From positions 186,001 to 250,000 of the forward strand of contig JAQTLE010000002.1 of NCBI GenBank assembly GCA_028715055.1: a stretch of 64,000 nucleotides of DNA, written 5' to 3'. The notes below the pieces were generated by a model. It was not told the DNA's origin, made no database searches, and saw nothing but the letters and a program-made list of their open reading frames with translations. Shown here piece by piece: positions 1 to 64,000 of this stretch. The stretch's first letter is position 1. Each line of letters opens with the position of its first letter. The stretch is from Sulfurovaceae bacterium (lineage in GTDB: Bacteria; Campylobacterota; Campylobacteria; Campylobacterales; Sulfurovaceae). A program made the position numbers and the translations under genes.

Positions 1-324
1 TTTTAGAAGCAGGGTAGATTTACCAATACCTGGACTACCACCGATAAGTGTAAGTGAGCTAGGAACAATACCTCCGCCAAGCACAAGGTCCAACTCTCTG
101 CTACCAGAGGTAAAACGAGTGATATCTTCTTGACAAACAGTTGTGATCGGCTGTGCAACTGAACTAGCGGATGTATTTTTGCTGCTTTCTTTTAGATATT
201 TGATCTGTTCGCTATTTAGCTCCATCATGCTATCCCATTCGCCGCAATTTGTGCATTTACCGATCCATCTAGGAGTTTGAAATCCACACGCTTGACATTC
301 AAATAGAGTTTTTTGCTTTGCCAT
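1..324 (-). CDS. radA: DNA repair protein RadA, N-terminal part (runs off window)
   Basis: RadA is a RecA-like ATPase that helps branch migration during recombinational repair. The start ATG is at 324-322 and the gene leaves the window at position 1, so only about 108 codons are visible. A four-cysteine zinc finger (C10, C13, C24, C27, with RWIGKCTNCGEW around the second pair) is followed by a linker and the Walker A motif GGSPGIGKST near residues 97-106. This order is diagnostic of RadA. It is read leftward, away from the tRNA and prophage. Confidence 0.95.
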   Translation of the reverse strand, partial: MAKQKTLFECQACGFQTPRWIGKCTNCGEWDSMMELNSEQIKYLKESSKNTSASSVAQPITTVCQEDITRFTSGSRELDLVLGGGIVPSSLTLIGGSPGIGKSTLLLK

Positions 325-435
325 GTATTACCCTTGCTGTGTTAATAAAGTAAGTATAGCATGCTAGAAAATGTTGGATAAAAAATATTGCAAATTGTTA
401 TATTTTGATAATTTTGTATGATTTTTTGGAGATTT

Positions 436-512
<77 letters not shown>

Positions 513-570
513 ATATAAAAATGTATTTCGAATTTCAAGTTGTAGATATTAAAAAAGTATAAGTCTAGAT

Positions 571-618
571 TTGGTTGCGGGAGCCAGATTTGAACTGACG
601 ACCTTTGGGTTATGAGCC
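571..618. repeat. attL: displaced 3' part of tRNA-fMet copy 2
   Basis: These 48 bases are identical to 10715-10762, which is the 3' part of tRNA-fMet copy 2 from the anticodon loop to the encoded CCA. After the shared core the sequence diverges at once (ATAAAC here, CAACGAGC in the tRNA). This is the left attachment repeat left by site-specific integration; it is a tRNA fragment, not a working gene. Confidence 0.93.
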
Positions 619-734
619 ATAAACTTTTGGAAGTATATCACAGTTTTTTGATAGAACGCTGATTATGTTAATCTTTTTGCTAGTTTTTCTTCTTTTTTCT
701 TTGTATCTTCAAGATTTCCTTACTTAAATGCTAA

Positions 735-920
735 ACAAGGCGTTAGCCGTCCGATTGAGTTTGACCCAATCGGTGCGAATATGAGCCTTTTTGTGGTCCT
801 GCAATCGCAGAATGCAGGACGTATTTACAAAAAGAGCGAGTAGATGATAAATAGCGACTAAGGAGCTGTGCATTTTGCCACTTGTGGCCATAAATGCATA
901 AGCGACGTAAGTCGCCTTGT
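735..920. other. Multi-hairpin noncoding domain, probable phage origin/packaging region
   Basis: No convincing gene lies between the attL core and 948. The segment is dense in inverted repeats: CCGATTG/CAATCGG (751-757, 767-773), GTCCTGCA/TGCAGGAC (796-803, 813-820) flanked by TTTTTGT/ACAAAAA, TGCATTT/AAATGCA (869-875, 892-898) and GCGAC/GTCGC (902-906, 911-915). ACAAGGCG at 735-742 pairs with CGCCTTGT at 913-920, closing the whole domain (it competes with the last local hairpin). Filamentous phages keep the rolling-circle origin and packaging signal in such a region; the assignment is inference. Confidence 0.6.
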
Positions 921-947
921 CTATTTATCAAAAGTTGTTCAATACTC

Positions 948-1295
948 CTAGTTTTTCATTTGTCTTAGTACTTCTTCTTTTGCTTTTAATCTTTCTTCTT
1001 CATTATCTGTCGGTTTAATTATTTCGTTTTTTGGTGTTTGTTTAATTGTCTCGTTTGTTGTTGTTATTTGAGTTTGTGGTATTTGTATTTGTGGCATTTG
1101 TATTTGAGGAACATCGCTTATTTTTTTAAACATTTGATTTGTTGTTTTTGTCATTTCATTTATTGTTTTTAAATTTTCTTTTGCTTGGTCTTCTACTCTT
1201 TGCAACATTATCGATTCTTGTATTTTATTAATTATAAATATTATTATTAGTATTCCTATTATTATAAAAATTGTTTTTTCTGTTTTTTTGTCCAT
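948..1295 (-). CDS. Small membrane-anchored coiled-coil phage protein, unknown
   Basis: A 115-residue protein starts at 1295 behind an AAAGGA ribosome site and lies 11 bases downstream of the HTH gene, so the two form a leftward operon. Residues 8-24 are a strong membrane helix rich in isoleucine. A helical, probably coiled-coil stretch follows, then repeats of the type PQIQMPQIQIPQTQI near residues 62-77 and a charged tail. I do not recognise the family. Its position next to the putative repressor suggests a lysogeny or superinfection role, which is only a guess. Confidence 0.6.
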   Translation of the reverse strand: MDKKTEKTIFIIIGILIIIFIINKIQESIMLQRVEDQAKENLKTINEMTKTTNQMFKKISDVPQIQMPQIQIPQTQITTTNETIKQTPKNEIIKPTDNEEERLKAKEEVLRQMKN

Positions 1296-1306
1296 ACATG
1301 ATCCTT

Positions 1307-1507
1307 TTATTTTAGTTCAAATTTACCACTGCTTGCTTTTAATTCTATTTCTTTGAGTTTTTTAAGTAGCTTTTCAGTTTCTTCTATGGATTTATCTGTT
1401 TGTAGTCCTAGATTAATTAATCTGACAAGTTCAGGTTTTTCTCTTTCCCATTGATTTAATGTTTGTCTTGCGACTCCTATTAAGTCTGCTAGTTCTTGTT
1501 TTGTCAT
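1307..1507 (-). CDS. Small HTH DNA-binding protein, probable phage repressor
   Basis: A 66-residue protein whose first half is a helix-turn-helix (KQELADLIGVARQTLNQWER, residues 3-22), followed by a leucine-rich helical tail that could dimerise. The start at 1507 has an AAAAAGG site about 10 bases upstream. It is transcribed divergently from the integrase, with a 19-bp near-palindrome between them, the usual layout of a phage repressor and its operator. Cro/C1-type function is inferred from size and position. Confidence 0.75.
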   Translation of the reverse strand: MTKQELADLIGVARQTLNQWEREKPELVRLINLGLQTDKSIEETEKLLKKLKEIELKASSGKFELK

Positions 1508-1627
1508 TTTATATTACCTTTTTAGTAAATTTGTCAAATTATTTAACAATTTAATATTTTTTTAAGTTAAATAATGTTACATTTTCTTTAAATATGTAAT
1601 ATTATTTTACATTTAGGAGCTGTTAAA
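1508..1627. promoter_or_regulatory. Divergent control region between repressor and integrase
   Basis: This AT-rich spacer separates two divergent phage genes. It contains the near-palindrome TTGTCAAAT-T-ATTTAACAA at 1531-1549 (one mismatch in nine pairs), a further GTTAAAT half-site nearer int, and ATGTAA/TTACAT inverted elements close to the integrase start. The integrase ribosome site is TAGGAGC just before the ATG at 1628. Operator function is inferred. Confidence 0.55.
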
Positions 1628-2551
1628 ATGAAAGTTTATGAAATATACAAATACTACGAAAACTTTAAACGTCCGATTGTATCTGTTCGTACGTTTAATT
1701 CAAATAAGAGTAATTATTATACTCATATTCATCCAGTGTTTGGAGATAAGGAATTTTTTCAGCTCAAGTATATAGATTATCAAAATTTTGTTAATAATCT
1801 GCTTTCAATCAATCTTAAACCTAAAACAATCAAAAATATACTTATTGTTCTTCAAGGTTTGTATAAACTTGCAAAGAAAAACGATTGGTACACTGGAGAG
1901 AATTATCTCTCTTTTGTTGAGCTTCCACGATTTGATAATCGTAGATATTTTACTCTTGATGTTGCTATCCAAAAAGCATATATAAAAGCTATTCTTGATT
2001 TTAAAGAATTTATATATAAAGATATATTTATATTTCTTCTCCATGGTCGCCGATTAAATGAAGTTCTCGGCTTAAAATGGGAACAAATAGATTTAACTAG
2101 TGAAATTATGTATCTTCCATATATGCAAAATAAAGCTAGAAAAAATCTTTCTTTTAAACTTACTGAAACTCAATTAAAAATTCTTAGACTTCATTATGCT
2201 ATTGCTTATGATAGACAATGTACTCCTTTTGTTAGTGGTTATGTATTTGTTAATCCTCAAACTATGACTAGATTTAATCATGTAAAAAATGCTTGGAATA
2301 GGCTTTTAGATAATGCCGGACTTCCTCGTATGCGTATTCATGATGTACGACATCTTGTCGCTACTTATCTTATAAATAATCTAAAAATATCTATTGAAAT
2401 AGTTTCTCATTTGTTAGGTCATAGTGATATAAAAATAACTCAAAGATATATCAATCCTGAACCTGCAAATGCTAAAAAAGCTATGGATCAGCTTCTCGGT
2501 AGTGTAAATTTATTTGATAACTTGGCATTAGGCAATCGTTGCTCTAAGTAA
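1628..2551 (+). CDS. Tyrosine-family phage integrase
   Basis: A 307-residue site-specific recombinase. The catalytic set is visible: R142 in GRRLNEVLGLKW, H238-x-x-R241 in HDVRH, H265 in LLGHSD and the nucleophile Y274 in TQRYINP. The N-terminal 100 residues look like the usual SAM-like core-binding domain. It presumably integrates the phage circle at the tRNA-fMet 3' part, matching the 48-bp repeats found at both ends. The start ATG has a good TAGGAGC ribosome site. Confidence 0.95.
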   Translation: MKVYEIYKYYENFKRPIVSVRTFNSNKSNYYTHIHPVFGDKEFFQLKYIDYQNFVNNLLSINLKPKTIKNILIVLQGLYKLAKKNDWYTGENYLSFVELPRFDNRRYFTLDVAIQKAYIKAILDFKEFIYKDIFIFLLHGRRLNEVLGLKWEQIDLTSEIMYLPYMQNKARKNLSFKLTETQLKILRLHYAIAYDRQCTPFVSGYVFVNPQTMTRFNHVKNAWNRLLDNAGLPRMRIHDVRHLVATYLINNLKISIEIVSHLLGHSDIKITQRYINPEPANAKKAMDQLLGSVNLFDNLALGNRCSK

Positions 2552-2562
2552 GTCCAAGCATT

Positions 2563-2601
2563 GTGCGGTTTTCAGCTCACCGCACTAATGATAATGAGCT
2601 G
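2563..2601 (+). promoter_or_regulatory. Possible H-type RNA pseudoknot upstream of the 2628 gene
   Basis: Two interleaved 6-bp stems can form: GTGCGG (2563-2568) with CCGCAC (2580-2585), and CAGCTC (2573-2578), lying in the first loop, with GAGCTG (2596-2601). The crossing order is that of an H-type pseudoknot. It ends about 16 bases before the AAAGGA ribosome site of the next gene. Phage T4 gene 32 mRNA is a known case of a pseudoknot controlling synthesis of a single-stranded-DNA-binding protein; the parallel here is inference. Confidence 0.5.
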
Positions 2602-2627
2602 TAAAAAATAACATAAAGGAAACACAA

Positions 2628-3011
2628 ATGGCTGTACTAATTAAAAAAGGATTTGACATGAAATATGAAGTTCATGAAATCGGGTCTGTTAAAGTTGTTC
2701 AAAGTGGCGAATTTCAAGGCAATAAATACAATTCTAGTGTTCAATTTAAAGCTATCAATGTAGAACAGAACATTGATCCTGATTTGGGTATCGTAGATAA
2801 AGAGTATATTTTCTCTTTTAAAGTATATTGTAAAGATGAAGATTTGAAACAATTCAATTCTTGGCTTCGTTCACTTGACACAAAAACTAAACCCCTTGTT
2901 TTAACTGGTACTTTGCCTATATCTCAAGGTAAAGATACTTTTAGCGTAACTAGTTATCTAAACGCTAATGACATTATGACTCTCAATGGTGCTGTAAAAA
3001 CTACTAAGTAG
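2628..3011 (+). CDS. Small phage protein in the position of the ssDNA-binding protein
   Basis: A 127-residue soluble protein between the integrase and the coat gene, where filamentous phages often keep the protein that coats replicated single strands. The sequence alternates beta-prone stretches (SVKVVQSGEFQGNKYNSSVQ; KPLVLTGTLP; DTFSVTSYL) as expected of an OB-like fold, but I see no signature, so the function is inferred from position. Two starts are possible: ATG 2628 (AAAGGA, spacing 7) and ATG 2658 (AAAGGA, spacing 6). The latter would remove ten residues. Confidence 0.6.
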   Translation: MAVLIKKGFDMKYEVHEIGSVKVVQSGEFQGNKYNSSVQFKAINVEQNIDPDLGIVDKEYIFSFKVYCKDEDLKQFNSWLRSLDTKTKPLVLTGTLPISQGKDTFSVTSYLNANDIMTLNGAVKTTK

Positions 3012-3022
3012 TAATTTCTTCA

Positions 3023-3084
3023 AAGCCTACATTTGTCCCCTTGTTGTAGGCTTGAAAGAGGTTGCCCCTCTCGACCACAGGTCG
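3023..3084 (+). promoter_or_regulatory. Three consecutive hairpins before the coat gene
   Basis: Back-to-back stem-loops AAGCCTACA/TGTAGGCTT (3023-3031, 3045-3053), AGAGG/CCTCT (3057-3061, 3067-3071) and CGACC-ACA-GGTCG (3072-3084) fill the leader of the major coat gene. No clean T-run follows, so they are more likely an mRNA processing or stabilising structure, or an attenuator, than a simple terminator. Confidence 0.45.
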
Positions 3085-3114
3085 TTAAGAAACTTTTTTG
3101 TAAAAGGATATTCA

Positions 3115-3345
3115 ATGAAAATTGTTAGACGTAATTTGGCTAAAGCTTCTCAAGCTTTTCAATCTGGTAAGGCTAAAGTTTTAGCTGTTGGTTCTGCTGT
3201 TGTTGTTGGTGCTACTGGTGCAATGGCTGGTGATTTAGTTATGCCAACTGTTGATTATACAGATTTGTATAGTGCAGGTACTCTTGCGATCGGTGTTTCC
3301 GTTGTGATTATGCTCATTCGTAGAGCTATTCATCTTTTCCATTAA
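3115..3345 (+). CDS. Major coat protein precursor (pVIII-like)
   Basis: The precursor is 76 residues, starting at the ATG at 3115 behind AAAAGGA (an upstream in-frame start at 3052 lacks such a site). It has a basic, unusually long leader, a hydrophobic core LAVGSAVVVGATGAMA and a likely signal-peptidase cut after A38. The mature protein of about 38 residues has an acidic start (GDLVMPTVDYTD), one membrane helix (about 52-68) and a basic end (RRAIHLFH). This is the exact design of filamentous phage major coat proteins, whose basic tail contacts the DNA. A terminator hairpin follows directly. Confidence 0.88.
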   Translation: MKIVRRNLAKASQAFQSGKAKVLAVGSAVVVGATGAMAGDLVMPTVDYTDLYSAGTLAIGVSVVIMLIRRAIHLFH

Positions 3346-3349
3346 TGGA

Positions 3350-3367
3350 TTACCCCTTTTGGGGTAA
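3350..3367 (+). terminator. Terminator-like hairpin behind the coat gene
   Basis: TTACCCC-TTTT-GGGGTAA forms a perfect 7-bp stem a few bases after the coat stop codon, followed by AT-rich sequence. Filamentous phages commonly have a terminator just behind the major coat gene, so that coat message is more abundant than downstream messages. Confidence 0.75.
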
Positions 3368-3394
3368 ATTATAATAAAAAAGGAAATTTTATAA

Positions 3395-3778
3395 ATGATA
3401 AAAATTATTTTATTGTCTTTGTTATTTTTAACATTTTCAAATGCTTCTCTTAATATTGATGGTGTTTGTTACACTCTTACAGTTTTAGATAATCAATATA
3501 CTTTTACAAATGATAGTGATAATTCTACTTTTACAATAAATCAAACTCAATGGGATAATTTAATTAATGCTGGATTAAATACTAGTGATGATAAATATTA
3601 TTGGGATACAACAACTCAAACTTGTAAATTGCCTGATACTGCTGTTCAAACTGAAGATAATAATTATACATTGCAACAACTTCATATTGATTACAATCAA
3701 TATAATTTTTTGATGGCTTTAAATGGTTTGTTGATTGGTTTTGCTTTTTTAGCTTCTGTTTTGTTTATATTATCTTAG
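3395..3778 (+). CDS. Secreted single-pass phage protein, probable minor virion or adsorption partner
   Basis: 127 residues with a signal peptide (MIKIILLSLLFLTFSNAS), a polar middle rich in N, D and T containing two cysteines (C25, C72), and a C-terminal membrane helix (about 105-126). This layout resembles a small relative of the adsorption protein encoded just downstream. The ribosome site AAAAAGGAAA lies about 9 bases before the start. I do not recognise a family; a virion-tip role is inferred from topology and position. Confidence 0.7.
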   Translation: MIKIILLSLLFLTFSNASLNIDGVCYTLTVLDNQYTFTNDSDNSTFTINQTQWDNLINAGLNTSDDKYYWDTTTQTCKLPDTAVQTEDNNYTLQQLHIDYNQYNFLMALNGLLIGFAFLASVLFILS

Positions 3779-3786
3779 GAATTTTT

Positions 3787-3879
3787 ATGACTGCTTTTTA
3801 TTATTTTTTTGGTTTTGATTTAAAAATTTTAATACCAATGCTTATTGTTGTTGGTGCTATATCTCTTTTCAAGGATTAA
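3787..3879 (+). CDS. 30-residue hydrophobic peptide, candidate minor coat protein
   Basis: The ORF encodes MTAFYYFFGFDLKILIPMLI and ten more residues ending in SLFKD, essentially one membrane helix with a lysine near the end. It starts behind TAGGAATTTTT and lies 8 bases after the previous gene. Size and topology match pVII/pIX-type tip proteins of filamentous phages (about 30 residues), so it is probably real despite its length. The exact homology cannot be shown here. Confidence 0.6.
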   Translation: MTAFYYFFGFDLKILIPMLIVVGAISLFKD

Positions 3880-3883
3880 TATT

Positions 3884-3967
3884 ATGGATTTCAAAAAACA
3901 ATATACATGGTTAGAGTTTATTCAATTAGAAATTTTATATTTTTCAAGATTGGATTATAGATCATGA
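3884..3967 (+). CDS. 27-residue phage peptide coupled to the adsorption gene
   Basis: A short ORF (MDFKKQYTWLEFIQLEIL and nine more residues) begins 4 bases after the 30-residue gene, with AAGGA 8 bases before its ATG, and ends in an ATGA overlap with the adsorption gene. The good ribosome site plus overlap suggest that it is translated, either as a small protein or as a coupling leader. No function can be assigned. Confidence 0.45.
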   Translation: MDFKKQYTWLEFIQLEILYFSRLDYRS

Positions 3968-5817
3968 ATAAAATATTTTTAATTATTCTTTTTTCTGTTT
4001 TTAGTCATGCGCTTGTATCTGTCACTGAGTCTGATTTTCATACTTGTCCTACTGGCAAAGAATTAATTTTTTTATCACAGTCTGTTGTTGTTCATGCTGA
4101 TATATCTTCCACTAATAGTGGTTTTCAAACTCCAGATACTCCTTTTTATTTTTTAAATTCTGCTGGTTCTGATAGTCGTGTTATTTATATTTATAATACT
4201 CCATATTATACTAGTCCATATTGGTATAATGATCGTACAATTAAAAATTATCAATGTCAATTAAAAACTTGCCCAACTGGTACAAAATGGGATTATCAAT
4301 CACAAACTTGTAAGGATTATAATCCATGTACTGCTTCTCAACATTTAGAAAATAATGGTTCTTGTTCTCAAATTTGTCCAACATCTATGAAAATTGGTCG
4401 TTGGAATTCATCTACTGATTATCAATGTTTGCCAAATAATGATATTTCTCCTGCTGATTGTCTTAATATTCCTGGTTCTGCTTATTCTTCTCCTACTCAA
4501 GATTTGTTATCTATGGGTGGTTTAACTGATTTGTTACTTGGTCCTGGTTGCTATGATCTTAATAATGTTAATAATCAGTTTTTAGATGGAATTATGCAAC
4601 TTACTGGTGCAGGTGCTACTATTATGCAATTATTGCCTTTTGGTAAATTAAATAAATTTAAAGAAGCATTTGAGTTATTGGGATTGCCTTTTAAACCTAA
4701 AGAAGAGGTTGAGAGTTTAGCTTTAGATTGGTATAAAGAAAATATTTATGATCCTGCTGTTGAGTCTAATAATTTAGAACATTTAGCAGGAAAAGACTTA
4801 GATGTTATTGATATGGATATTGTTCCTAATCCAAATGGTGGTCCTGATATAGTTCAACCACATGTAAATATAAAACCTGATGACGGTAATAATATAATTG
4901 ATATAAATGTTAATCCTTCTTTGAGAACTAATGAAAATTATCCTAATACTAATGATTTAACTGAAATAACTCCTGAGTCACTTCAAACAAAAGTTATGTT
5001 GGATATTAAACCTTATTTTGATGTTCCTACATCTACTTTATCTCAAATTAATAGTCGTACAACTGTTAATTTACCTGTTACTACTAATGCTTCAGGTACT
5101 ACTTTTGTATCTGTTCCTGCAACTTCTACTCTTATTGGTTCTCATACTATAGGAGATACTACCGCATTAACTCATACTATTACTATGCCAAATTCTAATA
5201 TTAGTATTGAAACTACTACTTATGTATCTAATGGTCAAGTATCTAGCCAATCATCAAAAATATCTTATCCATATACTACAACTAATGGTGCTTCTACTTT
5301 TACTGGTTCATATACAAATTCTAATCCAGGTACTACCGGACAGACTTCTTATTCTACTTCTACTCCAACAAGTACTAATAATACTACTGGTTCAACTACT
5401 ACAAATCCGAGTACTACTCAAAATCCAGTTACTGATCCAAATACTAATATTGATACTTTAACACCACAGTTAAACGATTTATTAAATTATACTCCTGTTT
5501 ATACTCCACAGATTGCTGACGCAGTTAATAAAGAGTCTGCTTATATGGATGATACATTAAATTATTTAAATAGTTTCAAAGATAATATTGATAATTTATC
5601 TGCTCAATTTAATAATATGTTAAATCAATTGCAGGGTTTACCTCCTATACAAGAAAAAACGGGTACTTGTGTTGTCGTAGCTACTTGGCACGGTTGGTCA
5701 CAATCTTATGATTATTGCGATTGGTTTTTACCTTATAAAGCTTTGGTTTCTACTTTTTTATCTCTTACTGGCGCCTTCATTGTTGCTCGTTTTGCTGTTC
5801 GTAATTTAAATAGATAG
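3964..5817 (+). CDS. Adsorption (attachment) protein, TspB/pIII-like
   Basis: 617 residues and the largest phage gene. It has a signal peptide (about 1-17), a cysteine-containing N-terminal region, a long threonine/serine/asparagine-rich low-complexity zone (about 340-500) and a C-terminal membrane helix (about 590-612) preceded by a conserved-looking Cys/Trp patch (TCVVVATWHGW, YDYCDWFLPYKALVS). The Cys-Trp-CDW-helix ending resembles the TspB C-terminal family of inovirus attachment proteins. It would sit at the virion tip and bind a host pilus or receptor. The variable middle fits a host-range determinant. Confidence 0.8.
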   Translation: MNKIFLIILFSVFSHALVSVTESDFHTCPTGKELIFLSQSVVVHADISSTNSGFQTPDTPFYFLNSAGSDSRVIYIYNTPYYTSPYWYNDRTIKNYQCQLKTCPTGTKWDYQSQTCKDYNPCTASQHLENNGSCSQICPTSMKIGRWNSSTDYQCLPNNDISPADCLNIPGSAYSSPTQDLLSMGGLTDLLLGPGCYDLNNVNNQFLDGIMQLTGAGATIMQLLPFGKLNKFKEAFELLGLPFKPKEEVESLALDWYKENIYDPAVESNNLEHLAGKDLDVIDMDIVPNPNGGPDIVQPHVNIKPDDGNNIIDINVNPSLRTNENYPNTNDLTEITPESLQTKVMLDIKPYFDVPTSTLSQINSRTTVNLPVTTNASGTTFVSVPATSTLIGSHTIGDTTALTHTITMPNSNISIETTTYVSNGQVSSQSSKISYPYTTTNGASTFTGSYTNSNPGTTGQTSYSTSTPTSTNNTTGSTTTNPSTTQNPVTDPNTNIDTLTPQLNDLLNYTPVYTPQIADAVNKESAYMDDTLNYLNSFKDNIDNLSAQFNNMLNQLQGLPPIQEKTGTCVVVATWHGWSQSYDYCDWFLPYKALVSTFLSLTGAFIVARFAVRNLNR

Positions 5818-5828
5818 GAGGTTTTTTT

Positions 5829-6260
5829 ATGACAATTTTAATGAATTTGATTTTTAGTTTTGTAATCGATTTGATTGCTTGGATTATTAAAAAGTTAGCA
5901 TTTAAACTTTCTTTTATTGCGATTTTACGTGTTTTTCAAGGTATATTTTTTGCTATTGCTGTTGCTGCTTTTGTTGCTTTTTTGAGCTTGATTAACAAAG
6001 TTTATACTATTTTGCATAGTTTTATTATTGATTATAATAATTTTCATGTTTCGGCAGTCGCTGGTCCAAATGATTTTGGCTCAATTTTTTTAGGTTTGCT
6101 TGATAGTACTGGTATTGGTCTTGCATTTGCTACAACTATAAATTTATATATTTTGGTTTTTTTACTTCTATTGACTAAATTCTTATATGAGAAATATATA
6201 TTTATTCAAGAGATTATATATCGTTTCGTTAATGATATTGTTCAGGTTTCTGTCAAATGA
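5829..6260 (+). CDS. Multi-pass membrane minor coat protein (pVI-like)
   Basis: 143 residues with a strong AGGAGG ribosome site, 11 bases after the adsorption gene. Three to four hydrophobic segments are visible (about 3-20, 24-60, 85-120). In inoviruses a small multi-spanning protein directly between the adsorption protein and the Zot-type ATPase is the usual tip partner (pVI, DUF2523-like). Assignment rests on position and topology. Confidence 0.7.
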   Translation: MTILMNLIFSFVIDLIAWIIKKLAFKLSFIAILRVFQGIFFAIAVAAFVAFLSLINKVYTILHSFIIDYNNFHVSAVAGPNDFGSIFLGLLDSTGIGLAFATTINLYILVFLLLLTKFLYEKYIFIQEIIYRFVNDIVQVSVK

Positions 6261-6354
6261 TTTACTTTAATTTTAGCCTCGATTTTTTTATTAGAAATAG
6301 TATTGATAATAAAAAAATGAGGACACAAACGAAGTGCGTGAGAGGATACATGTT

Positions 6355-7407
6355 ATGATCTATTTAGTTACTGGTGTTCCTCGTTCAGGTAAGACTTATT
6401 ATGTTGTTAAGAATTTGGTAGATTTTGCAAAAAATGGTAAGTATAAAAATATTTATACCAATATAAATGGTTTGAAAATTGATGAGTTAAATAAGCTTAA
6501 TTCAAAAGTAAAATTTCATCAATTAAATTATGATGATTTATATTTGCAAATGCAAGAAGAGCTTAATTTTTTTAATGTAAATTCACGATTAAATAACTAT
6601 GATAATGAAGTTAAAAAAGCAGGTATCTATAAAAATTATATTGGTTCTTTAGTTGTTCTTGATGAAGCTCACATGATTTTACCAAAAAATGATAAAGTTG
6701 TAGAGCGTTTTTTTACTTATCATGGACATTTTAAAATTGATATGTATCTTCTTACACAAGCAAAAGATTTACTTGATAAAATTCTTATTCGCAATTGTGA
6801 TGATATGGTAATTGCTCAACCTACTAAAAAAAGATTTTTTGGTACTTCTTTGAGATATTTTTTCTACAATTCTACTAAAGCTTATGATAAAAATATTTAT
6901 GAGCGTAAAACATTTTTTTTAGATAAAAAAATTGCTTCTTATTATGATACTGGATCAATTAATACTTCTAAACCTATTTTTTTACAATTTCTTTTACCTA
7001 TTTTTGGTCTTGCTGTTTCTGCTTATTTATTTTATTTTTTTGTTATTGATAAAAATGTATCTTCTGATAAAAATGTATCTTCTGATAAAAATACATCATT
7101 GACTAATTCTCATATTGTTAATAACTTTGCTATTAATTCTAATAATATTCATTATTTAATTTGTTATCAAAATGGCAATTGTCATATTAAAAACAATTCT
7201 TATACTTTTACTCGTGAAACGATTTTTAAAATCTTTAATGCTTATAAATGTCGTACTTTAGTTACTCAAGTTTCTTTCGGTAAATCGGATTTGGTTTTTA
7301 CTTGTGATGATAATAATTTTAATTCTATTTTGGAGGTGTTAAATGATAAAAAAGATAAAATTAATACTGCTGTTATTAATAACTCTTTATCTTCAAAGCT
7401 CTTTTAG
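6355..7407 (+). CDS. Zot-domain phage assembly ATPase (pI-like)
   Basis: 350 residues from ATG 6355, which has AGAGGA 8 bases upstream; the GTG at 6334 is a less likely start. Walker A is GVPRSGKT (7-14) and Walker B is SLVVLDEAH (D103-E104). A single membrane helix (about 209-231) separates the cytoplasmic motor from a periplasmic tail. Just after the helix lies a short tandem repeat (VSSDKN twice, then a variant). The protein drives virion extrusion through the secretin encoded next. Its 3' end overlaps the secretin gene by 65 bases. Confidence 0.9.
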   Translation: MIYLVTGVPRSGKTYYVVKNLVDFAKNGKYKNIYTNINGLKIDELNKLNSKVKFHQLNYDDLYLQMQEELNFFNVNSRLNNYDNEVKKAGIYKNYIGSLVVLDEAHMILPKNDKVVERFFTYHGHFKIDMYLLTQAKDLLDKILIRNCDDMVIAQPTKKRFFGTSLRYFFYNSTKAYDKNIYERKTFFLDKKIASYYDTGSINTSKPIFLQFLLPIFGLAVSAYLFYFFVIDKNVSSDKNVSSDKNTSLTNSHIVNNFAINSNNIHYLICYQNGNCHIKNNSYTFTRETIFKIFNAYKCRTLVTQVSFGKSDLVFTCDDNNFNSILEVLNDKKDKINTAVINNSLSSKLF

Positions 7408-8524
7408 TTTTGCAGATACTTTACAATCTTTTGTAAGTGATTTTCAAAATCGTACTAATCGTTCTGTCATAATTAATAGCAAATATTTAAATGATGATAT
7501 TAATATATTAGATGATTATAAGACTTCTGTTTCTCCTTTTGATTTGAGTAATAATTTTGGTAAAACTTTGATATATAATGGCTATCATGTTGATATCAAA
7601 AATGATGTTTTTTATATTTCTAAAAATGATTTATTAGATGTTAATAGTTCCAATGGTTCTATCGTTGATACTTCTTTGCCTGTTCAGCAATATAGCTATA
7701 AATTGAAGTATATTACTTTTGATGACCTTTCATCTGTTTTTGGTGTTTATCAAAATGTAAATTTTAAATATTTGAAATCATATAATCAGATTGTATTTTC
7801 TTGCACGGATGAAGATTATAAAAATATTAGAAACATGATTTTATCTCTTGATGTTCCTATTACTTCTAAAAATGTTAAAATAACTATTTTTACAAGTTCG
7901 GATGATATTGCAAGTGATATAGGTTTGCAGATTTCTAAACTTGGTTTGCATTTAAATTCTAATTTTTCAAATGATATTTCTTTACCTGACTTTAATAAAT
8001 ATATATTTGAATTTGACGCTTATTTTTCTGCTTTGAAAAATAATAATAAAATTTCTATTTCTCAATCTCCTACTTTTTTATTGACCAATGGTACTAAATT
8101 GAGTTTTCAATCTGTTAAGAATGTACCTTATTTAACGCAAACTAATACAAGTCAAAATACAAGTACTAGTACTACTTCTAGTTATCAATATAAAGATATA
8201 GGTTTGCAAATTTCTTTAATTCCTCATATCTCTAAAAAAAGTACTCTTCTTGATCTTGATATGACTGTTGAAGATTTGATAGATTTAAATAGTGATAAGC
8301 CTCTTACTAACAAATTGACTTATCAAAATACTATTGTTCTTAATGATGTACCTGTGCTTCTTACTGGTCTTAAAAAAACTGTTACATCTAAAAATATAAT
8401 ATCTATTCCCTTGCTTTCTGATTTGCCTTTTGTAGGTAAAGCTTTTAAATATCAATCTATTAAAAATGAAGTTTCTAATATGTCTATTTTGATAGAGTTT
8501 ATACCAAATACAAAGGATAACTAA
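7343..8524 (+). CDS. Phage secretin (pIV-like outer-membrane channel)
   Basis: 393 residues with a signal peptide (about 1-25) and a GGAGG ribosome site inside the end of the assembly ATPase gene. N-domains come first. The C-terminal half carries the secretin signature (VPVLLTGLKK, then SIPLLSDLPFVGKAFKYQ). A serine/threonine stretch interrupts the secretin core (TNTSQNTSTSTTSS). It forms the outer-membrane pore for virion exit. Not every inovirus encodes its own secretin, so this phage is self-sufficient in this respect. Confidence 0.9.
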   Translation: MIKKIKLILLLLITLYLQSSFSFADTLQSFVSDFQNRTNRSVIINSKYLNDDINILDDYKTSVSPFDLSNNFGKTLIYNGYHVDIKNDVFYISKNDLLDVNSSNGSIVDTSLPVQQYSYKLKYITFDDLSSVFGVYQNVNFKYLKSYNQIVFSCTDEDYKNIRNMILSLDVPITSKNVKITIFTSSDDIASDIGLQISKLGLHLNSNFSNDISLPDFNKYIFEFDAYFSALKNNNKISISQSPTFLLTNGTKLSFQSVKNVPYLTQTNTSQNTSTSTTSSYQYKDIGLQISLIPHISKKSTLLDLDMTVEDLIDLNSDKPLTNKLTYQNTIVLNDVPVLLTGLKKTVTSKNIISIPLLSDLPFVGKAFKYQSIKNEVSNMSILIEFIPNTKDN

Positions 8525-8820
8525 TGTTTAGCATTTTTAAAATTTATCGTAATCATAAACGATTTTTACTTTTACAAAAAATGGCTTTAGATGATTTAAA
8601 TAATCTTTTATCTCGTATTGAAACTAGAAATAATTTAATTGATCGTGGTGATAATGTTGAAGAAAATAAAAGAATAATTCAAAATTATAAGTTATCTGCA
8701 ATCCAAACTTATTTTATTTTTGAACCATTATTTTTTGATGTTGTTCCTCCTCTTGATACTACTAAGTTATCTGCTTTATTGTTAATTCGTAAAATTATTA
8801 TTTATATAAAGGATTTATAA
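8524..8820 (+). CDS. Phage protein of unknown function
   Basis: 98 residues coupled by TAATG overlaps to the secretin before it and the next gene after it. It is basic at the N-terminus, helical in the middle and moderately hydrophobic at the end. No motif is recognised. The tight overlaps support expression within the assembly operon. Confidence 0.6.
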   Translation: MFSIFKIYRNHKRFLLLQKMALDDLNNLLSRIETRNNLIDRGDNVEENKRIIQNYKLSAIQTYFIFEPLFFDVVPPLDTTKLSALLLIRKIIIYIKDL

Positions 8821-9170
8821 TGTCATTTCTTGATAAATTTCGTAAAACTACTGTTGGAAAAGATTTTACATCTTTTTATAATTCAGGTTTAATGTTACCT
8901 CCTATTCCTGATGATGATATTCAAAGTTTAGCTAATCATGCTATTAATGTTGCATTGATTGTTTTTGCTACTAAAAAAATTATGGATTGTATTAAAAATG
9001 GTAATTGTCCGTCTTTTTTCCCTGATGTTTCTCCTGAACGTAAAAAGTATCTTCATAAAATGCAAATACTACTTTTAAAACGTATAAATATGTATAAAAA
9101 GCCATCTTCTAAAAAATGTTATCGTCCTCGTAATTTTTCTTATGATCGCATAAAAAATATTCCATATTAA
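8820..9170 (+). CDS. Phage protein of unknown function
   Basis: 116 residues starting in a TAATG overlap. A hydrophobic helix lies near residues 41-58 (NHAINVALIVFATKKIMDC) and the C-terminal half is very basic with two cysteines nearby (C58, C64). It may be a membrane-associated nucleic-acid-binding protein, but I see no family signature. Confidence 0.6.
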   Translation: MSFLDKFRKTTVGKDFTSFYNSGLMLPPIPDDDIQSLANHAINVALIVFATKKIMDCIKNGNCPSFFPDVSPERKKYLHKMQILLLKRINMYKKPSSKKCYRPRNFSYDRIKNIPY

Positions 9171-9181
9171 GGATTTATATT

Positions 9182-9397
9182 ATGAGTGAAAAAAGAAATA
9201 TTGAAATAAAAATTAGACTATCTGAGGAAGAAAATGAAAAATTAGATGAACTAGCAGAAAAATTTAAAATTCCAAAAGCTCGTATGATAAGAAATATTGT
9301 TCTTGGAGAAATTAAAGATGTAAATATGTTATTGAACATTGGATTAATTCCTATAATACAAAATGCATCTTCTTTTTGGAAAAAAAATAATGAGTGA
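9182..9397 (+). CDS. Ribbon-helix-helix-like small regulator
   Basis: 71 residues starting EIKIRLSEEENEKLDELAEK, the strand-helix pattern of ribbon-helix-helix (CopG/MobC-like) proteins, followed by a second helix with KIPKARMIRNIVL. AAGGATTTATATT precedes the ATG. The gene overlaps the start of rep by 8 bases, so the two are probably coupled. A role in controlling or assisting Rep at the origin is plausible but inferred. Confidence 0.7.
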   Translation: MSEKRNIEIKIRLSEEENEKLDELAEKFKIPKARMIRNIVLGEIKDVNMLLNIGLIPIIQNASSFWKKNNE

Positions 9398-10714
9398 AAT
9401 TTATTCTTTAACTTCTGATGATTTAAATGCTGTTAAAGCTAAGATTGATAAACAGCGTTATTATCTTGAAAATGAAACTTTTGTAACTCCTAATGGTGAG
9501 GTAAAATCTTTACTTGATGTTTCTTTCTCTGCTAATCATTCTGAACGCTATTTTAGCCGTATTTTGAATAAAGTTAATACTTTTGTATCATATAATCTTT
9601 CTCGTGATTATGTGCCTGTTTTTATGACTGTTACATTAGATGGTTATTTTAGAGATTTTCTTAAAGGTGATTTTTCTCGGTTTAAATCCGAAGATTTTAA
9701 ATCTATTCCAAATAACGAACGTTTTGGCTATTTGCTTGATAAATTAGCTAGTGGAGTATCTTTTAGTATAAAAGATTTATATAGTGTTATTTCTCATCAA
9801 TTTCATAGATTTTTGCGTAGTTATACTCTTCAGAATATTAAAAAGTTAGGTTTCGATTATAGTTATATTCGTGTAACTGAACCACATAAAGACGGAGTAC
9901 CGCATTTTCATATATTGTTTTTTTGTCGTCCTGATGATGTTTTAAAAATTAAAAATGAATTTGAGAAATTCTTTCCTGCTCCTCAAAATCATAAAAAGAT
10001 AGATGATTATCAAACTAATGGTTTTCAAACTGATATTCGGTCGGCTAGTGGTTATATATTGAAATATATTTTAAAAACTTTTAGAAATGTTATAGAAGAT
10101 AAAGAGCCTGATTATTTAGATGCTTGGTATATACATTATCGTATTCCACGTCTTATTACTAGTCATACACTTGTAGGTCAAGATTTATATACTAAGATAG
10201 CTATTCTTGACGATGATTGGTATTATCTTTCTAGTATTGATATTTTTAGAGATACTTTGAGAGATTTTACTATTTTTACAGATGATAATCGTAAGATCAT
10301 AGTAAATTATAAACATGTTCAAATATTTAATTGTGGTAGGTTGGTTCGTGAGTATGGTACTGCTCCTGTTATAAGAAAAGATATTTTTTTGATTAATAAA
10401 AAAGTTAAGTTTGTTATTCAGAAACCTATCGAATTTAATATTTTAAAAATCTTTGATGTTCGTTTTTCTAAATTTTTAAAAATTAAAAAACAAAAGTATG
10501 AAATTGAGTTTGTTTATCTTGATACATTTAAACATAAATCTATTAAAAAACTTTCTTTGCAGTCTTTATTTGAGCATTATATTAATTTTGATTTTGATAT
10601 GTATGAACCTGCTAGATTTGGTATGTTGAAAAAAGAATTGATTGAACGTGGAGTTTTGCCTTATGAGCAAATTATTTTAAATGATTATAATTCTGATTTT
10701 GTGGTGAATGATGA

Positions 10715-10742
<28 letters not shown>
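9390..10742 (+). CDS. HUH-endonuclease replication initiation protein (Rep)
   Basis: 450 residues from ATG 9390, which overlaps the upstream gene; an alternative ATG at 9363 would add nine residues. Rolling-circle motifs appear in order: FMTVTLDG, then the metal-binding HUH motif GVPHFHILFF, then YILKYILK with the nicking tyrosine and lysine. It should nick the phage origin to start rolling-circle replication. The final codons and the stop fall inside the 48-bp attachment core, so the tail (WLREPDLN) is antisense tRNA sequence. Confidence 0.9.
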
Positions 10743-10792
<50 letters not shown>

Positions 10793-10814
10793 ACAAAAGA
10801 TTTCCGATATATTA

Positions 10815-10889
10815 TGGATGGGGTAAAGGGATTCGAACCCCTGAATGACTGGACCAAAACCAGTTGCCTTACCGCTTGGCTATACCCCA
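10815..10889 (-). tRNA. tRNA-Gln (UUG)
   Basis: A 75-nt cloverleaf starting TGGGGTATAGCCAAGCGG with anticodon loop TTTTGGT (anticodon UUG) and an encoded CCA. It lies 22 bases upstream of tRNA-fMet copy 2 on the same strand and about 30 bases downstream of a consensus promoter. Confidence 0.96.
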
Positions 10890-10926
10890 ACAATTCGCTT
10901 TAAGCTTACTTGTTATCGTGGGCAGA

Positions 10927-10955
10927 ATTATATCTCAAAGTTGATAAAATGTCAA
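10927..10955 (-). promoter_or_regulatory. Consensus sigma-70 promoter of the tRNA operon
   Basis: On the minus strand TTGACA (10955-10950) and TATAAT (10932-10927) are separated by exactly 17 bases, a perfect match to the housekeeping consensus. It points at tRNA-Gln and tRNA-fMet. Read-through would enter the prophage antisense to rep. Confidence 0.85.
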
Positions 10956-10983
10956 TACCTTTTTCTGGCTTTTTTTAAAAAAC

Positions 10984-11012
10984 TTACAAATTGAAGCGAT
11001 AAAAGGTATAAT
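10984..11012 (+). promoter_or_regulatory. Probable promoter of ribB
   Basis: TTACAA (10984-10989) and TATAAT (11007-11012) with 17-base spacing lie about 45 bases before the ribB start. The leader is short and shows no FMN riboswitch. Confidence 0.6.
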
Positions 11013-11057
11013 AATAACTATTAATTTTCTCTGATAAAATAGAATATAAGGATATAA

Positions 11058-12089
11058 ATGAAAGAATCCATTAAAAGAGTAGAGAACGCAATCAATGCTA
11101 TAAAACATGGACAAATGGTAGTCATGATGGATGATGAAGACCGTGAAAATGAAGGGGATCTGGTATATGCTGCTACTTTTAGTACTCCCGAGCTCGTAAA
11201 TTTCATGGCAAAAGAAGCAAGAGGACTTATTTGTGCTCCATTAACAGCAGAGATGGCTTCTCATTTGGAATTATTGCCTATGGTTAAACATAATGATTCT
11301 AATCACGAAACAGCATTTACTGTATCTATAGATTTAGCCAGTGCAACTACTGGCATATCTGCGTTGGAGAGAAGCGACTGCATACAAAGATTGGTTCATC
11401 CAATGGCAAGCAAAAAAGATTTTGTTCGGCCTGGTCATATATTCCCATTAATTGCTAAAGATGGTGGCGTGTTGGTACGCACAGGTCATACAGAAGGTTC
11501 TATTGATTTATGCAAACTATCCGGTGTTGCCCCAGTAGCGGTAATTTGTGAAGTTATTAAAGATGATGGCACCATGGCGCGTAAAGATGATCTAGAAATT
11601 TTTGCCAAAAAACACGGTTTGCAAATAGTATATATCTCAGATATAGTAGAGTATCGTTTGGCAAATGAACAATTGGTGCATCGTATTTCTGAAGAAGATG
11701 CTGAAATAAGTGGAACAAAAGTTAAATTAATAAACTACAAAGATCATCTTGGAAGAATCCATAAGGTCGTACAATTTTATAAACTACATTCGCTTTCAAA
11801 TGTCAAATTCCATAATATAGGTTTAGATAGCGATCTATTATTGTCTCCAAAGCGCTTTGAAGTATTAATGCACGGAATTGAATATCTTAAAGCAAATGGC
11901 GGGATATTGGTATTCTTGGACACTAAGACTATATCCCATGAACAGGCAAAAGAGTTTGGGGTTGGTGCGCAAATCTTAAAAGATCTAGGCATATCTCAAA
12001 TTCGTCTTCTAGCAACTAATGCCGAAACCGAATTTGTAGGTCTAAGCGGTTTTGGGTTGGATGTTGTAGAAAAAGTTATTTTAACATAA
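11058..12089 (+). CDS. ribB: 3,4-dihydroxy-2-butanone 4-phosphate synthase with degenerate GTP cyclohydrolase II-like tail
   Basis: It makes the four-carbon precursor of riboflavin from ribulose 5-phosphate. The N-terminal two thirds carry the RibB signature DDEDRENEGD (25-34) and the later HNDSNHETAFTVSID stretch. The C-terminal part (about 210-343) has the size of a RibA domain but lacks the zinc-binding cysteine cluster and catalytic motifs, so it is unlikely to be a working GTP cyclohydrolase II. Such RibBA-like proteins with a dead tail are usual in Campylobacterota, where a separate RibA does that step. ATAAGGA lies just before the start. Confidence 0.9.
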   Translation: MKESIKRVENAINAIKHGQMVVMMDDEDRENEGDLVYAATFSTPELVNFMAKEARGLICAPLTAEMASHLELLPMVKHNDSNHETAFTVSIDLASATTGISALERSDCIQRLVHPMASKKDFVRPGHIFPLIAKDGGVLVRTGHTEGSIDLCKLSGVAPVAVICEVIKDDGTMARKDDLEIFAKKHGLQIVYISDIVEYRLANEQLVHRISEEDAEISGTKVKLINYKDHLGRIHKVVQFYKLHSLSNVKFHNIGLDSDLLLSPKRFEVLMHGIEYLKANGGILVFLDTKTISHEQAKEFGVGAQILKDLGISQIRLLATNAETEFVGLSGFGLDVVEKVILT

Positions 12090-12104
12090 TACTTAATAAA
12101 CAAA

Positions 12105-13700
12105 ATGTTTAAAAAGAATTCAATTACCAGTACTTATATATGGGGTTTGGTAATTATGTTTTTCTTTGTTTTATTATTTATCGTGCTTCTAATATATGAA
12201 GAATATAATGATTTTGATAGAGAAGCACAAATGTTTAGAAAAAGCTATGTTACTCAGCATCGGCAAGTTATTGAAAACAACGACAAAAGAGTTGTTGATT
12301 TTATATCTTATGAATATGCCCAAAAAAATAAATATATTTCTAAAGAACTTTTGCAAAAAGAGGTTTTGCAGTCTATTTGGCAATTATATGTTCAAAAAGA
12401 TACAGGTGAAACACTATTTGTATATGATAGGAGCAAAAAAAAATTTATTATGATTTGGCGCAATGAAGAACAAAGCCAACATAAGATGCTTTTTGATACC
12501 ACTTTTTTAAATAAACTGATAAACAATACAAACTCAAAAGGCTTATCTGCTGATTATAATTCTAGCTCGCAAGAACTTCCGGCTCTTGTCTATACAAAAG
12601 AGTTTATTCCATGGGGATGGATAGTTGGAGTAAAAGTTTCTACCCAAATCATAGAAACAGAAATAGCCCAAAAAAAAGCAGAGTTAAAAAAAAGACTAAT
12701 TAAACTGATGATGGAGATACTTTCTCTTGGTGTAATCTTGTTTGGTTTTGCGCTTATCTGGGCATGGATAGTGCATTATATTATCACAAAACAAGTTAGC
12801 ACTTTTAGGGAATTTTTTAGCAAAGCTTCACAAAAACATATACTGATAGATGAAAATGAAATGATGCTTACAGAGTTTAAAAGCATGGTCGGCTATGTAA
12901 ATAGCATGGTAGATGAGATACATAAAAGAAAAAACAGATTGCAAGACATGAATGCTTTGCTGGAAAAAAAAGTTGAGCAAAAAACACATGATTTATATGA
13001 AAAAAATCTACTTTTAGAGCAAGCCAATCTATATAGCCAATCACTTATAAAGGCCCAAGATAGTTTTATAAAGCATTCTATACACGAGGTAAACACACCT
13101 CTTTCTGTTATATTGATACACTTAGATATCTATAAGATGAAATATGGAATAAATGATTATATGTCCAAGATAGAAGCAGCCACAAAGATGATAGCAACTA
13201 TATATGATGACTTAACATATATGGTTAAAAAAGATCGCATAGAATATAACAAAGAGTGGCTAAATATGAGTGATTTTTTGCGTGCAAGAATATCGTTTTT
13301 TTATGAAATTGCTTCCGGTAATAAGCATAAGATATTGCAGGATATAAAAGATGAAATGATGATATATTTCAACACATTGGAATTGCAAAGATTGATAGAC
13401 AACAATATATCAAATGCAATAAAATATGCCAAAAAAGACAGTGATATAATAATCAAGCTCTACGAACATGAAAAGCAGATAGTGTTGGAGTTTATCACGG
13501 TTACAAAAAATAAGATAGAAGATGTTGAAAAGATATTTTATCCATTTCATAGAGAAGACAGCACGCAAATAGGTTTGGGTTTAGGTCTTGAGATAGTTCG
13601 CCTCATTTGCGACAGAGAAAATATAAATATATCTGTAAGATCCACCGATAAAGAAACAAGTTTTAAGTATATATTTGACAACAATAGGAATAGTGGATGA
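12105..13700 (+). CDS. Sensor histidine kinase with Cache-like periplasmic domain
   Basis: 531 residues. Membrane helix 1 is at about 10-30 and helix 2 at about 205-230, enclosing a periplasmic domain whose end reads FIPWGWIVGVKVSTQIIE, a hallmark of single Cache domains that often bind small carboxylates. A coiled coil, the H-box (SIHEVNTPL, His near 326) and an ATPase domain with the G box IGLGLGLEIVRLI follow. The response regulator overlaps it by 4 bases. Because acetate porin and transporter genes follow, acetate or a similar acid is a likely signal; this is inference. Confidence 0.85.
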   Translation: MFKKNSITSTYIWGLVIMFFFVLLFIVLLIYEEYNDFDREAQMFRKSYVTQHRQVIENNDKRVVDFISYEYAQKNKYISKELLQKEVLQSIWQLYVQKDTGETLFVYDRSKKKFIMIWRNEEQSQHKMLFDTTFLNKLINNTNSKGLSADYNSSSQELPALVYTKEFIPWGWIVGVKVSTQIIETEIAQKKAELKKRLIKLMMEILSLGVILFGFALIWAWIVHYIITKQVSTFREFFSKASQKHILIDENEMMLTEFKSMVGYVNSMVDEIHKRKNRLQDMNALLEKKVEQKTHDLYEKNLLLEQANLYSQSLIKAQDSFIKHSIHEVNTPLSVILIHLDIYKMKYGINDYMSKIEAATKMIATIYDDLTYMVKKDRIEYNKEWLNMSDFLRARISFFYEIASGNKHKILQDIKDEMMIYFNTLELQRLIDNNISNAIKYAKKDSDIIIKLYEHEKQIVLEFITVTKNKIEDVEKIFYPFHREDSTQIGLGLGLEIVRLICDRENINISVRSTDKETSFKYIFDNNRNSG

Positions 13701-14365
13701 AAATATTACTATTAGAAGATGAACTTATGCTGCAAAGTGCTATCGCAGAATATTTAAAAGATATAGGCCATCAAGTTGATGCTTTTGAGGACGGAAGGGA
13801 AGCTTATGAATATGTTATGCCAAATAAATATGATTTATTTATATTTGATATCAATACGCCGTCAATAGATGGACTTACTTTGCTTCAAAAACTTCAAACA
13901 GACAAGATACATGTGCCCACAATATTTATAAGCGCCATTACTCAAATAGAACAGATCAGTCAGGCATATGAGCTTGGATGTTATGATTATATCAAGAAAC
14001 CATTTCATCTTAAAGAACTTATATTGCATATTGATAGGCTTGTGAAAAAAGGTGATCTGCAAGATAAGTGTTATGTAAAAATAAGCAAGATGTATAAATA
14101 CGATCTGAATTTAAAAAGGCTTTTATTTGACGATATGGAGCAAGTCCTCACGTTGAAACAGTCTCAAATTATAGAGCTTCTAGCCAAAAATATAAATAAA
14201 ATAGTAGATTTTGAACAATTAAGATATTATGTATGGGCAAACAGCGATATAGATAACGCTACTATAAGAGCAGAGATGCATCGTACTAGAAGCATCTTAA
14301 AGGAAGATATCATAGAAACCATAAAAGGGATAGGATATAGAATAAAAAATATATCTATAGATTAA
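13697..14365 (+). CDS. OmpR-type response regulator
   Basis: 222 residues. The receiver domain has the acidic pair E7-D8, the phosphoacceptor D51 (FIFDINTP) and the conserved K near 102 (YIKKPF). The C-terminal half is a winged-helix output domain ending KGIGYRIKN, as in OmpR/PhoB proteins. It starts in an ATGA overlap with the kinase, so the two are made together. Likely targets are the porin and acetate-transport genes directly downstream. Confidence 0.92.
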   Translation: MKILLLEDELMLQSAIAEYLKDIGHQVDAFEDGREAYEYVMPNKYDLFIFDINTPSIDGLTLLQKLQTDKIHVPTIFISAITQIEQISQAYELGCYDYIKKPFHLKELILHIDRLVKKGDLQDKCYVKISKMYKYDLNLKRLLFDDMEQVLTLKQSQIIELLAKNINKIVDFEQLRYYVWANSDIDNATIRAEMHRTRSILKEDIIETIKGIGYRIKNISID

Positions 14366-14367
14366 TA

Positions 14368-14384
14368 TGTAACTTTTAGTTACA
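14368..14384. promoter_or_regulatory. Perfect 17-bp palindrome in the porin leader
   Basis: TGTAACT-TTT-AGTTACA begins 3 bases after the regulator stop codon and about 110 bases before the porin start. It is followed by AT-rich sequence rather than a clean T-run, so it may be an operator (for the adjacent response regulator or a CRP-family protein) or a weak terminator. The rest of the gap to 14496 ends in a strong GGGAGG ribosome site. Confidence 0.45.
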
Positions 14385-14496
14385 ATTTATATATATTTTT
14401 TCAATATATTATCAAAAAAATGCAATGCTATGTTAATGCTACGTTCATGATTCATAATTAGACTGTAAAAATATTTTTCTAAAGGGAGGATATCAA

Positions 14497-15813
14497 ATGA
14501 AGAAAACCTCGATGAGTTTAGTTGCCGCAATGTTGCTTTCTAGTAGTGCAATAATGGCAGATTCCATCACGGAAGCGTTTGATAATGGGAAGTTATCGGG
14601 ACAGTTTAGAACGTTTTATATAGACCGCACATACAGCGGTACTACAGAAAACAATCGGAATTCATTAGCCCTTGGCGGGCATTTAGGGTATGAAACCGCT
14701 CCATTTTATGGATTAAGTTTGGGTGCTAGACTTTATAGTACAACTTTTATCGATATTCATGACGGTGATTCTAGGGATGTTAATAGTTATGATCCATCAC
14801 TTTTTGGTGATAATTTTGATTCGTATACTTTTATTGGCGAGCTGTATGCTAATTATAAAATTGATAATACAAATATCAAAATAGGTCGCCAAAGACTAGA
14901 TACGCCTTTGGCTGGAGCAGATGATGCAAGAATGCTTCCAAATCTTTTTGAGGCAGCCGTAGTTAGCAATACCGATATCAAAGACACTACGCTAATAGCA
15001 GCGCATGTTACCAAAGAAAGCGTTGGGACTTTTGGGAATGTATATCCGGCAAATGCTTTAGGATTGCAAAGCGGTTACGGACTTGGCTACAAGGATGCAA
15101 CTAGCGGCAAGTTTAAGGATATGGGCGAAGTAGCTTTGGGAAGCGGCGTAGATACTGACGGAGTAAGTGCTGTAGCAGCTATATATAGCGGTATTCCAGG
15201 CCTTAAACTTCAAGCTTGGGATTATTATGCTTATGATATTTTGAATGCAATTTATTTGCAAGCTGATTATGGTTGGAATTGTTTGTTAAATCCTGATGTT
15301 AAAATGACCGGATCATTGCAATATATTAATGAAAGCGATACAGGAGATAAGCTCGCAGGAGATGTTGATAGTAATTATTGGGCCGCAAAATTAGGAGCTA
15401 CTTATAAAGATGCAGGTATATATGCTGCTTATTCACAAACAGGTTCAAGTGCAGGCTCTCAAATGAATGGTGGCATTATAACTCCATGGGGTGGTATGCC
15501 GGCATTTACACAAGCTGTTATAACCAGACATCAATTTTTTGCAGATACAAATACTTGGAAAGTTGGAGCAAGTTATAACTTTAAAAATATGGGTATTCCA
15601 TTATTGGCCTCAGTTTTTCATACAACATTTGATATAGGTGCAGCAAATACCTATCAAAGCGGAAAGGCTTGGAAGGCTACAGAAGATGGTTTTGATCTGA
15701 CTTATACGGTTAATAAAAATTTAGAACTTAGACTAAGAGCTAATTATCCTAGAGATTTTGCCCCGAATATGGATATGGATGAATATAGAGTTATCCTTAA
15801 TTATAATTTCTAA
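14497..15813 (+). CDS. OprD-family outer-membrane porin
   Basis: 438 residues with a signal peptide cut near A21 (SSSAIMA-DS), alternating beta-strand pattern, a GRQRLDTP motif typical of OprD-like porins and a C-terminal strand ending in F (YRVILNYNF). Ribosome site GGGAGG. It probably lets small organic acids across the outer membrane; its place ahead of DUF485 and actP argues for acetate. No terminator separates it from the next gene, 11 bases away. Confidence 0.88.
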   Translation: MKKTSMSLVAAMLLSSSAIMADSITEAFDNGKLSGQFRTFYIDRTYSGTTENNRNSLALGGHLGYETAPFYGLSLGARLYSTTFIDIHDGDSRDVNSYDPSLFGDNFDSYTFIGELYANYKIDNTNIKIGRQRLDTPLAGADDARMLPNLFEAAVVSNTDIKDTTLIAAHVTKESVGTFGNVYPANALGLQSGYGLGYKDATSGKFKDMGEVALGSGVDTDGVSAVAAIYSGIPGLKLQAWDYYAYDILNAIYLQADYGWNCLLNPDVKMTGSLQYINESDTGDKLAGDVDSNYWAAKLGATYKDAGIYAAYSQTGSSAGSQMNGGIITPWGGMPAFTQAVITRHQFFADTNTWKVGASYNFKNMGIPLLASVFHTTFDIGAANTYQSGKAWKATEDGFDLTYTVNKNLELRLRANYPRDFAPNMDMDEYRVILNYNF

Positions 15814-15824
15814 AAGGAGAAATC

Positions 15825-16139
15825 ATGAAACAAGATACAGTAAAAGATATTTTAGCAAATCCAAAATATCAAGAATTGGTTACAAAAAGAAGTAAATTTG
15901 CTTGGACACTTTCTATAATAATCTTGGTAGTTTATTATGCATTTGTATTGGTCATAGCATTTGATTCTTCATTGCTTGGCATTAAAGTAGGAAGCGGTGT
16001 TACCACTGTAGGTATACCTGTTGGTATTGGTATTATTTTGTTATCGTTTATTTTGACCGGAGTGTATGTAAAAAGAGCAAATACTGAATTCGATGATCTT
16101 ACCAACGAAGTCAAAAAATCAATCATGAAGGATAAATAA
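15825..16139 (+). CDS. DUF485 inner-membrane protein (YjcH-like)
   Basis: 104 residues with two membrane helices (about 26-47 and 60-82) and polar ends, the standard DUF485 layout. Such proteins are nearly always encoded directly before ActP and are thought to assist the symporter. AAAAGGAGAAATC precedes the start, and its stop overlaps the actP start (TAATG). Confidence 0.88.
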
Positions 16140-17809
16140 TGATAAAAATATTATTTACATTTATAGCTCTTAGCATCGCACTTTTTGCTTCAGGGACGAT
16201 AGAAGGCGAAGTTCAAAAGCAACCATTAAATATATCTGCAATAGTTATGTTTTTGGTTTTTGTATCCGGCACATTGGGTATTACGTATTGGGCAGCCAGA
16301 CGTACAAAAACAGCAAAAGATTTTTATACAGCAGGCGGCGGTATCACCGGTTTTCAAAATGGATTAGCCATTGCCGGCGACTATATGTCAGCTGCATCAT
16401 TTTTGGGGATTTCTGCACTTGTATATGGTGCAGGATTTGATGGACTTATATATTCTATCGGATTTTTGGTTGGATGGCCTTTGATCTTATTCTTGGTTTC
16501 TGAAAGACTTAGAAATCTAGGTAAATATACATTTGCCGATGTTGTTGCTTATAGATTGCAACAAGTTCCGATTCGTTCTATGGCGGCAGCCGGTTCTATT
16601 GTGACTGTTATATTGTATCTTATCGCACAAATGGTTGGAGCAGGTAAGCTTATACAACTTCTTTTTGGCCTTCCATACTCATGGGCAGTTGTATTAGTAG
16701 GTATTTTGATGATTTTATATGTTACTTTTGGCGGAATGCTGGCAACTACTTGGGTTCAAATAGTTAAAGCTGTGTTATTACTTGCCGGCGCGTCATTTAT
16801 GGCTTTGGCGGTATTATTGAATTTTGGTTTTAGTTTCGAAGATTTATTTGCAAAAGCAGTACAGATGCATCCAAAGGGTGATGCAATTATGAGTCCTGGT
16901 GGATTGGTACCGGATGCGTATTCTGCTATATCTTTGGGGCTTGCACTAATGTTGGGTACCGCAGGACTTCCTCATATATTGATGAGATTTTTCACTGTTG
17001 CAGATGCAAAAGAAGCTCGTAAATCTGTTTTTGTTGCTACAGGCTTTATAGGTTATTTTTATATACTAACCTTTATTATTGGTTTTGGTGCTATCGTAAT
17101 GGTTCTTAATAATCCAGAATATCTAGACGTGGCAAAACAATTAACAGACGGCGGAGCCCCTATACGCGGTGGTGATAATATGGCAGCTATCCATCTAGCT
17201 CACGCAGTCGGCGGCAACTTTTTCCTTGGATTTATTTCAGCAGTAGCATTTGCTACTATTTTGGCCGTTGTATCAGGCCTTACATTGGCTGGAGCGTCAG
17301 CTATTTCTCATGATTTATACGCTAATGTATTTATGCGCGGCAAAGTAAATGAGACAAATGAGATGAAAGTATCAAAAATGGCTACAATAGGTCTTGGTAT
17401 TATTGCAATTTTGCTTGGTATTGTTTTTGAGAAACAAAATATCGCTTTCATGGTTGGTTTAGCATTTGCTATTGCTGCATCTGCAAATTTCCCTGTACTT
17501 TTCCTTGCAATGTTTTGGAAAAAACTTACTACCAGGGGAGCTGTCATAGGTGGCGCTTTGGGATTGATCACAGCTATAGTTTTGGTTATTTTGAGTCCTG
17601 TAGTATGGGTGGATGTATTTAAAAATACAGCGGCTATATTCCCGTCAAAATATCCGGCTCTTATATCAATTACGGTAGCATTTATTGCTATTTGGCTTTT
17701 CTCTGTTACGGATAAAAGTGATAATGCGGCTAAAGAGATCGAAGCATTTGATGCTCAGGATATAAGATCTCAAACGGGTATTGGTGCAGAAGGGGCTTCG
17801 GCTCATTAA
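16139..17809 (+). CDS. actP: Cation/acetate symporter
   Basis: 556 residues of the sodium:solute symporter family with about 13-14 helices, here with a cleavable-looking N-terminal segment. Typical ActP stretches include the region [33 protein letters not shown] and [15 protein letters not shown]. It takes up acetate and perhaps other short carboxylates with a cation. Coupled to DUF485 by TAATG. Downstream genes feed the same pathway, ending with acs. Confidence 0.93.
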
Positions 17810-17816
17810 TTTGTTT

Positions 17817-17838
17817 GTCAAAGCTTTTTAGCTTTGAC
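17817..17838 (+). other. Stem-loop between actP and the CBS/DUF294 gene
   Basis: GTCAAAGC-TTTTTA-GCTTTGAC is a perfect 8-bp stem, followed by the palindrome ACCGGT and the AGGAG ribosome site of the next gene. Without a T-run it is more likely an mRNA end-protecting or processing structure that sets the actP to regulator ratio than a terminator. Confidence 0.5.
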
Positions 17839-17858
17839 CGGTCAGGAGAACATTAAAA

Positions 17859-19676
17859 GTGCTAGAACTATTACAACGACTACAATCTCATCCGCCATTT
17901 TCTTTTTTGGACGCCGAGGCATTTGAAATTCTTGATGAAGCTTCTAGCGTGGGGTATTATGCTAATAATACTGTTTTGGTGGACGAAAAACAATATTTTG
18001 AAGTTTTGTTTGTAATTATCAAGGGCATAGTGGAATCTTACAATGAAGATGAATTAATAGACATCTATCATGACCAAGATATTTTTGGGGGTATAGAACA
18101 TCTTAAAAATGAACCTTCTTCATATAAATATGTAGTTCGTGAAGAGTTAATTTGCTACGAAATTCCAAAAACAGTTTTTTTACAACTTTGTAACAAATAT
18201 CATTCTTTTAGAGATTATTTTGTTTCTTCATTAGTGCAAAGAATAAATCTATTTCAAGAAAAGCAAGAATATGCATCCATGAGTGATCTAATGACTGCTA
18301 GAGTCGATAGAAATCTGCTTCATAAAGCATGTATTGTAGAGCCGTCAACTCCGATTAAAATCGCAATAAAACAAATGGAAGACGCAAATACGAATGCACT
18401 TATTGTGAAAAATAAAAATGAATACGGCATAGTTACAGATACAAACTTGCGTAAATATATTTTGCGTGAAGAGTTTTTAGAAGTAATAAATGAGATTCAA
18501 ACTAAGCCGATTATCTCGATCAAAGAAGATGAGTTGCTTTTCAACGTTCTACTTTTAATGACACAGCGCTCTATTAAACATCTTCCGGTTTTTGATGATA
18601 GTGATAATTTAGTTGGTTTGTTAGAGCTTATTGATGTTGTAAGTTTCTTTTCTAGCCAAACGCATCTTATTACTGCTCAAATAGATAATGCCACTAATTT
18701 AGAATCTCTTGTAGCAGCTTGTAAAAGAGTACCAGTTATGATATCTGCTTTGCAATCCAAAGGTGCTAAAAGTAGATATATTGCTAAACTCGTAGCCGGG
18801 ATTAATAAAAAAATGTATGCCAAAATTTTTGAATTCATTTTTCCAGAAGAGTGGAAAGAGCATTGTGTGCTTATTTTGCTTGGAAGCGAAGGCAGGGAAG
18901 AGCAGATACTAAGAACAGATCAAGATAATGCTATTATTTTTGAAGACGGATTTTATCCAAACAACATAGAAAAAATAACTTTATCTTTTATAGAAGTACT
19001 TGATGCTATCGGGTTTCCTAGATGTGAAGGAAATATAATGGTAACAAATCCGAAATGGCAACAAAACTTTTTTGATTATAAAAAAATGATAGATGATTGG
19101 ATGGAGCATCCGAGTCCTGAGAGCATGATAGATATGGCTATATTTTTTGACTCTATACCGGTGGCTGGGAAATTGGAACTTCATTCAGATCTTAGAGATT
19201 ATTTTATAAATTTGGTTGAGACTCATACATTATTGATAAGGCATTTTGCAAAATCAATAGAGAGTTTTGACGAGGCTTTGGGGATATTTTCTCAGTTCAC
19301 AACCCAAAAAGGGCATAAAAATGAGATAGACATTAAAAAAGCGGCTCTTTTTTTAATAGTCCATGGAGTAAGGTCGTTGGCTTTGGAATTCAAGATAACG
19401 GCTACAAACACATTTGATAGACTAAAAGAATTAAATAATAACGGTTTTTTGAGTAGAGAAGATGCGCATGCTCTTATAGAATCTTTAGAGTTTATTAATA
19501 CCATTAGATTGGATTCGCAATTGAAGCAATACCAATCAGGTTTGAGAGTAACAAACTATGTTTCTTTGACGAATATCGGTAAATTTAAAAGAGATTTACT
19601 AAAAGAAGTGCTTAAAACAGTAAGCAGATTCAAAAAAATAGTAAGTTATCACTTTCATTTGTCTATGGTAAGCTAA
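17859..19676 (+). CDS. Cyclic-nucleotide-binding / CBS / DUF294 nucleotidyltransferase-like regulator
   Basis: 605 residues with a GTG start behind AGGAG. Domains in order: a cNMP-binding-like fold (about 1-120), a CBS pair (about 150-265), a DUF294 nucleotidyltransferase-like domain with LGSEGREEQILRTDQDNA (about 341-358) and a helical substrate-binding tail. The GlnD-like motif suggests protein nucleotidylylation. In many proteobacteria this gene sits between acetate transport genes and acs together with a DnaQ-like exonuclease, exactly as here; its biochemical job is not established to my knowledge. Confidence 0.88.
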   Translation: MLELLQRLQSHPPFSFLDAEAFEILDEASSVGYYANNTVLVDEKQYFEVLFVIIKGIVESYNEDELIDIYHDQDIFGGIEHLKNEPSSYKYVVREELICYEIPKTVFLQLCNKYHSFRDYFVSSLVQRINLFQEKQEYASMSDLMTARVDRNLLHKACIVEPSTPIKIAIKQMEDANTNALIVKNKNEYGIVTDTNLRKYILREEFLEVINEIQTKPIISIKEDELLFNVLLLMTQRSIKHLPVFDDSDNLVGLLELIDVVSFFSSQTHLITAQIDNATNLESLVAACKRVPVMISALQSKGAKSRYIAKLVAGINKKMYAKIFEFIFPEEWKEHCVLILLGSEGREEQILRTDQDNAIIFEDGFYPNNIEKITLSFIEVLDAIGFPRCEGNIMVTNPKWQQNFFDYKKMIDDWMEHPSPESMIDMAIFFDSIPVAGKLELHSDLRDYFINLVETHTLLIRHFAKSIESFDEALGIFSQFTTQKGHKNEIDIKKAALFLIVHGVRSLALEFKITATNTFDRLKELNNNGFLSREDAHALIESLEFINTIRLDSQLKQYQSGLRVTNYVSLTNIGKFKRDLLKEVLKTVSRFKKIVSYHFHLSMVS

Positions 19677-20290
19677 TGTTTAATTCATTTAAAAAAAGAT
19701 TGATGCAAAAAAAGCTAAAAGATCCTAAATGGAACTTTTTGTTTGATAAAAATATAAATGATGAATGTGTGGTATTTGATACGGAAACCACAGGACTGAA
19801 TCCAAAAAAAGATAATATAGTATCTATAGGTGCTATTAAAATCAGAGGAAATAAAATATTGACAAATGAAGCATTTCATGTTTTTGTTAAACAGGATAAT
19901 TTAATATCAAAAGATAGCATAAAAGTGCATAAAATTAGAAACTGCGACTTAAAAGACGCTATGGAATTAAAAGATGCCATTGATATGTTTTTGAACTTTA
20001 TAGGCAACAGGACTTTGATAGGTTATTATTTGGAGTTTGATGTTGCTATGATAAATAAGTACATTAAACCTATGTATGGGATCACGCTCCCAAATGATAA
20101 AAAAGATGTATCGGCTATCTATTATGATAAGAAAAAAGAGCTTATTCCGCAAGGAAATATAGACCTTAGGTTTGATACAATATTGAAGAACTTGTCGCTG
20201 CCAAAGCTGCAAGGACATGATGCATTAAACGATGCATTTATGACAGCAATGATGTATCTTAAATTACAAAATATAGATTCAATAAAATAA
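19676..20290 (+). CDS. DnaQ-like DEDDh 3'-5' exonuclease of the acetate locus
   Basis: 204 residues. Exo I is VFDTETTGL (D35, E37), a middle motif with [14 protein letters not shown] supplies the next aspartate, and the last is [12 protein letters not shown] with the catalytic His and Asp. It overlaps the CBS/DUF294 gene (TAATG) and lies 13 bases before acs. It is a stand-alone homologue of the polymerase III epsilon subunit rather than the replicative one. Its operon position suggests a function tied to the regulator or acetate metabolism; unknown. Confidence 0.85.
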
Positions 20291-20303
20291 AAAGAGGGGA
20301 AAT

Positions 20304-22262
20304 ATGTTAAAAGAATACTACTATCCAAATCAACAACACGTGCCATTTGCGGCAATAAAGAGTATGGATGAATACAATGCTCTTATGAATGAGGCAAAAG
20401 AGGATTACGAAGGATTTTGGGGGCGTTTTGCAAAAGAAAAAATAGACTGGATTAAGCCATTTGATACCGTTTTGGATGAATCAAATGCTCCATTTTATAA
20501 ATGGTTTGTAGGCGGTAAGCTAAACGTTGCTCATCAATGTGTAGATAGACATCTGGCAACCAAAAAAAATAAAGCAGCCATTATTTTTGAGGGAGATAAT
20601 GGAGATCAAAAGATATTAACATATAGAGAATTGTCTTATGAAGTAAACAAAACCGCAAATATGTTTAAAAATCAATTTGATATCAAAAAAGGCGATAGGG
20701 TAGTTCTTTATATGCCAATGATCCCTGAGGCTGCCATAACCATGTTAGCATGTGCGAAGATTGGAGCTATCCATTCGGTTGTATTTGGAGGATTCAGTGC
20801 AGAAGCGCTAAAAGATAGAATTATTGATGCAGAAGCAAAATTAGTAGTTACTGCCGATGGGGCATTCCGTAAAGGATCTCCTTATATGCTTAAGCCGGTT
20901 GTAGATGAAGCACTAAAAAGCGGGTGTGAATGTGTTAAAGCAGTTTGCGTAGTAGAAAGAAACGGCGAAGATGTTGACTGGATAGAAGGCAGAGATTATT
21001 CGTATAACGAGCTTATCAAAAATGAATCTTCTGTTTGTGCAAGTGAAATTATGGATAGCGAAGATCCTTTGTTTTTGCTATATACAAGTGGTAGTACAGG
21101 CAAACCAAAAGGCGTACAACACTCTCAGGCAGGATATATACTTTGGGCTCAAATGACTATGGAGTGGGTATTTGACCTAAAAGAAAATGATACCTATTGG
21201 TGTACTGCCGATGTGGGTTGGATCACGGGGCATACTTATATAGTTTACGGTCCTTTGGCTGCCGGAGCTACAACTATAATGTTCGAAGGCGTGCCTACTT
21301 TCCCTGATGCCGGAAGATGCTGGAAGATGGTAGAGGAATATCAAATAAATCAATTTTATACCGCACCTACCGCCATAAGATTGCTTCATAAAATGGGAGT
21401 CGATGAGCCTAAAAAATACAACTTGTCAAGCCTAAGAATCTTAGGAACCGTAGGAGAGCCGATAGATCCGGCTGCATGGAAATGGTATTATGAAGAAATA
21501 GGCGGTAGCAAATGTAGTATAGTTGATACTTATTGGCAGACAGAAACAGGTGGACATATGATATCGCCATTGCCATTTGCTACTCCGATAAGACCTGCTT
21601 GTGCTACATTTCCTCTTCCTGGAATAATGGCAGAAATTATAGACGAAGATGGACATCCAGCTCCCGTTGGAGAAAAAGGTTTTATGTGTATTACAAAACC
21701 ATGGCCTAGTATGATAAGAAATATCTGGGGAGATAGCGAAAGATTTGTAAAATCATATTTCGGTGATTGTAAAAAAGATGGCAAACCAGTTTATTTTACA
21801 GGTGATGGTGCAATGATAGATGAAGATGGTTATATGACGATTACCGGTAGAACAGATGACGTTATTAATGTAAGCGGCCACCGCATGGGTACAGCTGAAG
21901 TTGAAGCAGCTATCAAAAAACATGCTGCAGTTGCAGCGGTAGCCGTAGTAGGCAAACCTCATCCTATAAAAGGAGAGGGAATTTTTTCATATGTTGTATT
22001 GAAAAATGAGGATACATTGGCTGAAGAGATAGCACTTGTTAAAGAGATAAATAATGTTATTAAACAAGAGATTGGCGCTATAGCTGTGTGTGATGATATC
22101 GTATTTGTACCTGATCTTCCAAAAACAAGATCAGGCAAGATAATGAGACGTATATTACGTTCTATTGTAAAAGGCGAGGCAATTACTCAAGATACATCTA
22201 CACTTGAAGATCCAAGCATTGTAGGCAAAATAGAGTCTATAGTAAATTCTTGCAAACTATAA
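20304..22262 (+). CDS. acs: Acetyl-CoA synthetase (AMP-forming)
   Basis: 652 residues, the usual family length. It activates acetate to acetyl-CoA through acetyl-AMP. Motifs include [13 protein letters not shown] (P-loop), [11 protein letters not shown], the [13 protein letters not shown] hinge and [13 protein letters not shown] with K612, the lysine usually inactivated by acetylation. AGAGGGG precedes the ATG. It is the last gene of the acetate locus and is closed by a strong hairpin. Confidence 0.97.
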
Positions 22263-22270
22263 TTCTCCAA

Positions 22271-22297
22271 ATTTGGTGCAAAAATATTGCACCAAAT
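22271..22297. terminator. Bidirectional terminator between acs and udg
   Basis: ATTTGGTGCAA-AAATA-TTGCACCAAAT is a perfect 11-bp stem in the 42-base gap between two convergent genes, with AT-rich flanks on both sides. Confidence 0.85.
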
Positions 22298-22304
22298 AAT
22301 AACT

Positions 22305-22976
22305 TCATATCAAAGCATTATAAAGCTGATTTATCTTTTTAAAATCTTCCCATGCTTCATGTTTGTATGATGGATTTCTAAGTAAAAAACTAGGATGATA
22401 TGTCGGCACTATCGTAAAACTATCTTTTTCAATAACAGTTCCATGAATTTTAGATATTTGAGTTTCATCTCCAGTTAAATAATGATATGCAGTAGCGCCT
22501 AGGGTAACTATTATTTTTGGCTTGATTAATTCTATTTGTTTATATAAGTAGGGCAAACAGGTATGAGCCTCTACAGAGCTTGGTTCGCGATTTTGAGGCG
22601 GACGACATTTGACTATATTTGTTATATATACATGTTCTTTTGGTATTTTTAGTACATTTGACATTATCTTATCCAGCATTTCTCCGCTTCGTCCAACAAA
22701 TGGTTTACCTGATGCATCTTCATTTATGCCAGGAGCTTCTCCAATAAAAAAAATCTTTGCATTTAAACTGCCTTCGCCAAAGACTGCATTTTTTCGATGC
22801 TTGCTTAGTTCGCACAAATGACAATTATTGATTTGTTTTTTGAGCTCTTGCATATTTTGCGGTAGCTGTAGAGATATTTCGTCTTCTTTATAAGGAGATA
22901 TATTGCTATAGTTATAGCCCAATAAACGAAGAGTATATAATTGTTTTAATTGTAACGCGTTGTAGAGGTTTTTCAT
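22305..22976 (-). CDS. Family 4-type uracil-DNA glycosylase with iron-sulfur cluster
   Basis: 223 residues. It removes uracil from DNA to start base-excision repair. Four cysteines suited to a 4Fe-4S cluster are present (C52, C55, C124, C140), with GEAPG at 79-83 and the second active-site motif around H194 (YHPSFLLR). The N-terminal extension of about 40 residues is common in bacterial members. Single gene, facing acs. Confidence 0.92.
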   Translation of the reverse strand: MKNLYNALQLKQLYTLRLLGYNYSNISPYKEDEISLQLPQNMQELKKQINNCHLCELSKHRKNAVFGEGSLNAKIFFIGEAPGINEDASGKPFVGRSGEMLDKIMSNVLKIPKEHVYITNIVKCRPPQNREPSSVEAHTCLPYLYKQIELIKPKIIVTLGATAYHYLTGDETQISKIHGTVIEKDSFTIVPTYHPSFLLRNPSYKHEAWEDFKKINQLYNALI

Positions 22977-23034
22977 AATCGTATTGTATCTAATTTTGAT
23001 TTATTGAGGGAATGATGGATAAAAAAATATGGTC

Positions 23035-23060
23035 ATAAAGCCCAAAATACAGGGCTTTAT
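23035..23060 (-). terminator. Terminator behind the superoxide reductase gene
   Basis: ATAAAGCCC and GGGCTTTAT form a 9-bp stem with an 8-base loop just after the stop codon; on the minus strand a run of seven T's follows a few bases later. Confidence 0.8.
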
Positions 23061-23063
23061 AGT

Positions 23064-23450
23064 TTATTCTGTAACTTCTACTTCTACAGGATTACTTTCC
23101 CAAACACCATGTTTAGTACAGTAACCGTGTGCTACAAGGTTAAGTTTTTTACCGGTTGGGATGATAGTAAAAGTCGTTGTGTTGTGTGCTTTTGTATTTC
23201 CTAGTGTGCCAGAAACATATGTGGCTCCAGCAAGTTTTGTTTCACCATCAAAAAGTGTCACAGATTCGATATAGTGGTCAAAATCATCCGGGTGAGTGTA
23301 TTCATTGCCCATTTTTACAGTTACCTCGAATGGCTCTCCTACTTTTGCTGTTTTTGCACAATGAATAAAAGGAGAGTGTCTATCTATATAATCTTTTTTA
23401 GCTTCTCTCTCAACTGTGTCTATATCAATGTATCTATTTATTTTTGGCAT
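23064..23450 (-). CDS. Class II superoxide reductase (neelaredoxin-like)
   Basis: 128 residues. It reduces superoxide to peroxide at a mononuclear iron without making oxygen, which suits a microaerophile. The iron ligands are recognisable: H25 (DRHSPFI), H53 and H59 (THPDDFDHYIE), C111 and H114 (YCTKHGVWE). There is no N-terminal desulforedoxin domain. The usual EKHVP loop reads DRHSP, so the catalytic Glu and Lys are replaced by Asp and Arg. Ribosome site AGGAGA. Confidence 0.88.
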   Translation of the reverse strand: MPKINRYIDIDTVEREAKKDYIDRHSPFIHCAKTAKVGEPFEVTVKMGNEYTHPDDFDHYIESVTLFDGETKLAGATYVSGTLGNTKAHNTTTFTIIPTGKKLNLVAHGYCTKHGVWESNPVEVEVTE

Positions 23451-23481
23451 TTTTGTTCTCCTAATTTTTATCGACGGAACA

Positions 23482-23533
23482 ATTATAACACAAAAAGTAA
23501 TAAAATTAGGATAAAATTTGTCCTAATTTTATT
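23482..23533 (-). promoter_or_regulatory. Superoxide reductase promoter region with long palindrome
   Basis: A 13-bp perfect inverted repeat AATAAAATTAGGA/TCCTAATTTTATT (23499-23511, 23521-23533) lies directly after the ppnP stop codon. On the minus strand a TATAAT box at 23487-23482 follows it, placing the expected -35 region inside the palindrome. It may be the ppnP terminator, an operator for the superoxide reductase gene, or both. Confidence 0.55.
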
Positions 23534-23542
23534 AAATTATAT

Positions 23543-23854
23543 TCAAACTAAATATGAACAACAGTAATCAGTAATTGTAATGACTTCAAGAGAGAATTTG
23601 CTATTCGCAGGAACATGAAATGAAGCCGGAGCTATGATATCTATCCAATCATCATTTTGAGGAAGTTTAACGCGAAGTTTACCGCTCATTATTTCCATCT
23701 CTTCGGCACTGTCTGTTCCAAACTCATAATCTCCAGGTAACATGATACCCAATGTTTTTTTTGTACCGTCAGGAAATACTACTGTACGAGAAGTAACTTT
23801 CCCATCAAAGTAAATATTAGCCTCTTTTATTACGTCAACTTTTGAAAAAATCAT
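23543..23854 (-). CDS. ppnP: Pyrimidine/purine nucleoside phosphorylase (DUF1255)
   Basis: 103 residues, a small cupin that phosphorolyses nucleosides. The conserved core is visible: FDGKVTSRTV, FPDGTKKTLGIMLPGDYEF, the EEMEIMSGKL stretch and the FHVPANSKFSLEV strand. Length matches the family. It lies 18 bases downstream of the lipoprotein gene on the same strand. Confidence 0.93.
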   Translation of the reverse strand: MIFSKVDVIKEANIYFDGKVTSRTVVFPDGTKKTLGIMLPGDYEFGTDSAEEMEIMSGKLRVKLPQNDDWIDIIAPASFHVPANSKFSLEVITITDYCCSYLV

Positions 23855-23872
23855 TTTTTATTATCCTTTTTG

Positions 23873-24220
23873 TTATTTTTGAAGCCATTTGGCTATTAGA
23901 GCAAATTCATAATAATTTGATGGATATCTGGTCACACCGGCTTCTATAAATTGTGTTTCCGTGATTTGCTTATCCCATAATTTGTATGATATTTTTTTGA
24001 ACCAATCTTTTTCCAACTCTGTGTCAAGATTGATTTTTTTATAATTTGGATCTTGTTTTACTATTGAGGCAACTTGTTCCAATTTTTCGTCAAAAGCTTT
24101 TTCTTTTGCCGTTGGTAATCGTTCAGAATTATTACCCATATATGTTGTATCTAACACAGGAGCACATCCTGCAAAGAAAACAGATATTATTAAGATACTT
24201 AAGATGCTAATATTTTTCAA
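23873..24220 (-). CDS. Small lipoprotein of unknown function
   Basis: 115 residues with a lipoprotein signal peptide (SILIISVFFAGC, lipidated C18). The mature part is mostly helical and charged, with aromatic residues near the end (WFKKISYKLWDKQ; YYEFALIAKWLQK). No family recognised. It probably shares a transcript with ppnP. Confidence 0.75.
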   Translation of the reverse strand: MKNISILSILIISVFFAGCAPVLDTTYMGNNSERLPTAKEKAFDEKLEQVASIVKQDPNYKKINLDTELEKDWFKKISYKLWDKQITETQFIEAGVTRYPSNYYEFALIAKWLQK

Positions 24221-24276
24221 TCTCGATCCTTATAAGTATATAATCTAACAATTGTATATTTAAAATTATAACATAA

Positions 24277-24777
24277 TTAATTGATGCGGTATATAAATTT
24301 ATTATTTTTCCTATCTTTGATTACATTTTTGTAATTACCAAAACATCCATTCATGGCTATAAAGACCCCAGAAGTATTAAGAAATTGTACATATCCGACT
24401 GCAGAAGCAAAATTTGCTGTTGCTTCAACAGGATCAATACTAAATGGTACCATTGCTCCCGTTAAAACTATCATATGAGGCAAATCAGACTTGGCCAAAA
24501 TCTCTGCGCTCATATGCATTGTATCCGTACCATGAACAACTATAATTTTAGTAGATGAAGATTGGGATTTAATGGTATCCAATAATAATGTCCTATCATC
24601 ATCGTTAAATTCCAAACTATCTTTACCTATTATATTTATAGTATTTATTTTGCATAACCATTTATCCGTGATCTCTTTGATAGTCTTTGAAGTTGTTTCT
24701 ATTTCAAGTAAACCATTTGCTGGGTTGTAATATTTATTGAATGTTCCACCGGTATTAATGCAAAGAATATTCTTCAT
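24277..24777 (-). CDS. Asparaginase-like protein, N-terminal domain only
   Basis: 166 residues matching the first domain of type I/II L-asparaginases: NTGGTF carries the first catalytic Thr (about 12) and VVHGTDTM carries the Thr-Asp pair (about 80-85), with VLTGAMVPFSIDPVEATANF following. The C-terminal domain (another ~150 residues) is absent and a stop follows with no sign of a remnant. Whether the half protein is active is unclear. It diverges from fabI. Confidence 0.8.
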   Translation of the reverse strand: MKNILCINTGGTFNKYYNPANGLLEIETTSKTIKEITDKWLCKINTINIIGKDSLEFNDDDRTLLLDTIKSQSSSTKIIVVHGTDTMHMSAEILAKSDLPHMIVLTGAMVPFSIDPVEATANFASAVGYVQFLNTSGVFIAMNGCFGNYKNVIKDRKNNKFIYRIN

Positions 24778-24854
24778 TATTTCTCATTACTTTTTTGTCT
24801 TTTATCTTAATAATGGTAATATATCATAAAAATTTTTATATGGAGATATTGCTT

Positions 24855-25679
24855 ATGATTATGCGGGGCAAAAAAGGTGTTATTTTAGGAATTGCGAATA
24901 AAAAATCAATAGCCTATGGTATTGCAAAAGCGTGCAGAGAACAGGGTGCTGATATAGCAATTACATTTTTAAATGAAAGATTTGAAGACAAATTAGCCCC
25001 TGTTGCAGATGAATTGAATTGTAACGGTAGATTTTATCCATGTGATGTAAGCAAACCAGAAGAGATAGCAGCCTTAAGAGAATCACTAGCTCGTGATTTT
25101 GGCGAGATTGATTTTGTAGTACACTCTATTGCTTTTGCTCCAAAAGAAGGTTTGAACGGCCGTTTTGTAGACATTTCAAAAGAAGCATTTGATATAGCTA
25201 TGGATATATCTGTTTATTCACTTATAGAAATTACTAGAGAGTTGAAACCTATTTTATCTAAGAATTCTTCTGTTTTGACACTTAGTTATTACGGCGGTGT
25301 TAAATATATACCAAATTATAACCTTATGGGTGTAGCAAAAGCTGCTTTAGAGATGACAACTAAATATCTTGCGGAAGATCTTGGCAAAGACGGCATAAGA
25401 GTCAATGCTATTTCTGCAGGACCTATTAAGACTTTAGCTGCTGCTGGAATAGGAGAATTTGGATTTATGCTCAAATGGAACGCAGCTCATGCACCGCTTA
25501 AGCAAAATGTAACTATAGAACAAGTAGGGAATAGCGGTATGTATCTGCTCTCAGATTTGAGCAGCGGCGTAACCGGAGAGATACATTACGTAGATGCCGG
25601 ATATAATATTATGGGTATGCCTGCAACCAAATTTGATGAAAACGGTAAGGTTAAGCTAGCTTGGAATGGTGAGAATTAA
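24855..25679 (+). CDS. fabI: Enoyl-[acyl-carrier-protein] reductase (NADH)
   Basis: Last reduction in each round of type II fatty-acid elongation. I start it at ATG 24855 (GGAGA 8 bases upstream), giving MIMRGKKGVILGIANKKS, which matches FabI start patterns in the phylum; the longer reading from 24795 lacks support. 274 residues. The nucleotide-binding glycine region, SIAFAPKE and the catalytic Tyr-x6-Lys (YNLMGVAK) are present. The rRNA methyltransferase gene follows after 3 bases. Confidence 0.95.
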   Translation: MIMRGKKGVILGIANKKSIAYGIAKACREQGADIAITFLNERFEDKLAPVADELNCNGRFYPCDVSKPEEIAALRESLARDFGEIDFVVHSIAFAPKEGLNGRFVDISKEAFDIAMDISVYSLIEITRELKPILSKNSSVLTLSYYGGVKYIPNYNLMGVAKAALEMTTKYLAEDLGKDGIRVNAISAGPIKTLAAAGIGEFGFMLKWNAAHAPLKQNVTIEQVGNSGMYLLSDLSSGVTGEIHYVDAGYNIMGMPATKFDENGKVKLAWNGEN

Positions 25680-25682
25680 TAG

Positions 25683-26441
25683 TTGCAAGATTCTCAAAAC
25701 TATCAAAACAAAAAGGCAGCATTTGCAAAAATGTTGACCTTGTATGGGCGCAATGCTGTATTAGAAGCACTCATGGAAAATAGTATTGTGCCATTCAAAC
25801 TACATCTTTCTACTTCTAATCAAAAAGCACCGATACTTGACCAAATGCAAGAAATCGCACAAAAAAGAGGTGTAGAGATATGTTTTCACGATAAGCTTTC
25901 ACTTTCACATATCTCTAAAAATGCCAAGCAAGACCAAGGCGTAGCACTTGATATCAAAATGGATAGTTTCATAGATGAAGATAGTTTTATAGCAAATAAT
26001 ATTAATTATACTATTATAGCTCTAGATGCTATATCTAATCCTCAAAATTTAGGTATGATCATACGCTCAGCAGCCGCTGGGAATATAGATGCGATCATAT
26101 TGCCCAAAAAGGGAGCATCATCTATTACGCCACTTGTCATCAAAGCAAGTGTCGGGACATTATTTAAGATACCTATAATAAATAGCAACTCTCTAACTAA
26201 CACGCTCAAGAAATTTCAAGACAATGGGGCCAAACTTTACACTCTATCATCACATGCCAAAAAGAACTATAAAGACATAGATTATAATAAGAAAAAAATA
26301 TTTATCTTAGGTAATGAGACAAATGGGGTATGTAAAGAGATAGAACGATTAAGCGATGAGAATATATCTATACCTATGCGTAGAGGCGTAGAATCGCTTA
26401 ATGTTGCAGTTACTGCATCACTGCTTGCTTTTTTAGATTAA
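25683..26441 (+). CDS. rlmB: SpoU/TrmH-family rRNA 2'-O-methyltransferase
   Basis: 252 residues. An N-terminal substrate-binding domain starts with LYGRNAVLEALMEN, and the knotted SPOUT domain carries IALDAISNPQNLGMIIRSA, ILGNETNGV and RGVESLNVAVTASLLAF. This motif set is typical of RlmB, which methylates a guanosine in 23S rRNA. The start is TTG at 25683 with GGTGAG upstream; an ATG at 25731 is the other possibility and would match shorter homologues. Coupled with fabI. Confidence 0.85.
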   Translation: MQDSQNYQNKKAAFAKMLTLYGRNAVLEALMENSIVPFKLHLSTSNQKAPILDQMQEIAQKRGVEICFHDKLSLSHISKNAKQDQGVALDIKMDSFIDEDSFIANNINYTIIALDAISNPQNLGMIIRSAAAGNIDAIILPKKGASSITPLVIKASVGTLFKIPIINSNSLTNTLKKFQDNGAKLYTLSSHAKKNYKDIDYNKKKIFILGNETNGVCKEIERLSDENISIPMRRGVESLNVAVTASLLAFLD

Positions 26442-26472
26442 TATAGTGTGACATCGAACTTTCAACCTAATT

Positions 26473-27399
26473 TTATAAACTTTTATTTTTTAATATTAAT
26501 ACGGCATTTTTATAGATAGGCTCATCAATAAACCCATATCTATTATCCATGAAGCCATTTATGCCTTTTGATGAGTTGAGCTCAAAAATCTCTTTTATAT
26601 ATTTGGCTCTTCTGATTTCCGTATCATCTATATTAAAAACTTCATTAGCGATGGTAACTTGTTTTGGACCCATGCAGGCTTTGCTAGTAAATCCGAGTGA
26701 TTTTTCATATTCGCACCATTCACGAAACTCCACAGTGTTGTTGTAGTCTTGATACATAAATGAAACTGGGTGGATGTTTACTGTTTTACAGTCTATGAGA
26801 AATTTTGCAAGGATATAATCCATTGTAGGATTGGCAATTTTAACTAACGATTGTGGCAGATTTAGAGATGCCAGTAAGTCGAGTATTCCGAGGTTTGCAG
26901 TAGTTACGCGATCGTCGATTTTAAGTGCCTTTATGTCAGCAAAAGCCTCTTTGGTTTCTAGTGATACATGCAATTCATAATCAGTTTTTAAAATTTTTAG
27001 AGCTGATTCAAGCTCTTTTGGACTTTTTACTTTTGGAAGCCTGATCGCATCAAAACCAAAACCATTCAAAAATTCTATCTCTTCCTTGCCGCCATCATCA
27101 AAAGGATTTGTACGAATAACTATAAAACTTTTTGAATTTTTTAGATGGGATAAAAATAGAGCTATATTATAAAGTGCCTCTTTTTTTCTTGACGGTGCGA
27201 TAGCATCTTCCAGATTGAGTGTAACTACATCAGTTATATTTTCATCAAGTAAGTTTAGATGCTTGAGGTTTAGTGGATTTAGCATCATATTCGAGCGCCT
27301 TAGTGTACCGATGCACGGAGTTTTGTGTTTATTCCCAAATATCTTAGCATATTCTTCTAGTGTCAATTTTTCTAAGTTTGAAATATCTTTAAATATCAT
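26473..27399 (-). CDS. HpcH/HpaI aldolase / citrate-lyase beta-subunit family protein
   Basis: 308 residues with a CitE-like TIM-barrel pattern: TLRRSNMMLNPLN near the start, LNLEDAIAPSRK (acidic metal ligand), VIRTNPFDDGG, LPKVKSPKEL and the VSLETKEAFADI strand. A C-C lyase acting on a CoA ester or oxo-acid is likely, substrate unknown. It has no citrate-lyase partner genes nearby. Its 5' end is one arm of the duplicated region that flanks the foreign ATPase gene. Confidence 0.85.
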   Translation of the reverse strand: MIFKDISNLEKLTLEEYAKIFGNKHKTPCIGTLRRSNMMLNPLNLKHLNLLDENITDVVTLNLEDAIAPSRKKEALYNIALFLSHLKNSKSFIVIRTNPFDDGGKEEIEFLNGFGFDAIRLPKVKSPKELESALKILKTDYELHVSLETKEAFADIKALKIDDRVTTANLGILDLLASLNLPQSLVKIANPTMDYILAKFLIDCKTVNIHPVSFMYQDYNNTVEFREWCEYEKSLGFTSKACMGPKQVTIANEVFNIDDTEIRRAKYIKEIFELNSSKGINGFMDNRYGFIDEPIYKNAVLILKNKSL

Positions 27400-27570
27400 A
27401 ATAGTTTTTTCCTGATGATAAAAATAATTTAGATAAGTATAATGTGCAATTCTAAAAATAGGGCATCATCCATGAGAATCATCGTAAGCGTAATATTGTT
27501 TTTTCCATCTAATCTATGCGGATAATCTCATTTTAGCAAGCAAATCCTGAAAAGTAACAAACAATCTAAA
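27265..27570. repeat. Left copy of the diverged direct repeat flanking the ATPase gene
   Basis: It consists of the first 45 codons of the intact aldolase gene (27265-27399), its 72-base divergent promoter spacer and a broken RNase T2 start (27472 to about 27570). The right copy at 29979-30305 has the same order. The aldolase arms are both exactly 135 bases, and a 33-base stretch beginning GAGGTTTAGT differs at only two positions, but the rest is strongly diverged. Confidence 0.75.
27472..27570 (+). pseudogene. Broken 5' fragment of the RNase T2 gene
   Basis: The fragment begins ATGAGAATCATCGTAAGCG and aligns with the start of the intact gene at 30188 (ATGAGAATTATCATAAGTA). One extra base shifts the frame near codon 16; after that shift the reading DNLILASKS parallels DNFIVANKS of the intact protein, and a TGA replaces the following cysteine codon. 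Similarity fades just before the ATPase stop codon. Confidence 0.8.
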
Positions 27571-27573
27571 AAT

Positions 27574-29952
27574 TCAGACATTGAAGGCTAAAAAACGCAT
27601 CAAGCCTAACTTGAGCAGGTCAGCAGAGGCTAAAAAAAGAATTGCTAGGAGTAGCAAACCGCCGATCAACGACAGTGGAATTGGGGCCATCAACCAACCT
27701 TGGGTCGCCATAAGAGTGACTATGCCTAGGTCTAAAATAGTGGCAAGAATGATCCAGCGGCCAGGATGAGGCTTCTCCCAAAAATAGCCTCTCGTACGCA
27801 TCGAGTAGAGATTGGCCTGCGTACTACCAAAGACGAGCCACACAAAGATGAGAGTTTGGGATTGGGCAATACTCAATCGTAACACGACAACCGCAACCCA
27901 CCACACTGTAGCACTTAGCAATATGAGTAGTGCCACAAAGCCCAGACTTCTCATGATCATTGAGCGAACCGCCCAACGTTCAGGAATAAGCGAAGGTGTC
28001 ACTCGATCAGTCGAAAGCGACATGGTTGCAGCATCAGTGACGAACACAAGCAATACCAATAGGGTGGGGTTGAGAACGAAGCGTCCAAAAACGATGACGC
28101 CGAGCGCAAGAAATGGCGGAATAAATATTCTTCGCGTCATCATGGTCATGATCCATGTCTGCATGCGCTGATAAATGCGCCGACTTTCCTCGATAGCCTT
28201 GACGACCTCGTCCAGACCTGGGTGCGTCAGCACCAGACTTGCTGCGGCTTTAGCGACATCGGTTGCCGTGGCCACAGCAATGCCGATATCCGCCTGTCGT
28301 AGCGCAGGTGCATCATTGACCCCATCACCGGTCATTCCGACCACATGACCAGCCTTCTGAAGTGCTTGAACTAAGAAGAATTTATCCTGTGGCAAGACCC
28401 CTGCGAAAATCTCATAATGAGTGATGGTATCGGGGTCGATATTCTCATGGAGTGTTCCAGCAGGTGCTGCTTTGCCGGTCATTCCGACTTTGGTCGCTAC
28501 GGCACTCGCAGTCTCTTCGCCGTCGCCAGTGACGAGAATGACGCGCACACCGTGCTTGCGTAGTGCGGTAATGAGTGCTGCAGAATCGGGACGCGGCGGG
28601 TCATTCAATGCAATGAGGCCGGCGAGGTGGAGCTTGGTACCAGTTCCTGTCGCCACCGCTAGGACACGCGACCCGCTAGCTGCAAACTGCTCGACCTGTG
28701 GTGCGATCTGCGACCATGGTATTTGTGCCAGTTCAGCGAGCACTGATGGCGCCCCCTTGATTATACGCACTATCTGATCGTCTTGGCGGATCGATACCTC
28801 AGAGCGCTTAGTGTCAGGATCGAATGGAATGAAGGCGAAGCGTGGTGGTATGTTGGCAGTAAGCCCTCGTTCGTGCGCAGCCTGTAAAATGGCAAGATCG
28901 AGTGGATCCTGCGTAGCCTCATCAGAAGCCAGAGCCGCCAACCTTAGCACCTCGTCTTCCGTAGCTAGATTGAGTGCCATTAGCCTCTCGACGCTTAGAC
29001 GGTTTTCAGTGATAGTGCCGGTCTTGTCAAGGCAGATAATGTTCATAGCCGCTGCATCTTGGATCGCCGATAGATGCGTGACCAGAATTCCGTTTTCAGC
29101 CAGTGCGCGGGCACCGATTGCTGCAGACATCGTGAACATCGTCGGCAAGGCTACCGGGACAGCGGCTACCAACAGCATAAGACCCAGAGGAAGCATGTTG
29201 AGCAATGATTCACCATGGATCAGCGTAGAGATGAAGACCGCCAATGCGAGGACGATCACCAAAACAGCTAAATACCGTGTAATTTGCAGGATTAGCAATT
29301 CTAGGTGGCTTGGAGCCTCGGCAACCCGAACCAGTTCAACCGTTTTCCCGAAATACGTCTTGGTGCCTGTTGCCGTTACCATGCCTGTTGCCTCGCCACG
29401 GGTGACTTGTGAACCGGCGTAGCTTGAGCTTCCTGCTTCACGGTCAACAGAACGCGATTCGCCCGTCAACTGTGATTGATCCACTTGAATATGGCCATCG
29501 GTGAGTTGGATATCCGCTGGTACAACATCACCTACACGCAACCGTATTAAGTCACCTGGCACCAGTTCAGCAGACGGGATCATTTGCCAAAGGCCATCCC
29601 GATGCACGCGTGCAGTAATCGTTAGGCGCTGGCGCAACAGAGCAAGCGCCTGCTGTGCGCGGTTTTCCTGAAGAAAACCCATCGCTGCGTTGAACACCAA
29701 TAACGCGATAATCACTATTGCCTCGATCCATCGTCCCAGAATTAAGTCCAGAATGATAGCTAGTTCGAGCATCCATGGCACCATCCCCCAAAACTTATGC
29801 AATAAGGATCTAATTCTATGGGAATGCTCTTGCGCCAGCATATTTTGACCAATTTGCTGGAGTCGTTCTTTGGCATCTAGACTGGTCAATCCCTCATATG
29901 TGGAGGTTGCAAGCGGTACTGTTGGTTTTTGTTCATTTATTTTTTTGATCAT
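27574..29952 (-). CDS. Plasma-membrane proton-efflux P-type ATPase (foreign cassette)
   Basis: 792 residues of the type IIIA (H+-exporting) P-type ATPase family. Motifs: the VDQSQLTGES actuator, PVALPTM in the membrane core, the phosphorylation site CLDKTGTITEN, KGAPSVL for ATP binding and MTGDGVNDAPAL. About ten helices. It pumps protons, or possibly another cation, outward. It is clearly richer in G+C than every neighbour and uses GC-rich codons, so it was acquired horizontally, except that its first codons are AT-rich. The start forms an ATGA overlap with an aldolase remnant. Long antisense frames opposite it are composition artefacts. Confidence 0.9.
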   Translation of the reverse strand: MIKKINEQKPTVPLATSTYEGLTSLDAKERLQQIGQNMLAQEHSHRIRSLLHKFWGMVPWMLELAIILDLILGRWIEAIVIIALLVFNAAMGFLQENRAQQALALLRQRLTITARVHRDGLWQMIPSAELVPGDLIRLRVGDVVPADIQLTDGHIQVDQSQLTGESRSVDREAGSSSYAGSQVTRGEATGMVTATGTKTYFGKTVELVRVAEAPSHLELLILQITRYLAVLVIVLALAVFISTLIHGESLLNMLPLGLMLLVAAVPVALPTMFTMSAAIGARALAENGILVTHLSAIQDAAAMNIICLDKTGTITENRLSVERLMALNLATEDEVLRLAALASDEATQDPLDLAILQAAHERGLTANIPPRFAFIPFDPDTKRSEVSIRQDDQIVRIIKGAPSVLAELAQIPWSQIAPQVEQFAASGSRVLAVATGTGTKLHLAGLIALNDPPRPDSAALITALRKHGVRVILVTGDGEETASAVATKVGMTGKAAPAGTLHENIDPDTITHYEIFAGVLPQDKFFLVQALQKAGHVVGMTGDGVNDAPALRQADIGIAVATATDVAKAAASLVLTHPGLDEVVKAIEESRRIYQRMQTWIMTMMTRRIFIPPFLALGVIVFGRFVLNPTLLVLLVFVTDAATMSLSTDRVTPSLIPERWAVRSMIMRSLGFVALLILLSATVWWVAVVVLRLSIAQSQTLIFVWLVFGSTQANLYSMRTRGYFWEKPHPGRWIILATILDLGIVTLMATQGWLMAPIPLSLIGGLLLLAILFLASADLLKLGLMRFLAFNV

Positions 29953-30113
29953 AAGTCATTTACATTGTTTAAAGGTTTGAGGTTTAGTAGATTTAGCATC
30001 ATATTCGAACGATGAAGTTTGTTTGCAGGAGCTATTTTATTTTTATTTTCAAATAGTTTCTTTTTTTCTTTCATGCTTTTGTGGTTAAATATACTCAAAT
30101 CATTAAATATCAT
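29949..30113 (-). pseudogene. Truncated aldolase (CitE-like) 5' fragment fused upstream of the ATPase
   Basis: A 54-codon frame from ATG 30113 parallels the first residues of the aldolase at 26473-27399: both begin MIF, share LxRSNMML at residues 33-40, and I count about 23 identities in 46 aligned residues without gaps. It ends in TGA at 29951-29949, overlapping the ATPase start codon (ATGA). It may now serve as a translated leader for the ATPase. Confidence 0.8.
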
Positions 30114-30305
30114 TAAATCTCTTTCAATCTAGCTAAAATGGTATTGATAGTATAATACAACAATTTTTAAAAAACAGGGTAACGTATATGAGAATTATCA
30201 TAAGTATAATATTATTTTTAAATATAATTTACGCAGATAATTTTATAGTAGCAAACAAGTCTTGCAAAGCCAGTAATAATCTTAAAGCAACCAAAAACTC
30301 AGGCA
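29979..30305. repeat. Right copy of the diverged direct repeat flanking the ATPase gene
   Basis: It contains the aldolase remnant (29979-30113), a 74-base spacer and the intact beginning of the RNase T2 gene. Both spacers share a GATA(AG)TATAAT -10-like block and an A-rich stretch ending in AGGG just before the RNase T2 start. The order mirrors the left copy at 27265-27570. Confidence 0.75.
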
Positions 30306-31114
30306 ATATCTCAGTAGTCCCTACTCAAAGATATAGAATTTTGGACGAAAAACAAACTAGGATTTATGTACAAATTCCTTATGCCTCACCAAGCGGAAGA
30401 TGGGTAGATAAAAGCTGTTTTTACAGCTATAAAATACCGCAAAAATCAAATGTAAATAATTCTATTATTGTTTCTCGAAAACTTCCGCCACAATTTTTAT
30501 TATCACTTAGTTGGCATGACGCATTTTGCGAAACACATAAAAATAAAAAAGAGTGCAGACAAAGCTTATTTGAAAACAAAGAACATGGTTTTGTGCTTCA
30601 TGGGCTTTGGCCTCAGCCTGAAAACAGGGTTTATTGCGGTTTGGATAAAAAGTTTGTAGGTATGGATAAAAATAAACAATGGATAAGATTGCCGGATATT
30701 AAATTGTCTCAAAAAACAAGACATGAACTTTCGATTGTTATGCCGGCAATAGTTTCAAATCTAGAAAAACATGAATGGATAAAGCACGGTACATGCAGCA
30801 ATTTGAGTCAAGAAGAATATTTCACAAGAGCAGCCAGTTATACAAAACAATTCAACAGTTCCATTTTGGCTGACTTTATTAATTCAAATAGAGGAAAAAG
30901 TGTAAAATTGAAAGATATTAAAAGCTTAGCCGATAGATCTTTTGGTATAGGAAGCGGGGATAAAATTGAAATGGTATGCAATGACGGTCTTATGACAGAA
31001 ATTAGATTAAGCCTTGGCAGTGGTGATATGTCACTTGCCAATTCAATAAAAAATGGTGAAAAAATTAGACCATCTTGTCAAAATGGCATCATAGACAAGG
31101 CCGATTGGTTATGA
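30188..31114 (+). CDS. Secreted RNase T2-family ribonuclease
   Basis: 308 residues with a signal peptide (about 1-17). An SH3-like N-terminal region (about 18-90) precedes the RNase T2 domain with both active-site motifs: FVLHGLWPQ (first His) and KHEWIKHGTCS (second His and Glu). It should cleave RNA in the periplasm through a 2',3'-cyclic intermediate. It overlaps the helicase gene by 4 bases. A broken copy of its start lies on the far side of the ATPase cassette. Confidence 0.92.
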   Translation: MRIIISIILFLNIIYADNFIVANKSCKASNNLKATKNSGNISVVPTQRYRILDEKQTRIYVQIPYASPSGRWVDKSCFYSYKIPQKSNVNNSIIVSRKLPPQFLLSLSWHDAFCETHKNKKECRQSLFENKEHGFVLHGLWPQPENRVYCGLDKKFVGMDKNKQWIRLPDIKLSQKTRHELSIVMPAIVSNLEKHEWIKHGTCSNLSQEEYFTRAASYTKQFNSSILADFINSNRGKSVKLKDIKSLADRSFGIGSGDKIEMVCNDGLMTEIRLSLGSGDMSLANSIKNGEKIRPSCQNGIIDKADWL

Positions 31115-32388
31115 AAAGTCTAAAATCGATTTGTAAATTACTTGAAAATAGAAATGTATTTCTTACCGGCGGTGCAGGGGTAGGGAAGAGTCATATGACA
31201 TCGCAGATCATAGGACATTACAAAAGCCTTGATAAAAATATTGTGGCCCTTGGATCTACTGGTGTAAGTGCTGTAGCTATTGGCGGCGTTACAGTGCATA
31301 GTTTTTTTATATTTGGAATATCAAATAGCTTTGAAGAGCTTGAGATTAATGACAAAAAAGCTAAACATAGATTAAATGAACTAAAAAAAATCATAGCTAT
31401 AACTGATTTGATAATTATCGATGAAATATCAATGATCAGCACCTCATTACTTGATATGATTGCTTATAGACTAGAAAGCATGGCTTATAGCGGTAAGATA
31501 TTATTTGTAGGAGATTTTTTTCAACTACCGCCCGTAGTAAAATATGCACCAAGAGTAGGGCTTTTTGAAGAATTGCTTTATGCTTTTGAAAGCAGTGCGT
31601 GGGAAAATTTTAATCCTGCTTTGGTTGAGTTGACACAAATGCATCGTACCGATGATGTTTATTTTACTCAAATTTTATCTAAGATAAGACAAGGTATTTG
31701 TGATACTGAGGTATTGGAATATTTAAAATCATTACAATCAAATGATATAAATCCAAAAGCTACATATCTTTTTGGCAGGAATAATGAAGTAGAACATATG
31801 AATCATCAAAAACTTCAAGAATTGCAGGCAAAAGAGGTTATGCTACTAGCTGATCATAAAAATATGGAAAAGGTGCATGAAAAGAGATTGGAGACTTGGC
31901 AAAAGGTATTGCCGGTATCAAATATGCTTACTCTTAAGGTCGGTGCCCCGGTGCTATTTTGTGTAAACAAATGGGGTAAATTTGCAAATGGCGAAAGAGG
32001 TGTAATAAAAGAGATAAATAATGATGCGATAATTGTAGAAAAAGATGATGGATTTGTAAAAGTTGAGCCGCACTTATTTGAATTAACCGAGATCCATCCT
32101 GGTAAAGATGGAAAATTAGAGTCTGTCACGCTTGCTACAATGGCACAATTCCCATTAAGACTGGCATATGCTATCACTATTCACAAATCTCAAGGTATGA
32201 GCATAGAGCATCTGGTTTGCAATGTAGACAACATATTTGCCCCTAGTCAATTTTATGTTGCTATTTCTCGCGCAATCAATCCTAAATTTCTCAAAATTGA
32301 TTTTAGCAAAGGTAATTTTGAATCATATGCAAATCGCATAATCAACGTAGATAACCGAGTAAAAGAGTATTACAACTCTATACTATGA
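31111..32388 (+). CDS. PIF1/RecD-like superfamily 1 DNA helicase
   Basis: 425 residues from ATG 31111, which overlaps the RNase T2 stop (ATGA). Walker A LTGGAGVGKSHMT, Walker B LIIIDEISMIS, the GDFFQLPPV motif III and the C-terminal UvrD-like motif YAITIHKSQGMSIEHLV are all seen, which fits PIF1-like 5'-3' helicases. It meets the lipid-kinase-like gene tail to tail with a 6-base overlap. Confidence 0.9.
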   Translation: MKSLKSICKLLENRNVFLTGGAGVGKSHMTSQIIGHYKSLDKNIVALGSTGVSAVAIGGVTVHSFFIFGISNSFEELEINDKKAKHRLNELKKIIAITDLIIIDEISMISTSLLDMIAYRLESMAYSGKILFVGDFFQLPPVVKYAPRVGLFEELLYAFESSAWENFNPALVELTQMHRTDDVYFTQILSKIRQGICDTEVLEYLKSLQSNDINPKATYLFGRNNEVEHMNHQKLQELQAKEVMLLADHKNMEKVHEKRLETWQKVLPVSNMLTLKVGAPVLFCVNKWGKFANGERGVIKEINNDAIIVEKDDGFVKVEPHLFELTEIHPGKDGKLESVTLATMAQFPLRLAYAITIHKSQGMSIEHLVCNVDNIFAPSQFYVAISRAINPKFLKIDFSKGNFESYANRIINVDNRVKEYYNSIL

Positions 32389-33060
32389 TATAAGTGTAAC
32401 ACTTCCTGCCAAGTCAACATTAATAGTAGATTGATTAAAAATAACAATGTCACCGTCTAGCTCTATAAGATTATGGCTGCTTTCAAGATCTTTCGAAAAC
32501 GGTACTACCTTGCCGTAGAAATTACCGAATCTTTTTATCATTTTTAGTGGCGTAAAAATAAAAAAACGATGCTTGGATAACAATTCAAAAGGTGTCATTA
32601 CGATATGCAAAGGTAAAAGATATATTAATGACATAAGATACTTGATCATACCGTTTTTTATGATGCCGAAACGAAGAGTTTCTGATAGAAGTATATGTCT
32701 CAAATCGCCCATATTTCCTGCAGAAAATAAAAAAATCTCATCATTTAACTTATAAATAGGTTGAGATATTTTTTTAACCTCTTGGTTATTTGTTAGCTTT
32801 TGCAATACCACTTCCATATTTGGAAGTCTATTGATTTTAGAGACCACATTAAACGATCCGGCTGTATCTATGATAAAATTCGGGTTGTGCTGATTATAAT
32901 AAAAAAACTGCACAACTCTTCTAATAGCCCCATCTCCACCGTGCACAATAATGTAATTATATTGTTCTATATCGGATAATGTTTTAAGATCTCTAAAGTT
33001 GACAGATGTTATATCAAGTCCGTTAAATACGACTTTTCTGTCAACAGAAAGTATTTTCAT
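32383..33060 (-). CDS. Diacylglycerol-kinase-like catalytic-domain protein
   Basis: 225 residues. The nucleotide-binding motif IIVHGGDGAIRRVVQ (about 37-51) and the later DTAGSFNVVSK and SAGNMGDLRHIL stretches match the lipid/NAD-kinase fold. The protein is shorter than YegS-type lipid kinases (about 300), so substrate and activity are uncertain. It overlaps the thioredoxin-like lipoprotein gene by one base. Confidence 0.75.
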   Translation of the reverse strand: MKILSVDRKVVFNGLDITSVNFRDLKTLSDIEQYNYIIVHGGDGAIRRVVQFFYYNQHNPNFIIDTAGSFNVVSKINRLPNMEVVLQKLTNNQEVKKISQPIYKLNDEIFLFSAGNMGDLRHILLSETLRFGIIKNGMIKYLMSLIYLLPLHIVMTPFELLSKHRFFIFTPLKMIKRFGNFYGKVVPFSKDLESSHNLIELDGDIVIFNQSTINVDLAGSVTLIS

Positions 33061-33512
33061 TATTTTTCTTTAGCCGGATATTTGGCGTTATAAGCACTTA
33101 TGGCTTCATTTAAAGTATCTTTGAAGTTAGCCTCATCTTTGCCGCCTATCATTGGATCAATAAGTTGTTCATTTTTGCTATCAATAAAATACAAGGTAGG
33201 CGTGCCATAAGGAGTTTCTAGCCCCTTTGGCAATTTTCCAACTTCGCTTATGTCAACAAATATAACGTTAAATTTTTTTGACAATATAGTTTTAATTTCA
33301 GTTCTTTGCATGATAGATTTAACATGTTTGCATGCTCCGCAACCATCTTGCGTAACAAATAAGATGTTTATTTTACCTGAAACTGTTTTTATATTTTGCG
33401 AAGATGCAGCCTCAGACGCAGAGGAGGTTTTATTGTCAGCTGAATTGCTGCAAGATATCATTGTTAGAGCACTCATCATTATCATAATATTTTTTAGATA
33501 TTTAACTTTCAT
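33060..33512 (-). CDS. Thioredoxin-fold lipoprotein
   Basis: 150 residues. Lipoprotein signal peptide (MMSALTMISC), a serine/alanine-rich linker, then a thioredoxin fold with the redox motif DGCGACKHV and the cis-Pro strand YGTPTLYFID. It resembles SoxW/thioredoxin-like proteins that reduce periplasmic disulfides. No sox genes are seen nearby. Confidence 0.85.
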   Translation of the reverse strand: MKVKYLKNIMIMMSALTMISCSNSADNKTSSASEAASSQNIKTVSGKINILFVTQDGCGACKHVKSIMQRTEIKTILSKKFNVIFVDISEVGKLPKGLETPYGTPTLYFIDSKNEQLIDPMIGGKDEANFKDTLNEAISAYNAKYPAKEK

Positions 33513-33561
33513 AATTATCCTTTTTTAATATATTGTAGCCAAACGAACTGTGACCAATGCG

Positions 33562-34551
33562 CTAATCGATATTGAAAAGATTATATTTCTGCTGTAATTG
33601 CGGCAAAATGCTCTTATCTAATGTGTACACAAAAGCGTAATTGTAGATAAGTTTTTTTAAATTATTATGAACATCATCTATATTATCGAACCAAATTGGA
33701 TTTTCATCTAAGTCTAATTTGGTTTTTCTAGGTGTTAAAACTATACTTTTTATCCACCTGATGCGATATTTTATATATTCTTTGGCTGAATATATATCAT
33801 CTAAATTATCGGCAAAAATTACAACCTTATCACTCTTGCCAGATGCAAGGACTTGGAGCTGATTGTCTATAAAAACAGGCAGAAAGTGTTTGGTATATTT
33901 AAGTTTTTCTATGTCATATCTTATGTGCTGTTCATCCAAGAAATGCAATACTTTGCTTAGGTGTTTTATATGAAATGGGGCTATTTCATAATTTTGATAA
34001 ACATATCCATCGATTTTGAGTGAACATCTAAACATTGTTTCAGATATCAATTGGATTTCTTTTTTTTCTTCAAGTTTTACAACATCTGGTTTTATGGTGG
34101 TAAGAAGCTCAGCATCATCGCCGACAAAAAGATGATCAGACGAATTAACTATCTGTTCAAAAGCTTTCTTCCAATCGCTAGATATAATAGTAATATTTCT
34201 TTTATCAACAGCGAGCATTTTTAGAAAACTAAGTTCATGTGCGTTTAGTAAATAAAAATCAGCCTCTTTTTTTAATAAAACGTATCTTACTAATTTCATT
34301 GCAGCTAGTTTGATATCGCTTACTTTTATCCAAGCTATTTCATCATCTTTTTTTGTTATAGATTCGTCATCATATACTATGCCATACGCGCCATTTTCTA
34401 TGGCATTGTCTATCTCCTCTTGAATAGAGGAGAAAAAAAGATCACCGTGTTCTATCTTTGATGGATAGACGCTGGCACTTTCGATAGCTTGTACCTTTGG
34501 AGTACCTACAAGGACTCCATCCGTGATGTTTACAATATCGCTAATATTCAT
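33562..34551 (-). CDS. Mur-ligase-like protein lacking the ATP-binding motif
   Basis: 329 residues. The first 80 residues follow the N-terminal domain of MurE/MurF ligases (HGDLFFSSIQEEIDNAIENG, then AYGIVYDDE). No GTNGKT-type P-loop is found later, so the protein cannot be an ordinary Mur ligase. Its stop/start overlap with metG (TAATG type) indicates co-transcription. A structural or regulatory role in cell-wall synthesis is possible but unproven. Confidence 0.6.
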   Translation of the reverse strand: MNISDIVNITDGVLVGTPKVQAIESASVYPSKIEHGDLFFSSIQEEIDNAIENGAYGIVYDDESITKKDDEIAWIKVSDIKLAAMKLVRYVLLKKEADFYLLNAHELSFLKMLAVDKRNITIISSDWKKAFEQIVNSSDHLFVGDDAELLTTIKPDVVKLEEKKEIQLISETMFRCSLKIDGYVYQNYEIAPFHIKHLSKVLHFLDEQHIRYDIEKLKYTKHFLPVFIDNQLQVLASGKSDKVVIFADNLDDIYSAKEYIKYRIRWIKSIVLTPRKTKLDLDENPIWFDNIDDVHNNLKKLIYNYAFVYTLDKSILPQLQQKYNLFNID

Positions 34552-36497
34552 TATTTAATAGGTGTCCCGTTTCTTTTTGGTGCTTCTGGGCGAATTAGAT
34601 GCAAGCCGTTTTCATCTTTGGCTGCTAGAAGCATACCTTCGCTATGATTGCCCATTAATTTTGCCGGTTTAAGGTTTGCTACTACGCACACTTGTGTATT
34701 TACAAGCTGTTCTGGAGTATAAAACTCTTTGATCCCTGCTACAATTTGTCTAGGTTTATCTTCACCAATATCAACTTGTAATATCAACAATCTATCGCTT
34801 TTTTGGACTTCGTTTGCTTCTACAATAGTTCCTATTTTTAGAGAAGTTAGAAAGAATTGATCTATGCTGATCAGGGCTATGCCCTCATCTTCTTTTTTTG
34901 TTTCTTGTTTTTCTTCTTTCGGCTTTTCTTGTGCAGATGTCGGTTCAACATGGGCCAAAAGAGGTTCTTCTATGCGTGGAAAGAGCGGAGGGATTTTTGA
35001 TATCACAAAAGTATCCAATAATTCATGGTTTTTAATAAAACGTAGCCATGAGCTATTATCTATATCAAAGCTTAGAGAAGCCGAAATCTTTTTAGTGACA
35101 CTTGGCATAACAGAGTAGAGCATTATAGAAACACGAGCCAATATATTTGCTATCAATGCCACCAAAGCCATGGCCTCTTCATCTTTCCCATCTTTCATAA
35201 GTACCCATGGTTGATATTTATCAATCGCTCTATTTGCTACACTAAGCGGTCTCCATAGTTCTTCGAGATAACGATGGATCTGCATCTCAAACAAGTACGG
35301 CTCGAGTTTGTTAAATGATTCTATAACTTCATCAAGTTCATTTTGATAATATTTAGAAACATTGCTAGAATCTATACGACCTTCAAAATATTTTTCACTC
35401 ATGCCTATCAGACGGTTAAGCAGATTACCAAGATCGTTACCAAGGTCATTATTGATCCTGTCTATGAGTGCTTTTTGGCTAAAATCTCCATCTCCGCCAA
35501 AAGGTACTTCGCGAAGCATAAAATAGCGGAAATTATCTAATCCATAAGCATCTGCCACTTCTTTTGGATTGATAACATTGCCTTTGGATTTACTCATTTT
35601 TTGACCGTCTCTAGTCCACCAACCATGCGCAGCAACGTGTTTTGGCAATGGCATATCCAAACTCATCAAAAATGCAGGCCAATATATAGCATGGAAACGC
35701 AAAATATCTTTTCCTATTAGATGCACACGAGCCGGCCAATACTTCATTTTGTTATTATCGTTACCATATCCAAGAGCTGTTAGATAGTTCATAAGTGCAT
35801 CAAGCCATACATACATTACATGTTTTGGGTCGTTGAGACTTTCTGGTAATTTTACACCCCAATCGAAACTTGTACGAGTAATAGACAGATCATCAAGTCC
35901 ACTCTCTACGAATCTGATTACTTCATTTCGTTTACTTTTTGGCAAGATACATTCAGGGTTTTCATTGTACCAAGCTAAAAGCTTATCTTGATAAGCTGAG
36001 AGTTTGAAAAAATAGCTTTCTTCCTCTACTATAGTAGTAGCCTTACCACACTCCGGACAAAATTCATCATCGACTAACTGTGTTTTTGGGAAGAACGTTT
36101 CACATGAGATGCAATAGTGTCCTTTGTAAATGTCTTTGTAGATATCGCCTTTGTCAAACATTTTGCTAAATGCATATTGTACGCCTTTTATATGAGCTTC
36201 ATCGGTAGTGCGTATAAAAGCATCATAACTGATCTCAAATTCATCCCAGAGATTTCTAAATGTTGCTGAGATTTTATCAGCATAAGCTTGTGGAGTTTCA
36301 CCTCGAGCTTTAGCGGCTTCTTCTATTTTTTGACCATGCTCGTCTGTGCCGGTAAGAAAAAATGTATCATGGCCGATCATACGAGAATATCTTGATATAG
36401 TATCAGCAATAATAGTAGTGTATGCATGACCGATATGCGGAACATCATTAACATAATATATAGGAGTTGTGATATAAACTGGTTTTTGACAAGTCAT
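34551..36497 (-). CDS. metG: Methionyl-tRNA synthetase
   Basis: 648 residues. Charges tRNA-Met with methionine. Class I motifs HIGH (21-24) and KMSKSKG, zinc-knuckle cysteines CISC and CPEC in the connective peptide, and a C-terminal tRNA-binding OB domain (about 545-648) after a lysine/glutamate-rich linker. Full length. The 302-base gap upstream separates it from the DedA-PAP2 gene. Confidence 0.97.
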   Translation of the reverse strand: MTCQKPVYITTPIYYVNDVPHIGHAYTTIIADTISRYSRMIGHDTFFLTGTDEHGQKIEEAAKARGETPQAYADKISATFRNLWDEFEISYDAFIRTTDEAHIKGVQYAFSKMFDKGDIYKDIYKGHYCISCETFFPKTQLVDDEFCPECGKATTIVEEESYFFKLSAYQDKLLAWYNENPECILPKSKRNEVIRFVESGLDDLSITRTSFDWGVKLPESLNDPKHVMYVWLDALMNYLTALGYGNDNNKMKYWPARVHLIGKDILRFHAIYWPAFLMSLDMPLPKHVAAHGWWTRDGQKMSKSKGNVINPKEVADAYGLDNFRYFMLREVPFGGDGDFSQKALIDRINNDLGNDLGNLLNRLIGMSEKYFEGRIDSSNVSKYYQNELDEVIESFNKLEPYLFEMQIHRYLEELWRPLSVANRAIDKYQPWVLMKDGKDEEAMALVALIANILARVSIMLYSVMPSVTKKISASLSFDIDNSSWLRFIKNHELLDTFVISKIPPLFPRIEEPLLAHVEPTSAQEKPKEEKQETKKEDEGIALISIDQFFLTSLKIGTIVEANEVQKSDRLLILQVDIGEDKPRQIVAGIKEFYTPEQLVNTQVCVVANLKPAKLMGNHSEGMLLAAKDENGLHLIRPEAPKRNGTPIK

Positions 36498-36799
36498 GAA
36501 GTTTCCTTAACAAATGAGTTTTCTACTTCGTAAAGCTCGTAGCTTTTCAAGAAGGATTTTACAAAATTTGGAGTGTAAAATATAGATATGATTGTATCCT
36601 AAAGATGCTGTGGTTTGGTTGGATATTAATTTATCACTTTTTCGTTATAATCTTTCAAATATTATCAAGGCGTTTAATCTCGTCCTATAATTTTTCTCTA
36701 CGGAAATATATAAGAAAAATTAATATTCATACGCAAAATAATGAGTCGCATCGGAATTGCGATCCGTCTTAACATGGTTGTTCGGCGCAACAAATATCC
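36498..36799. other. Gap between the DedA-PAP2 gene and metG, no gene found
   Basis: No plausible coding frame. It contains an inverted repeat AATTTTTCT/AGAAAAATT (36689-36697, 36713-36721), which could end the DedA-PAP2 transcript, and a smaller TCGCA/TGCGA repeat around 36751-36767. The metG promoter must lie in the left part, but no clear box pair is evident. Confidence 0.6.
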
Positions 36800-38911
36800 T
36801 TATCGAACTGTAATTATATAGACCTTGCCGTCAGTAAAAAATTGATCTCCAATAAAATTTTTGCCTATCAGAGGTTTTACGAGCTGTATCTTCTGGTGGC
36901 TTTCTATTTTTCCTATATGATCAAGGTCTTGATATAACTGTTCTCGTCCAGCGTCTAAATCAGGAGCAATTTTTGGAATAATGCCCCATCTGAAACCATC
37001 ATTGGCATTTATCATTCCGACATAGATATTATTTCCATTTTTTAATAAAGAGTTTGTATGCCATATTTTAATATGAAGCGCGTTGTTTAGTCGATTTTGC
37101 CCAGACACTTTTGCAAAACTTAGATCCTGTATTTTTGTATTCCAAAAAGATGGTGAAATCAGTGCAGAAGGATGTGGTGTTTTTAATATCGATGTTTCAA
37201 CAATCTTTATAAATGATGAGATGTCCGTCTTGTCGGCTAGGACCCAGCCTGCCTGTTGAAATGTTGCAACTAGCTGACCGTCATTCTTTGCAAGAAAAAT
37301 AAAGTTTATAGGCTCTTCTTTCTCTCCAATTAACGTCTCGGTATATTTCATCTGTTCCTTTGTGAAAATATCTATACTTTTAGATAAAACAAAGGTTTTA
37401 TTTACTGGCACTAATGCCAATGTGGGATTGTAATTTATTGAAAATCCGACATAGAATAGAATGGCAATAAATATGAGAACAAAGGAGATAGGACGGGCTC
37501 CATTAACAGGGGGTGGAGATTTCACATTCTTTTTTTGATATTCATGCCACTCTGAAAAAGAGATAGCGACAATCAGCCACATCGCTCCGACAAGATAACC
37601 GCTCCATATATCACTAATATAATGTGCACCAAGGTATATCCGGCTGAAACCAATTGCTACAATTATAAGAATTGTTGCGAAAAAGATATTTAACTTTTTA
37701 TTCCAGCTTTTAACAAAACGCATAAGGATGTATGCTGCAAAACCATAAAAAGCAACCGCTACAGTTGCATGTCCACTCGGAAAAGAGAAATACTGTTCTT
37801 TATATATAGCCATCTCCGGACGATGGCGATGAAAAGCAAGTTTTCCTAAAAATGTAAATGCCTCACTTCCTGCAACGGCAGCAAGAAGGGGGAGAATGTA
37901 ATAGTTCTTTCGCCACAGCCAGAGAAGCATAGCAGAGACAACAATAAAGCACAATATAACTTGACTATTACCAAGCATGGTTATCCAAGTAAAAATATTT
38001 GTTAGCACATCAATACGAAAGAGAAAGATAAGATTTGCTATGCGTATATCTGCGGCGACAATAGTATCAGATGTTATCAGGTCTTCCACAACCCCAGAAA
38101 ACAAAGCTATAATATATAAAAATGCCAGGGTTAATATAGATAAGGTTAGCCCTGAAAATACTGTTGTGTCTAACCGTGCTTTTAAAAACGAGATGCTGCG
38201 CTTATGTTTTTGTATCCATGGAACTACATATTCATTATTTATCACTGCCTCTTTGATGGCTTGCCAAAGAGAGATACTAATAATAAAAAATTGTCTTCCA
38301 TTTTTTATTATTAGCCATTTAAAGAAGTAAAGGATGCCGCTAAGCATTAGGATAAAAATAAAAAATAAACCAATTCTAGATAACCATAATTCAGCAAGAT
38401 TAATGGATTGTGCAAAAATGTATCCGGCAAAAACCCATTCAAATCCCCATCCAATGCCACCGAGAACATTCCAAAACATAAATGTCCTTTGGTTCATATT
38501 TATGCTACCGGCAATAAACGGAACAACTTCTTTGACATTTGGTATAAATCGACCAATAAAAACGCTTTTTGCACCATGCGCATCCATAAAATATCTTGCT
38601 TTTTCAATTTGGTTGGGCTTGAGGAACCAAAAACCTTTCTCTAGCCGTTTGGCACCGTATTTTCTACCAAGATAGTAATTTATGTTATCACCCAAAATGG
38701 CACCCAAGACAGAAAACCAGATGAGATCAGTTGTATCGAGATAGCCACGTGCAGAAAGTGCACCAAGAAAAAGAATAATGGTTGATCCAGGCAAAAATAG
38801 ACCAATACCGATTGTTGTCTCAAGAAGTGCTGAAAAAAAAGCAATCCAATAGCCCACACCATGAAAGTGTTCTATCGATGGTATGATATAATTTATTAGG
38901 TCATTAATCAT
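36800..38911 (-). CDS. DedA / PAP2 phosphatase / LssY C-terminal fusion protein
   Basis: 703 residues. Residues about 1-200 are a DedA membrane domain (LFLPGSTIILFLGAL; FIGRFIPNVKEVVPFIAG). The middle is a PAP2 lipid phosphatase with KLAFHRHRP, SFPSGHATVA and RIYLGAHYISDIWSG carrying the catalytic residues. The last ~200 residues resemble the LssY C-terminal domain. Such fusions probably flip and dephosphorylate undecaprenyl or other lipid phosphates. Single gene with about 250 bases of free sequence on its right. Confidence 0.9.
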   Translation of the reverse strand: MINDLINYIIPSIEHFHGVGYWIAFFSALLETTIGIGLFLPGSTIILFLGALSARGYLDTTDLIWFSVLGAILGDNINYYLGRKYGAKRLEKGFWFLKPNQIEKARYFMDAHGAKSVFIGRFIPNVKEVVPFIAGSINMNQRTFMFWNVLGGIGWGFEWVFAGYIFAQSINLAELWLSRIGLFFIFILMLSGILYFFKWLIIKNGRQFFIISISLWQAIKEAVINNEYVVPWIQKHKRSISFLKARLDTTVFSGLTLSILTLAFLYIIALFSGVVEDLITSDTIVAADIRIANLIFLFRIDVLTNIFTWITMLGNSQVILCFIVVSAMLLWLWRKNYYILPLLAAVAGSEAFTFLGKLAFHRHRPEMAIYKEQYFSFPSGHATVAVAFYGFAAYILMRFVKSWNKKLNIFFATILIIVAIGFSRIYLGAHYISDIWSGYLVGAMWLIVAISFSEWHEYQKKNVKSPPPVNGARPISFVLIFIAILFYVGFSINYNPTLALVPVNKTFVLSKSIDIFTKEQMKYTETLIGEKEEPINFIFLAKNDGQLVATFQQAGWVLADKTDISSFIKIVETSILKTPHPSALISPSFWNTKIQDLSFAKVSGQNRLNNALHIKIWHTNSLLKNGNNIYVGMINANDGFRWGIIPKIAPDLDAGREQLYQDLDHIGKIESHQKIQLVKPLIGKNFIGDQFFTDGKVYIITVR

Positions 38912-39106
38912 GTCTTTGCCCTTACGCCTTTGATGCTATATGCAGACGGCGAATTCGTATTATTAACGAATACTCATAGCATAAATTCTAGCATCTAAAC
39001 CTGTTATTGGATTTAAAACATAGTATTAGTCTTTTAAATCCAAGGCGTTTACTCGTTTCCATTATATTGATGGGAAGCATATCAAACCAATTTAAGAAAA
39101 AATGCA

Positions 39107-39133
39107 GGCAGGCAAGTTTTATAGACTCCTGCC
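39107..39133 (-). terminator. Terminator of the mobB-fbp operon
   Basis: On the minus strand GGCAGG and CCTGCC pair, with an inner AGT/ACT, followed by TGCATTTTTTC. It lies about 30 bases after the last stop codon. The remaining gap to 38911 contains an ATTCGT/ACGAAT inverted repeat near 38953-38970 and no gene. Confidence 0.75.
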
Positions 39134-39164
39134 ATCCTAGTAGTGACGAGGTTTTTCAATTTTA

Positions 39165-39362
39165 CTAAAACTCAAATCCGCCTGTTTCGCCTTTATTCAT
39201 ACTCTCATATACTGCTTTTACATAATTGTTTCTAAGCTCACAATCGAGTAACTTATCACAATCAAAACAGCTTGTTAATTCGTTGGATTTTTGACAATCT
39301 TGCAATGAGGCTATAGCAACCTGCAAAGCTTCTTCCCATTGATCCAATACTTTATCCGACAT
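39165..39362 (-). CDS. Small cysteine-containing protein of unknown function
   Basis: 65 residues from the ATG one base after the fbp stop (TAATATG). It contains three cysteines in SCFDCDKLLDCELR, a possible metal site, and ends in GGFEF. No family is recognised, but the coupling to fbp suggests a real gene. Confidence 0.65.
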   Translation of the reverse strand: MSDKVLDQWEEALQVAIASLQDCQKSNELTSCFDCDKLLDCELRNNYVKAVYESMNKGETGGFEF

Positions 39363-39363
39363 A

Positions 39364-40212
39364 TTATGATAATCCATAAGCACTTTTAAGAGCTTTTATT
39401 TCTTCACTAGAACCAAAAAAACATGGGCTGGTATCATGCAAATGTGACGGAGTAAGAGTAAGTAGTCTTTCGCCTTTATCATTTATAGCTTCTCCGCCTG
39501 CTGCTTCATAAACCAATGCGAACGGCAATACTTCAAATAATTGTCTTAATTTGCCATTTGGTTTATCTGTAGTGCCTGGATAGCTGAAGATCCCACCGCC
39601 TTTAAGAAGTATTTGATGCAGATCCGGTACCATTCCGCCTGAGTAACGAAGACGATATCCTTCACTAAACAATTTATCTATAAAAGCTTTATGATATGGT
39701 GTCCAATGCTGTTGTGTACCACCTGGAGCACATAGTTTACCTTTTGATTTAAGAGCTATTTTTCCAACCTCTACAAATTTGCCATTCATAAATCTATAAT
39801 GAATCGGTGCCTCTCCTTTTATAGTGACTACCATTTCAATTCGTGGACCGTAAACAACGTATATCGAAGCTGCCAGCCCGGCACCGCTAAGTGATCCGTC
39901 ATATATACCAAATATAGAACCTACAGACAAATCTACATCAACCAAACTAGAACCATCCAATGGATCATAGCATACCGTATATATCCCATTTTCATGAAGT
40001 TCGAGAGCATTTTCTTTCTCTTCGCTCACAATAGATTTTACAACAGGTAATTTACTTAGCATATTTTCTATTATTAGATCACTTTGCACATCGAGTTTGA
40101 GTTGCTCTTCGCCAGAAGAATTAGCACTTTGCGAGTATCCTAGATCGGCATTTTTTATAGCATTGTCAATTTGAATAGCTATTTCTTTTATGGTTTCTAT
40201 AATTGTATTCAT
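39364..40212 (-). CDS. fbp: Fructose-1,6-bisphosphatase class I
   Basis: 282 residues from the ATG that overlaps the mobB stop (TAATG), with AAGGAG 5 bases upstream; the longer reading from 40242 is not needed. It removes the C1 phosphate in gluconeogenesis and the Calvin-type pathways. Metal-binding motif [20 protein letters not shown], substrate site residues around [17 protein letters not shown] and [13 protein letters not shown] are typical. Confidence 0.95.
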
Positions 40213-40703
40213 TAAATCTCCTTGGCATTTTTCCATATCCACTCGATCACTTTTGTAGGTTCGTTGAGCGGTAGTATGTCTATGTTTTTCGATAAGTTAA
40301 GTTTTGAGGCATCTATGCTCTCATCAATTGCAATTGCTTCGCAAAATCCCAAATAATCCATATTAATTTCATCTCTGGCTATGCAAATTCTTGGTAAAGG
40401 CAATGTTTTTAGTCCTTCGACGAGAACTAGATCGATTTCCCCAAACATTGCAACAATCTCTTCAAAACTTTTTTGTTTTTGTGAAAAATAGGTAGTGCGA
40501 GTGGGAGATGCAACTACCACTTCTGCTCCTGTTGCAGAAAATTTGTAACTATCTTTGCCTAGAGTATCAAATACAGCTTTATCTTTGGGATCATGTTTAA
40601 TGATAGCTACTCGATACTCCGGCACAAGAATTTTGGCTATTTTTTCTATGAGTGTAGTCTTGCCGCTATTGGACATTCCTGTAAATGCAACTGCAATTGC
40701 CAC
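40212..40703 (-). CDS. mobB: Molybdopterin-guanine dinucleotide biosynthesis protein B
   Basis: 163 residues. The GTP-binding loop [16 protein letters not shown] is at 8-23, followed by [20 protein letters not shown] and [14 protein letters not shown], as in MobB. It assists nucleotide attachment to molybdopterin, which points to molybdoenzymes elsewhere in the genome. First gene of the operon with fbp. Confidence 0.93.
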
Positions 40704-40786
40704 TTTAAACCTTTTAATAATATTTCAAATTATACTTAAATGTTCATTGAAACTATGTTAAAATTATGCAAACAAGGAGAGACTTA

Positions 40787-41287
40787 ATGTCATTAAAGTT
40801 AATATCAATAGTTATTATTGCCGGATTATTTCTAGGCTGTGCTTCAAAAGAAGAAGAAAAACTTTTGAATGATTTTAGTCAAAAAAACATCAAGTTTCAA
40901 CAAATACAACAAACACAAAAAGCTCTTTACGTTCAAGACAATAAAGTAATCGGTTTTATTAGCGCATTATATTTGCAACCCAAAAACAATACTTTAACAC
41001 AAAAACAATACGAAAAATTTGTCTTAGGAATATATAGCGAAAATGAGATAGTTCCAAAAGCAATGCTCAACGGCAAAGAGGCTATAAATATAACCAAATT
41101 AACTAATGACGACAAAAACCTAGAGGGAATACCGTTAAAAACCAAATGGAATAGATATTATATGATTACATTTATGCAAGATGATGCTAAAAAACTTGTG
41201 TTAAAAGTATCTATTGGTTATTTAGACGATAAAGAACTTTATTTTTCAAAAGAATCAGGTTGTGTTAAAAAGTTAGAAACATTTTAG
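40787..41287 (+). CDS. Lipoprotein of unknown function
   Basis: 166 residues from ATG 40787, chosen for its AAGGAGA ribosome site; an upstream ATG at 40766 lacks one. Lipoprotein signal LISIVIIAGLFLGC, then a helical and a beta-rich part. No family recognised. It overlaps the next, opposite-strand gene by 4 bases. Confidence 0.75.
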   Translation: MSLKLISIVIIAGLFLGCASKEEEKLLNDFSQKNIKFQQIQQTQKALYVQDNKVIGFISALYLQPKNNTLTQKQYEKFVLGIYSENEIVPKAMLNGKEAINITKLTNDDKNLEGIPLKTKWNRYYMITFMQDDAKKLVLKVSIGYLDDKELYFSKESGCVKKLETF

Positions 41288-41541
41288 AGAGTAAGTTCTT
41301 GTTTGAGTTTTTCTTGGTTTAACTTTTTGATCAAAGTAGCAATCATATTATTGTATCTATCGGTATCAATTTTCAATTTTACACTAACATCTTGAGTATT
41401 TTTATTATATGCCAAGGCATCGAGTATTTTATACTCTTTTTTGGTTAATCTTTTTTTTAATACCTCTAGCATAGAAGCTTCATCTTTTAACGGTAGTTTC
41501 GGATGATTGACTACGGAGATAATATATTGTTGTAATGACAA
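41284..41541 (-). CDS. Small helical protein, possible HTH
   Basis: 85 residues, rich in Lys and Leu, with LTKKEYKILDALAYNKNTQD followed by VSVKLKIDTDRYNNMIATL, a pattern compatible with a LuxR-like or sigma region 4-like helix-turn-helix. It is the last gene of the leftward ctpA to crcB operon, 9 bases after crcB. Confidence 0.6.
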   Translation of the reverse strand: MSLQQYIISVVNHPKLPLKDEASMLEVLKKRLTKKEYKILDALAYNKNTQDVSVKLKIDTDRYNNMIATLIKKLNQEKLKQELTL

Positions 41542-41550
41542 ATAAATCCT

Positions 41551-41940
41551 TTATTTTGATAATTGAATAGTTATTATATAGCCAATTGCTGCCATTAAAA
41601 TGGTACCAAAGACATTTATAAAAATATTGCTAAAAGCATGCACGTAACGCCCGGATTCTAGCAAAAAAAAGCTCTCTATCGCAAATGTAGAAAATGTAGT
41701 AAGACCGCCCAAAAAGCCGGTAGTCAAAAAACTTTTTACGTTAGACGAAAGAGTAGTGTGATGATGAAAATATGCAAACAATATACCTATGATTAGACTT
41801 CCGGAAAGATTTACTATTATGGTTCCATAAGGTAAAAAATGACCTAAATATTTTGAAGATACACTATTAACCCAAAGTCTGGCTATGCAACCCAAGGCAC
41901 CGCCACTACCGACTGCGATGATTGTAAATAAATTCATCAT
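41551..41940 (-). CDS. crcB: Fluoride ion channel CrcB/Fluc
   Basis: 129 residues with four membrane helices; GGALGCIARLW near the start, GTIIVNLSGSLIIG and the signature GGLTTFSTFAIE are diagnostic. It exports fluoride. The start lies 35 bases inside the plsC gene, and no fluoride riboswitch is present in this compact operon. Confidence 0.95.
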   Translation of the reverse strand: MMNLFTIIAVGSGGALGCIARLWVNSVSSKYLGHFLPYGTIIVNLSGSLIIGILFAYFHHHTTLSSNVKSFLTTGFLGGLTTFSTFAIESFFLLESGRYVHAFSNIFINVFGTILMAAIGYIITIQLSK

Positions 41941-42616
41941 CTATAATCTCCTGCATTTTTTTGGCGACATCATCATACCACTCGTCTCCGGCATTTGCCA
42001 CGTCAATTGTAGGCAAAAAATGATATACAACTGTGCTAGAGTGTCCTGTTTTTCCGCCTTCATCAAATAGCATTTTGCTGCCTGTTATGACTACAGGTTG
42101 AACTTTTAGGTTTAATTTTTCGGCTATCATTTTGGTGCCTGCTTTAAAGCTAAGAAGTTTTTGGCCTTTTGCCCTTGTGCCTTCAGGGAAGATTGCAACT
42201 TGTCTACCGAGCACATCAAGCGAATATCTAATTTCTTTGATCAGTGTCGGCAGACTTCTTTTGTCATTTCTATCAATCGGTATCATTTCACCTAAACGCA
42301 GTAAATTACCTATATAAGGTATCGCAAAAAGTTCTTTTTTTGCAACCCATCGCAAGTGATTTTTTTGTAGTGCTTCAAGACCTATGATATCAACTATACC
42401 TTGATGATTCATTATTAGCATATCAGCTTGACTATCCATATCTCCGACTTTTGATAATTTACCACCGATAAGTAATAATATTAGACGATTGAGTCTGTGT
42501 ATTATGATGCTCTTTTGTTTTTTAAAGATAGCTATCAAGGGAATCATCAAAAATGCAACAATTATAAAAATTATAAATGCACTATATAAAAATTTGATTT
42601 TTGCCATAATTTTCAT
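41906..42616 (-). CDS. plsC: 1-acyl-sn-glycerol-3-phosphate acyltransferase
   Basis: 236 residues. N-terminal membrane helix, acyltransferase block I NHQGIVDIIGL (the HX4D pattern), PIDRN block, block III FPEGTRAKG and later VQPVVITGS. Makes phosphatidic acid from lysophosphatidic acid. Start in a TAATG overlap with purQ, with AAGGA upstream; end overlapping crcB by 35 bases. Confidence 0.93.
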   Translation of the reverse strand: MKIMAKIKFLYSAFIIFIIVAFLMIPLIAIFKKQKSIIIHRLNRLILLLIGGKLSKVGDMDSQADMLIMNHQGIVDIIGLEALQKNHLRWVAKKELFAIPYIGNLLRLGEMIPIDRNDKRSLPTLIKEIRYSLDVLGRQVAIFPEGTRAKGQKLLSFKAGTKMIAEKLNLKVQPVVITGSKMLFDEGGKTGHSSTVVYHFLPTIDVANAGDEWYDDVAKKMQEIIDDEFIYNHRSR

Positions 42617-43287
42617 TATGATGCAAATCCTTGTAACATTTTTATTCCGTCATCAGATCCTAGTATAATTTCAATAGCTCTTTCAGGGTGAGGCATAAGT
42701 CCAAATACATTTTTTTCTTTATTGCAAACACCTGCGATTGCCTCAACTGAACCATTTATAGAATCTATATTGCCGTTTTGATCAACATATTTAAGTAAAA
42801 TCTGTCCATTTTTCTTTAATTCTTCAAGACCTGCATCGTCGATATAATAATTGCCGTCTGCATGTGCTATTGGAATATGAAGTATATCGCTATTTTTATA
42901 TTTATTCAAAAATGCATTATCGCTATTAGCGACTTTGAGATATTGATATTTGGATATGAAATGCAAATTAGTATTTCGTTTCAAAGCCCCGGGAAGCAAG
43001 CCTGCTTCTGTCAGGATTTGAAATCCATTGCAAATGCCTAGCACTTTGCCGCCATTTTTGGCAAAATCAGTAACAGCTTTCATGACAGGTGCAAATCTGG
43101 CTATAGAGCCTGATCTTAAATAATCGCCGTATGAAAATCCGCCAGGTACCACAACCAGGTCAATTCCATCAGGCAGTAATGTATCATTATGCCATACTAT
43201 AGCTACATCATGGCCTAATTTTTCAAATGCATACTCGGTATCAAATTCACAATTTGTTCCGGGAAAGCGTAAAACAGCTACTTTCAT
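42616..43287 (-). CDS. purQ: Phosphoribosylformylglycinamidine synthase, glutaminase subunit
   Basis: 223 residues. Class I glutamine amidotransferase with nucleophile Cys in LGICNGFQIL and the His-Pro-Glu end LMPHPERAIE. Supplies ammonia to PurL for purine synthesis. Overlaps purS by 4 bases; purL is not in the window. Confidence 0.96.
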   Translation of the reverse strand: MKVAVLRFPGTNCEFDTEYAFEKLGHDVAIVWHNDTLLPDGIDLVVVPGGFSYGDYLRSGSIARFAPVMKAVTDFAKNGGKVLGICNGFQILTEAGLLPGALKRNTNLHFISKYQYLKVANSDNAFLNKYKNSDILHIPIAHADGNYYIDDAGLEELKKNGQILLKYVDQNGNIDSINGSVEAIAGVCNKEKNVFGLMPHPERAIEIILGSDDGIKMLQGFAS

Positions 43288-43526
43288 TGCACGATCTTGA
43301 TATCATAGTCTTCTATGACAGTATTTGCCAATAGCGTTTCGCTCATTTCTTTGACTTTATTTTGTGCTTCTTCTTTGCTCATAGAACCAAGTTTTATTAC
43401 AATTTGTTTTCCTATTCTCACGTCTTCTATACCATGAAAACCTAATGATTCCAATGCATGATGAGCTGCTTTTCCTTGTGGATCAAGCACTCCTTGTTTT
43501 AGATATACATTTACTATTGCTTTCAT
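43284..43526 (-). CDS. purS: Phosphoribosylformylglycinamidine synthase, PurS subunit
   Basis: 80 residues, the usual size. The start [20 protein letters not shown] and the [17 protein letters not shown] stretch are typical. It bridges PurQ and PurL. Four-base overlaps on both sides tie it to purC and purQ. Confidence 0.95.
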
Positions 43527-44242
43527 TTGTTTGCTCCTAAAATTCTATTCAATACTTCCTCATATGCCACTTTTAATCCACCAAGTCCTTGACGGAATCT
43601 ATCTTTATCCATTTTTTCACCGGTGCTGCTATCCCAAAGTCTAAAATTGTCTGGACTAAGCTCATCTATTAGTACTATATTATCGTTTGCGTCTCTTCCA
43701 AATTCCAATTTGAAATCAACCAAAGTGAGATTCAATTTTGCATAAAATTCTTTTAAAAGTACATTGATCTTACGTGCTATATATCTGATATATTCAAGTT
43801 CTGAAGTATCTCTTACAAGATTTAATATCAAGCAATGCTGATCATTTAGCTTTGGATCACCAAGAGCATCATTTTTATAATCAAATTCTACTAGAGTAAA
43901 AGGCAAAATAGTGCCATCAGTAATACCAAGATTGCGACTTAGGCTACCTGTGGCTATATTTCTTACGATAACTTCGATTTTGATAACTTCAGCTTTTTTG
44001 TGAAGCATATGATTGTCATCTAACATTTTTATAAAATGCGTTGAAATACCTTTATTGTTTAGGTAATCGAAAAGTTGGGCTGAAATTTTATTATTTAAAG
44101 CCCCTTTGCCTTCCTCTACGGCTTTTTTCTCTCCATTAAAAGCGGTTAATTCATCTTTGAATTCTGATATATAAAGAGCATCATCTTCTGTGCTCCAAAT
44201 TTTTTTTGCTTTACCTTCGTAAATTAAATTTTGTTTTGTCAT
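43523..44242 (-). CDS. purC: Phosphoribosylaminoimidazole-succinocarboxamide (SAICAR) synthase
   Basis: 239 residues. The start [13 protein letters not shown], then [15 protein letters not shown]-like wording ([15 protein letters not shown]), [11 protein letters not shown] and [10 protein letters not shown] are family signatures. Adds aspartate to CAIR in purine synthesis. Three bases after ctpA, first pur gene of the operon. Confidence 0.96.
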
Positions 44243-44245
44243 TCC

Positions 44246-45571
44246 TTATTTTCCTCTATTTGCTGTAATTATTAATGCTTTTAATATATCTATAGCACTT
44301 TTTAATTGAGCATCTTTATTGATTTCCGTTTCAGTAATAATATTATCCTTGCTGCCGCTAAAACCATTTTGTATGACTTTCGTACTATTTGAATCATTGG
44401 TTAGATGTTTGCTTAATTCGCTTTCTTTGATTAATCCGTCATTGGTTTCTTGATTTGTAATTGCACCAGAATGAACTACTATATCCGGATCGATACCTTT
44501 TGCTTGGATAGATCTGCCGCTAGGAAGATAATATCTAGCTACAGTTAGTCTGAGTCCCTCTTCTTTCCCCACAGGAACTATTACTTGTACGCTTCCTTTA
44601 CCAAATGTTTTTTCACCTACTATTACTGCGCGCTTAAGATCTTGCAATGCACCGCTGACTATTTCGCTCGCACTCGCACTTCCTCCGTCAACCAGAACAA
44701 CCATCGGTATTTTTATATCTCCTGCATCAGCTTTGGCACTGTATGTGATATTTTCTGCCGTATCACGTCCTCTTTGAGATACTATGACGCCTTTGTCCAC
44801 AAACAAATCCACAAGTCCTACAGCTTGATCCAAAAGCCCACCAGGATTATTGCGTAGATCTAGAATAATTCCTTTTGATTGAGGGTATTTTTTAAGTACC
44901 TTTTTGACATCATCAACAACTTTTTGATCAAAAGATGTTACTTGAATATATAAAATATTTCCATCGACTTGTTTTGCGAAAACAGATTGAACTTTTATTA
45001 TTGCTCTAGTAACTTTGATCTCCAGTGGTTTTGGCTTATCTTTCCTGACAATTGTAAGATTGATACTTGTTCCTGGTTTGCCGCGCATTATGGCTACGGC
45101 GTCATCGATACTCATACCCATTGTAGCCTTGTTGTTTAGTTTAATGATGATATCACCGGCTTTTACTCCAGCCTTATATGCCGGAGTGTCTTGGATCGGC
45201 GCAATTACTGTAAGAATATTATCTTTGATGCCCACAGAAATACCCAATCCTCCGAATTCGCCTTTGGTTTGTATATTTAGGTCTTTATATTCTTTTTTAT
45301 CCATATAAGATGAATGAGCGTCTAGATTGCTAACCATTCCTTTGAGTGCTTTATCCACCAAAGTAGTAGTATTGACTTCGTCAACATATTCATGTTCAAT
45401 AAGACTTAAGATTTTTGTAAACTTTATGTAAGCTTCAAGTTTATCTTTTGATATTTGTTGAGGTGCTGATTGCTGCAAGTTGCTTTCTGCTTGAGCTTGT
45501 ACACCTATATAAAAGCTTGTGAGTGCAATAGCTATGCCAGATACGATAAATGGTTTGCTTTTGTGTATCAT
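44246..45571 (-). CDS. ctpA: Carboxy-terminal processing protease
   Basis: 441 residues. Signal or anchor at about 10-28, PDZ domain (about 90-180: GLGISVGIKDN, AGVKAGDIIIKLN), then the S41 peptidase domain with catalytic Ser in GGSASASEIVSGAL and Lys in GEKTFGKGSVQ. Acts in the periplasm on protein C-termini and cell-wall enzymes. Heads the leftward operon that continues through pur, plsC and crcB. Confidence 0.93.
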   Translation of the reverse strand: MIHKSKPFIVSGIAIALTSFYIGVQAQAESNLQQSAPQQISKDKLEAYIKFTKILSLIEHEYVDEVNTTTLVDKALKGMVSNLDAHSSYMDKKEYKDLNIQTKGEFGGLGISVGIKDNILTVIAPIQDTPAYKAGVKAGDIIIKLNNKATMGMSIDDAVAIMRGKPGTSINLTIVRKDKPKPLEIKVTRAIIKVQSVFAKQVDGNILYIQVTSFDQKVVDDVKKVLKKYPQSKGIILDLRNNPGGLLDQAVGLVDLFVDKGVIVSQRGRDTAENITYSAKADAGDIKIPMVVLVDGGSASASEIVSGALQDLKRAVIVGEKTFGKGSVQVIVPVGKEEGLRLTVARYYLPSGRSIQAKGIDPDIVVHSGAITNQETNDGLIKESELSKHLTNDSNSTKVIQNGFSGSKDNIITETEINKDAQLKSAIDILKALIITANRGK

Positions 45572-45668
45572 GATATTTGTGTACCTTTAACTTTAAATGG
45601 AAGAGAATATAAAAACCTTATTTTATTTAAAAAGCCTTTATAAAATGCTGATGAGAGAGTGTTGTTGC

Positions 45669-47024
45669 TCAATCGAGCATCCAAACTCTAAATTTCCTTT
45701 TTTTGATAGTTGTATTTTGGAGAGCTTTGAGTATATTTTTGACCATATGTTTTCGAATGGCGACGTATGAAGCCTTTTCAAATATATCGATTTTGCCTAT
45801 ATCATTTGGATTTACTTCCAATTCTTTACATAAAACACCCAATATATCACCTTTTCTTAGCTTGTCCCTTTTGCCGCCATCTATATGGATGGTCTTGAAT
45901 TCGCCTTGCATAACAAAGTTTTTATCAGGTCTGAGTGTGCCGAGTGAATAAATATGGGCATTTGGCATAATTTCTTCCAAAGAATCCTTTGACCGTGTCG
46001 TATATAACGAAATGGCAATTCCGTTTTTTCCTGCTCTTGCCGTTCGTCCGATTCTATGTGTATAAGTTTCGCTTTTGTGTGGAATATCATAGTTGATGAT
46101 CATTTCTATATCATCTATATCAAGCCCCCTTGAAGCTACATCCGTAGCAACAAGAATAGGCAGTGAACCGTTTGAAAATTTCAGTAAAGATTCGTTGCGA
46201 TCTCTTTGATCAAAATCTCCGTGAAGTGTCGCTACATCAAAATCTCTATCCAATAAAAAATCTGACAATTCATCGGTCTGTACCTTTGTATTACAAAATA
46301 TCACAACGGAAGTCGGTTTATATGATTGCAATACCGTTAAAATTGCTTCATCTTTATTTTTAACTTCATATGCAAATTCATCTATTTTTACTTTATGTTT
46401 GGTTTCTATATTTACAGTTAACGGGTTTTTCAAAATTGCACGGGCAAGTTTGTCTATATTCTCAGGATATGTAGCCGAAAATAGCAAACCTTGCGGTTTT
46501 GTCGGAAGGGAAGAAGTTATCTTGATGATATCGTCATAAAATCCCATATCAAGCATTCTGTCTGCCTCGTCAAGTATCAGTGTTTGGATATTATCCAATA
46601 CTAAAGTTTTGCGAAATAAATGGTCATTTAATCTTCCTGCTGTTCCTATGATGATGTCAGCTCCTTTTTCAAGTGAAGCGCTCTGTCCTCTTAGGGGCAC
46701 ACCGCCATATAGTGTCACTATTTTTAAATTAGCTTTATGGATGGAGATACTTTTTATTACGCCTGAAATCTGTTCGCAGAGCTCTCTGGTTGGAGCTATA
46801 ATAAGAGCCTGTGGAAGTTGTTGTTGCGGAGTGATCTTTTCTATAAGAGGCAGGGCGAATGCCAATGTTTTTCCAGAGCCGGTTTGAGCCTCTGCTATGA
46901 TATCACGACCTTCTAGTATTGCCGGAATTGTCTCAACTTGTATGGGGGTTAAGGTTTCAAACCCTAAGATTGATAATGTTTTTTTTGCTTCTTGAGATAT
47001 ATTTAAGTCTTTAAAATGTTGCAA
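45669..47024 (-). CDS. DEAD-box RNA helicase, DbpA-like
   Basis: 451 residues. Q motif (FETLTPIQVETIP), AQTGSGKT, PTRELCEQ, the box LDEADRM, SATYP and the C-terminal HRIGRTARAG are all in order. The last ~75 residues look like the DbpA-type RNA-binding domain (KLRKGDILGVLCKELEVN), which targets 23S rRNA helix 92 in DbpA. Probable ribosome assembly factor. Monocistronic, divergent from clpB. Confidence 0.88.
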   Translation of the reverse strand: MQHFKDLNISQEAKKTLSILGFETLTPIQVETIPAILEGRDIIAEAQTGSGKTLAFALPLIEKITPQQQLPQALIIAPTRELCEQISGVIKSISIHKANLKIVTLYGGVPLRGQSASLEKGADIIIGTAGRLNDHLFRKTLVLDNIQTLILDEADRMLDMGFYDDIIKITSSLPTKPQGLLFSATYPENIDKLARAILKNPLTVNIETKHKVKIDEFAYEVKNKDEAILTVLQSYKPTSVVIFCNTKVQTDELSDFLLDRDFDVATLHGDFDQRDRNESLLKFSNGSLPILVATDVASRGLDIDDIEMIINYDIPHKSETYTHRIGRTARAGKNGIAISLYTTRSKDSLEEIMPNAHIYSLGTLRPDKNFVMQGEFKTIHIDGGKRDKLRKGDILGVLCKELEVNPNDIGKIDIFEKASYVAIRKHMVKNILKALQNTTIKKRKFRVWMLD

Positions 47025-47095
47025 AGTTTCTCTTTTTTGTAGTATTATACCATATAAGAGTATTTTTGCAAGGTTATATAATTTTTATTAAGAAA

Positions 47096-47126
47096 CTTGA
47101 CAACAAGCGACTAAATGTTATATAAT
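47096..47126 (+). promoter_or_regulatory. clpB promoter with a HAIR-like element over the -35 box
   Basis: TTGACA (47097-47102) and TATAAT (47121-47126) are 18 bases apart, upstream of the AAAGGA ribosome site of clpB. CTTGACA-N7-ACTAAAT at 47096-47116 matches the HspR operator consensus CTTGAGT-N7-ACTCAAG at 10 of 14 positions, suggesting heat-shock repression; this is a candidate only. Confidence 0.6.
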
Positions 47127-47155
47127 AATTCTAGATTTAACATCAAAGGATTTTT

Positions 47156-49729
47156 ATGAGTATATTAGAAAAATTAACCAATCAAATGACCTCGACTATA
47201 GAGTCATCCGTATCTTTAGCATTACATAATAAAAATCAAGAAGTTATGCCCATCCACTTAATCTGGGCATTGTTAACCAATAGCGGCTCGATACTTCTAC
47301 AAGCATTAAATAAAATGAATATTGACAAAGCTGCATTAGAGCTGGAAGCCAAGAGTATAGCCGGCAAACTTCCGTCAGTTTCTACTGTTACAAAAGAAAG
47401 CATTAGGTTGTCTAGACCTCTTGTATCTTCATTGGAACTAGCCGAAGGCATGATGAATGCGAATGGAGACAAATTCCTCGCCGTGGATACTTATTTGCTT
47501 GCAAATTTGGGCGAACCGTTCATGAAAGAAAGTATCGGCAAATATGTAGATATGATGGAATTCAAAAAAACTTTGGAATCTATTCGTGGTGGTAAAAGCA
47601 TAGATAGCCAGAGTGGAGATGAAACTCTTGAAGCCTTGGCCCAATATGGTGATGATCTCAATCAAAAAGCCATTGATGGCAAACTTGATCCTGTGATCGG
47701 CAGGGACGAAGAGATCCAAAGAACTATGCAGATACTCATCAGAAAAACCAAAAATAATCCGATCCTTTTGGGAGAACCGGGTACGGGAAAAACTGCAATT
47801 GTAGAAGGACTAGCACAACGCATAGTAAACAAAGAAGTGCCTTTGAGTTTGCAAAAAATGAGAGTAATATCTCTAGATATGAGTCGATTGATAGCAGGCG
47901 CCAAATATCGCGGTGAATTTGAAGATAGGCTTAAAGCAGTAGTTGATGAAGTAAAAAGTGCAGGAAATATTATCCTCTTCATTGATGAGATCCACACGAT
48001 TGTAGGAGCCGGAGCGAGTGAAGGAAGTATGGACGCGGCAAATATACTAAAACCTGCCCTGGCACGTGGTGAGCTTCATACAATAGGAGCTACTACGCTC
48101 AAAGAGTATAGAAAATATTTTGAAAAAGATATGGCGCTTCAACGCCGCTTCCAACCGGTCAAAGTAGATGAACCTAGCATAAATGAAGCATTGCAAATAT
48201 TGCGTGGGATCAAAGAAAGACTGGAAGCTCACCATAATGTTAATATTACTGATGGCGCACTTGTAGCGGCTGCGAAGCTGAGTGATAGATATATAACTGA
48301 TAGATTTTTGCCGGATAAAGCTATCGACCTTATAGACGAAGCAGCAGCAGAGCTCAAAATGCAAATAGAAAGCGAACCAAACGAGCTTGCCAAAACCAAA
48401 AGAGAACTTTCCACCTTGCAAGTAGAAAAAGAAGCTCTCAAAATGGAAGAGGGCAATAAAAATCAAAAAAGACTTGATGAAATAGAAAAAGAAATAGCAG
48501 ATCTCGAAGAAAAAAGATCAATGCTTCAAAGTCAATTTGATCTGGAAAAAAATGTATTTAATGATATAGCCAAAGTAAAAAGCGAGATAGAATCACTTAA
48601 AACCAAAGCCGAAACGGTCAAACGTGAAGGTGATTTCAGCAAAGCAGCTGAGATAGAATACGGTCAGATCCCGGCAGCCAAAGGCAAACTTGATGCTCTT
48701 GAAGATCAATGGGAAAGAATGAAAAAAGAAGGAGTACTGCTCAAAAACTCTGTCGATGAAGAGATGATAGCCAGCATTATCAGCAAGTGGACAGGAATCC
48801 CTGTAACAAAAATGTTGCAAAGTGAAAAAGAAAAGATCTTGCACATAGAAGATGTACTCAAAGAAGAGGTCGTAGGTCAAGAAGAAGCCCTAAAAGCTGT
48901 AGCTCGTGCTATCAAGAGAAATAAAGCCGGACTTAGCGATACCAATCGTCCAATAGGAAGCTTTATGTTCCTTGGGCCAACTGGTGTCGGTAAGACTCAA
49001 GTGGCTAAAACGCTGGCAAAATTCTTATTTGACTCTGAAAAATCACTTATCCGCATAGATATGAGTGAGTATATGGAAAAACATGCAGCAAGCAGACTCG
49101 TAGGAGCTCCTCCTGGATATGTAGGATACGAAGAGGGCGGACAATTAACAGAGGCCGTCAGACGTAAACCATATTCTGTTGTTTTATTTGATGAGATAGA
49201 AAAAGCTCATCCGGATGTGTTCAATACCTTGTTGCAGGTGCTTGATGACGGCAGGCTTACTGACAATAAAGGTGTAACGGTAGATTTTAAAAATACGATC
49301 ATTATCATGACGTCAAACATTGCCAGCGATAAGATCATGACCATCACCGACAGAGAAGCTAGAGAAAGTGCGGTAAACAATGAGCTTAAAAACTATTTCA
49401 AACCCGAGTTTTTAAATCGTCTTGATGATATAGTGATATTTAATCCTCTAGGACTTGAAGCCATCACAGGGATCGTTGATATACTATTTGAGGGTATTCG
49501 CAAAAAACTTCAAGCAAAAGAGATTGAGATCTCATTGACCAAAGAAGCCGAAGCCTTTATAGCCGAAGCAGGATTTGATCCGGTATATGGCGCTAGACCG
49601 CTTAAACGTGCTCTTTATGAGATAGTAGAAGATAAACTAGCAGAACTTATATTGGAAGAAAAAATAACTGCTGGCAGCAAAGTAGAATTTGATGCCAAAA
49701 ATGGTGAGATAGTAGAAAATATTAGTTAA
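47156..49729 (+). CDS. clpB: ATP-dependent disaggregase ClpB
   Basis: 857 residues, full length. N-terminal Clp domain, AAA1 with GEPGTGKT, the long coiled-coil middle domain (about 400-525) and AAA2 with GPTGVGKT, plus [12 protein letters not shown] and [11 protein letters not shown] near the end. Works with DnaK to rescue aggregated proteins. ATCAAAGGA precedes the ATG. Monocistronic. Confidence 0.97.
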
Positions 49730-49747
49730 TATAATAATACAATATCG

Positions 49748-49799
49748 TTCGCCCTGAGGCTCTCGAAGGGTCGAATGGATTCCGTATCAAGTCCGGAAT
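49748..49799. repeat. Paired hairpin intergenic element (REP-like)
   Basis: TTCG-CCCT / AGGG-T-CGAA (49748-49755, 49767-49775) and ATTCCG/CGGAAT (49779-49784, 49794-49799) form two adjacent hairpins in the 212-base gap after clpB. The text (CGCCCTGAGGCTCTCGAAGG; TCCGTATCAAGTCCGGAATG) resembles short repeats dispersed in many bacterial genomes. It is GC-richer than its surroundings. It may also end clpB transcription. Confidence 0.6.
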
Positions 49800-49941
49800 G
49801 ACACCACATCATAAACTATAAATCAAACCTTTGATACTATTTTGCAAAAGCTAAAAAATGTCTAATAAAAAATATCCCAAAATATAACTCAAATCCCAAA
49901 AAATATTATTCATGTTATAATCACTCTAAAAAAGAGTTCTC

Positions 49942-50847
49942 ATGGCATACGAACTAAAAGACAAACTCGTCATAGCTATCTCATCAAGAGCATTGTTTGA
50001 TCTAGAAATAGAAAATAGCATCTTTGACGAAAATGGCTTACAAGCATACTATGATTACCAGCTAGAGCATGAAGATACTCCTCTTGAAGTGGGCACTGCC
50101 TATAGATTTGTCAAAAATTTCCTAGCTATCAATAAAAGATTTGATGATAAACTCATAGAAGTCATCATTCTTTCACGCAATAATGCAGCAACGGGGCTTA
50201 GAATAGGGCGGTCGCTAGAACATTATGGGTTATCTATCGAGCGCTCAGGATGGACTGCAGGTACTCCTGTGGCACGATATCTTGAAGCCTTCAAGGTTGA
50301 CCTTTTTCTCTCAGCCAATAGCGACGATGTCCAAGAGGCCATCAATGCCGGAGTCGCAGCTGCTACGATACTCCCTCATGCACATCAAAACAAAGATGAT
50401 TCTGATGAGATAGTACGTATAGCATTTGACGGGGATGCCGTACTTTTTGGCGACGAGAGCGAAAAGATATATCAGCAGTATGGGCTGGAAGCATTTATGA
50501 AGCATGAGATGGAAAATGCCAAAAATCCTCTCAGCAAGGGTCCATTTTTCAAATTCCTCAAAGTCATTTCGGATATCCAAAACCGCTTCACTATGGAACA
50601 GTCTCCTATCCGCACCGCACTTGTGACCGCACGTAATTTCACTACTTATGAGAGGGTTTTGCGTACGCTAAATGCGTGGGGAGTCCGTGTAGATGAAGCA
50701 TTTTTCCAAGGAGGAGTACGCAAACATGAAGTCATAGCGGCTTTTGGAGCGGATATATTTTTCGATGACCAAGATGCTCATTTGGCAGATACGTCACCAC
50801 TAACGCCGAGCGCAAAAGTGCCATATAGAATAGATAACAATGGATAA
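49942..50847 (+). CDS. 5'-nucleotidase (cytosolic-type family)
   Basis: 301 residues of the bacterial 5'-nucleotidase family (PF06189 type). Conserved stretches: VIAISSRALFDLE near the start, PLEVGTAYRFVKNFL, LSRNNAATGLRIGRSLEHYG, VRIAFDGDAVLFGDESE and EAFFQGGVRKHEVIAAFGADIFFDDQ. Likely hydrolyses nucleoside monophosphates in the cytoplasm. Appears monocistronic. Confidence 0.88.
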   Translation: MAYELKDKLVIAISSRALFDLEIENSIFDENGLQAYYDYQLEHEDTPLEVGTAYRFVKNFLAINKRFDDKLIEVIILSRNNAATGLRIGRSLEHYGLSIERSGWTAGTPVARYLEAFKVDLFLSANSDDVQEAINAGVAAATILPHAHQNKDDSDEIVRIAFDGDAVLFGDESEKIYQQYGLEAFMKHEMENAKNPLSKGPFFKFLKVISDIQNRFTMEQSPIRTALVTARNFTTYERVLRTLNAWGVRVDEAFFQGGVRKHEVIAAFGADIFFDDQDAHLADTSPLTPSAKVPYRIDNNG

Positions 50848-50877
50848 TCTAAATCTTAAATAAGAAAGCGGGACGAC

Positions 50878-51540
50878 ATGATAGGAATAATTCTAATAAT
50901 TTTATTTTTCTTGTACATTCAGATAGCTATAAGAACAACACAATATGTAATGAGAAAAACACCAAAAAAGTTTTATTGGACATTAATAGTTTTATTTTTT
51001 ATACTTCTTCCTACATGGGATATCATCATAGGTAAAATATACTTTAACTATCTTTGCAAGACCGAAGCAGGATTGAAGATATATAGGAGTACGCAGGCGA
51101 ATGGCATAATAACAGAGGATAGCATAGCAACAGGAGATATTTCTTTGTATAAAAAATTATGCTTTGAATATATCGAAGGTACACACAATAGCTGGAAAGG
51201 TAAAGAAATACAACATCTTGACCTTAACGATATCAACAAAACAATTAAAATCATAAAAGAACCACAAAGTAGGTATATATTTATCTACAACGAAAAGAGC
51301 AAACCCACCAATTGGTTACCAATCGTTAAAAATAGAGCTTTGGTGAAAGATATGCAAACAGGCGAAGTGTTAGGTGAAGACATCGGATTTAGTTATTTTG
51401 GCGCATGGGTAGGACTGTTTGCTGATCATTTTGTATCTGGTGTGTCTAAACCAGTTAATGAGTGCATCGACAATAAAGATAAGCTTTTAAAGTTAACATT
51501 GAGACAAAAAAACGATAATGAAGAAAACAATGGCAAATAG
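50878..51540 (+). CDS. Membrane-anchored protein of unknown function
   Basis: 220 residues with two N-terminal membrane helices (about 2-20 and 30-50) followed by a soluble domain of mixed charge. GCGGGACGAC lies just before the ATG, a weak ribosome site. No family recognised. Confidence 0.7.
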   Translation: MIGIILIILFFLYIQIAIRTTQYVMRKTPKKFYWTLIVLFFILLPTWDIIIGKIYFNYLCKTEAGLKIYRSTQANGIITEDSIATGDISLYKKLCFEYIEGTHNSWKGKEIQHLDLNDINKTIKIIKEPQSRYIFIYNEKSKPTNWLPIVKNRALVKDMQTGEVLGEDIGFSYFGAWVGLFADHFVSGVSKPVNECIDNKDKLLKLTLRQKNDNEENNGK

Positions 51541-51597
51541 TATATTAGATTACGAATCAAATGCATGGATGGCATTGGCTAGTTATCATGAATTAAG

Positions 51598-51630
51598 CTC
51601 GTTCCCACGGTTTCCTTGAGAACGCATATT
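51598..51630. repeat. Degenerate dispersed palindromic repeat
   Basis: CTCGTTCCCACGGTTTCCTT followed by GAGAACGCAT has the form of a common short dispersed repeat whose arms would be CGTTC and GAACG; the centre is degenerate. It lies in the otherwise featureless 150-base gap before the DUF386 gene. Confidence 0.4.
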
Positions 51631-51696
51631 AAACTTTTAAATATAAATAATTATATACTACTCCCATACAAAGCATGTGAGCGAGAGGGAACAAAA

Positions 51697-52173
51697 ATGA
51701 TCATAGACAAAGTAGAAAATTTTGGACTATACCGTTTCGGTCCGGCATGGCAACGTGCCTTTGAATTTTTGAGCACACTCACGCCGGATTCTCCGGATGG
51801 GCGATACGACATAGATGGCGATGATATATTTGCTATTGTCATGAGCTATCATACCTTGACACCTGAAAAGGCGGTATTTGAATCCCATCAAAAATACGTG
51901 GACATCCAGACCGTCATCACGGGCGCCGAAGGGTTCGAATGCGCTTTTAGTGATGAGCTGAATGTCATTACACCGTATGACGCAGACAAAGAAGCTGCAT
52001 TTTACGAGCGAACCTCTCATGGGCAGACACGAGTCGATGTATTCCCAGGGACATTTGTGATGCTTTATCCTCACGATGCTCACATAGCAGGTTTATTGGT
52101 TGGAGCAGAATCAAAACTTGTCAAAAAAGTGGTAGTAAAAGTAAAAATAGAGCTTCTGGAATTAGAACATTAA
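51697..52173 (+). CDS. YhcH/YjgK/YiaL (DUF386) family protein
   Basis: 158 residues from ATG 51697 behind GAGAGGGAAC; the longer reading from 51616 runs through a repeat and is unlikely. Family features: ESHQKYVDIQTVITGAEGFE, then FPGTFVMLYPHDAHIAGLLV and VKKVVVKVK at the end. A beta-barrel cupin-like fold associated with sugar metabolism; precise substrate unknown. Confidence 0.9.
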   Translation: MIIDKVENFGLYRFGPAWQRAFEFLSTLTPDSPDGRYDIDGDDIFAIVMSYHTLTPEKAVFESHQKYVDIQTVITGAEGFECAFSDELNVITPYDADKEAAFYERTSHGQTRVDVFPGTFVMLYPHDAHIAGLLVGAESKLVKKVVVKVKIELLELEH

Positions 52174-52257
52174 TAAAGATATAAAAATACAAAAACCTTC
52201 TTGACTTATTATCATAATTGATTTATAATAGTTCAAATCTAAACCAAAGGATACAAA

Positions 52258-52449
52258 ATGGATATTGTAGACAAAGAATTAGAAAGCAGAAGAAATGAGA
52301 TCCGTGCCGGGTTGGAAGTGTTATATCATCTAAATATGCATATAAGCGGATGGGATATCCCTGAACTTGATGAAAAAGAAGCATCACAAAAACTTTTTAA
52401 GATGATCGATGAAGAACTTGCAAAGATCAAAAAAAAAGTAAATAAATAA
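52258..52449 (+). CDS. Small helical protein of unknown function
   Basis: 63 residues, highly charged, starting MDIVDKELESRRNEIRAGLE with HISGWDIPELDEKEA in the middle. AAAGGATACAAA precedes the start and a strong terminator follows, so it looks like a real monocistronic gene. Confidence 0.7.
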   Translation: MDIVDKELESRRNEIRAGLEVLYHLNMHISGWDIPELDEKEASQKLFKMIDEELAKIKKKVNK

Positions 52450-52460
52450 GGTTTTTTCCA

Positions 52461-52508
52461 GTTCCTGCAGTTTTTGCAGGAACGTATATTGATTTTTTAA
52501 AAAATCAA
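52461..52508 (+). terminator. Strong terminator hairpin pair
   Basis: GTTCCTGCA-GTTTT-TGCAGGAAC (52461-52483) is a perfect 9-bp stem, followed by the palindrome TTGATTTTTTAAAAAATCAA (52489-52508), which can act in both directions between the convergent small gene and the AraC gene. Confidence 0.85.
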
Positions 52509-52518
52509 GAATATACAC

Positions 52519-53388
52519 CTATAGTCTTATGGGAATATAATAACTCAGATCAAACTCTTCATCATCTGATAAAAAATGGTTTTTATGATAAATGGCGTAC
52601 GATGGATTTGTAGTTGTTTCATATCCACTCCTGATCAGCCAATAGAAATAAACCCAATTCATAAACTTAAGCACATCACCATATTTCCCGGAAAAATCAA
52701 ATTTTGCATAAACGCCTTTTGGTATGATGAATTTAGGCAATGGGGCATCTTTAAACTCTTTTTCTAAGACAATACATGCAATATATTGGCACTCATCCAG
52801 TGCAGTGACAGTAGGATTGTCATGGTGCAGTCCGATTTGTATGAAGTTTGTGATATTGTTGCAAAGTGTCCAAGTTTGAAGTTTTTGCCATGTTTCTTTG
52901 ATGGATTTGTTATATCCTTTATGTCTTATGTAATAACCTTGCATCTCTTCCATTTTTACTATTTTAGGTTTAAGTGATGAAAAATCTGCTCTAGAGTTTG
53001 TTGCGCTAACAGACTTTGTAAGAATGGTATCTACATAAGAACTATATCCACCATTTCGCCACTCTTTTGGCGTCATCAAGAATTTTTCTTTAAATACTTT
53101 AGAAAAAGAAGTTTGTGAACTATACCCGCATAACATTGCTATTTGTGTTATGGTAGAATGTTTATTGGTCAAAAGAAGGCTCGCTGCTTTTTGAAGTCTT
53201 ATTGATTTTATACTCTCATAGATATTTTTTCCAAACTCGTTTTTAAAGATTCTGTGCATATGAAATTTACTCACACTCAATGCTTCACTTAACGCATCCA
53301 AGTTTATATAGGTATCTATATTTTTATAGATGTAATAAATAATATCGTTGGCTATTTTGGTATGTTGATGTATCGTGTCTTTTTTCAT
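52519..53388 (-). CDS. AraC-family regulator with GyrI-like effector domain
   Basis: 289 residues. N-terminal double helix-turn-helix (about 15-115: LDALSEALSVSKFHMHRIFK, then ITQIAMLCGYSSQTSFSKVF and MTPKEWR), followed by a GyrI-like small-molecule-binding domain starting near KIVKMEEMQGYYIRHKGY. Likely responds to a small ligand. It diverges from the aminotransferase gene at 53511, a possible target. Confidence 0.92.
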   Translation of the reverse strand: MKKDTIHQHTKIANDIIYYIYKNIDTYINLDALSEALSVSKFHMHRIFKNEFGKNIYESIKSIRLQKAASLLLTNKHSTITQIAMLCGYSSQTSFSKVFKEKFLMTPKEWRNGGYSSYVDTILTKSVSATNSRADFSSLKPKIVKMEEMQGYYIRHKGYNKSIKETWQKLQTWTLCNNITNFIQIGLHHDNPTVTALDECQYIACIVLEKEFKDAPLPKFIIPKGVYAKFDFSGKYGDVLKFMNWVYFYWLIRSGYETTTNPSYAIYHKNHFLSDDEEFDLSYYIPIRL

Positions 53389-53510
53389 AGTCTAATTGTA
53401 GCAAGATTATGATTATTTTTGAGCAATAATAGATATTAATAAAAGCAAGAAAAATTGAGACAAAAAGTTTAATTTCTATTAAAATTGCAGGAAAAAGAAA
53501 GGAAAAAAGC

Positions 53511-54632
53511 ATGAAGAGATCATTCATACGAGAGATACTTGAATCTATAGATAACGAAACGATCTCGTTTGCAGGTGGATTGCCAGATGAAAATCTATTT
53601 CCAATTCAAGATCTGCAAAAAGCAGCAAATAAGGTGTTTGAAAATCCAAAAAATCTTCAATATACCATCAGTAATGGAATTGTACCGCTCAGAGAAAAAA
53701 TAGCAAATTTTTATAACAAAAATGGATTTTTTACAAAACCTGAAAACATACTAATAACAACTGGCTCGCAGCAAGGTCTTTTTGTCATAGCAAAATATTT
53801 TCAAAATAAGCAGATAGTCATAGAAGAGCCTTCCTATTTGGGAGCGGTAAATATATTTAAAATGAATAATTTAGATATGCAACCTATATATCTGGATCAT
53901 AATGGTATAGATACGCAAAAATTTGATGAAATATATAAATATATAAAACTAGCCTATCTCATACCGGATTTCCAAAACCCAAAAGGCTCACTTTATACCT
54001 ACGAAAATAGAAAAAATGTTGCCAATAGTGTTTTAAAATATGGGGGATATATCATAGAAGATGCACCATATAGTGAACTATATTTTGATCAAAAATCAAG
54101 AAGCATAAGCTCTTTTATTCCTGACAATAGTTTTCATCTAGGATCTTTTTCAAAAACACTTTCTCCTAGTTTGAGAATAGGGTGGATTCGAGCTAATGAA
54201 GAAATCATCAAACAGCTTACCATGATAAAAGAGACTATAGATCTTCATAGTTCCGGAATCTCACAATATATTTTAGATACTTATCTGGATGATGAGTCTC
54301 ATTATGAAAATCATTTGGACAAACTTAGAAAAGCATACAAAGAAAAAATGGAAATATTTACATCAGCATTAAAACAAGAATTACCAGAGTTTGATTTTGC
54401 AATGCCAAAAGGCGGAATGTTTATATTTGGTTCGCTCGAAGGTTTTGATACCATGGAGCTAGTACGTGAGTGTATGAAAGAAAAAGTTGTTTTTGTACCT
54501 GGGGGTCAGTTTTTTTTGGATGGACGAATAAGCGATGAAATAAGGTTTAACTATACATATTCCACAAAAGAACAGGTAGTTTGCGGACTAAAAAAAATAG
54601 CTAATAAAATTAGTGTTAAAGAGATAAGATGA
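53511..54632 (+). CDS. PLP-dependent aminotransferase class I/II
   Basis: 373 residues resembling the catalytic part of MocR/2-aminoadipate-type aminotransferases but without a GntR domain. FAGGLPDENLFP at the start, TTGSQQGL, the PDFQNPKGS strand and the PLP lysine in GSFSKTLSPSLRIGW. Substrate unknown. Ribosome site GAAAGGAAAA; overlaps the thioesterase gene by ATGA. Confidence 0.9.
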   Translation: MKRSFIREILESIDNETISFAGGLPDENLFPIQDLQKAANKVFENPKNLQYTISNGIVPLREKIANFYNKNGFFTKPENILITTGSQQGLFVIAKYFQNKQIVIEEPSYLGAVNIFKMNNLDMQPIYLDHNGIDTQKFDEIYKYIKLAYLIPDFQNPKGSLYTYENRKNVANSVLKYGGYIIEDAPYSELYFDQKSRSISSFIPDNSFHLGSFSKTLSPSLRIGWIRANEEIIKQLTMIKETIDLHSSGISQYILDTYLDDESHYENHLDKLRKAYKEKMEIFTSALKQELPEFDFAMPKGGMFIFGSLEGFDTMELVRECMKEKVVFVPGGQFFLDGRISDEIRFNYTYSTKEQVVCGLKKIANKISVKEIR

Positions 54633-55009
54633 AAGATATTAAATTCCCATTTTTAGAACATATTGGTGCGGCACTTAAAAAGTGTGGAAATGGCAAGGCA
54701 GAAGTCGAACTTATGACGCAAGACTATCATTTGCAACATCTAGGATTTATCCATGGCGGCGTCATATCTACACTTATGGACAACACAGGATGGTATGCAG
54801 CCGTGTCAAACGTCGATGAAAATCATACTGCTGTTACTATGGAAATAAAGATAAACTACCTCAAGCCAGCTTCAGGCAAATATCTCATAGCGTCTGCTAA
54901 AGTTAAAAGACAGGGTAGATCAACCTCATTTGTGACTATAGAGCTTCACGATGAAGGTAGGCTTGTAGCGTTTGCTACAGGTACTTATGCGATATTAAAA
55001 AACTCTTAG
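54629..55009 (+). CDS. PaaI-like hotdog thioesterase
   Basis: 126 residues. Hotdog-fold core with HLGFIHGGVISTLMDNTGWY and TMEIKINYLKPA, then RQGRSTSFVTIELHDEG, as in PaaI/YbgC-type acyl-CoA thioesterases. Translationally coupled to the aminotransferase. Its acyl substrate is unknown. Confidence 0.88.
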   Translation: MKDIKFPFLEHIGAALKKCGNGKAEVELMTQDYHLQHLGFIHGGVISTLMDNTGWYAAVSNVDENHTAVTMEIKINYLKPASGKYLIASAKVKRQGRSTSFVTIELHDEGRLVAFATGTYAILKNS

Positions 55010-55025
55010 AGAGGTATGACAATTC

Positions 55026-56150
55026 CTATGCTTGTTGTCTTTTTGCATAAAACTCCGCTTTAAACTCATCAAAACGCTCTTCTAGTATCGCTTCTCTCAT
55101 TTGTTTCATGAGGTCCAAATAATAGTATAGATTATGGATAGTAGCAAGCCTAAAGTATGTTATTTCCTTGGCGCGAAATAAATGGCGCAAATAACTCCTA
55201 GAATATGTCTGACAAACCATACATTTACACTCAGGGTCTATTGGAAGCGGATCAGTGGTAAATCTCTCGGCCTTAATTGTTATCTTGCCAAATGAAGTAA
55301 ATAATGTACCGTTTCTAGCATTTCGTGTAGGCATCACGCAGTCAAACATATCTACACCGCGAGAGACGTTTTCTACCAGATCCTCCGGTGTCCCAACGCC
55401 CATTAGATAGCGCGGCTTATCTTCTGGCATAAACCCGGTAGTCCATTCAACCGTATCATACATATCCTGGTTAGCTTCACCAACACTTAGTCCGCCGATA
55501 GCAAAACCGTCAAAATCCATTGCACAAAGTTCCGTTGCAGATTTTTCCCTAAAGGCCTTATCTGTGCCACCCTGAATGATAGCAAATATGTTTTGATCTA
55601 CACCCACGCCTTTAGCTTGATTGGCTCTATGATACTCTATAGACTCTGCAGCCCATCTTGTAGTTCGCTCGATACTGGCTTTGATGCGCTCCTGCGTGGC
55701 TGGCAGGGCTACAAGATCATCGAGTATCATCATAATGTCTGAATTTAGATTATTTTGGATATCAATGACCTTTTGTGGTGTGAAGTAATGTTTGCTTCCG
55801 TCTATATGACTTCTAAATGTGATACCGTTTTCATCTATCTTGACATTATCCGATAATGAAAAAGCTTGAAATCCACCGCTGTCTGTCAAGAAACTCTTCG
55901 GAAATTTTGTAAATCCATGCAATCCGCCCATTGTTTTGACGATATTGTCATTTGGGCGAAGATATAAATGATATGTATTACCTAGAATAATCTCCGGCTT
56001 AATGAAACTTTGCAAGTCAGTAGCATCAAGTGCTTTTACCGCGCCTACCGTGCCTACTGGCATAAATACAGGAGTCTGAATGGTCGAGTGTGCAGTTGTA
56101 ATAGTACAAGCTCTAGCTTTACCATTTGTTTTATCTATACGAAAATACAT
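55026..56150 (-). CDS. tgt: Queuine tRNA-ribosyltransferase (tRNA-guanine transglycosylase)
   Basis: 374 residues from ATG 56150 ([13 protein letters not shown]); the reading from 56195 adds an unlikely leader. Inserts the queuosine precursor at tRNA position 34. Motifs: [21 protein letters not shown] with the first catalytic Asp, [20 protein letters not shown] with the nucleophile Asp, and the zinc site CKCMVCQ with a following His. First of the conserved tgt to bioV block, but on the opposite strand. Confidence 0.96.
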
Positions 56151-56210
56151 TATGTTATAATACCCCTTAAAATAATAGTGTAATTGTACCCACACTACCT
56201 AGAGAGTTTT

Positions 56211-57641
56211 ATGAAAAATATATTGATTCTAGCTGAAGGTAAAATTGCAAAGCACTTTATCGTATGGCTTAGCAAAAAAAGAGTTGCCAATAATCACTAC
56301 CACATAGCCTCAAATACAATACTAGACGAAGATATTAAAAATAATAAGAATATTGCATTTTCTAATATAGATGCAACTAGCTATAGCAAACTTGATCATA
56401 TTTTAGAAGAAAAAAATTATTCTCATGTTTTTATAATTATGGAATCTTATGATGATGTCAAACATATTATTCATAATCTCAATACAATTGATGACAAGTT
56501 ACGCATAATTTTACTTAATCAATGGGATGACAAAAAGACATTAAAATTCAATCATAATGTGATCATACTTGATATGTATGATCTGATATCAGGACATTTA
56601 TACGATAAGCTTCCAAACGTGCCATTGCTTGCAAACAATATTGGTGTAGGACAAGGTGAAATTATGGAGATACACATCCCCTTTGGAAGTAGTTATGCTT
56701 ATAGACATGTGGGTTCAATAGTCCAGCAAAAATGGAAAATAACGGCTCTTTATAGAGATGGGAAACAAATATTGCCGACAAGCGCAACAATGATCCGACC
56801 AAATGATACATTATTGGTCGTTGGAAGACCGACTGTATTGAACGGAATTTATAAGCTAATAAACAAACGAAAAGGACTATTTCCGGAGCCTTTTGGAAAG
56901 AATATATATTTATTGCTAGATTTACGCCACGACAAAAAAAAGGCCATAGATTATATAAAAGAAGCAATACAGCTAAAACAAAGATTGCAAAATAAAGAAC
57001 TTTTCATAAGAGTAGTTCATCCATCAAATCTAAAATTAACAGAAGAGATCAAAGCTTTTCGAAATGAAAATGTACATGTAAATATATATTATGGATTAGA
57101 TGGCACAAAAGATATTATTGAATATGATATTAGTCAATATGATATAGGTCTAGTAATGTGTTCTCAGGTCTCATTATATAAGGAATATCGTAATCTAACA
57201 TTTTATTATCTTAGAAAATTAGTCTATCTTTTTGGCAATATACCATTAATAAATATAAATTCAGCAGTTATTTTGATGCAAGATGAAGAAAAAATGGAAT
57301 CGATATCTTCTACGGCTTTCGACTTGTGTGAAATATTAAAATTACCGTTAAAATTATGCGACTTTGATCCAGATGGAGATTTTAGCGGCAAAAAAATGAT
57401 CATCGACCATTATGAGACAATGGCCAACTTGTTTAATTCCACTATAATAGTAGAACAAAAAATAGCAAATCCGATAAGAGAATTATCAAAAATGCGCAAT
57501 ATTTTACATATAACTTCATTTCAAGATAAAGCAAAACATGCTTTTATTTGGCAATTGATTGTTATCAAAATGTCAAATTTATTTCCAAGCATTTATAGGC
57601 ATCCAAAGCTGTTAATTCCTTTTGAAAGCAGCGATGCATAA
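56211..57641 (+). CDS. TrkA-domain protein (COG3400 type)
   Basis: 476 residues from ATG 56211 (GAGAG upstream). The first ~110 residues are a TrkA-N-like Rossmann domain without a clear glycine motif. A TrkA-C (RCK-C) domain follows around 150-215 (GEIMEIHIPFGSSYAYRHVG; NDTLLVVGRP). The C-terminal half has no recognised domain. A potassium-linked or nucleotide-sensing role is likely but unproven. The same gene sits between tgt and aroB in relatives. Confidence 0.78.
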   Translation: MKNILILAEGKIAKHFIVWLSKKRVANNHYHIASNTILDEDIKNNKNIAFSNIDATSYSKLDHILEEKNYSHVFIIMESYDDVKHIIHNLNTIDDKLRIILLNQWDDKKTLKFNHNVIILDMYDLISGHLYDKLPNVPLLANNIGVGQGEIMEIHIPFGSSYAYRHVGSIVQQKWKITALYRDGKQILPTSATMIRPNDTLLVVGRPTVLNGIYKLINKRKGLFPEPFGKNIYLLLDLRHDKKKAIDYIKEAIQLKQRLQNKELFIRVVHPSNLKLTEEIKAFRNENVHVNIYYGLDGTKDIIEYDISQYDIGLVMCSQVSLYKEYRNLTFYYLRKLVYLFGNIPLININSAVILMQDEEKMESISSTAFDLCEILKLPLKLCDFDPDGDFSGKKMIIDHYETMANLFNSTIIVEQKIANPIRELSKMRNILHITSFQDKAKHAFIWQLIVIKMSNLFPSIYRHPKLLIPFESSDA

Positions 57642-57722
57642 TTTAAAATATATTTAATTTTAATGCCAAATAGGATAAAATCAAATATAATAAAATACAA
57701 GCATAAAAGGTTAAAAATCAAT

Positions 57723-58772
57723 ATGACCATACCAATAGTATTAGAATCTCATGAAAATAGATCATACAATATAACGATAGATTCTTTGTCAAAACTGAGT
57801 TTTGACAATAATGTTGCAATTATCACAAATCCAACTGTCGCCGGCCATCACTTAGAAACTTTACTTTCCAAAGTAACTGCGCCAAATCTGCAAATTGTTA
57901 TGGTTCCCGATGGAGAAGAATACAAGACTTTACATACCGTTGAAGATGTTTTAAATCAACTTTTTGAATATAAATTCGATAGAAAGTCGATTTTGATAGC
58001 TTTTGGCGGCGGTGTTATCGGTGATATGACAGGATTTACCGCTTCTCTGTATCAAAGAGGTATAGATTTTATACAAATTCCTACTACACTTCTGGCGCAA
58101 GTTGATGCGAGTGTCGGCGGTAAAACCGGAGTAAATAATAAATTTGGCAAAAATTTGATTGGAGCTTTTTATCAACCAAAAGCAGTATATATAGACCCGG
58201 CTTTTTTGGTTACATTGCCGCCAAGAGAATTTGCAGCAGGTGTTGCAGAGATGATAAAAGTAGCGGTTACTTTCGATAAGGAGTATTTCTCGTTTTTGCA
58301 AAATGCCGATTTGCACGACTTGGAAACTCTAAAAAAAGCGATCGGCAAAAGTGTAACCATAAAAGCGAATGTCGTCAATCAAGATGAAAAAGAAATGGGC
58401 ATAAGAGCCGCACTTAATTATGGGCATACATTCGGTCATGTCATAGAAAACGAAACAGGATATACAAAATATCTTCACGGAGAAGCTGTGGCCATAGGAA
58501 TGGTTATGGCAAATCGTTTATCTGTCGAGCTTGGGCTTTTAACATCTGATGAAGAATTGCAGATCAAAACCATTTTGGATAAAATGAATTTGCCGACAGA
58601 TTATTATATAAACGATGTTGATGCTTTTTATGAACATTTCTTTTTGGATAAAAAAAGTGCCAAAAATAAAATAAAATTCATTTTGCCAAAAGGCATTGGC
58701 GACCATGTAATAAGCTCGGATATATCAGAAGATGTGGTCAAAAAAGTCCTAAAAACATTTGGAGCAAGATAA
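57723..58772 (+). CDS. aroB: 3-dehydroquinate synthase
   Basis: 349 residues from ATG 57723; the frame extends upstream to 57663 but the normal length fits the later start. Second step of the shikimate pathway. NAD and active-site motifs: [48 protein letters not shown] and the zinc-site [12 protein letters not shown] with [10 protein letters not shown]. Overlaps mscS by one base. Confidence 0.96.
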
Positions 58773-60394
58773 TGAACAAAATAAAAATTATTCTTATTTT
58801 TATTTTAACATTGAATCTTTTTGGTTCGCAAAGCCAATTAAATAAAGAAGCAAATAAAAGCATATCTCAAATACAAGATTTAATAAACGAAAAAAATGAT
58901 ATTAATGATGATCTGAAAAATAATATTTGGATCACCGTATATGAAAATTACCAAAACTATCAAACGCTTCAAAGTAAAAAAAATATTCTAGACAAAGAGA
59001 TAGCCAGACTTGAGAGAAAATCTCAATATAGCCTAGAAAGAAAAACAAAACTAAAAACTTTAAACGATGAAAGAGACGGTATAACAAATAAACTACAATT
59101 GCTGGGCGAATACCAAGACGAACCATTCAAAAAACTTATATCACCAAATCCGATAGATACTGCTCCGACTATTAGTAACCCGTTGGCGATTTTTGCAGCA
59201 TTATCGTTTAGGGAAAAACTCAAAAGTGATCAAAGTGATTATGAACAAAGATACAAATCTTTAACTTCTGTAGTAGAAGATCTAGAGCGAAAAGAACAAA
59301 TTTTAAAAGAAATAATAATTCTTGTTCCAGATGAAAAAAAATATAAAGATGAATACAAAAAAACAAAAGAGCTATTGAATACCTTAAAGCCTTTTATAGA
59401 GGTTTTTGCGACCACCCAAAATGTTTACGGTAAAAAAATAGATGAAATGAAGATCAATCTTACACAGGAAATATCACAACAAAGCAAAAAACTTATAACT
59501 GTAAGCATCATTTTGGGTGTTCTTTTTGGACTATTGTTGTTCTCAAAATATTTAATGAGACGTTATCTGGCAGATATTGAAAGATTTTACACACTTAACA
59601 AAGCATTAAATATCACTTTTATTGTATTGGCTATTTTAATTTTGCTTTTTGCATATATCGAAAATGTAAATTATCTTGTGACAATTTTGGGTTTTGCGTC
59701 TGCCGGTATTGCAATTGCTCTTAAAGAGTGGTTTATGAGCGTAATAGGATGGCTTGTTATATTTTTTGGCGGTAGCATCCATGCAGGTGATAGAGTAAGG
59801 ATCGTCAAAGATGGAAGTGAATACGTAGGTGATATTATTGATATTTCGATACTAAGAATAACAATATTAGAAGATGTAACACTTACAACTTATGAAAGAA
59901 ACAGAAGAGCTGGAAGAGTAATATATATCCCGAATAATTATATTTTTACAAATATGATAGCTAATTACACACATGATGGGCTAGATACTGTGTGGGATGG
60001 TATTGATTTTATTGTGACTTTCGATTCCAATATAGCCAAAGCATCTATTATTGCAAAAGACATAGCCAAAAAATACTCAAAAGGCTACAGAGATAATGCA
60101 CGCAAACATTTAAATAAACTTCGCCGGCATTATCACTTAAAAAATATTAGTGTTGAGCCAAGAGTGTTTACTCTCATCACACCGTATGGTATGAAGATCA
60201 GTGTATGGTATTATACAAATAGCTATTCGACACTGCCGCTTCGTAGTACAATATCTGCTTCAATTATCAATAGTATTCAAAAAGAGCAAGATATATACCT
60301 GGCGTATCCTACCCAATCTTTTTTTATGGGAAATGATAATCAAAAAAACATATCCCCTCAAGAATTGCAAGCAAGCAAAGAGTTTTTACAATGA
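58772..60394 (+). CDS. Mechanosensitive ion channel, MscS family
   Basis: 540 residues. Signal peptide (about 1-20), a long coiled-coil periplasmic domain (about 25-230), membrane helices (about 240-330) and the MscS pore/beta domain (ASAGIAIALKEWFMSVIGWL; GGSIHAGDRVRIVKDG). Releases solutes on hypo-osmotic shock. Overlaps aroB (TAATG) and mtaB (ATGA). Confidence 0.92.
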   Translation: MNKIKIILIFILTLNLFGSQSQLNKEANKSISQIQDLINEKNDINDDLKNNIWITVYENYQNYQTLQSKKNILDKEIARLERKSQYSLERKTKLKTLNDERDGITNKLQLLGEYQDEPFKKLISPNPIDTAPTISNPLAIFAALSFREKLKSDQSDYEQRYKSLTSVVEDLERKEQILKEIIILVPDEKKYKDEYKKTKELLNTLKPFIEVFATTQNVYGKKIDEMKINLTQEISQQSKKLITVSIILGVLFGLLLFSKYLMRRYLADIERFYTLNKALNITFIVLAILILLFAYIENVNYLVTILGFASAGIAIALKEWFMSVIGWLVIFFGGSIHAGDRVRIVKDGSEYVGDIIDISILRITILEDVTLTTYERNRRAGRVIYIPNNYIFTNMIANYTHDGLDTVWDGIDFIVTFDSNIAKASIIAKDIAKKYSKGYRDNARKHLNKLRRHYHLKNISVEPRVFTLITPYGMKISVWYYTNSYSTLPLRSTISASIINSIQKEQDIYLAYPTQSFFMGNDNQKNISPQELQASKEFLQ

Positions 60395-61638
60395 AAAAAG
60401 TATATTTCAAAACTTTTGGTTGTCGAACAAACCAGTTCGATACACAAGTAATGTTGTCAAATCTACAAAATTTTGTGCAATGCAATGATGATACAATGAG
60501 TGATATAGTAGTCGTTAATTCTTGTACTGTAACAAATGGTGCCGATAGCTCGGTACGGCATTATATATCTTCTCTAAAAAAACGCAATCCAAATGTAAAA
60601 GTTATATTGGCAGGATGCGGTGCTCATGCAAAAGGAGATGCGCTATGGAAAGAGGGTTCAGTATTCGGCGTAATGGGGCATTCTGAAAAAAAACATATAA
60701 ATAAACTTCTTGGATTACAAGAGCCATTTTATGAAATTGGGGATTTGAAGCACATAGATACTACAGTGGTAGAAAATTTTGCCGGGAAAAGCAGAGCGTT
60801 CATAAAGATACAAGAAGGGTGTGATTTTGGTTGCTCATATTGCATAATACCACAAGTTAGAGGCGCCGCAAGATCACACACTGAAAATACAATTTTAAAC
60901 CAAATTAATATTTTAGCGTCAAATGGTTATGGTGAATTTGTGCTCACAGGCACAAATGTTGGAAGTTATGGTAAAGATATAGGCACTTCTTTAGCCACTC
61001 TTCTTAAAAAGATTTCTTACATAAGAGGGATAAGACGAATACGCATAGGAAGTCTTGAGCCTATTCAAATCGATGACAGCTTTAAAGAACTTCTAAGAGA
61101 ACCGTGGATGGCAAAACATCTCCACATTGCTCTTCAGCATACTAATGATACCATCCTCTCTATAATGAATAGAAGAAATAAATTCGAAGAAGATGTAAAA
61201 CTTTTAAATTTTTTATCTGAAAACGGTTATGCTTTGGGTACTGATTTTATAGTTGGGCATCCAGGAGAAAGCGAGATTATATGGAAGGATGCAATGAAAA
61301 GAGTAGAGAGTTTGCCACTAACTCATATACATGCCTTTACTTATTCAAAACGTGATAATACGGCATCAGCCTTAATGAAACAAGATGTCAAGAAAGATAT
61401 TGCAAAAATTCGCCATAATGAACTTGTAAATTGCATAAATATTAAAAACAAAATATTTAGACAAAAAAACTGTAAAAATCTTGAAGTGCTTTTGGAAAGT
61501 GGACGAAACAATATATATAAAGGCTATGATCAATATTATAATCTTCTTGAGGTTTCAAGCCAAGAAGATTTGAGTGGAAATTGGATCATAGCAGACAATG
61601 CGGAGGTACAAGATGACAAAAATCGGCTTCAATTTTAA
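60391..61638 (+). CDS. mtaB: tRNA threonylcarbamoyladenosine methylthiotransferase
   Basis: 415 residues. N-terminal cluster-binding domain with TFGCRTNQFDT, VNSCTVTNGAD and LAGCGAHA, then the radical-SAM motif CDFGCSYCIIPQVRG. Adds a methylthio group to t6A37 in tRNAs reading ANN codons. The MtaB-type start KVYFKTFGCRTNQ supports this over MiaB or RimO. Overlaps the AAA gene by 26 bases. Confidence 0.9.
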   Translation: MKKVYFKTFGCRTNQFDTQVMLSNLQNFVQCNDDTMSDIVVVNSCTVTNGADSSVRHYISSLKKRNPNVKVILAGCGAHAKGDALWKEGSVFGVMGHSEKKHINKLLGLQEPFYEIGDLKHIDTTVVENFAGKSRAFIKIQEGCDFGCSYCIIPQVRGAARSHTENTILNQINILASNGYGEFVLTGTNVGSYGKDIGTSLATLLKKISYIRGIRRIRIGSLEPIQIDDSFKELLREPWMAKHLHIALQHTNDTILSIMNRRNKFEEDVKLLNFLSENGYALGTDFIVGHPGESEIIWKDAMKRVESLPLTHIHAFTYSKRDNTASALMKQDVKKDIAKIRHNELVNCINIKNKIFRQKNCKNLEVLLESGRNNIYKGYDQYYNLLEVSSQEDLSGNWIIADNAEVQDDKNRLQF

Positions 61639-63265
61639 AAAAATGAAAGCAATTGCTCTGTTTTTCGGGGTTTTGGTAATTTTATTGCTTTTCTCTATCT
61701 TTAGAGATACTAGCAAATTAATTACCCGAAACCAGGCCGATAGTCTTGATGCAAACAATTCTATTAGAAAAATAGTTGTAGATGGAGATTATCTATATCT
61801 TAAGACTCAAAATGAATCATTTAAAGTTTACAAAGATGCTATTGACTATCCTCGTTTTTTTGCAAAATATCCAATTGAAATCAATGAAAAAAACACTTTC
61901 TACGCATGGGTAGCTCCGATATTTATTTTATTTGGAGCAATATTATATATAGCTTCACGTAGACAAAAAATGCCTTCGATATTTTCATCCATAAATAAAT
62001 TTTCACAGGACAAAAATAATACTGCAGATGAATCAATCAGAGCAATTAGTTCGTCTGTTCGTTTTAAAGACGTAGCAGGAATAAAGGATGTCAAAGAGGA
62101 ACTTGAAGAGATAATAGATTTTTTAAAATTACCACAAAAATATACAGATTTTGACATTAGATTACCAAAAGGGGTTTTGCTGGTTGGGCCTCCTGGCGTA
62201 GGGAAAACAATGATCGCTAAAGCTGTGGCTGGCGAGGCTGGAGTACCGTTTTTTTATCAAAGCGGAGCATCTTTTGTACATATGTATGTGGGAATGGGAG
62301 CAAAAAGGGTTTCTAGTTTATTTCAAGTTGCAAAACAAAATGCGCCTAGTATTATTTTTATTGATGAAATTGATGCCATAGGCAAGAGCAGGGGAGGCAG
62401 GCAAAATGATGAAAGAGAAGCAACGCTAAATCAATTATTAACTGAAATGGATGGCTTTGAAGAAAGCACCGGAGTCATAGTAATGGCGGCTACAAATAAA
62501 ATTGACGTACTAGACGAAGCTCTTCTGAGAGCAGGTAGATTTGATAGAAGAATATTTGTTTCATTGCCTGATATGCAAGAAAGAATCCATACATTAGAAC
62601 TTTATTTATCAAAAAAATCACATAATGTAAATATTTCCGAAATAGCCAAAATGAGCGTTGGATTTAATTTTGCATCACTTGCTACTTGGGTCAATGAAGC
62701 TGCTATGCATGCACTTAAAAATCGCAAAAGAATAATAGAATTTAGTGATTTCGAAGCAGTCAAAGACAAAGTAATGGTGGGCAAAAAAAGATTATTGACC
62801 CTAGATGAAAATGAAAGAGAAATTCAAGCGACATATCAGGGAGCAAAGGCGCTTGTAGCAACCTGGTATGATATAGGATTTGAAAAAATAGGCATTGCCA
62901 CCGAAAGATTTGAAGAGTTTGACTATACGATACTAGCAAAAAGTAAACTTATCAACAGAATTAAAGTGGATTTGGCCGGCACAATAGCAACTCAAAAAAA
63001 ATATAAAGAAATTTTTACGAATAGCAGCAAGGATATTGTGCATGCAAAAGAATTGGCACAAAAAATTGTAAATGATTTTGATTTGATGCTTGAAGCAACA
63101 GAAGATATAAACGTAAAAGAGCAAATTTTGCAAACCGCTTTTGAAGAAACCGGCTTATTGCTTGACAAATTAGATAATATATGCTCCATGATAAGTGATT
63201 ATCTATTGAAATATGAAACTATAACACAAGAACAAGCCAGAGAGATGCTGCGTGAAATTTTTTAG
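61613..63265 (+). CDS. FtsH-like AAA protein lacking the zinc-protease motif
   Basis: 550 residues from ATG 61613, which has a strong GGAGG site inside the end of mtaB. Two membrane helices (about 12-30, 95-112) as in FtsH, a complete AAA module (GPPGVGKTMIAKAVAGEAG; IIFIDEIDAIGKSRGG; AATNKIDVLDEALLRAGRFDRR). Where FtsH has YHEAGHALV this protein reads TYQGAKALVATWY, so the HExxH zinc site is lost and it cannot be a standard protease. The same non-protease paralogue follows mtaB in Helicobacter. Likely an unfoldase or chaperone. Confidence 0.88.
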   Translation: MTKIGFNFKKMKAIALFFGVLVILLLFSIFRDTSKLITRNQADSLDANNSIRKIVVDGDYLYLKTQNESFKVYKDAIDYPRFFAKYPIEINEKNTFYAWVAPIFILFGAILYIASRRQKMPSIFSSINKFSQDKNNTADESIRAISSSVRFKDVAGIKDVKEELEEIIDFLKLPQKYTDFDIRLPKGVLLVGPPGVGKTMIAKAVAGEAGVPFFYQSGASFVHMYVGMGAKRVSSLFQVAKQNAPSIIFIDEIDAIGKSRGGRQNDEREATLNQLLTEMDGFEESTGVIVMAATNKIDVLDEALLRAGRFDRRIFVSLPDMQERIHTLELYLSKKSHNVNISEIAKMSVGFNFASLATWVNEAAMHALKNRKRIIEFSDFEAVKDKVMVGKKRLLTLDENEREIQATYQGAKALVATWYDIGFEKIGIATERFEEFDYTILAKSKLINRIKVDLAGTIATQKKYKEIFTNSSKDIVHAKELAQKIVNDFDLMLEATEDINVKEQILQTAFEETGLLLDKLDNICSMISDYLLKYETITQEQAREMLREIF

Positions 63266-63770
63266 TGGATTTTGTTTGCAAAATGAACAAGAGCTTTTTG
63301 AATCATTCTTGGATAAATCTGATTATACGGTAGCAGGTTTTAGCTATGGTGCTCAAAAAGCAATCGAATATGCATCGAACAACACTCAAAGAATCGAAAG
63401 ACTCATCTTGCTTTCCCCGGCATTTTTTAATAATTGCTCAAAATCTTTTTTGAGGACCCAATTACACTATTTTAGTATAAATAAAGACCAATATTTACAA
63501 AATTTTTTAACTAATATTTGTTTGCCATATAGTAATGTTGGACTTGAAAAATATATTAGCGGCGGAAATGTAGAACAATTAGAAGAGTTGCTAATTTATA
63601 ATTGGAGCGAAGATAAATTATTATCACTGCAAAAAAAAGGTATAAAAATCGAAGTATTTTTAGGAGGCGAAGATAAGATTATCGATTCTAAATCCGCTTT
63701 TGATTTTTTTTCAAAATATGCGACAACATATCTTATAAAGAAGGCTGGACATCTGCTTAATGTTGAATAA
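63252..63770 (+). CDS. bioV: Pimeloyl-ACP methyl ester esterase, BioV type
   Basis: 172 residues, GTG start with AGAGAG upstream, overlapping the AAA gene by 14 bases. Small alpha/beta hydrolase: MKFFSGF start, nucleophile elbow AGFSYGAQKA, acid LGGEDKIID and catalytic His KKAGHLLNVE. BioV cuts the methyl ester to end pimeloyl synthesis for biotin in Helicobacter relatives. Confidence 0.88.
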   Translation: MKFFSGFCLQNEQELFESFLDKSDYTVAGFSYGAQKAIEYASNNTQRIERLILLSPAFFNNCSKSFLRTQLHYFSINKDQYLQNFLTNICLPYSNVGLEKYISGGNVEQLEELLIYNWSEDKLLSLQKKGIKIEVFLGGEDKIIDSKSAFDFFSKYATTYLIKKAGHLLNVE

Positions 63771-64000
63771 TATTAATAAAAATCTGGGATATGTATTATT
63801 TCTTTTGGTAATTTTTTGTGTAGTTTGGATAATTGCTGCTATTTCGCCGATAAGTAGAAAAGACTGGTTGCTGGAAAATGTGCTTGTTTTTATTATATTA
63901 TTGGTTTTATCGATGACTTACAAAAAATTTACATTTTCCAATTTTTCTTATACTTTGATTGCGGTATTTTTGGTTATTCATGAAATAGGGGCGCATTATA
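63760..64000 (+). CDS. DUF2238 (YjdF-like) membrane protein, N-terminal part
   Basis: At least 80 residues, running off the window. ATG 63760 overlaps bioV by 11 bases. Helices at about 10-28, 38-52 and 60-75, with SPISRKDWLLENVLVF and VIHEIGAHY, which match the start of DUF2238 membrane proteins. Function unknown. Confidence 0.75.
   Translation, partial: MLNNINKNLGYVLFLLVIFCVVWIIAAISPISRKDWLLENVLVFIILLVLSMTYKKFTFSNFSYTLIAVFLVIHEIGAHY

Follow-up and report, generated by a model that had tools for sequence, protein, structure and literature searches.

A GC-rich P-type ATPase gene between diverged direct repeats of an aldolase–RNase T2 promoter region in a Sulfurovaceae genome looks like a natural case of gene entry by homologous recombination

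The window (the whole 64,000-nt stretch of DNA analysed here) contains a divergent gene pair whose central part occurs twice, on either side of a GC-rich gene. On the left lies an intact CitE/HpcH-like aldolase of 308 aa (minus strand; HpcH_HpaI, PF03328), with codons 308 to 35 at 26473..27297 and codons 1–34 at 27298..27399. It is followed by a divergent promoter region (27400..27471) and by the start of an RNase T2 gene (27472..27573, plus strand) that is broken by a frameshift and a stop. This fragment is 62.5% identical to residues 10–33 of the genome's own RNase T2 (E = 0.001). Next comes a P-type ATPase gene (27574..29952, minus strand) encoding 792 aa. On the right side the situation is the reverse: the aldolase is a fragment of 54 codons (29949..30113, minus strand), and beyond a second divergent promoter region (30114..30187) stands an intact RNase T2 of 308 aa (30188..31114, plus strand; PF00445; 69% aa identity to that of the congener G002). 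The stop of the aldolase fragment overlaps the start of the ATPase in the tetranucleotide ATGA (29949..29952, minus strand).

When the left arm (319 nt) was used in a DNA search, it matched the right arm with 67% identity over 317 nt (E = 1.1e-15). The initial annotation of this DNA had described a GC-rich proton-ATPase cassette between diverged direct repeats of a divergent promoter, with an intact aldolase and a broken RNase T2 start on the left and the opposite on the right; the repeats are real and the reading frames agree with this description. Three direct repeats, D1 (45 nt, 89%), D3, and D5, all have a spacing of 2714. Consequently, the two aldolase starts (27265–27399 and 29979–30113), each of 135 bases, are in exact register and equal in length as had been claimed. 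The two copies of D1, the best-matching patch, lie at 27253..27297 and 29967..30011. The left and right aldolase starts have 14 of 36 residues identical over codons 1–36 and 47% over residues 1–53, so that 'about half', as first estimated, was fair.

The composition of the ATPase gene sets it apart. Its GC content is 0.42–0.61 across ten stretches of the gene, and its GC3 is 0.52 vs 0.24–0.33 for 11 of the window's other genes. Against the TIGR01647 profile it scored 665.1 bits, above the curated cut-off of 615.5. The protein contains TGES, DKTGT, KGA, TGD, and GDGVNDAP, which we take to be the catalytic motifs of P-type ATPases. These motifs are shared with the P3A plasma-membrane H+-ATPases (nearest solved chain 5ksd), as is the aspartate of helix 6: Asp640 aligns with Asp-684 of AHA2 and is invariant in three sequences. 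Unlike AHA2, the protein has Phe at the place aligned with the helix-5 arginine (Arg-655 of AHA2), with two Arg residues 2–3 positions before. Its termini are short, a further difference from the P3A enzymes that has been reported for prokaryotic members. The role of Asp-684 is taken from a review (PMC10654040), which describes the transport role of P3A pumps in prokaryotes as undetermined. On these sequence features, the protein may be a proton transporter.

We compared the locus with that of relatives. None of 29 relatives showed an ATPase match at the aldolase locus, and relatives without the ATPase have a single aldolase|RNase T2 region. In the congeners, RNase T2 adjoins the aldolase at five of nine loci, and the helicase gene is found there at four of nine. 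Neither a different ancestral arrangement in relatives nor a loss of similarity between the arms on full alignment was seen, the two results that the initial annotation had named as contrary to its reading.

The body of the aldolase was 75–97% identical to G002 at the nucleotide level in 60-nt intervals from 26503 to 27223 (63% in the first interval), and the right arm was 85–97% identical in intervals 29983–30283. For the promoter together with the RNase start, the right arm differed from G002 at 12 of 193 nt and the left arm at 62 of 173; for the aldolase start, the left arm differed at 46 of 108 nt and the right arm at 16 of 108. At the residue level, the idle right fragment differed from G002 at 9 of 36 positions and the working left copy at 19 of 36. 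The left N-terminus had at most 19 of 36 residues in common with any full-length relative compared, while over 53 residues the truncated right start had 72% aa identity to both G002 and G003. In trees, the branch of the left arm was about tenfold longer than that of the right (0.78 vs 0.08). The comparison strongly supports a foreign origin for the left arm and a native one for the right. On this point the checks proposed with the initial annotation came out in its favour, the right arm being native-like and the left arm not. In trees of the short arms, AU tests did not reject a left+right clade (p = 0.129 and p = 0.504). The aldolase-body tree was poorly resolved, and the window sequence was not placed beside G002+G003.

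Alignment for a crossover point, another of those checks, showed the aldolase to be a mosaic. Identity fell at the same base, 27298, against G002, G003, G008, and G007, and this base is the right edge of the left copy of the 45-nt patch. By maximum chi-square the break gave values of 58–72 with 0 of 2000 permutations for each of the four congeners, the permutations treating sites as independent and ignoring correlation between them. Four control pairs gave chi-square values of 8–19, and control pairs also reached low counts (G002–G003, 4/2000; G003–G008, 20/2000; G002–G007, 13/2000). Third positions, which are mostly silent, differed between the left copy and G002 at 21 of 36 sites in the N-terminus and 63 of 227 in the body (P = 0.0005); the same contrast gave P = 0.0011 for left–G003 and P = 0.11 for G002–G003. 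An amino-acid contrast between N-terminus and body was also found in all eight pairs of G001 or G009 with G002, G003, G007, and G008 (P = 2e-5 to 5e-8), and more weakly in G002–G007 (P = 0.005) and G003–G007 (P = 0.016). These congeners lack the insertion, and a fast or exchanged N-terminus is therefore not peculiar to the left arm.

Taken with the comparison of relatives, the break at 27298 indicates that the left arm and the ATPase most likely arrived as one foreign unit, in keeping with the entry of foreign DNA by homologous crossover first proposed for this locus. We consider it likely that a relative's version of the region, together with the ATPase, was added by recombination within the patch, most probably from a circular or end-repeated molecule through one crossover. 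The ancestral chromosome would have carried a single aldolase(−)|RNase T2(+) region. In the incoming molecule, the GC-rich ATPase would have been joined to the region as found in a diverged relative (roughly the first 50 aldolase codons, the promoter, and ~33 codons from the start of RNase T2); this molecule would have carried both and would have recombined in the conserved patch encoding RSNMMLN-LNLK. Such an event would add 2714 bp with no loss of native sequence. The aldolase would then be served by the foreign promoter and begin with a foreign N-terminus, RNase T2 would remain on its native promoter, and the ATPase would be preceded by the native aldolase promoter and the 54-codon remnant of the aldolase. 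Unlike the ATPase frame, which remained open, the RNase T2 fragment, now idle, has decayed. Because the truncated aldolase and the start codon of the ATPase overlap, the pump is probably driven by the native aldolase promoter, with its translation coupled to that of the remnant. A circular precursor we can only infer, because the scar would be identical had the molecule been linear and carried the patch at each end; the uptake route and expression are likewise inferred.

Insertion-duplication by a single crossover is known as Campbell-type integration of a non-replicating circle. As in that process, the insert here lies between direct copies of the target region that are hybrids around the crossover, with no target sequence lost, an empty site in relatives, and no recombinase gene. 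One repeat is native and the other foreign beyond the crossover point in the shared region, a distinction on which the AU tests support neither side. The differences are that the case is natural, that the shared region comes from a diverged relative (about 60–67% identical), that the crossover falls in a patch of ~45 nt, and that the circle is presumed. In Escherichia coli, entry of circularised linear DNA via a single crossing-over is described (PMC3240628). The locus appears to provide a clear instance in nature of a known gene-uptake route, and an unusually legible record of foreign gene entry without visible mobile-element machinery, in which one can distinguish incoming copy, host copy, and crossover patch. 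If so, entry can take place at a conserved coding stretch of ~45 nt adjoining strongly diverged DNA, one complete copy of each neighbouring gene would be retained, and the gene would have landed straight behind a host promoter, its start codon in overlap.

A source was sought in several collections. In 175 family genomes (four candidates scored per genome), the only full-length matches to the left arm were the genome's own right arm and G002, both at 67%. No ATPase ortholog was present in 10 other congeners, where the best other match had 32% identity (E = 4.8e-83), and no match reached 1e-120 in 396 other genomes of the phylum. Four of 174 other family genomes matched at 39–41% over about 480 residues. 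One clostridial match (27%; few peptide patterns used) was confirmed among genome contigs, and one fragment (27%) among viral contigs; at least 5000 plasmid records matched, those counted all below 60% identity and at most 45.4% among the 30 matches listed. The arm donor was thus not found in the family genomes, nor the ATPase source in the family, phylum, genome-contig, viral, or plasmid searches.

It is possible, but unlikely, that the duplication and the ATPase arose together in a donor, and that a linear donor piece entered by two ordinary crossovers, one per arm at the patch. Aldolase codons 36–46, in the patch, differ at 2 of 33 nt between left and right and at 5–8 of 33 from congeners; for the right copy against six congeners the figure is 6–8 of 33. 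Both copies carry TCG and CTA AAC CTC; of these six congeners, all show TCA and CTA AAC CTC is absent from every one. This sharing fits the two-crossover account, and it makes the crossover base within the patch unreadable. Tandem duplications also arise in pneumococcal transformation with partly repeated DNA (PMC3784515). Those merodiploids resemble our locus as direct duplications made through such uptake, but they involve 107.4 kb between host repeats, compared with about 0.3 kb, foreign sequence included, in our case. The account would require a donor of the same structure, which the family and phylum searches did not find, and the right and left crossovers would have to lie only a few codons apart.

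A further reading, which we regard as improbable, is a relay in two steps. A bare ATPase frame would have been joined near-seamlessly, within a few bases of its start and stop, to the promoter region of a family relative; the unit would then move among relatives as a cassette bringing its own homology, landing repeatedly at the conserved aldolase patch, where the pump would each time be given a ready promoter and coupled start.

Also improbable is homology-facilitated illegitimate recombination, with one end crossed at the patch and the other, between the ATPase start and aldolase codon 53, joined without homology. The ATPase start lies 2 nt past the last aldolase-like codon, as read by eye, and the process, with its homologous anchor beside foreign DNA, is described for three competent species (PMC3240628). 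Here, however, both junctions fall at one patch with no native loss, which would be a coincidence, and right-arm codons 47–53 still have 14 of 21 nt in common with G002. In-place tandem duplication, with the ATPase inserted between the copies and the left copy diverging fast, came into consideration from the register of the arms and from the AU results; we hold it very improbable. The long left branch belongs to the working aldolase, whose body evolved at the usual rate, and silent positions diverged too, so this origin is disfavoured by branch lengths and by silent sites rather than formally rejected. Misassembly of DNA from two organisms, conceivable with an assembly of 23 contigs, is scarcely credible given that the arms are in register and that D1 shows their longest exact match to be about 19 nt, less than the word length that assemblers usually use.

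A transposon or integrase element was also considered. As the initial annotation had noted, no transposase is seen: a Pfam scan of the 18 larger proteins of 20304–40242 (two matched nothing) gave no such gene, and the sole insertion-sequence name was the helicase matching the IstB ATPase domain at 21 bits, below the cut-off of 24.1. No RNA element reached the gathering score in 26400–31200. Terminator prediction gave 0 vs 2.9 in shuffles, and the promoter scan gave 13 sigma-70-like sites vs 5.3 (SD 2.1) in shuffles; both counts were given no weight as evidence.

The aldolase (26473–27399, minus strand), the ATPase (27574–29952, minus strand) and RNase T2 (30188–31114, plus strand) lie in an AT-rich window of a 1.76-Mb genome of 23 contigs, in the order fabI, rlmB-like methylase, aldolase, ATPase, RNase T2 and PIF1/RecD-like helicase. 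A broken RNase T2 start is present between aldolase and ATPase, and a broken aldolase start between ATPase and RNase T2. The left arm of the repeat, beside the intact aldolase, was searched in its own genome and could be aligned with the right arm over ~320 nt (67% identity, E 1.1e-15), with a direct-repeat spacing of 2714 that did not change across the aldolase part. Repeat spacing, arm alignment and gene order bore out the coordinates and description of the initial annotation. The locus is a real, well-preserved insertion-duplication, through which a foreign pump gene was most likely acquired; this kind of event is already known, and the present case is clean and instructive.

Nine window proteins were searched by tblastn against 30 aldolase loci (our own and 29 from relatives), spanning ~1.5 kb on each side, or less at contig ends (in L038 the sequence upstream of the aldolase is just 78 nt long). 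An ATPase match was obtained in our own locus and in none of the relatives' loci. RNase T2 was divergent from aldolase in five of nine congener loci (L026–L029, L052), and a helicase gene stood beside aldolase, with no RNase T2 detected, in the other four (L030, L031, L044, L054). No aldolase was found in congener G005, whose genome is 74% complete. In locus L053 of genome G049, another open frame (212 aa, 2518–3156) lies between aldolase and RNase T2, so insertion into this divergent gap may also have occurred elsewhere.

In 60-nt windows, the aldolase showed 75–97% identity to congener G002 over 26503–27223 (63% in the first window); beyond 27223, up to the ATPase, identity fell to 53–73%. 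The right arm was 85–97% identical to G002 in windows 29983–30283, and 78% in the first, 29953. Across the promoter and RNase start, 12/193 nt differed from G002 in the right arm and 62/173 in the left; 61/173 differed between the arms, and against congener G003 the counts were 38/193 (right) and 70/173 (left). Over aldolase codons 1–36, the right arm had 27/36 residues in common with G002, and likewise with G003. The left arm shared at most 19/36 with any full-length N-terminus compared, and 16/28 with some shorter ones.

When the left arm plus aldolase was compared with each of G002, G003, G008 and G007, the maximum chi-square break fell at 27298 every time (63.6, 71.6, 58.5 and 67.7; 0/2000 permutations each). 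Four congener control pairs gave 19.2, 8.0, 13.0 and 14.4, with breaks at other positions and 4, 200, 20 and 13 of 2000 permutations reaching the value, showing that the permutations, which assume independent sites, are too lenient. Position 27298 coincides with the edge of the 45-nt best-matching repeat of the arms (the patch), which codes for a conserved RSNMMLN-LNLK stretch. At codons 36–46 the arms differed at 2/33 nt, and either arm differed from six congeners at 5–8/33. The patch was either shared or converted during the exchange, or its variants were already in the host lineage, so the exact crossover base cannot be named. Among the best other matches from the family search, which scored four candidates in each genome, most covered only the first ~43 nt of the left arm, i.e., the patch, and a few extended to 85 nt; many weak short matches lay in other parts of this AT-rich arm. 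G003 matched 151 nt at the promoter end (68%).

Duplication of the aldolase/RNase T2 region in place, with the left copy diverging afterwards, is argued against. In that case the left copy, serving a working aldolase, should change slowly, and the idle right aldolase start should be free to change. The opposite was found: 19/36 residues differed from G002 in the left copy and 9/36 in the right, and tree branch lengths were 0.78 and 0.08. At third codon positions, which are mostly silent, left and G002 differed at 21/36 in the N-terminus versus 63/227 in the body (p 0.0005), and G002 and G003 at 6/36 versus 70/227 (p 0.11); four such tests were made. Counting the other way, the alignments are short, and grouping left with right in one clade was not rejected by AU tests (14 rows and 108 columns, p 0.129; 6 rows, p 0.504). 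The best 14-row tree grouped the right arm with G002 and G003 (86/99) and placed the left arm outside, without starred support; the aldolase-body tree did not settle the position of the window's aldolase among congeners.

In congeners G009 (L030) and G001 (L031) the aldolase N-terminus belongs to a further, very different type; the two are nearly alike, with 7/108 nt differing, although their aldolase bodies differ at 127/681 nt. By contrast with five of the congener loci, tblastn found no RNase T2 beside either aldolase. The two N-termini differ from those of G002, G003, G007 and G008 at 52–58/108 nt. The region has therefore been exchanged, or has been diverging, in the genus independently of this insertion, and these N-termini could reflect repeated exchange on the upstream side of this same patch.

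The initial annotation had proposed that a foreign circle, carrying the ATPase and a relative's version of the region, entered by a single homologous crossover. Since both junctions fall together in one patch and no native sequence was lost, a circular or end-repeated incoming molecule is favoured. PMC3240628 describes linear DNA that was circularised and then integrated by single crossing-over in E. coli and, for three competent species, homology-facilitated illegitimate recombination; PMC3784515 describes tandem duplications after transformation with partly repeated DNA. All three processes would leave this scar or a similar one. The genome encodes the ComEC and DprA families (of 14 control genomes, 10 and 11 also have them, respectively), which permits transformation as a route without demonstrating it. 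Three DprA-family matches, one nearly full-length and two partial, lie within ~21 kb at G000:C1:290421-311516 (L087–L089).

The ATPase scored 665.1 bits against TIGR01647 (cut-off 615.5) and retained intact motifs (TGES-163, DKTGT-309, KGA-399, TGD-475, GDGVNDAPAL-542). Its nearest solved chains were 5ksd (plasma membrane-type ATPase 2, AHA2) and the plasma membrane ATPases 1mhs and 7vh5, which we take to be fungal. The helix-6 Asp aligned (Asp640) and the helix-5 Arg did not; we reckoned the shift from chain to AHA2 numbering ourselves, and the roles of both residues are taken from PMC10654040. Judged by its family, the ATPase is likely to export protons. GC3 was 0.52, against 0.24–0.33 in 11 other window genes. 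In overlapping genome sets, no ortholog was found among 10 further congeners (strongest remaining match 32% identical, E 4.8e-83), 4/174 other family genomes passed 1e-110 (39–41% over ~480 residues), and 0/396 other phylum genomes passed 1e-120; identity was at most 45.4% among the 30 best plasmid records. These family, phylum and plasmid searches found neither the donor of the left arm nor the source of the ATPase. The ATPase stops at or inside the RNase T2 fragment, and its homolog (776 aa) on a Klebsiella plasmid, L084, terminates near the equivalent position; the 3′ end is therefore complete or nearly so. On that plasmid the 44.6% relative adjoins crcB, enolase, phosphoglycerate mutase and universal stress genes, a neighbourhood that looks like a fluoride-resistance cluster.

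Transcription on the minus strand from the native aldolase promoter would run through 54 aldolase codons directly into the ATPase. The stop of the aldolase fragment overlaps the ATPase start (ATGA, 29949–29952), and since inspection revealed no clear ribosome-binding site before that start, translation is likely coupled to the fragment. The aldolase would now have a foreign promoter and a foreign N-terminus, and RNase T2 would keep its own promoter. The foreign RNase T2 start carries a frameshift and a stop while the ATPase is open over 792 codons; from this, the event is probably not a very recent one, and selection has probably maintained the ATPase. Elsewhere in the window, a match to the asparaginase N-terminal domain (24277–24777) lies in a reading frame of just 166 aa, which may be a remnant or a short version.
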